From IMG/VR virus record IMGVR_UViG_3300022905_000587, positions 1 through 20,278 of that record: 20,278 bases of DNA; one strand, given 5' to 3'. The position numbers were made by a program, and so were the translations under genes. This DNA comes from a virus. Of the stretch, positions 1-20,278 are shown piece by piece. The stretch's first letter is position 1. Each line of letters opens with the position of its first letter. The notes under the pieces were generated by a model that was given only the letters and a program-made list of their open reading frames with translations, was not told the DNA's origin and did no database searches.

Positions 1-1789
1 TGTAAAGAAAGATAAAGGTCTACCAATCTCTTGCTTCTTGACCTATGTTCCAGATACACTTGAAGGACTAATTTCGCACTCATCTGAATTGCGTTGGCTC
101 TCCGTATTTGGTGGTGGTGTTGGTGGTCATTGGTCAGACGTACGCACAGTGACGGACAAAGCTCCTGGACCTATGCCATTTCTGCATACCGTAGATGCCG
201 ATATGATCGCTTACCGGCAGGGTAAGACACGTAAGGGTTCATATGCTGCTTATATGGATGTATCACACCCCGAGATTGTAGAGTTCTTAAATATGAGAAT
301 TCCTACTGGTGACGTACAGCGTAAAGCATTGAACTTGCATAATGCTATCAATATTACCGATGCGTTTATGGATGCTGTTACAAAAAATGAACAGTGGGAA
401 TTAAAAGATCCTGCATCAGGTATTGTGTCAGAAACGATGAGTGCCCGTAAGTTGTGGGAACGTATTATTGAAGTTCGTTTCCGTACTGGTGAGCCTTACC
501 TTAATTTTATTGATCGTGCAAACGAATACCTACCACAACCACTGAAAGATAAGGGTCTTAAAATCCATGGTTCAAACCTTTGTAATGAAATTCATTTACC
601 GACCAGTGCAGATCGCACTGCTGTTTGTTGCCTCTCGTCTCTTAACTTGGAGTACTATGAGGATTGGAAAAATACTACCATTGTTGAAGATCTCGTTACT
701 ATGCTCGACAATGTCCTTGAGTATTTTATTGAAAATGCACCAGATGTTATTAGCCGAGCCAAGTACTCAGCTGAAAGAGAAAGATCAATTGGTCTAGGTG
801 CTATGGGTTTCCATTCCCTATTACAGCGACAAGGTGTTGCTTGGGAATCTGAATTGGCACGGGAGATTAATGATGTTGTATTTAAAAATATTAATGCAAA
901 AGCAGTTGCACAAACTAAACGATTGGCTGTGGACAGAGGTGAATATCTCGACGGCATCGGTTCTGGTCGTCGGAATAGCCACTTGCTTGCAATTGCTCCT
1001 AATGCTTCTAGTGGTGTTATCCTTGCTACAAGTCCTTCCATTGAACCTTTAAAGGCAAATGCATATACACATCGTACTCGTGCTGGTTCATTCCTAGTAA
1101 AGAATGTGTATCTTGATGAAGTATTGACTCGTCATGGTATCAATAATGAATCGACTTGGACATCCATTATTACTAATAGAGGTTCAGTACAGCACTTGCC
1201 TGAGTTGACAGAAGGTGAAAAAGCCATCTTTAAAACTGCACAAGAGTTGAATCAGACTTGGGTTATTCGCCATGCTGCGGATCGCCAGAAATATATCTGT
1301 CAAGGTCAATCAGTGAACTTGTTCTTTCCATCTGGTGTTGAGAAATCATATGTCAATAAAGTACACTTGATGGCTTGGAAAGAAGGATTGAAAGGTTTAT
1401 ATTACCTCCGTACAGAGTCCAAGGCTCGTGCAGAGAATGTATCTGAAAAAGTGGAACGTGTTGCTTTACAAGATGATAACCGTACTATTGTTTATGGTAA
1501 AAAGAATTGTCCATGGTGTGCTCGTGCTAAGGAAGAGTTAGAGTTACGTGGTATCCCATTTGATTATATTGATTTAGAAGAAATTGGTAAGTCTGCAAAA
1601 GAGGTTACTGGCCGTGATGTAAAATCAGTCCCCCAGATTTATGTTCAAGGTAAATACGTTGGTGGTTATGAGGCACTGATGGCATATCTTGAGAGTGATG
1701 TAAAAGAAGTCGGCGAATGTGTCGATGGTGTTTGTGCAGTACCAGAAGTAATAGAAGAAGATAACGAATGTCGCGCTTGCGAAGGATAA
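1..1789 (+). CDS. nrdA: Class Ia ribonucleotide reductase large subunit fused to glutaredoxin (5' partial)
   Basis: Reduces ribonucleotides to deoxyribonucleotides with NrdB. The frame is open from base 2, so the true start and any ATP-cone lie outside the window. Residues below are counted from the TTG codon at 38. The first active-site cysteine is in SCFL (codon 32-34); SNLCNE gives Cys182 and TAVCCL gives Cys197, matching E. coli Cys439 and Cys462; the radical-path tyrosine pair is Tyr455-Tyr456 (GLYYLRT). Residues about 484-555 form a glutaredoxin domain with CPWC at 491-494, SVPQ (cis-Pro532) and GGYE. After it comes a cysteine tail with CX4C (561, 566), the spacing of the E. coli shuttle pair CESGAC, and an extra CX2C (578, 581). 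So the reductant domain sits between the catalytic barrel and its own redox tail. nrdB follows after 9 bases. The identification is firm; how the two tail pairs are used is inference. Confidence 0.96.
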   Translation, partial: VKKDKGLPISCFLTYVPDTLEGLISHSSELRWLSVFGGGVGGHWSDVRTVTDKAPGPMPFLHTVDADMIAYRQGKTRKGSYAAYMDVSHPEIVEFLNMRIPTGDVQRKALNLHNAINITDAFMDAVTKNEQWELKDPASGIVSETMSARKLWERIIEVRFRTGEPYLNFIDRANEYLPQPLKDKGLKIHGSNLCNEIHLPTSADRTAVCCLSSLNLEYYEDWKNTTIVEDLVTMLDNVLEYFIENAPDVISRAKYSAERERSIGLGAMGFHSLLQRQGVAWESELAREINDVVFKNINAKAVAQTKRLAVDRGEYLDGIGSGRRNSHLLAIAPNASSGVILATSPSIEPLKANAYTHRTRAGSFLVKNVYLDEVLTRHGINNESTWTSIITNRGSVQHLPELTEGEKAIFKTAQELNQTWVIRHAADRQKYICQGQSVNLFFPSGVEKSYVNKVHLMAWKEGLKGLYYLRTESKARAENVSEKVERVALQDDNRTIVYGKKNCPWCARAKEELELRGIPFDYIDLEEIGKSAKEVTGRDVKSVPQIYVQGKYVGGYEALMAYLESDVKEVGECVDGVCAVPEVIEEDNECRACEG

Positions 1790-1798
1790 AAAGAAACA

Positions 1799-2758
1799 AT
1801 GTCACTATTTAAACTATCAACAACATATAAGCCGTTCCAATACCCTTGGGCGGTAGAATTGGCAAAGAAACATGAAGAAATCCATTGGGTCGAGGATGAA
1901 GCAGAACTTTCAGAAGATGTACAGGACTGGCGCACTAAACTTACTGCTGATGAAAAGGAATTTATCACTCAGGTTCTACGTCTATTTACTCAGTCCGATG
2001 TCCAGGTGGGTGAGAACTATCACGAGTTCCTCATACCGAAATTTAAAAACAACGAAGTCAGAAACATGCTCTCCTCTTTCGCCGCGCGAGAGACTGTACA
2101 TCAAAGAGCCTACGCTCTATTAAATGATACACTCGGAATGGGTGATGAAGAATACTTTAAGTTCATGGAATATAAAGCCATGGCCGATAAGATTGAATTC
2201 ATGAAAGAAGGCAAGACAAACACTCAGTCTGATTTGGCTCTCGTCTTGGCACAATCCGTATTCAATGAAGGTATGTCATTGTTCTCATCCTTTGTGATGT
2301 TGTTGAATTTCCAACGTTTCGGTAAAATGAAAGGTATGGGAACCATTGTTGAGTGGTCAATCCGTGATGAAACAATTCACGTCCAGGGCAATGCAAAATT
2401 GTTCCGTACTCTATGTGATGAACATCCAAAGATTGTAAATGATGAATTGAAATCAAAGATCTATGAGATGGCTAAACAAGCCGTTACATTGGAAGATAAG
2501 TTTATTCAACTAGCATTTAATGGTAGTGATGTGCAAGGTCTAAGTCGTGACGATGTGAAACTCTACGTCCGTCATATTGCAGACCGTCGGTTGTTACAGC
2601 TTGGTCTAAAACCAAAATTCAAAGTAAAAGATAATCCACTGCCCTGGTTAGATTGGGTATTAAATGGCGCGTCTCATGATAACTTTTTTGAGAAACGTGT
2701 CACTGAATACTCTGTAACTGGGATGGAAGGAGACTGGGGCTGGGAGGAAGCTGCATGA
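1799..2758 (+). CDS. nrdB: Class Ia ribonucleotide reductase small subunit
   Basis: Diiron-tyrosyl radical subunit that starts the radical transfer to NrdA. The 319-residue length is on the short side for the family but complete. Metal ligands can be placed as Asp67 (TQSD), Glu98 and His101 (RETVHQRAY), Glu157 (FNEG), Glu191 and His194 (RDETIH); the radical tyrosine is Tyr105, matching Tyr122 of E. coli. The C-terminal region (EYSVTGMEGDWGW) has the tyrosine and aromatic tail expected for docking to NrdA. It sits 9 bases after nrdA and its stop overlaps the next start (ATGA at 2755-2758), so it is co-transcribed with both neighbours. No intron or inserted endonuclease interrupts it, unlike nrdB of phage T4. 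The presence of Tyr105 argues for a conventional tyrosyl radical rather than a radical-free variant. Confidence 0.96.
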   Translation: MSLFKLSTTYKPFQYPWAVELAKKHEEIHWVEDEAELSEDVQDWRTKLTADEKEFITQVLRLFTQSDVQVGENYHEFLIPKFKNNEVRNMLSSFAARETVHQRAYALLNDTLGMGDEEYFKFMEYKAMADKIEFMKEGKTNTQSDLALVLAQSVFNEGMSLFSSFVMLLNFQRFGKMKGMGTIVEWSIRDETIHVQGNAKLFRTLCDEHPKIVNDELKSKIYEMAKQAVTLEDKFIQLAFNGSDVQGLSRDDVKLYVRHIADRRLLQLGLKPKFKVKDNPLPWLDWVLNGASHDNFFEKRVTEYSVTGMEGDWGWEEAA

Positions 2759-2913
2759 GCCAAGTAAAGGAATTTAGAATAGAGTGTGAAGAATGTGATA
2801 ATGTCACAACTATTTTATCTGAATATACCACTGATGAACCTGCCTTCTGTCCTATGTGTGGTCGTAGACAAGATGCAGAAGAAATAGAGGAAGAAGAATA
2901 CGATGATAGTTGA
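2755..2913 (+). CDS. Small zinc-ribbon protein, 52 aa
   Basis: Tiny protein with four cysteines in two knuckles: CEEC at 11-14 and CPMCG at 32-36, giving CX2C-X17-CX2C, the layout of a rubredoxin-like zinc ribbon. The remainder is very acidic, with a run of glutamates at the C-terminus. Its ATG overlaps the nrdB stop (ATGA) and its own end overlaps the next gene by 11 bases, so it is translationally coupled on both sides. Such ribbons bind nucleic acid or protein partners, but the role here is unknown. The placement in the nrd cluster may only reflect compact packing. The intact frame, cysteine spacing and tight overlaps are the evidence that it is a real gene. Confidence 0.75.
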   Translation: MSQVKEFRIECEECDNVTTILSEYTTDEPAFCPMCGRRQDAEEIEEEEYDDS

Positions 2914-3235
2914 TCTTCTTTTCTGGGCCTTACTTGTGTATGCACTCATTCAGTTGGGTGCATTTATCCAACGAATGAAATACGAAATGGAATTAGATGA
3001 TGATGAGGAAGAAGAAGATGAAGAACCAATTGAAGTTGTAGCAATGATTGAATATCATAATGGTGTTATGTACGCATATGATGAAAGTAAATTTTTAGGT
3101 CAAGGTGAAACAATGGAAATTCTTGAACAGCACATTGTATCAAGAGTTAAAGATCTATATAATCATAACGTCAGAATTATCATGATGACGGAAGATAAAG
3201 ATTTAATTACTAGATATAATCTAACCCCAATTTAA
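2903..3235 (+). CDS. One-helix membrane-anchored acidic protein, 110 aa
   Basis: I do not recognise the family. The N-terminus has a hydrophobic segment at about residues 4-24 (LLFWALLVYALIQLGAFI), reading as a single transmembrane helix or an uncleaved signal anchor. It is followed by a dense acidic run (residues 32-42) and a soluble C-terminal domain of about 65 residues with alternating hydrophobic pattern. The likely topology is N-terminal anchor with a cytoplasmic domain, but the sequence does not settle orientation. A purine-rich stretch with GAGG at 2887-2890, inside the previous gene, could act as ribosome binding site, 12 bases before the ATG. The gap to the next gene is 19 bases. 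Confidence 0.7.
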   Translation: MIVDLLFWALLVYALIQLGAFIQRMKYEMELDDDEEEEDEEPIEVVAMIEYHNGVMYAYDESKFLGQGETMEILEQHIVSRVKDLYNHNVRIIMMTEDKDLITRYNLTPI

Positions 3236-3254
3236 GCTTGAAATATATAGTTCC

Positions 3255-3680
3255 ATGTGGCTATATAATAATCAAGAATTTAAAGAAACACCAGAAGAAT
3301 TTCAAGGCTTCGTGTATTGCATAACAGAACTCAGTACTGGTATGATGTACATAGGCAAGAAATTCTTTTGGAAACCCAAAGTCCTTCCTGTCAACAAGAC
3401 ACGGAAACGTAGAGTCCGAACCAGAGTAGAATCTGATTGGCGTAACTACTACGGCTCAAATAAGTTCTTAAGACAACTTATTGAAGCAAACGGCAAAGAT
3501 AACTATAAACGAGAGATACTTAAACTGTGTAGATCCAAGGGTGAATGCTCTTACTACGAAGCCAAGCTCCAGTTTGAATATGATGTTCTATTGAGTCCGA
3601 AGTATTATAATGAGTTTATTGGTTGTAAGATCAACGCAGCACACTTGAAACTTGCCATTGAAGATGGTTTGGATTTGTAA
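3255..3680 (+). CDS. GIY-YIG family nuclease, 141 aa
   Basis: Predicted single-domain endonuclease. The GIY half is GFVY at 18-21 and the YIG half is YIGKK at 32-36, followed by a basic segment (residues 36-58), SDWRNYYGS at 60-68, and YYEAK with Glu102 as the probable metal-binding glutamate; NEFIG at 119-123 fits the conserved asparagine region. There is no separate DNA-binding domain, so it is not a classical two-domain homing enzyme such as I-TevI. A free-standing homing endonuclease beside nrdB would parallel T4, where homing genes lie in and near nrd genes; a role in repair or host DNA degradation is equally possible. No good ribosome binding site precedes the ATG. It is followed by a promoter, so it is probably the last gene of the nrd transcript. 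Confidence 0.78.
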   Translation: MWLYNNQEFKETPEEFQGFVYCITELSTGMMYIGKKFFWKPKVLPVNKTRKRRVRTRVESDWRNYYGSNKFLRQLIEANGKDNYKREILKLCRSKGECSYYEAKLQFEYDVLLSPKYYNEFIGCKINAAHLKLAIEDGLDL

Positions 3681-3705
3681 TACTTTTTAATTATGCAAAT
3701 AGTTG

Positions 3706-3734
3706 TTTACATTCGTGTCTAGATGTGATATAAT
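3706..3734 (+). promoter_or_regulatory. Class I sigma70-like extended -10 promoter for RNase H
   Basis: TTTACA at 3706-3711, spacer of 17, TATAAT at 3729-3734, with TGA directly before it (extended -10, TGn). It lies in the 86-base gap between two genes and 32 bases before the start codon. Three other sites in the window share this exact architecture. Confidence 0.88.
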
Positions 3735-3766
3735 CTATATACTTACCCGGAGGAAATAGGTATACC

Positions 3767-4618
3767 ATGATTATTTTTGACTACAACGCAATTGCCCTGG
3801 CCGCAATTATGGCCAACAAAGTTGTTGAGCCTAACCTAGCCCGCCATATGATTCTAAATACTATTAGAATGTATCGGCAAAAATTCCCCAAAAAAGACTA
3901 TGGTGATACCATCATCGCCTGTGATGCTTCAGGTAATTGGCGTAAAGAAGTTTTTCCTCAGTATAAGGCAAACCGTAAAAAGAGTCGTGATGCATCATCA
4001 TTCGATTGGGATGCAGCATTTGAAATCCTTAATGAAGTGCGCGAAGAACTTCGTAATAATTTCCCCTATAAATTAATTCAAATCAATGGTTGTGAGGCCG
4101 ATGATATTATTGGCACCCTTGCTTATAATACACAAGAATTTGGTCAATTCGAAAATGTTGTAATCATCTCTAATGATCATGACTTTGCTCAACTACAAGT
4201 TATGGATAACGTTAAACAATTTGGTCCATTACAGAAAAAGTTTATTGTAGAGAAAAATCCCAAACTTAAATTGCTCACCCATATCTTTAAGGGTGATGCA
4301 GGCGATGGTGTACCTAATGTATTATCAGGTGATAATGTATTCGTCGAGGGTACGCGTCAGACACCGGTAAGCCAAAAGAAATTGGATGCCATGATAAAAG
4401 ACCTTGATGATGGTGAATTACTTTATGCTGCTTCGTGGTATCGTAATTACCAGCGTAATCAACGGTTGGTTGATTTGAAATATACACCAGATCATTTGCG
4501 TAAGGAAATCCTTACTGCATTTGAAAAAGAGCCAATTGGTAAGGGCTCACTAGTCTTACCGTATCTTATAAATAAAAAATGTAAGATGTTAATTGAATGT
4601 GCATCGGAGTTTATGTAA
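3767..4618 (+). CDS. rnh: T4-type RNase H / 5'-3' flap exonuclease
   Basis: Member of the FEN/5' nuclease family that removes RNA primers from lagging-strand fragments in T4-like phages. Metal-binding acidic residues are spread as expected: Asp5 (IIFDYN), Asp53 (ACDASGNWRKEVFPQYKANR, with the basic helical-arch residues after it), Glu110-Asp112-Asp113 (CEADDIIG), Asp137 and Asp139 (SNDHDF), and Asp177/Asp180 in GDAGDGVPN, which opens the helix-3-turn-helix DNA-binding motif. Length is 283 residues, against 305 in T4 RNase H. A strong GGAGG at 3750-3754 precedes the ATG, and a class I promoter lies just upstream, so it heads a transcript. The next gene starts two bases after its stop. Confidence 0.92.
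   Translation: MIIFDYNAIALAAIMANKVVEPNLARHMILNTIRMYRQKFPKKDYGDTIIACDASGNWRKEVFPQYKANRKKSRDASSFDWDAAFEILNEVREELRNNFPYKLIQINGCEADDIIGTLAYNTQEFGQFENVVIISNDHDFAQLQVMDNVKQFGPLQKKFIVEKNPKLKLLTHIFKGDAGDGVPNVLSGDNVFVEGTRQTPVSQKKLDAMIKDLDDGELLYAASWYRNYQRNQRLVDLKYTPDHLRKEILTAFEKEPIGKGSLVLPYLINKKCKMLIECASEFM
4567..4574 (+). promoter_or_regulatory. Possible T4-type late promoter box
   Basis: Exact TATAAATA, the T4 late-promoter core, inside the 3' end of rnh and about 46 bases before the next start codon. In AT-rich DNA a chance match is likely. The DsbA-like gene in this window makes T4-style late transcription plausible, but a late promoter for this particular gene is not otherwise supported. Confidence 0.25.
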
Positions 4619-4619
4619 T

Positions 4620-5045
4620 ATGGCAACAACATTATTGATTCATGAAGTTATTGAACTTGTGAATAAACAGAAAACTAAAGCAGATAAGATTAAAGTGCTC
4701 AAACAACATGAGTCTTGGGCACTTAAAGATATTATCAGGGGATCAATGGATACTACATTGAATTGGAATTTACCTGTAGGTACTCCACCTTATACCCCCT
4801 GTACACCAGAAAGCACACCAGCAACTCTATTACGAGAGAATACAAAGTTCAAATACTTTGTTAAAGGTGGTCCTGGTACCAAACTTCCATCCTTCAAAAG
4901 AGAACAAATGTTTATTGGGATAATTGAAAGCGTACATCCACAAGATGCACTACTTGTAATTGATATGATAGCTAAGAAAACACCTAAAGGCTTGACTCGA
5001 CCATTAATAAAGGAGGCGTTCCCCGGTCTACTTCGTGATGATTAA
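4620..5045 (+). CDS. Conserved T4-like phage protein of unknown function, 141 aa
   Basis: Soluble, mixed alpha/beta-looking protein with a charged N-terminal helix (residues 1-35), a proline/threonine-rich middle (PVGTPPYTPCTPESTP, about 54-69) and a C-terminal part containing EREQMFIGIIE-like helix, HPQDA and KGLTRPLIKEAFPGLL. This pattern resembles a family I recall from T4-like cyanophages (possibly DUF6433); I have not verified the family. An earlier in-frame ATG at 4593 lies inside rnh and lacks a ribosome binding site; the ATG at 4620 has GGAG at 4606-4609 with good spacing, so I choose it. It is two bases from the RNase H stop and most likely co-expressed with it, which hints at a replication-related role. 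Confidence 0.8.
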   Translation: MATTLLIHEVIELVNKQKTKADKIKVLKQHESWALKDIIRGSMDTTLNWNLPVGTPPYTPCTPESTPATLLRENTKFKYFVKGGPGTKLPSFKREQMFIGIIESVHPQDALLVIDMIAKKTPKGLTRPLIKEAFPGLLRDD

Positions 5046-5074
5046 TTTTCAACAATTAACAGGAGACCATATCC

Positions 5075-5233
5075 ATGGTATTGAATCAAATCGAACGTTT
5101 AAGAAAAGATTATCAAGAACTCGGTATCTATGCTAAAAGGCTAGAGAAGAGAGGTGATTTAGAAAAGATGCAGAGAATACTGGATAAACAAAAGTTCTTA
5201 AATCAAAGAATTGAAGCAAGTCAACTACACTAA
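5075..5233 (+). CDS. Small charged helical protein, 52 aa
   Basis: Not a recognised family. The whole chain is predicted helical by eye: regularly spaced Leu/Ile/Tyr with Lys/Arg/Glu between them, suggesting a short coiled coil or helical hairpin. The ATG has AGGAG at 5061-5065, nine bases away, which is strong support for translation. It lies 29 bases after the preceding gene and before a class I promoter, so it closes the RNase H transcript. Confidence 0.65.
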   Translation: MVLNQIERLRKDYQELGIYAKRLEKRGDLEKMQRILDKQKFLNQRIEASQLH

Positions 5234-5248
5234 GGTCTAAAATAGGAG

Positions 5249-5277
5249 TTTACATCCCTCTCGTTTTGTGGTATAAT
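5249..5277 (+). promoter_or_regulatory. Class I extended -10 promoter
   Basis: TTTACA at 5249-5254, spacer of 17, TATAAT at 5272-5277 preceded by TGG. It lies in an intergenic gap, 30 bases before the ATG at 5308. Its position rules out the in-frame TTG at 5266 as the start of the downstream gene, since that codon would fall inside the promoter. Confidence 0.87.
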
Positions 5278-5307
5278 ACATACTATGGAACAGAGGGATT
5301 TTATATT

Positions 5308-5874
5308 ATGAATGTTTTTATATTAGATAATGATCCAATCATTGCGGCGCAGTTACAGTGTGACAAACACGTTGTAAAAATGATTGTAGAATCTGCACAA
5401 ATGCTTTCAACAGCACATCGAATGCTTGATGGTATTATGTCATTTGGTCCATCCAAGTCAGGCAAACGTACCGTTGCACACTATCGCCATCCAGACGCAG
5501 GTATGGACAGTGTATTATACAAAGTTGTTCATGCAAGTCATCCCTGTACCAAATGGACAATGCTTAGTGCTTGTAATTACGAATGGCACTACCAACACTT
5601 TATTGCACTATGTGATGAATACCAGTATAGATACAATAGACAACATAGTACAGATGCGTTATTGCGGTCAAAGTTAAAGCAACATCCTAGGAATATTCCT
5701 AAGCAAGGCCTTACACTATTTCCTCTTGCTATGAAGTCAAACCCAGAGTGCATGTTCGAGGATGACCCAGTAAAGTCATATCGCATGTTTTATCAGACAA
5801 AACAAGATCGGTTTAAAATGACTTGGTCAAAACGCAATGTCCCGGAGTGGTTCCATGCCAACGTATACAATTAA
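5308..5874 (+). CDS. Conserved phage protein with CDKHVVKMIVES motif, 188 aa
   Basis: The start is the ATG at 5308, after GAGGG at 5293-5297 and downstream of the promoter. The N-terminus (NVFILDNDP..AAQLQCDKHVVKMIVESAQMLSTAHR) and the later HP-C-KW and GLTLFPLAM segments match a protein type I recall as common in T4-like phages of aquatic bacteria, of unknown function. Histidine and cysteine residues (Cys18, His21, and the HASHPCTKW segment) could bind metal or catalyse a reaction. The next gene starts inside its 3' end (20-base overlap). It heads a transcript that continues through PhoH to the exonuclease, so a nucleic-acid-related job is plausible but unproven. Confidence 0.8.
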   Translation: MNVFILDNDPIIAAQLQCDKHVVKMIVESAQMLSTAHRMLDGIMSFGPSKSGKRTVAHYRHPDAGMDSVLYKVVHASHPCTKWTMLSACNYEWHYQHFIALCDEYQYRYNRQHSTDALLRSKLKQHPRNIPKQGLTLFPLAMKSNPECMFEDDPVKSYRMFYQTKQDRFKMTWSKRNVPEWFHANVYN

Positions 5875-6088
5875 AGATATTAAAACTAATAAAGAGTGGG
5901 ATGTTAGATGCTCTTATGATGATTTACAAAAACAATTAAATGAGAATCCAGATATCATTCGAGTAGTTGATGCACCAACGCTAGTCACTGGTACCGTATC
6001 AACGTTGCGTAAAGCCGGCGGTGAGTGGAAAGACTTGTTAGGTAATATTAAGAAAAGCTCAGGCAAAGGGAATACAATTAATGACTAG
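5855..6088 (+). CDS. Conserved small phage protein (MPTYTIKD type), 77 aa
   Basis: I choose the ATG at 5855 because GGAG at 5844-5847 is correctly spaced and because the resulting N-terminus, MPTYTIKDIKTNKEWDVRC, is the typical beginning of a small phage family related in outline to FmdB-type zinc ribbons. This copy lacks the usual cysteine pairs (only Cys19 is present), so no zinc ribbon is expected. The C-terminal part (GGEWKDLLGNIKKSSGKGNTIN) is basic and glycine/serine-rich, as in homologues I recall from other aquatic phages. It overlaps the genes on both sides (20 and 8 bases). Function unknown. Confidence 0.75.
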   Translation: MPTYTIKDIKTNKEWDVRCSYDDLQKQLNENPDIIRVVDAPTLVTGTVSTLRKAGGEWKDLLGNIKKSSGKGNTIND

Positions 6089-6758
6089 TGCAAAAGTAAA
6101 AGAGACCGATTTGATTCAAGTACATCCTATTACTCAGAATCAACAAAAGGCCTTTGATGCATGGGATGATGGTGATAACCTGGTCCTTGCAGGTTCTGCC
6201 GGTACTGGTAAAACTTTTATGGCAATGTACCTTGCTCTGGAAGAAGTCTTGGATAAATCCACTGGCTATGATAAAATTGTTCTACTGCGCTCAGTAGTAC
6301 CAGTCCGTGATATGGGTTTCTTGCCTGGTACTGTCGAGGAAAAGAAAGCATCATATGAGATTCCATATAAAGGTATCTGTGATGAATTATTTAGAGACCC
6401 TGCCGCATATGCCAAGTTAAAGAATAATAAACAAATTGATTTTGAAACAACCTCATTTATTCGAGGTACCACTTTTCACCGTACCATCATCATTGTTGAT
6501 GAGATGCAGAACCTAAATTTCCATGAATTGGATTCTGTGATGACACGTGTGGGAAACCATTGCCGCATTATCTTCTGTGGAGACTATCTCCAGTCAGATT
6601 TTACCTACGACAATGAACGAGACGGCGTTATGAAATTCCTTCGTATCGTTGACCAACTTAAGTATTTTACGGTCGTTACTTATGGTTGGGATGACATTGT
6701 TAGATCGGGATTGGTCCGTGATTATATCATGACCAAGGAAATGTTAGGTTTAAAATGA
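6081..6758 (+). CDS. phoH: PhoH-like P-loop ATPase
   Basis: Single-domain PhoH-type NTPase of 225 residues. The Walker A motif is GSAGTGKT at 38-45, the Walker B is IIIVDEMQN at 136-144 (Asp140, Glu141), and IIFCGDYLQSD at 163-173 is the family's sensor-like GD segment. RSVVPVRDMGFLPG at 70-83 is also diagnostic. PhoH genes are very common in large aquatic phages; the product resembles the N-terminal part of superfamily I helicases, and the biochemical role in phages is unsettled (RNA helicase, ribonuclease-linked or phosphate-related roles have been proposed for the family). It starts 8 bases inside the previous gene with AAGGG at 6066-6070 as likely ribosome binding site and overlaps the next gene by ATGA. 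Confidence 0.92.
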   Translation: MTSAKVKETDLIQVHPITQNQQKAFDAWDDGDNLVLAGSAGTGKTFMAMYLALEEVLDKSTGYDKIVLLRSVVPVRDMGFLPGTVEEKKASYEIPYKGICDELFRDPAAYAKLKNNKQIDFETTSFIRGTTFHRTIIIVDEMQNLNFHELDSVMTRVGNHCRIIFCGDYLQSDFTYDNERDGVMKFLRIVDQLKYFTVVTYGWDDIVRSGLVRDYIMTKEMLGLK

Positions 6759-7084
6759 AAAAACTTTTAGTTGCACTACTGTTTGTATCCACAGCAGTAT
6801 TTGCGCAGACAGAAAAACGACAGCAAACGGTAAAATGTTTTCCGCTGGATGATATTGCAAAAATGTTAGATAAATGGAAAGAAGAACCTGTATTCTTTAT
6901 GGACACATTGGTGTATGGAATTAATGGCGAAATTGAAAACCGCGAAACTATCTTTACAGTAAATACACAAACACGTCGATGGACATTGCTAACTCAAGTT
7001 AGCCCTGACACAGTTTGTATTCAAGGTGCTGGCGAAAATTTTAATATAGTTGGTGGTGAAAGTAAAAAAAATAATGGTGTTTGA
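6755..7084 (+). CDS. Small exported protein with signal peptide, 109 aa
   Basis: The N-terminus is a textbook Sec signal: two lysines, a hydrophobic core (LLVALLFVSTAV) and VFA-Q with cleavage after Ala17. The mature protein is about 92 residues, with two cysteines (28 and 88) that could form a disulfide in the periplasm, and a segment of predicted beta strands (VYGINGEIENRETIFTVNTQTRRWTLLTQ). I do not recognise the family. The ATG overlaps the phoH stop, so it is translated from the same message. An exported phage protein made along with early metabolic genes could modify the host envelope, but the sequence shows no catalytic motif. Confidence 0.8.
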   Translation: MKKLLVALLFVSTAVFAQTEKRQQTVKCFPLDDIAKMLDKWKEEPVFFMDTLVYGINGEIENRETIFTVNTQTRRWTLLTQVSPDTVCIQGAGENFNIVGGESKKNNGV

Positions 7085-7742
7085 GCATGTCAAAATTGAT
7101 CTCGGTTATCAGGATTTGGTTGCAGAAACTACTAAGTCTGGGCGAAAGTACATTGACCCTGATGGGAATTCTTATCCTTCTATTACTACAGTTCTTAGTA
7201 TACTGAGTGAAGAAGCTATTCAAGCATGGCGTGCACGTGTTGGTGAAGAAGAGGCTAATAAGATTAGTCATAAAGCATCAACACGCGGTACAGCAGTACA
7301 TACCATTATTGAGGATTATTTAAATGGAAAAGATACTACAAAACACTTACCACACATTAAACAAAGCCTGGCTAACGTCCGTCCCATACTTGACGGCCGT
7401 ATCGGGAAAATCTACGGCATCGAAACTCCTCTTTACTCTAAGCATCTTGGCTTGGCTGGCCGTTGTGATTGTGTAGCAGACTTTGATGGGGTACCGTCAA
7501 TCGTTGACTGGAAAACATCCAAACGAGTTAAGAAGAAGGAAGACATCTCTAATTACTTTGCACAGATGGCAGCATATGCTATTATGTGGGAAGAACGCAC
7601 TGGTATGCCAATTACTAATACTGTGGTCGTTATGGATGTTGATGATAATGAACCACTAGTATTTAAAGAACACCGTGATAATTGGACCGAACTATTGTTT
7701 GATACTATTCAAAAGTATAAACGTCGACAAATGTTTAAATAA
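7074..7742 (+). CDS. PD-(D/E)XK exonuclease, MGME1-like
   Basis: RecB-fold nuclease. The active-site core is GLAGRCDCVADFDGVPSIVDWKTSK: Asp132, then Asp145-x-Lys147, the same 13-residue spacing and D-x-K pattern as the Asp238/Asp251/Lys253 site of the human mitochondrial exonuclease MGME1. The N-terminal PSITTVLS, AWRAR and RGTAVHTIIEDYL segments (His76) also follow that family's order, and QMAAYAIMWE is the usual helix after the site. It probably acts on single-stranded ends in recombination or replication. An in-frame TTG at 7050 is possible, but the ATG at 7074 gives the natural N-terminus MVFEHVKIDLGYQ. It overlaps the previous gene by 11 bases and ends its transcript; a promoter follows at once. 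Confidence 0.88.
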   Translation: MVFEHVKIDLGYQDLVAETTKSGRKYIDPDGNSYPSITTVLSILSEEAIQAWRARVGEEEANKISHKASTRGTAVHTIIEDYLNGKDTTKHLPHIKQSLANVRPILDGRIGKIYGIETPLYSKHLGLAGRCDCVADFDGVPSIVDWKTSKRVKKKEDISNYFAQMAAYAIMWEERTGMPITNTVVVMDVDDNEPLVFKEHRDNWTELLFDTIQKYKRRQMFK

Positions 7743-7746
7743 GGTG

Positions 7747-7775
7747 TTTACTTTTTAGGCTAGTTGTGATATAAT
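7747..7775 (+). promoter_or_regulatory. Class I extended -10 promoter for the sugar gene block
   Basis: TTTACT at 7747-7752, spacer of 17, TATAAT at 7770-7775 preceded by TGA. It starts five bases after the exonuclease stop and 23 bases separate the -10 from the next ATG. It is the only clear promoter seen ahead of the genes at 7798-15963. Confidence 0.86.
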
Positions 7776-7797
7776 CCTTATATAAAGGAAATATATT

Positions 7798-8394
7798 ATG
7801 AATGTAATTTTGACAGATGTTGATGGTGTGTTACTCAATTGGCAAGGGGCCTTTGACGCTTGGATGATGCGTGAACATGGTCTCTTTGCCACTGGTAATG
7901 AACGTGCTTATATGCAAGGCACTCGGTTTGAGATGTCCGAACCAGAGATCAAAAAATATATCCGAAGCTTTAACGCCTCGGCAAATATTGGATTCCTTCC
8001 ACCACTGTTTGATGCAGTGAAAGGTGTGAAGAAACTACATGATGAATACGGTTACAAATTTCTTGTGATCACTAGTCTATCATTGAATCCATTTGCTCAG
8101 AAACTTCGGACTCAAAACCTTGAAGCAATCTTTGGTGCTCACGTCTTTGAGGAATTTGTCTATCTCGATACTGGTGCAGATAAGACTGAGGTCCTTAAAT
8201 GCTATGCACATTTATATCCCAATGCGTATTGGATTGAAGACAAGGTTGCCAATGCAATTGATGGTCGTTCTGCAGGTCTAAGATCTTTACTAATGAAACA
8301 CATACATATTAAAGAAGAAGATGCCTGTGGTATTCCTATTATGTCAAATTGGAAAGCCGTTGTTAATGAAATTACAGATCCTGTGGAATATTAA
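7798..8394 (+). CDS. HAD-superfamily phosphatase / nucleotidase-like
   Basis: Haloacid dehalogenase fold hydrolase of 198 residues. Motif I is LTDVDGVLLNW with the nucleophile Asp7 and Asp9; motif II is LVITSLS (Thr92/Ser93); the acidic motif III/IV is YWIEDKVANAIDG (Glu147, Asp148). An insertion between motif I and II (residues 16-75) forms a C1-type cap. Phage proteins of this type are often called 5'(3')-deoxyribonucleotidases, but here the gene opens a block of sugar genes, so a sugar-phosphate phosphatase is a fair alternative. AAGGAA at 7784-7789 is the ribosome binding site. Its stop overlaps the next start (TAATG). Confidence 0.82.
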   Translation: MNVILTDVDGVLLNWQGAFDAWMMREHGLFATGNERAYMQGTRFEMSEPEIKKYIRSFNASANIGFLPPLFDAVKGVKKLHDEYGYKFLVITSLSLNPFAQKLRTQNLEAIFGAHVFEEFVYLDTGADKTEVLKCYAHLYPNAYWIEDKVANAIDGRSAGLRSLLMKHIHIKEEDACGIPIMSNWKAVVNEITDPVEY

Positions 8395-9188
8395 TGAAAC
8401 GTTTAATTTATCAAGTCTATCTTGGAAAATCTAGCCGACTTTACGATCACTGTATAAAATCTGTTAGTACTTATTGCGAACAACATAATATTGATCATGT
8501 TGTCCAACGAGTTCCTTTGCTTAAAATCAAACCAGATGTATTCGCAACCAATCGTAGTAAAGAGTCATATGAAAAGCATGGTGGGTTTCTACCCATTTAT
8601 GAAAAAGAAAATGCTTTTACATATTTAAAAGATTATGATCAAGTAGCAATTGTTGATGCAGATATTTTTATTAAAGATACTGCGCCGAATGTTTTTGATA
8701 ATTTTAGCAATGAGTATGAATTTGGTGGAGTAGTTGAGCGTGATATGCCAATTACATCTCAGTACCAGCAAAAGATCATTAATTACTCTCGTATGCAGTA
8801 TGAATCACTACACGGTAAGGTTGCTGATTTTACTCCCAATAAATTTGGATATGAGTTTATGAATATGGGTCTTATGGTAATGAATAAATCAATTATGAAA
8901 TACTTTAAGCCAGGTGAAACACCTAAAGATTTTATTAGTCGGCCAGAGTTTAAAGACTTTGTAGATGGTAAGGGTGCTTGGAAATGGTCAACGGACCAAA
9001 CATTGCTGAACACTTGGATCCGTAAGGAAAAGATGAATATTAAACGCCTTGATTGGAAATGGAATGCTTTGTATAAAGGTGTCCGTGATGATAAGATTAA
9101 GGAAGCACACTTTGTGCATTTTTTCCTAAAAGATCTATTACCTGAACGTGGTGAGAATGTAGAAGAATTAATGAAGGCAATTAAATGA
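8394..9188 (+). CDS. GT-A fold glycosyltransferase, 264 aa
   Basis: Probable nucleotide-sugar glycosyltransferase of GT8-like type. The chain opens with MKRLIYQVYLG, the same pattern as three other genes in the block, and has a DAD metal-binding motif at 88-90 in QVAIVDADIFIK. Downstream, FGYEFMNMGLMVMN matches the region that holds the acceptor-binding asparagine/glycine in GT8-like enzymes, and AHFVHFFLKD fits the C-terminal histidine that helps bind the metal. No signal peptide or membrane segment is visible, so it acts in the cytoplasm. Donor and acceptor cannot be predicted. It overlaps the upstream gene by one base and the downstream gene by ATGA. Confidence 0.82.
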   Translation: MKRLIYQVYLGKSSRLYDHCIKSVSTYCEQHNIDHVVQRVPLLKIKPDVFATNRSKESYEKHGGFLPIYEKENAFTYLKDYDQVAIVDADIFIKDTAPNVFDNFSNEYEFGGVVERDMPITSQYQQKIINYSRMQYESLHGKVADFTPNKFGYEFMNMGLMVMNKSIMKYFKPGETPKDFISRPEFKDFVDGKGAWKWSTDQTLLNTWIRKEKMNIKRLDWKWNALYKGVRDDKIKEAHFVHFFLKDLLPERGENVEELMKAIK

Positions 9189-10330
9189 AAGTAATGGTAT
9201 TAGGTGGTGATGGCTTCTGTGGTTGGCCGACATCGCTCAAACTGGCCAACCGTGGTCATAGTGTTATGATTGTCGACAACTTCTCTCGCCGACGAATTGA
9301 TACTGAATTAAATAGTAATTCTCTCACACGAATTGCTGATATTGATTCTAGAATTACTAGAGCTAATATCCTTATTGGTGAGATTGATTACCGATTTATT
9401 GATATTGCACAGCAATACGATGAGTTTAAAACTCTTGTTGAGCAATGGCAACCTGATACCATTGTCCATTTTGCAGAACAACGGGCAGCACCATACTCAA
9501 TGGTATCACAAAAGGAACGTCGTTACACGGTTGATAATAATATCAGTGCAACACATAATGTTCTCAATGCCATTGTTGATGTAAATCCTAATATCCATCT
9601 TGTGCATCTTGGTACAATGGGTGTTTATGGATACTCTAAAGACTTTGGAGATATTCCAGAAGGTTATCTGAATATTAAAGTAAACTCAACCGAAAAGGAT
9701 GTGGATATTCTTTATCCAACAAATCCTGGTAGTGTTTATCACATGACAAAGTCAATGGATCAGTTGCTATTCCAGTTTTATAATAAGAATTGGAAATTAA
9801 AAATCACTGACCTACATCAAGGTATCGTATGGGGTACGGAGACGGAGGAGACAAAACTTGATCCTGACTTGGTAAACCGATTTGACTATGATGGTATCTA
9901 TGGTACTGTGCTGAATAGGTTTATTTCACAAGCAGCAGCAGATGTCCCACTGACCATCTATGGTACCGGTGGACAAAAACGTGCTTTTATTCACATTGAG
10001 GATACTACTAATTGTGTTTCACTAGCCGCAGAAAATCCACCAGAGAATACCGACAAGGTCCGAATTTTTAACCAAGTTTCTGAAGTCTGTTCTGTAAAAC
10101 AACTTGCAATGATTATTGGTAAACAATATGGTGCACAGATTAATTACTATAATAATCCTAGAAAAGAACTTGCTGAAAATGATTTATCCGTAAGCAATGA
10201 AGGTCTTCGGTCACTTGGATTTGAACCAATCCTACTTACCACTGCACTGATTGATGATGTAAAATTTATTGCTGAAACAGTAAGAGCTAATCTAAACAAA
10301 GCAAATGTAATGACCTCACCCAACTGGTAA
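9185..10330 (+). CDS. sqdB: UDP-sulfoquinovose synthase-like SDR enzyme
   Basis: Extended short-chain dehydrogenase of 381 residues with the signature of SqdB/SQD1, which makes UDP-sulfoquinovose from UDP-glucose and sulfite. The Rossmann start is VLGGDGFCGWP (residues 5-15); VHFAEQRAAPYSM (94-106) nearly equals the SqdB-specific EQRSAPYSM block; LGTMGVYG holds Thr144; the catalytic pair is Tyr185-x3-Lys189 (SVYHMTK); TDLHQGIVWGTETEET, NRFDYDGIYGTVLNRF, GTGGQKRAFIHIEDT and the later IFNQ and NPRKE segments follow SqdB order through to the C-terminus. No catalytic residue appears missing. The start overlaps the previous glycosyltransferase by ATGA. Other NDP-sugar epimerases lack the EQR-APYSM and NQ/NPR blocks, so I prefer SqdB; activity on UDP-glucose is inferred. 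Confidence 0.86.
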   Translation: MKVMVLGGDGFCGWPTSLKLANRGHSVMIVDNFSRRRIDTELNSNSLTRIADIDSRITRANILIGEIDYRFIDIAQQYDEFKTLVEQWQPDTIVHFAEQRAAPYSMVSQKERRYTVDNNISATHNVLNAIVDVNPNIHLVHLGTMGVYGYSKDFGDIPEGYLNIKVNSTEKDVDILYPTNPGSVYHMTKSMDQLLFQFYNKNWKLKITDLHQGIVWGTETEETKLDPDLVNRFDYDGIYGTVLNRFISQAAADVPLTIYGTGGQKRAFIHIEDTTNCVSLAAENPPENTDKVRIFNQVSEVCSVKQLAMIIGKQYGAQINYYNNPRKELAENDLSVSNEGLRSLGFEPILLTTALIDDVKFIAETVRANLNKANVMTSPNW

Positions 10331-10334
10331 TATT

Positions 10335-11159
10335 ATGAAGACTGCAATTTATCAATATTGGGATGGTGTGGAACGCCCAGGTAATATGGCTGGCGTAAAG
10401 GCAATGAAGACCTATGCCGAACGAATCGGCGCTGATCATATCTATGAATTAAACCCTGGATTCAGAAAAGACCTAGGTCAGTACTCTCCCCATTATGGAA
10501 AGTTTAAACCAATCTATGACGACAAGTTTGCTGATTATGATTATGTTATGTACGTTGACTGTGATGTTGTTCCTACGGTAAATTGCACAGATGTAAATTG
10601 CACTGAAAATATTTTTGAAGAGTTTGCCAAAACCGGATGTGAAATCGGCATCTGTGAAGAGATTACTGCACCCGTGACACGTAAGAACTTTACCATTGGT
10701 GGTGGTATCAATAACGCCAATGATGAGAAATGGGTAGAACTTATTGAAAAGAAATGGCCTGTAAAAATGCCACGGACCAATGCAGGTTTACCTAGAGTCT
10801 ATAACTCTGGTATGTTAATCTTTTCAAAGAAAGGTCTACGTAAGGCAAGAGAGAAGTTCTTTGATTTTGCCAAATATGTAAATCTTATTTCAGTTTTTAA
10901 ACTACCTTCATTCTATACTTGTGACCAACCGTATATACATGCCATGTTGGAAGTATGTAAGTTTGATTGGGTGACGATGCCTTATAAGTGGAATAGTTCT
11001 GTGCATTATGATCCAGGTGTGAAGATGAAACCACGTCCAGTGATTGACCTACGAAACAATGCTAACTTCGTACATGTTCAATTGAATGGTGCTGATGATT
11101 GGGATGAAGATAAAATTAATAGAGTTGTAAATTTGCCTGTATCGGAGTGGGATCTATGA
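10335..11159 (+). CDS. GT-A fold glycosyltransferase, 274 aa
   Basis: Paralogue of the neighbouring glycosyltransferases: it opens with MKTAIYQYWDG and has a DxD metal site, Asp75-Cys-Asp77, in YVMYVDCDVVP. Just after that site an imperfect 15-base duplication encodes VNCTD-VNCTE (residues 82-91). RVYNSGMLIFSKKGL (about 154-168) is the usual NSG acceptor/metal loop and FVHVQLNGADDW is the C-terminal histidine region. There is no signal peptide, so the enzyme should be cytoplasmic. It begins four bases after the sqdB stop with only a weak ribosome binding site, implying coupling, and its end overlaps the next gene by ATGA. Donor sugar unknown; proximity to sqdB makes UDP-sulfoquinovose one candidate. 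Confidence 0.82.
   Translation: MKTAIYQYWDGVERPGNMAGVKAMKTYAERIGADHIYELNPGFRKDLGQYSPHYGKFKPIYDDKFADYDYVMYVDCDVVPTVNCTDVNCTENIFEEFAKTGCEIGICEEITAPVTRKNFTIGGGINNANDEKWVELIEKKWPVKMPRTNAGLPRVYNSGMLIFSKKGLRKAREKFFDFAKYVNLISVFKLPSFYTCDQPYIHAMLEVCKFDWVTMPYKWNSSVHYDPGVKMKPRPVIDLRNNANFVHVQLNGADDWDEDKINRVVNLPVSEWDL
10578..10607 (+). repeat. 15-base in-frame tandem duplication
   Basis: Two adjacent 15-base units (10578-10592 and 10593-10607) share their first 11 bases, GTAAATTGCAC, and then diverge. They encode VNCTD and VNCTE directly behind the DxD motif of a glycosyltransferase. Confidence 0.8.
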
Positions 11160-11836
11160 AGAATCTAATTTTACAATATTGGACTGGACCTTTGCCCGAG
11201 TGGGCTAGGTTAGCAATGAAGTCAATTGAACTGTATGCCAAAGATATCAGTGCTGATTATCAACTTGTAAGTGGTTGGCCTTTAGGTGAGTTCCGTGGCA
11301 CTGTATCACAAAAAATCTGTCTTGTGAAAGAAGAATATGATTCATATGATAATGTGCTCATGCTTGATACTGACATGGTTTATAGCGGCATTGCTGATAA
11401 TGCATTTCAATACGATGGGATTGGTCGGTACCATCTAAAAGCAATGAGTTCACATCTTTCAAGTAAACAAGGTCGGTATTGGCCAAGACTTTATAAACAA
11501 GGTTCACCACTGTTCTTTGGTAATTTCATTAAACTGAATCGTGAACAACGTATTACCCTAAGGGCAGCATTACCGAATGAGGAGTTTGTATCAGCAAATA
11601 AAAGTGATCCAAGACTCTCTAGGTTTAATACATCAATGCCGCCGAACGATGAACAGACCTTACATTATATGATCCACACCAGTGGGATGACGGCAGATAA
11701 TTTCGTACCACATAATAGGTTCTGTGACCTACCAGAAGAATCACACACCATGGCAACGTTGATGCATTTCTGTAATGACAGAAAGAATAATATTATAAAT
11801 TATATTAATGATAAACATCAGTTAAAAATTTTATGA
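11156..11836 (+). CDS. GT-A fold glycosyltransferase, 226 aa
   Basis: Third member of the paralogous group, starting MKNLILQYWTG and carrying Asp71-Thr-Asp73 in NVLMLDTDMVYSG. The middle (GSPLFFGNFIKLNRE, about 118-132) occupies the position of the NSG loop, but the NSG itself is replaced by FGN. PNDEQTLHYMI is the usual late acidic segment (DQ/DEQ) of this family. A GTG at 11147 is in frame, but it lies in the GGAG ribosome binding site (11144-11147); the ATG at 11156, overlapping the upstream stop as ATGA, is preferred. It overlaps the next small gene by ATGA. No export signal. Confidence 0.8.
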   Translation: MKNLILQYWTGPLPEWARLAMKSIELYAKDISADYQLVSGWPLGEFRGTVSQKICLVKEEYDSYDNVLMLDTDMVYSGIADNAFQYDGIGRYHLKAMSSHLSSKQGRYWPRLYKQGSPLFFGNFIKLNREQRITLRAALPNEEFVSANKSDPRLSRFNTSMPPNDEQTLHYMIHTSGMTADNFVPHNRFCDLPEESHTMATLMHFCNDRKNNIINYINDKHQLKIL

Positions 11837-12000
11837 ACTATAAAGAACTTTTAATTAAGTATATTAATCACGTAGCAGATAACGAGGGTGTGACGTTTAT
11901 TAAAGATCATTGGCGTGGTGATACTTTTACTCAAGATGAGTGGGATGAACTTATTAAGCTTGATGAGCAGGCCTGGCGTGAAATTAATGGTGAATTATGA
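11833..12000 (+). CDS. Small acidic protein between glycosyltransferases, 55 aa
   Basis: Not recognised. It is acidic and tryptophan-containing (DHWRGD, DEWDELIKLDEQAWREING), predicted helical, with no cysteine or membrane segment. Evidence for a real gene is its exact fit: ATG overlaps the upstream stop (ATGA at 11833-11836) and its own stop overlaps the next ATG (ATGA at 11997-12000), so it fills the space between two glycosyltransferases without loss of a base. A role as partner or adaptor of the neighbouring enzymes is guesswork. Confidence 0.68.
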   Translation: MNYKELLIKYINHVADNEGVTFIKDHWRGDTFTQDEWDELIKLDEQAWREINGEL

Positions 12001-12680
12001 AAAAGAATATTATTCTACAACACTTTGAGGCTCAAGCAGGCAATATAGGTAAACCAATGCCAGAGATTGTGCAAAAGAGCACGGCGAATATTAGAAAATA
12101 TGCTGAACGTCTGGATGCCGAATATCGTCTATTAGATGGACATCCATTCCAAAAAGGCCTTAGGTCACAATGCCAAAAGGTGTGTGCAATTAACGAAGAG
12201 TATGATGAATACGATACTGTGGTTGTATTGGATACGGATAAGTTTGTAACCACAACGTGTACGGACAATGTATTTGAGGCAAAGGGTATCGCACCATTCG
12301 ATGAAGTACATCGTTTAAGACAACTACCAGCGTTTCGTAAAGAATTTCCACTTATATCATCATTGGAATATCCTATGTGGTCTGGAGCGATCTATGTGAT
12401 GCCAAGAGAGTTTAGGCAATTAATGCGTAAACAAATTAATGATCATATGCGTAAAGTGTTTGAATTAATTAGTCCTCGGCCTTATGTCGATGAGGGTATT
12501 TTTCATGTATTATGCTTTAAGGCTAAATTTAAACTTGATAAGTATTTGGATGAGAAATGGGATCACAGTAGCTACTTACCGAACCCAGAGAAAGCAAATA
12601 TGATCCACATAAGGCACAAACCACTAACGAGGATGGAAAACTACTATAACCTGGTTGAACGAGGTATTATATATGAATGA
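11997..12680 (+). CDS. GT-A fold glycosyltransferase, 227 aa
   Basis: Fourth paralogue with the shared opening MKKNIILQHFEA and Asp79-Thr-Asp81 in TVVVLDTDKFV. MWSGAIYVMPREF (about 127-139) is the SGA version of the NSG loop, and DEGIFHVLCF is the late acidic segment. ANMIHIRHKPL at the C-terminus holds the candidate metal-binding histidine. Spacing of these elements matches the genes at 10335 and 11156, which supports origin by tandem duplication followed by strong divergence. Its 3' end overlaps the methyltransferase by 8 bases. Cytoplasmic; donor and acceptor unknown. Confidence 0.8.
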   Translation: MKKNIILQHFEAQAGNIGKPMPEIVQKSTANIRKYAERLDAEYRLLDGHPFQKGLRSQCQKVCAINEEYDEYDTVVVLDTDKFVTTTCTDNVFEAKGIAPFDEVHRLRQLPAFRKEFPLISSLEYPMWSGAIYVMPREFRQLMRKQINDHMRKVFELISPRPYVDEGIFHVLCFKAKFKLDKYLDEKWDHSSYLPNPEKANMIHIRHKPLTRMENYYNLVERGIIYE

Positions 12681-13374
12681 GATGATTAAACCCTTTGCCA
12701 CGATTCGCCGATGTTCTGATGTAATTAGAGAACTACAAAAGCATAATCATCCATTAAATGTTGTATATGATATTGGATGTAATGATGGTCGTTGGACACG
12801 AGAATGTAGAACACTTCTACCGAGTGCGCAGTATATTATGTTTGACGCCAATCCAGAGAATAATGTAACACCCCAAGGATTTGATAAGTTCTTTAATAAA
12901 GTTCTAAGTGACGATGATGGTAAGGTAGTTAAATTTTGGATGGCAGATCCGGGTAAGGAAAATACCGGTAATAGTTACTATAAAGAATTGACAACGAATT
13001 ACAGTCGAAACAAATATATTGAGTTGGAAACATCGATGTTGGATACTGTTGTTGCAGAAAACTATTTGCCACAACCAGACTTTGTGAAAATTGATACTCA
13101 AGGCTCAGAGATTGATATAATCAATGGTGCCCATAAAACTCTTATTAATGCTAAAATGGTTTTAATCGAAGTACCAATTATGAACTATAATAATGGTGCG
13201 CCGGGGTTTACAAGTTATATCGACCTGTTATATAATAATGGATTCGTCCCTACTGGCATTGATCACATTGCTATTCGGAATGGAATTTTAAACCAAGTTG
13301 ATATTACATTTGTAAAATCAGACATTAATCAAGAGATTAATAAACACAGAGATAGATATACTGGATTTATTTGA
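12673..13374 (+). CDS. FkbM-family SAM-dependent methyltransferase, 233 aa
   Basis: Class I methyltransferase. The SAM-binding motif is VVYDIGCNDGRWT (about 30-42), the acidic motif after strand 2 is MFDANPEN (Asp58), and DFVKIDTQGSEIDIINGA (136-153) is the FkbM hallmark. FkbM-type enzymes O-methylate sugars and polyketides, so in this block the likely substrate is a glycan or nucleotide sugar. The ATG at 12673 has GAGG at 12661-12664; a TTG at 12655 is less likely because it would lose that site. The stop overlaps the next ATG by one base (TGATG). No signal sequence. The substrate is inferred only from context. Confidence 0.86.
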   Translation: MNEMIKPFATIRRCSDVIRELQKHNHPLNVVYDIGCNDGRWTRECRTLLPSAQYIMFDANPENNVTPQGFDKFFNKVLSDDDGKVVKFWMADPGKENTGNSYYKELTTNYSRNKYIELETSMLDTVVAENYLPQPDFVKIDTQGSEIDIINGAHKTLINAKMVLIEVPIMNYNNGAPGFTSYIDLLYNNGFVPTGIDHIAIRNGILNQVDITFVKSDINQEINKHRDRYTGFI

Positions 13375-14090
13375 TGAACGCCTATATTATTACATTATTG
13401 GATAATAAAACATCCACGACAGCAGCAAATCGTTGTATTGAATCACATCAAAAATTTCAGATGGATTTTCCTATTGAAATTTATGGTGCAACAAAAGCAG
13501 ATCAAGTGGAGACAACTTTTAAGTTTCTTGAGTTTGATTGGACATATCCATGGGATACACCAAAGACAGAACTTAAATACGGATTGAAACTCTCGCCGTA
13601 TAACACGGTCAATAGAGAAAATCGAATGGCATGTTTTTTGAGTCATTATGGTCTCTGGATGAAATGTGTGAGTCGTAATGAACCCATTCTTATTTTAGAA
13701 CATGATGCAATATTTATCCGCAGACTGAACCCTGAATATATCCTAGAATCAAAATATGGTATTATTGGTCTCAATGACCCACTGGGTGCTACACGTCGTG
13801 CCGATGTCTTTGATAGTCAAATTCAGACAATGCGAGGTGTGAAGTACGATGAGGATAAAGTCCTACCAGTACCCACTGTTGATGTGTTTGATGTTCCTCA
13901 AGGCCTTGCTGGTAATTCTGCCTATATAATTAAACCTGAGGCGGCACAACAATTGCTTGATGTCGTCAAAGAACTTGGTGCTTGGCCTAATGATGCAATT
14001 ATGTGTCGACAAACACTACCAGGTGTGCTAGGTGTTACTGGTAAATATTATACTAAGGTACAGGGTACCAAATCAACAACTTCATTATGA
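13374..14090 (+). CDS. GT25-like glycosyltransferase (LPS/collagen type), 238 aa
   Basis: Member of the GT25 group, which includes LPS galactosyltransferases. Hallmarks: AYIITLLDNKTS near the start, RMACFLSHYGLWMKC at 84-98, then ILILEHDAIF with Glu109-His-Asp111 in place of the common EDD metal site. GNSAYIIKPEAAQQLL (about 182-197) is the family's late motif. The ATG at 13374 shares one base with the upstream stop, and the in-frame TTG at 13371 is not needed. The closest relative in the window is the next gene. Cytoplasmic, as typical for LPS enzymes that work at the inner membrane; the acceptor is unknown. Confidence 0.85.
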   Translation: MNAYIITLLDNKTSTTAANRCIESHQKFQMDFPIEIYGATKADQVETTFKFLEFDWTYPWDTPKTELKYGLKLSPYNTVNRENRMACFLSHYGLWMKCVSRNEPILILEHDAIFIRRLNPEYILESKYGIIGLNDPLGATRRADVFDSQIQTMRGVKYDEDKVLPVPTVDVFDVPQGLAGNSAYIIKPEAAQQLLDVVKELGAWPNDAIMCRQTLPGVLGVTGKYYTKVQGTKSTTSL

Positions 14091-14734
14091 ACTCATTTGT
14101 TATTACTATTTACGGAAATAAACAATCCGAAGCCGCTGCACAGAGATGTATAGCATCCTCCAAAAGGTTTGGAGTTGAATCGTTCAATTTCTGGGCAACC
14201 GTACCTAAGGATGATCCAATAAAACAATTGACAGAACTTGGTATTCCCACTGCCAACTTCTATGAGAAATATTCACGGCCTGAAAATTGTATGTCTGCAT
14301 TTCTTTCTCATTACAAGTTATGGGAGATTTGCCATAAGACAGGTAATCCTATGATTATCTTTGAACACGATGCCGTCGTCGTTGATGAACTACCAGTGAA
14401 TGCAAGTTTTGATAAAGTCATGAACATTGGTAAACCATCATATGGTAGGTTTAATGTGCCGACATATTTAGCTGTGGGTCCTTTGGTATCTAAACCTTAC
14501 TTTCCTGGTGCGCATGCTTATATGATTAAATCACAAGGTGCCAAAGCGCTTATGGATAAAGCCAAGGAATGTGGTGGACCTACTGATATATTTTTAAATC
14601 TTAAGAACTTCCCTTGGTTGCAAGAGTTTAATCCCTGGCCAGTCGAGTGCCGTGATTCGTTTACAACAATTCAGAATGAAACTGGTTGTTTGGCCAAGCA
14701 TAACTATGTAAAAGATACCTATGAAATTGTCTAA
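14087..14734 (+). CDS. GT25-like glycosyltransferase, paralogue, 215 aa
   Basis: Second GT25-type enzyme. Its opening (NSFVITIYGNKQSEAAAQRCIASSKRF) aligns without gaps with that of the preceding gene, and it repeats SAFLSHYKLWEIC (70-82) and MIIFEHDAVV with Glu93-His-Asp95. GAHAYMIKSQGAKALM matches the late GNSAYIIKPEAA block. It is about 23 residues shorter than its neighbour. The pair therefore looks like a tandem duplication, with the metal site EHD retained in both. Start and stop overlap the neighbours (ATGA upstream; 14 bases downstream). Donor and acceptor unknown. Confidence 0.85.
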   Translation: MNSFVITIYGNKQSEAAAQRCIASSKRFGVESFNFWATVPKDDPIKQLTELGIPTANFYEKYSRPENCMSAFLSHYKLWEICHKTGNPMIIFEHDAVVVDELPVNASFDKVMNIGKPSYGRFNVPTYLAVGPLVSKPYFPGAHAYMIKSQGAKALMDKAKECGGPTDIFLNLKNFPWLQEFNPWPVECRDSFTTIQNETGCLAKHNYVKDTYEIV

Positions 14735-15362
14735 GTTATTCATCACTGGTTGTGATTTTAAAACCGAGTGGATGTTACCTTGGTTCGTAGAGAATTTTAA
14801 GAAACATAATCCGACTGCCGAACTCGTGATTTATGATTTCGGTATGGAAAGTGGTCTATACCCTGAGTTGAGAAAATCACTAAGAGGTAATCAGGACCGA
14901 GGTTGGTTTAAGAAACCTGCTAGTATGCTCAACGCATTATCACTGGCAGATAAAGTCTGTTGGTTGGATACCGATTGTGAAGTTCTGGGTAACCTGGATG
15001 GTATCTGGGACCACGTAGAGAATGGTAAACTTACGATGGCCGAAGATATGCCATGGTCAACACGATCACAAGAGAAATGGCATAATAGTGGTGTCGTAGC
15101 ATTTGAAAGTTCACCCAACCCACCAATCCTAAAAATATGGGCAGAAGCAGTAGCGGCAAATCCAATTCGTGGTGATCAAGAAGTTCTACATCTATTAGTA
15201 AATGACCCATTGAAGCAATTGATACATATTAACGATCTGCCAAGAAATTATAATGTACTTCGGTTGGATCACTTAGATAAAACTGTGCCAAAAGATCCAA
15301 AAATTTTACATTGGACTGGCCAAAAAGGTAAAGATCATATTAGGAGTTTGATGAATGTCTAG
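14721..15362 (+). CDS. GT-A fold glycosyltransferase, GT8-like, 213 aa
   Basis: Begins KLSKLFITGCDFKTEWMLPWFVENFKKH, the usual first strand and helix of glycosyltransferases that act on activated sugars, and has Asp83-Thr-Asp85 in KVCWLDTDCEVLG. KWHNSGVVAFESS (about 118-130) contains a clear NSG loop, RGDQEVLHLLV the late DQ motif, and ILHWTGQKGKDH the C-terminal H-x3-G-x2-K segment typical of GT8 enzymes. This is the most canonical of the set. It overlaps the upstream gene by 14 bases and the downstream gene by 8. No export signal. Sugar donor not predictable. Confidence 0.84.
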   Translation: MKLSKLFITGCDFKTEWMLPWFVENFKKHNPTAELVIYDFGMESGLYPELRKSLRGNQDRGWFKKPASMLNALSLADKVCWLDTDCEVLGNLDGIWDHVENGKLTMAEDMPWSTRSQEKWHNSGVVAFESSPNPPILKIWAEAVAANPIRGDQEVLHLLVNDPLKQLIHINDLPRNYNVLRLDHLDKTVPKDPKILHWTGQKGKDHIRSLMNV

Positions 15363-15963
15363 AGTTGTCCATGTGATTGGCAATGGTGATAGTGCAGACC
15401 TGTATAACAAAGAAGAACGTAAAGGTCTTAAGTTAACATGTAACCTACCTCCATTTCCTGTACCCAATGTCTATGCAAGTTGCATTGTGGATTTTAAAAT
15501 GATGAAAGCAATCACTGAAGGTGTGATTGATGTTCCTGGTGAGTGGGTGTTGGGATACCGTCCAAAGATTTGGATGGAAAAACATCCGACATTTTTTATG
15601 CAAAGAGCTCAACAGATTAAAGAATTCTTTACAGAAAAACCAAAATACGTTGCCAATTATACTGATTTTAATTGCGGTCATATGGCGGTTTATTATGCAA
15701 TTAAAAAGTTTAATCCAACTGAAATTAATATTTACGGTTTTGATTCCATATTTGATATGAATCTAAGAAGTACATCTGATTTCTTTATGATATCAGATAG
15801 ACAAGCCAATAATAATGTTAGATTAAATGGTAATTGGAGACCAATTTGGCATAAGTTATTTAATGAATTTAATTCAGTTAATTTTAGATTACACCATTTT
15901 CATAATCAAATTAAATTCGAAGTTGGTAATAATGTTGAAGTTATTACTTATGGCAAAAAGTAA
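15355..15963 (+). CDS. GNG-S motif protein, possible glycan enzyme, 202 aa
   Basis: The opening VVHVIGNGDSADLY with the later LTCNLPPFP, an aspartate-containing SCIVDFKMM and INIYGFDSIFD has the outline of Rossmann-like proteins of the DUF115/sialyltransferase-like kind, in which the first glycine-rich loop is GNG-S and a CN follows after the second strand. I cannot assign it to a family with certainty. FNCGHMAVYYAIKKF is a likely helix packing on that core. It is the last gene of the sugar block, so transfer or processing of a sugar is the natural guess. Its TAA stop forms one edge of the palindrome at 15961-15976, and a class II promoter follows. Confidence 0.72.
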   Translation: MSRVVHVIGNGDSADLYNKEERKGLKLTCNLPPFPVPNVYASCIVDFKMMKAITEGVIDVPGEWVLGYRPKIWMEKHPTFFMQRAQQIKEFFTEKPKYVANYTDFNCGHMAVYYAIKKFNPTEINIYGFDSIFDMNLRSTSDFFMISDRQANNNVRLNGNWRPIWHKLFNEFNSVNFRLHHFHNQIKFEVGNNVEVITYGKK

Positions 15964-16001
15964 TACCTAGGTATTATACTCAATCTTATACGAAAGTATT
16001 A
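15961..16001 (+). promoter_or_regulatory. Two 16-bp dyads (candidate operator) upstream of class II promoter
   Basis: Site A at 15961-15976 is a perfect palindrome, TAATAC-CTAG-GTATTA, and includes the preceding stop codon. Site B at 15986-16001 is TTATAC-GAAA-GTATTA. Both have the form TWATAC-N4-GTATWA, with centres 25 bp apart, and site B ends directly against the -35 box at 16002. The arrangement suggests dimer binding sites for a regulator on one face of the DNA. Neither is a terminator: there is no loop of normal size in A and no T-run after either. Confidence 0.55.
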
Positions 16002-16006
16002 TGTAC
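15982..16006 (+). repeat. 25-base direct repeat, copy 1
   Basis: Identical over 25 bases to 17156-17180 (copy 2). In both copies it ends in ATGTAC, 17 bases before TATAAT. A partial inverted copy, 19 of 25 bases matching, lies at 16801-16825. Confidence 0.9.
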
Positions 16007-16029
16007 ATCTAGGTTGGTCATGATATAAT
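16002..16029 (+). promoter_or_regulatory. Class II extended -10 promoter, cassette 1
   Basis: TGTACA at 16002-16007, spacer of 16, TATAAT at 16024-16029 preceded by TGA. The -35 box is poor for sigma70, while the -10 is perfect and extended. It drives the metallopeptidase gene through a leader (CCATACCAACCAAACAAGGA, 16034-16053) that is repeated in two other cassettes. Confidence 0.8.
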
Positions 16030-16060
16030 AGATCCATACCAACCAAACAAGGACGTACAT

Positions 16061-16522
16061 ATGAATATCATCGCAATCCGTGGCGGCCGTAAGACTCAAC
16101 GTAAGCTTGTCAAGGATGCCATAGAGTTTAGCCTTGACAAGTTACTACCACGGACTACCTCTCTCGACATAGAGGTTCGTCTGAATCGTCATATAGAGGG
16201 TGCAGAGGGTTTCTGCATGTCTGAGGACCATAAGACCTTCGATTTGGAATTGGACCCACGTATGTGCGATAAGGAATTGGTCCTTACCGTTATGCATGAA
16301 ATGGTCCATGTCCGTCAATACTTCAAACGTCAGCTACGTGATGTGGCTTTTGGTAACGTAAAGACCTGGCTCGGCAAAATGTATTGCGAGGATAAGATCG
16401 GCTACTTCAAATTGCCTTGGGAAAAAGAGGCATTCAAATTGCAAGAGGTTCTGTTCAAACAGTTCTCTAAACCTCAGCCAGTAGCCAAACGTAAGACAAT
16501 CAAAACTCTGTATACATTATGA
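16061..16522 (+). CDS. HExxH zinc metallopeptidase, SprT-like, 153 aa
   Basis: Predicted zinc protease or protease-like protein. The motif VMHEMVHVRQY has His79-Glu80-x2-His83, and PWEKEA at 119-124 supplies the probable third ligand glutamate (Glu121 or Glu123), an arrangement seen in small phage metallopeptidases. There is no signal peptide, so it should act in the host cytoplasm; the basic C-terminus (KPQPVAKRKTIK) may be a tail. AAGGA at 16049-16053 precedes the ATG, within the shared leader. It is the first gene behind promoter cassette 1, and its stop overlaps the next gene by ATGA. A target host or phage protein cannot be guessed from sequence. Confidence 0.83.
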   Translation: MNIIAIRGGRKTQRKLVKDAIEFSLDKLLPRTTSLDIEVRLNRHIEGAEGFCMSEDHKTFDLELDPRMCDKELVLTVMHEMVHVRQYFKRQLRDVAFGNVKTWLGKMYCEDKIGYFKLPWEKEAFKLQEVLFKQFSKPQPVAKRKTIKTLYTL

Positions 16523-16767
16523 AACGACAAGTGAATGTGCATTTTCTACGGAAAATGGCTAGTGATGAGCTTATTGACACAGTTTTCTTTTGCACTGGAC
16601 ATCCAGTAGCCAAGACTCGGACTCCTGCTCACACGGAATTGGCGGCCGGTCCTATTGTTGTTAAAATCAAAAGCACTCGGTCTATAAATATTAATGGCGA
16701 TCATTGTGTCTCAGTACCAGAGGCAAAGTACGTCATTGCTCAACTCTGCGGACTGAACCCAGCTTAA
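16519..16767 (+). CDS. Unknown small protein, 82 aa
   Basis: Not recognised. The N-terminal part is basic (KRQVNVHFLRKMASDELIDTVFF), then come two short beta-like stretches (GPIVVKIKSTRSININGDHCVSV) and a final helix. Three cysteines (25, 63, 76) are not in a metal-binding pattern. Its ATG overlaps the metallopeptidase stop (ATGA), so the two are translated together. Four bases after its stop begins a perfect 14-bp inverted repeat. Confidence 0.7.
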   Translation: MKRQVNVHFLRKMASDELIDTVFFCTGHPVAKTRTPAHTELAAGPIVVKIKSTRSININGDHCVSVPEAKYVIAQLCGLNPA

Positions 16768-16771
16768 AACT

Positions 16772-16814
16772 TTAGTATTACATTTTCTGGGATGAAAAAG
16801 AAATGTAATACTAA
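16772..16814 (+). repeat. Perfect 14-bp inverted repeat with 15-base loop
   Basis: Arms TTAGTATTACATTT (16772-16785) and its exact complement (16801-16814). In RNA it would form a strong hairpin four bases after a stop codon. No T-run follows, so it is not a standard intrinsic terminator; it may protect or process the 3' end, or be a DNA site, since the right arm contains the TAATAC half of dyad C. Confidence 0.8.
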
Positions 16815-16821
16815 CGTATAA
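16806..16821 (+). promoter_or_regulatory. 16-bp dyad C (candidate operator)
   Basis: TAATAC-TAAC-GTATAA, the same half-sites and spacing as the dyads at 15961, 15986 and 17160. It is in inverted orientation within the partial copy of the 25-base repeat and sits 28 bases before the -35 box, further than in the other two cassettes. Confidence 0.5.
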
Positions 16822-16849
16822 GATTGCGCAAATGAATACTTTTGATATA

Positions 16850-16877
16850 TGTACAACCCTAGTGAGCTTGGTATAAT
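16850..16877 (+). promoter_or_regulatory. Class II extended -10 promoter, cassette 2
   Basis: TGTACA at 16850-16855, spacer of 16, TATAAT at 16872-16877 preceded by TGG, then the shared leader CCATACCAACCAACAAGGA at 16882-16900, one A shorter than in cassettes 1 and 3. Drives the 81-residue gene. Confidence 0.82.
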
Positions 16878-16909
16878 AGAACCATACCAACCAACAAGGA
16901 GTGTTTCAA

Positions 16910-17155
16910 ATGGAAAAAATCACATACACCAGTCCAGTTTTCAAGAATTCATTGGGCGAAGCCCGGCGATTCCTCATCCCACTCAATGCCCTGGAGACTT
17001 ATGCTAAACGTGACGCTGCTCTGCTCAAAATGATTGCCTTGGGTGGTATCCATGCCAAACCTACTTCAGAATTTATGAAGATTCGTAGTAAAATGTTATC
17101 AGCCAAGCGTAAGATTGAACGTCAAGGTTGGTTCAGTGAACTGGTGGCAGGTTAA
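16910..17155 (+). CDS. Small basic protein, 81 aa
   Basis: Unknown family. It is rich in lysine and arginine, mostly helical by eye (LIPLNALETYAKRDAALLKMIAL; FMKIRSKMLSAKRKIERQGWFSEL), and has no cysteine or membrane segment, so a nucleic-acid- or protein-binding role is plausible. AAGGAG at 16896-16901 is eight bases before the ATG at 16910; a GTG at 16901 is in frame but falls in that site, so ATG is chosen. It is the only gene between cassette 2 and cassette 3, which points to independent control of this gene. Confidence 0.75.
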   Translation: MEKITYTSPVFKNSLGEARRFLIPLNALETYAKRDAALLKMIALGGIHAKPTSEFMKIRSKMLSAKRKIERQGWFSELVAG

Positions 17156-17180
17156 AATCTTATACGAAAGTATTATGTAC
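17156..17180 (+). repeat. 25-base direct repeat, copy 2
   Basis: Exact copy of 15982-16006. It begins in the TAA stop of the upstream gene and contains dyad D. Confidence 0.9.
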
Positions 17181-17203
17181 TTTTTCTATGGACGTGGTAT
17201 AAT
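17160..17203 (+). promoter_or_regulatory. Class II promoter, cassette 3, with dyad D
   Basis: Dyad D, TTATAC-GAAA-GTATTA, at 17160-17175 abuts TGTACT at 17176-17181; a spacer of 16 leads to TATAAT at 17198-17203 preceded by TGG. The leader CCATACCAACCAAACAAGGA follows at 17208-17227. It drives the small genes from 17237. Confidence 0.8.
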
Positions 17204-17236
17204 TGTACCATACCAACCAAACAAGGAGTGATTAAG

Positions 17237-17383
17237 ATGTATGAAGTAACCATTGATAAAACCAAAACATATATTGTTCGGTCTCACAATGCAATCAATA
17301 AGCTAATGGAAATTTTCAAAGGCTGTGAGATTGATGTAAAGCCAATCAATTCTGTTGAAGTTAACACTACTATGGAGCAATAA
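17237..17383 (+). CDS. Small unknown protein, 48 aa
   Basis: Starts MYEVTIDKTKTYIVRSHNAI and reads as two beta strands, a helix (NAINKLMEIFKG) and a final strand (INSVEVNT), a plausible compact beta-alpha-beta domain. AAGGAG at 17223-17228 (part of the shared leader) precedes the ATG. It is the first gene behind cassette 3 and is separated by one base from the next start. Not recognised; too short for a secure family call. Confidence 0.68.
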   Translation: MYEVTIDKTKTYIVRSHNAINKLMEIFKGCEIDVKPINSVEVNTTMEQ

Positions 17384-17384
17384 A

Positions 17385-17564
17385 ATGGATTACACGCTTT
17401 CACGTTCAACCACTTGTGAACTTATTGAAATGGCTGAAGAAGGACGTATCAGCTGGGAAAGCCTGGCCAGGGACATGCTGAGCTGGTTATCAGAAGGTGA
17501 AGTCCACCAGATGGCCGAGCACAATGGATATATCGTCTATGATGACGACGAAGATGAGGAGTAA
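17385..17564 (+). CDS. Small acidic protein, 59 aa
   Basis: Not recognised. Predicted helical N-terminal two thirds (TCELIEMAEEGRISWESLARDMLSWLSEGEVHQMAEHNG) and a highly acidic tail (DDDEDEE). The ATG at 17385 has GGAG at 17374-17377; an upstream in-frame TTG at 17355 would overlap the previous gene by 29 bases and is not preferred. An acidic helical protein made early could act as a DNA mimic or inhibitor, but nothing in the sequence shows this. Confidence 0.72.
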   Translation: MDYTLSRSTTCELIEMAEEGRISWESLARDMLSWLSEGEVHQMAEHNGYIVYDDDEDEE

Positions 17565-17569
17565 TAATC

Positions 17570-17800
17570 ATGACTGAAATTCACACACCTACCCCTACTC
17601 GTGCATACTCTGGCAAAATTGGTTGCATGTGTGGTTGTCTTGGCAAGTATACTGAGGATCCAGTAGAAATGGCTAAAGCTCTTAAGCGTGTGCTTAAGAA
17701 TCCTAATACAAAATATGATGCCACCGCAAAATGTTTTTACTACATGACAAAGACCCGCAATAATGTTGTATATGTTGGAAACACTAAGGGAGAACTATAA
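17570..17800 (+). CDS. Cysteine-containing small protein, 76 aa
   Basis: Unknown family. Notable is the cluster CMCGC (Cys19, 21, 23) followed by Cys55, which could bind a metal, then KALKRVLKNPNTKYDATAKCFYYM and a C-terminal beta segment (NNVVYVGNTKG). GAGGAG at 17555-17560, in the end of the upstream gene, gives a good ribosome binding site. Its last base is shared with the next start (TAATG). Confidence 0.72.
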   Translation: MTEIHTPTPTRAYSGKIGCMCGCLGKYTEDPVEMAKALKRVLKNPNTKYDATAKCFYYMTKTRNNVVYVGNTKGEL

Positions 17801-17973
17801 TGAGTAAAATGAAAGAAGTTTATGTAATGGTCAATGAACTATTGGCCGAAATTGAAGATGGCGCAATTGATATGGATCAAGCCTATGAAGATATGTTGGC
17901 AGTTTATCCAATGTTTTCATTAAAACAGATTGAATTTATCTTTAATGAGATCATGGAAACTGACCGTGTATAA
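17800..17973 (+). CDS. Small acidic helical protein, 57 aa
   Basis: Sequence opens MSKMKEVYVMVNELLAEIEDG and continues in amphipathic helical fashion (IDMDQAYEDMLAVYPMFSLKQIEFIFNEIM). No cysteine. AAGGGAG at about 17786-17792 supports translation from the ATG at 17800, which shares one base with the upstream stop. The next gene starts inside it by 29 bases. Not recognised. Confidence 0.7.
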   Translation: MSKMKEVYVMVNELLAEIEDGAIDMDQAYEDMLAVYPMFSLKQIEFIFNEIMETDRV

Positions 17974-18256
17974 TACTGTTTATGGAGTATTTCAGTGGAT
18001 TAGGGCCGATTGGGCAAGTCATCCAATTCGTTTTATTGTTGAGCTTATCGCTTGGGCTATTAGTATTGGGTGCTCGGTTGCTATGGCAGTTACTGCTCCT
18101 AATCCTCCACTTCTTTACATGTATCCTATATGGATTACTGGTTGCGTTCTGTATGGTTGGTCTGCTTATACTCGTAGGAGTTTTGGTATGATTGCAAACT
18201 ACGCCTTGTTGGTTGGTATTGACCTGGTGGGTTTCATTCGTATCTTAATGCTGTAA
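17945..18256 (+). CDS. Small membrane protein with three helices, 103 aa
   Basis: Three hydrophobic segments: about residues 28-49 (IRFIVELIAWAISIGCSVAMAV), 56-75 (LLYMYPIWITGCVLYGWSAY) and 79-101 (FGMIANYALLVGIDLVGFIRIL). The motif HPIRFIVELIAWAISIGCS with APNPPL resembles a protein I recall from cyanophages and related aquatic phages, function unknown, which is why this frame is preferred over the overlapping hydrophobic frame at 17982-18191. The ATG at 17945 lacks a clear ribosome binding site and may depend on coupling to the upstream gene; GTG 17966 is a less likely start. Likely sits in the host inner membrane. Confidence 0.76.
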   Translation: MRSWKLTVYNTVYGVFQWIRADWASHPIRFIVELIAWAISIGCSVAMAVTAPNPPLLYMYPIWITGCVLYGWSAYTRRSFGMIANYALLVGIDLVGFIRILML

Positions 18257-18260
18257 AGTA

Positions 18261-18289
18261 TTTACAGACCAACCAGAACGTGTTATAAT
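18261..18289 (+). promoter_or_regulatory. Class I extended -10 promoter for dsbA-like gene
   Basis: TTTACA at 18261-18266, spacer of 17, TATAAT at 18284-18289 preceded by TGT. The -35 box forms the right half of a short inverted repeat (TGTAAA-GTA-TTTACA, 18252-18266) that includes the upstream stop codon. Confidence 0.87.
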
Positions 18290-18320
18290 ATAAACTTGAA
18301 TTTAATGAAGGACCTATATA

Positions 18321-18587
18321 ATGTTAAGCAATCCAGCTGACCGTAAAAAACTTCTTGACTGTGTCAAGGAACTCTCTGACTCAATGCTACGTGCCGAGGC
18401 AGAGAAGAGCCTACAGAAAGAAGCCATTAGTGATATTGCAGAGGAATTGGATATTCCTAAAAAATATATTGCCAAGGTTGCTGCAATTTACCATAAGCAG
18501 AATTACAGTCAAGTTCAGACCGAACTAGATGATATTAACACCCTATATGAAGCGATCACCGCTCCCGTACATGTCGGACAGATTTGA
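18321..18587 (+). CDS. dsbA: T4 DsbA-like late-transcription DNA-binding protein, 88 aa
   Basis: T4 DsbA (89 residues) is a double-stranded DNA-binding protein that aids late transcription. This protein matches it in length, in having a basic helical N-terminal half with AISDIAEELDIPKKYIAKVAAIYHKQN (conserved YHKxN at 57-61), and in the following acidic helix ELDDINTLYEAI (68-79), like the TEEVVELYDTVF end of T4 DsbA. It is likely a helix-turn-helix-like dimer. GAAGGA before the ATG is the ribosome binding site. It heads a transcript and its 3' end overlaps the next gene by 17 bases. The family call rests on pattern recognition and length. Confidence 0.75.
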   Translation: MLSNPADRKKLLDCVKELSDSMLRAEAEKSLQKEAISDIAEELDIPKKYIAKVAAIYHKQNYSQVQTELDDINTLYEAITAPVHVGQI

Positions 18588-18759
18588 TTTAGAACAACAG
18601 ATTATCCAATGCTGGGGTATTACAGATGATCTTTGTATGCTTGAGGAAATGAATGCATCACTTGGTGATTTTGTAAGTCTTGCTAGTGTCTATGATTACA
18701 AATTTAAAAAGCTTTGGAAAATCTTTGAAGAAATGACGGCGAACAAAACAATTACCTGA
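18571..18759 (+). CDS. Conserved small phage protein ending inside a tRNA gene, 62 aa
   Basis: MSDRFDLEQQIIQCWGITDDLCMLEE resembles a short protein I recall as widely conserved in T4-like phages of aquatic bacteria, following dsbA-type genes; function unknown. It is acidic and helical (LEQQIIQCW; YDYKFKKLWKIFEEM). I take the ATG at 18571, which gives the family-like N-terminus, over in-frame ATGs at 18529 and 18547 that would lie deeper in dsbA. Its TGA stop (18757-18759) forms bases 2-4 of the following tRNA-Arg, so the two overlap by four bases. Confidence 0.8.
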   Translation: MSDRFDLEQQIIQCWGITDDLCMLEEMNASLGDFVSLASVYDYKFKKLWKIFEEMTANKTIT

Positions 18760-18832
18760 CCATAGCTCAGACGGATAGAGCAACAGCCTTCTAAGCTGTG
18801 GGTCGCAGGTTCGAATCCTGCTGGTCAGGCCA
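18756..18832 (+). tRNA. tRNA-Arg (anticodon TCT), reads AGA
   Basis: Complete cloverleaf: acceptor CTGACCA/TGGTCAG, T8 A9, D-stem GCTC/GAGC with A20, anticodon stem ACAGC/GCTGT with loop CTTCTAA, variable GGGTC, T-arm GCAGG-TTCGAAT-CCTGC, discriminator G and encoded CCA (18830-18832). A20 is an arginine identity base. AGA codons are frequent in the AT-rich phage genes. Overlaps the preceding CDS by four bases. Confidence 0.95.
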
Positions 18833-18853
18833 AACTATATTAAAGGAAATATT

Positions 18854-19390
18854 ATGAGTTATATGCAATTTATTCCAGATTCAACATTTTATATGCGTGA
18901 ACGTGATGATACCATTGGTGGTGATAATCCATTCAAGTGGGTATTGAAAACCGCTAAGGATATTTTCCTTAACAAACGCAGTGTTGTATTCTCTCTACCT
19001 GGTGCATTTACACCTACATGCTCAACATTCCAGGTCCCTGGATATGAGAAGGCATACAATGAGATTCTGAGTCTTGGTGTTGACGAGGTCTATGTTGTCT
19101 CTGTCAACGATGCATTTGTAATGCGTAAATGGTTGATTGATCAATGCGTAGAGAATGTCAAGGCACTGCCTGACGGTAATGGTTCATTTACTTCTGGCAT
19201 GGGTATGCTTGTTGATAAGAGTAACCTAGGCTTTGGTTTACGTTCATGGCGATACTCTATGGTTGTAGGACCTGATTGCACCGTTGAACGTTTATTCGAA
19301 GAACCCGGTAAACGCAGCAACGCACCTGGTGATCCATACAGTGAATCAAGTCCAGAGGTAATGTTGGAATATCTGAAACAGAAAATGTAA
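18854..19390 (+). CDS. Prx5-type peroxiredoxin
   Basis: Thiol peroxidase of the AhpC/TSA fold, closest to the Prx5 group. SLPGAFTPTCSTFQVPGYEK (48-67) holds the peroxidatic Cys56 within the P-x3-T-x2-C motif, VVSVNDAFVMRKW is the Prx5 block after it, and LRSWRYSMVV carries the catalytic Arg133. Other cysteines (97, 147) could resolve the sulfenic acid, or glutaredoxin could do so; the fused glutaredoxin of nrdA is one possible partner. AAAGGA precedes the ATG. Placed between two tRNA genes. Probably a host-derived gene that protects against peroxide during infection; that role is inference. Confidence 0.9.
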   Translation: MSYMQFIPDSTFYMRERDDTIGGDNPFKWVLKTAKDIFLNKRSVVFSLPGAFTPTCSTFQVPGYEKAYNEILSLGVDEVYVVSVNDAFVMRKWLIDQCVENVKALPDGNGSFTSGMGMLVDKSNLGFGLRSWRYSMVVGPDCTVERLFEEPGKRSNAPGDPYSESSPEVMLEYLKQKM

Positions 19391-19448
19391 TACACACGCC
19401 TCGCAGTGTAGGGTGTTGGTTGATTCCCATATATAATATCAACCATAT

Positions 19449-19524
19449 TCCCTGATAGCTCAGTCGGTAGAGCGACGGACTGTTAATCCGCAGGTCCCAG
19501 GTTCGAGCCCTGGTCGGGGAGCCA
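19449..19524 (+). tRNA. tRNA-Asn (anticodon GTT)
   Basis: Acceptor TCCCTGA/TCGGGGA (one G-T pair), T8 A9, D-stem GCTC/GAGC, anticodon loop CTGTTAA, T-arm CCAGG-TTCGAGC-CCTGG, discriminator G, encoded CCA (19522-19524). The anticodon stem ACGGA/TCCGC has an A-C mismatch at its outer pair (27-43). Reads AAC and AAT, the latter very common in these genes. Confidence 0.95.
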
Positions 19525-19540
19525 AATTTAAGGAGTGAAT

Positions 19541-19723
19541 ATGTCAGATGAAGAAACAAAAGCAAAACATTCAAAACGAATTCATAAAACAGAATCACAT
19601 GATCTTTATGAAGAAAAGAATCACATCAAACATAGTCACCACACACATAATCCAAGAAAAATTATAAAAGAAGAAACTATCCAAGAAAAAAGACTGAAGC
19701 AATTAAAGGCTGAGGATATCTAA
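19541..19723 (+). CDS. Lys/His/Glu-rich 60-residue protein between tRNAs
   Basis: Very polar: HSKRIHKTESHDLYEEK, then NHIKHSHHTHNPRK, with nine histidines and no cysteine. No membrane segment, and probably largely disordered or helical. AAGGAG at 19530-19535 is five bases before the ATG at 19541, good support for translation; an in-frame GTG at 19535 overlaps that site. It could bind metal through its histidines. Seven bases separate its end from, and 16 its start from, the flanking tRNAs. Not recognised. Confidence 0.68.
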   Translation: MSDEETKAKHSKRIHKTESHDLYEEKNHIKHSHHTHNPRKIIKEETIQEKRLKQLKAEDI

Positions 19724-19729
19724 AAATTA

Positions 19730-19806
19730 GCATTGATAGCTCAGTTGGTTAGAGCAGTCGACTCATAATCGATTGGTCACAGGTTCGAGTCCTGTTCGAT
19801 GCACCA
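19730..19806 (+). tRNA. tRNA with CAT anticodon: Ile2-like (AUA) or elongator Met
   Basis: Acceptor GCATTGA/TCGATGC, T8 A9, D-stem GCTC/GAGC, anticodon stem GTCGA/TCGAT with loop CTCATAA, variable TGGTC, T-arm ACAGG-TTCGAGT-CCTGT, A73, encoded CCA (19804-19806). The base-paired first pair (G1-C72) rules out an initiator. The GCGACTCATAATCGC-type anticodon arm and TTGGTC region look more like E. coli tRNA-Ile2 (lysidine-modified) than elongator Met. Confidence 0.93.
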
Positions 19807-19824
19807 CAATTAAAGTAGTAACAC

Positions 19825-20278
19825 ATGAATATAGATCCACAAATTGAACTCATTTTAATCAATGAAGGCATTCGTCAAGCAACAACTGTAGAACTTATTG
19901 CAAGTGAAAACTTTACAAGCCCAGAGGTAATGAAACTTTGTGGTAGTATTCTTACTAACAAATATGCTGAAGGTCTGCCCGGCAAACGTTACTATAATGG
20001 ATGTGATCAGGTTGATAAAATAGAGAATCTTGCTATTAAATATGTTACCGAATTATTTGGTTGTGCATACGCAAACGTCCAACCTCACTCGGGTGCAAAT
20101 GCAAACCTTGCTGTATTTAAAGCATTCCTAACACCAGGCGATTTGGTTATGGGAATGGATTTGGCATCAGGTGGCCATTTAAGTCATGGTGCTAAGGTTA
20201 ATGTCAGTGGTTCATGGTTTAATACAATCTCTTATGGCGTAAATAATAACGGCTTTATTGATTATGATGATGTGAGAA
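19825..20278 (+). CDS. glyA: Serine hydroxymethyltransferase, N-terminal part (runs off the window)
   Basis: PLP enzyme converting serine and tetrahydrofolate to glycine and methylene-tetrahydrofolate. Visible motifs: [13 protein letters not shown] (23-35), [16 protein letters not shown] (45-60, with catalytic Glu49 and the folate/substrate tyrosines), [14 protein letters not shown] (84-97) and [10 protein letters not shown] (113-122). The PLP lysine lies beyond the window. The first 151 codons are intact and collinear with the family, so there is no sign of decay. The ribosome binding site is weak (AAGTAG). It follows the CAT tRNA by 18 bases. In a phage it could feed dTMP synthesis or pyrimidine hydroxymethylation. 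Identification is firm; the metabolic purpose is inferred. Confidence 0.93.

Follow-up and report, generated by a model that had tools for sequence, protein, structure and literature searches.

Described UDP-sulfoquinovose synthases and phage glycosyltransferase islands

Sulfoquinovose is known mainly from the sulfolipid (SQDG) of plants and bacteria and from one archaeal S-layer glycan, and cyanobacteria as a group make SQDG. In Rhodobacter sphaeroides the sulfolipid operon is sqdBDC, and a ΔsqdB strain loses SQDG (PMC11346425). The archaeal enzyme Agl3 of Sulfolobus acidocaldarius makes UDP-sulfoquinovose for an S-layer N-glycan and not for a lipid (PMC4388408). Pelagimyophages carry hypervariable islands rich in GT8 genes, which have been proposed to change the host O-chain against coinfection (PMC7029224). 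The only earlier phage report of a UDP-sulfoquinovose synthase gene that we found in the literature is a putative one in a Mu-like virus from the Cariaco Basin (PMC7785012), a different type of phage for which we saw a single annotation in the main text and no cassette or subtype analysis.

The gene described here lies in a window of 20,278 nucleotides, the whole stretch of DNA that was analyzed (IMG/VR record IMGVR_UViG_3300022905_000587). Its product shares full length, 53-56% identity and the motifs GTMGVYGYS and SxYHMTK with the sqdBDC-type SqdBs of R. sphaeroides and Sinorhizobium meliloti, the former likened by operon order; unlike in those operons, no SqdD or SqdC adjoins it, and it sits in a glycosyltransferase cassette. 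With Arabidopsis SQD1 (PDB 1qrr, 1i24, 1i2b) and classical cyanobacterial SqdB it shares 40-41% identity, the catalytic Thr/Tyr/Lys and the fold (TM 0.96 to SQD1), but it has Val147 for Glu and falls on a separate tree branch. Its role is likened to that of Agl3, although Agl3 carries Glu147 and the tree was built without an Agl3 sequence. As in the pelagimyophage islands, T4-like marine phages, GT8-type transferases and gene-cassette variation come together; whereas those islands lie between VrlC and gp14 with tail fibers, the present block comes after PhoH/PDDEXK and contains, in addition, a UDP-sulfoquinovose synthase.

The phage and its glycosyltransferase block

The window belongs to an uncultured marine T4-like phage related to the Kyanoviridae. 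It contains the T4-type core genes NrdA/B, RNase H, PhoH and a SegE-like gene, and the gp23 capsid gene, which lies outside the window itself, is present in all seven large relatives (L010, L028, L042, L064, L014, L017 and L018). By NrdB, Phage C48C1 comes closest among isolates (82%), followed by OM43 phage Melnitz (67%); together with SAR11 phage Mosig they are the nearest cultured relatives. No host is given for Phage C48C1, and no literature on it was found. At 2-1789 the window has an NrdA fragment with a C-terminally fused glutaredoxin domain (PF00462, 2.4e-12), and at 18854-19390 a peroxiredoxin-like protein (Redoxin, 8e-17) flanked by tRNA-Arg and tRNA-Asn genes. The block and its surroundings consist of the following features.

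6081-7742, plus strand: T4-like core genes (PhoH, PDDEXK nuclease) preceding the block on its left; phage Melnitz has them in the same order
7798-8394, plus strand: conserved protein without a Pfam match that forms the left conserved flank of the block; its N-terminal DVDGVL looks HAD-like on visual inspection
8394-9188, plus strand: GT-A/GT8-like glycosyltransferase belonging to the phage paralogue family; lies immediately left of the exchange point
9185-13374, plus strand: exchanged cassette (SqdB, three glycosyltransferases and FkbM methyltransferase), missing in L231 and L232, which match on both sides
9185-10330, plus strand: UDP-sulfoquinovose synthase homologue (SqdB), 381 amino acids, ATG start, intact; first gene of the cassette
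10335-11159, plus strand: GT-A/GT8-like glycosyltransferase, 4-base gap after SqdB; DxD, NSG and DQxY motifs
11147-11836, plus strand: GT-A/GT8-like glycosyltransferase paralogue, within the cassette
11997-12680, plus strand: GT-A/GT8-like glycosyltransferase paralogue, within the cassette
12655-13374, plus strand: FkbM-family methyltransferase (PF05050, 8e-13; TIGR01444); last gene of the cassette
13371-14090, plus strand: GT25 glycosyltransferase (ATG at 13374; PF01755, 3.9e-15); right conserved side of the block
14087-14734, plus strand: GT25 glycosyltransferase paralogue (PF01755, 3.4e-9)
14721-15362, plus strand: GT8/Nucleotid_trans-like glycosyltransferase (PF03407, 1.7e-4)
15355-15963, plus strand: conserved block protein with a weak MptE-like/DUF115 match (E 0.027)

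The initial annotation had counted seven glycosyltransferases near SqdB, and the same number was recovered: those at 8394, 10335, 11147 and 11997, which form one paralogous family, the two GT25 enzymes (13371 and 14087) and the GT8/Nucleotid_trans-like one (14721). The AlphaFold (AF2) model of the 10335 enzyme (pLDDT 94) has a GT-A fold with LgtC, WbbM and the PBCV-1 capsid glycosyltransferase as best matches (TM ~0.5), and LARGE1, at 1e-4, was its sole match in a PDB profile search. Among the SqdB contigs with T4-type neighbor genes, which are partly non-independent, this family is present in all 41 listed and directly adjoins SqdB in 30, with a median gap of 1 base. No isolated phage with the 8394 or 10335 transferase was found, and the GT25 proteins gave weak partial matches. 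In Melnitz, no glycosyltransferase is among the annotated genes of the stretch after PhoH/PDDEXK. Within the window no flippase, polymerase, initiating transferase or tail fiber gene was recognized.

Identity and subtype of the phage SqdB

The gene at 9185-10330 encodes a protein of the SqdB family, as indicated by family match, modeled fold and conserved catalytic residues. Against NCBIfam it matches NF041015 (UDP-sulfoquinovose synthase) over residues 1-367 at 2.5e-106 and 356 bits, with the next family at 49 bits; by sequence its best PDB match is SQD1 (~1e-84, 288 bits, residues 2-381), followed at 6e-9 and 38 bits. The curated cut-off of NF041015 is 575 bits, and classical cyanobacterial SqdBs (463-467), sulfolipid-operon SqdBs (324-337) and GVYGY-type SqdBs of bacterial genomes (324-351) lie below it; the phage protein is also below it and scores at least as high as the GVYGY-type set. 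The AF2 model (pLDDT 90.4) superimposes on SQD1 with TM 0.96/0.94 and rmsd 1.2 A, and the runner-up folds have a TM of ~0.7; no SqdB-like structure was found among the BFVD viral models, where the best TM was 0.70. Chance similarity or misannotation is ruled out by the NCBIfam, PDB and model matches. The initial annotation had described a full-length SqdB-type protein with GGDGFCGW, EQRAAPYSM, T144/Y185/K189 and NRFDYDGIYGTVLNRF, and the intact reading frame bears all of these motifs, the first at residues 7-14.

One detail of the kinship needs correcting. Bacterial SqdB is the closest family, and Agl3 is not: in alignment A1 the phage protein has Val where SQD1 and Agl3 carry Glu147, and its motif is GTMGVYG, that of a bacterial SqdB subtype, instead of the GTMGEYG of the SQD1/Agl3 subtype. 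Because of Val147 we file it under the bacterial subtype only, and an enzyme of the SQD1/Agl3 type is ruled out by the subtype motif and the tree. The residue is explained by cellular homologues from alphaproteobacteria, actinobacteria, bacilli and cyanobacteria, 53-69% identical, that share GTMGVYG. The residues tested for catalysis in SQD1 and Agl3 are otherwise kept (T144, M145, Y148, Y185, H186, K189, H95 and R100), and phage H95, R100, M145, Y148, S183 and T188 match the mutation-tested His95, Arg101, Met145, Tyr148, Ser180 and Thr185 of Agl3, the mutants of which are the sole basis on which the sulfite pocket was judged. Absence of sulfite-binding residues had been set beforehand as a test that could refute the assignment; judged through these catalytic residues, it did not, and the one exception, Glu147, is Val in sulfolipid-operon SqdBs as well.

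One could argue that a protein with the SqdB fold and Val147 makes another UDP-sugar, such as UDP-glucose-5,6-ene or some other 6-modified sugar. The E147A mutant of Agl3 is strongly impaired (PMC4388408), and without sulfite Agl3 makes UDP-Glc-5,6-ene. We consider such a divergent dehydratase or epimerase quite unlikely: every other tested residue is kept, the modeled fold matches SQD1, and Val147 occurs in sulfolipid settings. The gene order SqdB-SqdD-SqdC was found at ten alphaproteobacterial loci, one of them an S. meliloti record, and all ten SqdBs of these operons have Val147; in Xenococcus and Leptothoe the GTMGVYG subtype is the sole SqdB match at E<=1e-40, and in three other cyanobacteria a classical SqdB stands beside a GTMGVYG-type copy. 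Since Val147 is found in the sqdBDC operons and in the only SqdB match of two cyanobacteria, UDP-sulfoquinovose is very likely the product of this subtype, the step through R. sphaeroides being based on operon context. We therefore set aside the idea that loss of Glu147 means loss of function; going by the operon context, Val147 is probably neutral.

The surroundings of the cellular genes gave two further observations. In three cyanobacteria (L107, L076 and L125) a rhodanese-domain gene lies downstream of the second, GVYGY-type SqdB and is a possible local source of sulfite. At L080, L087, L121, L144 and L145 the bacterial SqdB is preceded by a GalU-like nucleotidyltransferase gene (PF00483), which would fit with UDP-glucose supply.

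Exchange of the SqdB cassette

Two close relatives, L231 and L232, lack SqdB. Window positions 4-9189 align with L231 at 82% DNA identity and 13374-16543 at 78%, whereas 9185-13374 is unaligned, and the edges fall at exact gene ends, the stop codon of the 8394 glycosyltransferase and the start of the first GT25 gene (13371). In place of the cassette L231 has a divergent glycosyltransferase, a CmcI/rhamnosyl O-methyltransferase-like protein (weak match, 2e-4), another glycosyltransferase and a polysaccharide pyruvyltransferase (PF04230, 6e-14). The block is thus a cassette locus in which SqdB is swapped as part of a cassette. A search with the 10335 glycosyltransferase returned at least 80 loci, with SqdB at 23 of those listed, and more distant versions of the block contain general NDP-sugar epimerases or HAD-nucleotidyltransferase fusions. 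The fusions of an HAD phosphatase with a nucleotidyltransferase at L217:7158-8510 and L261:5594-6967, also in phage glycosyltransferase blocks, are perhaps another sugar-nucleotide module.

Cassette swapping of this kind is typical of O-antigen-like loci. The swapping out of SqdB within its cassette suggests that what these phages make is not plant-type sulfolipid but sugar coats that carry negative charge and can be exchanged. More tentatively, the block could work as a serotype-like switch, in which the glycosyltransferases are fixed and a swappable middle cassette determines which acidic group decorates a glycan specified by the phage, sulfoquinovose in one case and pyruvate or methyl in the other. 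We know of no earlier sulfonated glycan made by a bacteriophage, and if this switch exists it would be the first.

Role of the phage SqdB

We think it likely that the gene, as part of an exchangeable cassette, encodes a working bacterial-type UDP-sulfoquinovose synthase that would feed the neighboring phage glycosyltransferases for a glycan of the host surface or the virion. During infection the enzyme would convert host UDP-glucose and host sulfite into UDP-sulfoquinovose. None of the 17 large viral records with SqdB contains a PAPS reductase, so the sulfite must be supplied by the host. At least one neighboring GT8-like or GT25 transferase would then place sulfoquinovose onto a glycan, although none of the phage enzymes could be matched to sulfoquinovose as donor. 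The acceptor may be the LOS or O-chain of the host surface, which seems slightly likelier, or a virion protein, a glycan on the virion being the chief alternative to a host O-chain. Several modules would be interchangeable at the site between the fixed glycosyltransferase genes, the SqdB cassette being one of them, and the glycans would therefore differ among related phages, with sulfonation in some and probably pyruvylation or methylation in others. Such a glycan would likely serve to block competing phages or to alter recognition.

Alternatively, the phage may raise UDP-sulfoquinovose to boost SQDG synthesis by the SqdD/SqdC or SqdX of its host, for instance to replace phospholipid under phosphate limitation. 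Bacterial homologues of the phage subtype do occur in sqdBDC or SqdX-like contexts, and phoH, which is associated with phosphate starvation, lies nearby; it is, however, outside the exchanged cassette and is retained in phages without SqdB. The initial annotation had pointed to the lack of SqdX near the gene, and the window indeed contains no SqdX-type GT4, a family also missing in six of the seven large relatives. By itself this says little, because alphaproteobacteria use SqdD and SqdC and need no SqdX. Neither set of sulfolipid genes, SqdB with the GT4 SqdX or with the GT8 SqdD and SqdC, was found at the phage locus: no orthologue of SqdD or SqdX was found among the phage glycosyltransferases, hhalign aligning them to SqdD just at the DxD motif and to SqdX not at all. 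SqdB instead lies among GT8-like and GT25 genes and is swapped jointly with them, and the alternative cassettes carry polysaccharide-modifying genes. The loci of the nearest cellular homologues hold Stf0 sulfotransferases with GT4/GT2 genes (L073) and ABC-2 export with sugar genes (L074), and a search with a positive control found no SqdD in either genome. Bacterial GTMGVYG-type SqdBs were also found beside a PAPS reductase and a sulfotransferase in a polysaccharide cluster and beside BcsB/GT2 genes. The lack of SqdD and SqdX orthologues, the scarcity of GT4 and the position of the nearest cellular SqdBs in surface-polysaccharide loci without SqdD therefore favor a glycan, and we regard increased sulfolipid synthesis as unlikely.

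A virion, DNA or cell-surface glycan had been proposed in the initial annotation. The cassette exchange with pyruvyl- and methyltransferase genes, the loci of the nearest cellular homologues and the lack of SqdD/SqdX orthologues support the glycan in general, whereas the DNA option found no positive support. On that option a sulfonated sugar on modified phage DNA bases would evade host nucleases; T4 glucosylates its own DNA, glycosyltransferases are present here, and two of the seven large relatives have a gene of the Thymidylat_synt family. That family is missing in the other five and includes ordinary thymidylate synthase, and as a hint of DNA modification it is uninformative. GT25 and GT8 enzymes have been described chiefly in LPS or protein glycosylation, and no base-modifying enzyme was recognized within the window, making DNA glycosylation very improbable.

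A UDP-sulfoquinovose synthase that is conserved, under selection and swappable in a phage lineage would bring a sulfonated sugar into the glycans of phages or of infected hosts, and might represent a new source of sulfoquinovose in the sea. Phages that are ~80% alike on both flanks, with and without the cassette, offer a clean natural comparison for phage glycan function.

Distribution and evolution of viral SqdBs

SqdB was not found in 50,697 phage records, and it is encoded at no fewer than 71 IMG/VR loci, many of the contigs being fragments. In one T4-like lineage the gene occupies a block of GT8-like and GT25 glycosyltransferases that is itself conserved. Tree placement had been set beforehand as a test that could refute the assignment, and in a quick-method tree of 84 rows with long outgroup branches the SqdB rows, the window protein among them, separate from the epimerase outgroup with an SH-aLRT of 100. 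The window SqdB falls within a set of 32 rows (SH-aLRT 96) composed of viral sequences and two Rhodobacteraceae, the family of its nearest cellular SqdBs, and the remaining viral SqdBs nest elsewhere among the bacterial ones. The AU test rejects one common origin for the viral SqdBs (p 4e-5; 9 virus/cell state changes), and acquisition was therefore repeated. The dN/dS between the window SqdB and that of L004 is 0.051; the phage gene is under strong purifying selection.

One viral contig (L063:9788-11203, IMGVR_UViG_3300028840_003032) has separately acquired a classical GTMGEYG-type SqdB, and its next ORF belongs to cluster 32. Another viral SqdB, of 752 amino acids (L065:8372-10630, IMGVR_UViG_3300005512_004867), contains an intein-like insert of ~350 amino acids that starts with CYDKETELL, ends with WCGN and matches LAGLIDADG_3 (3.7e-8) and Intein_splicing (2.9e-5). 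This insert splits the catalytic Tyr-His-x-x-Lys motif between Tyr-His-Leu and Ser-Lys.
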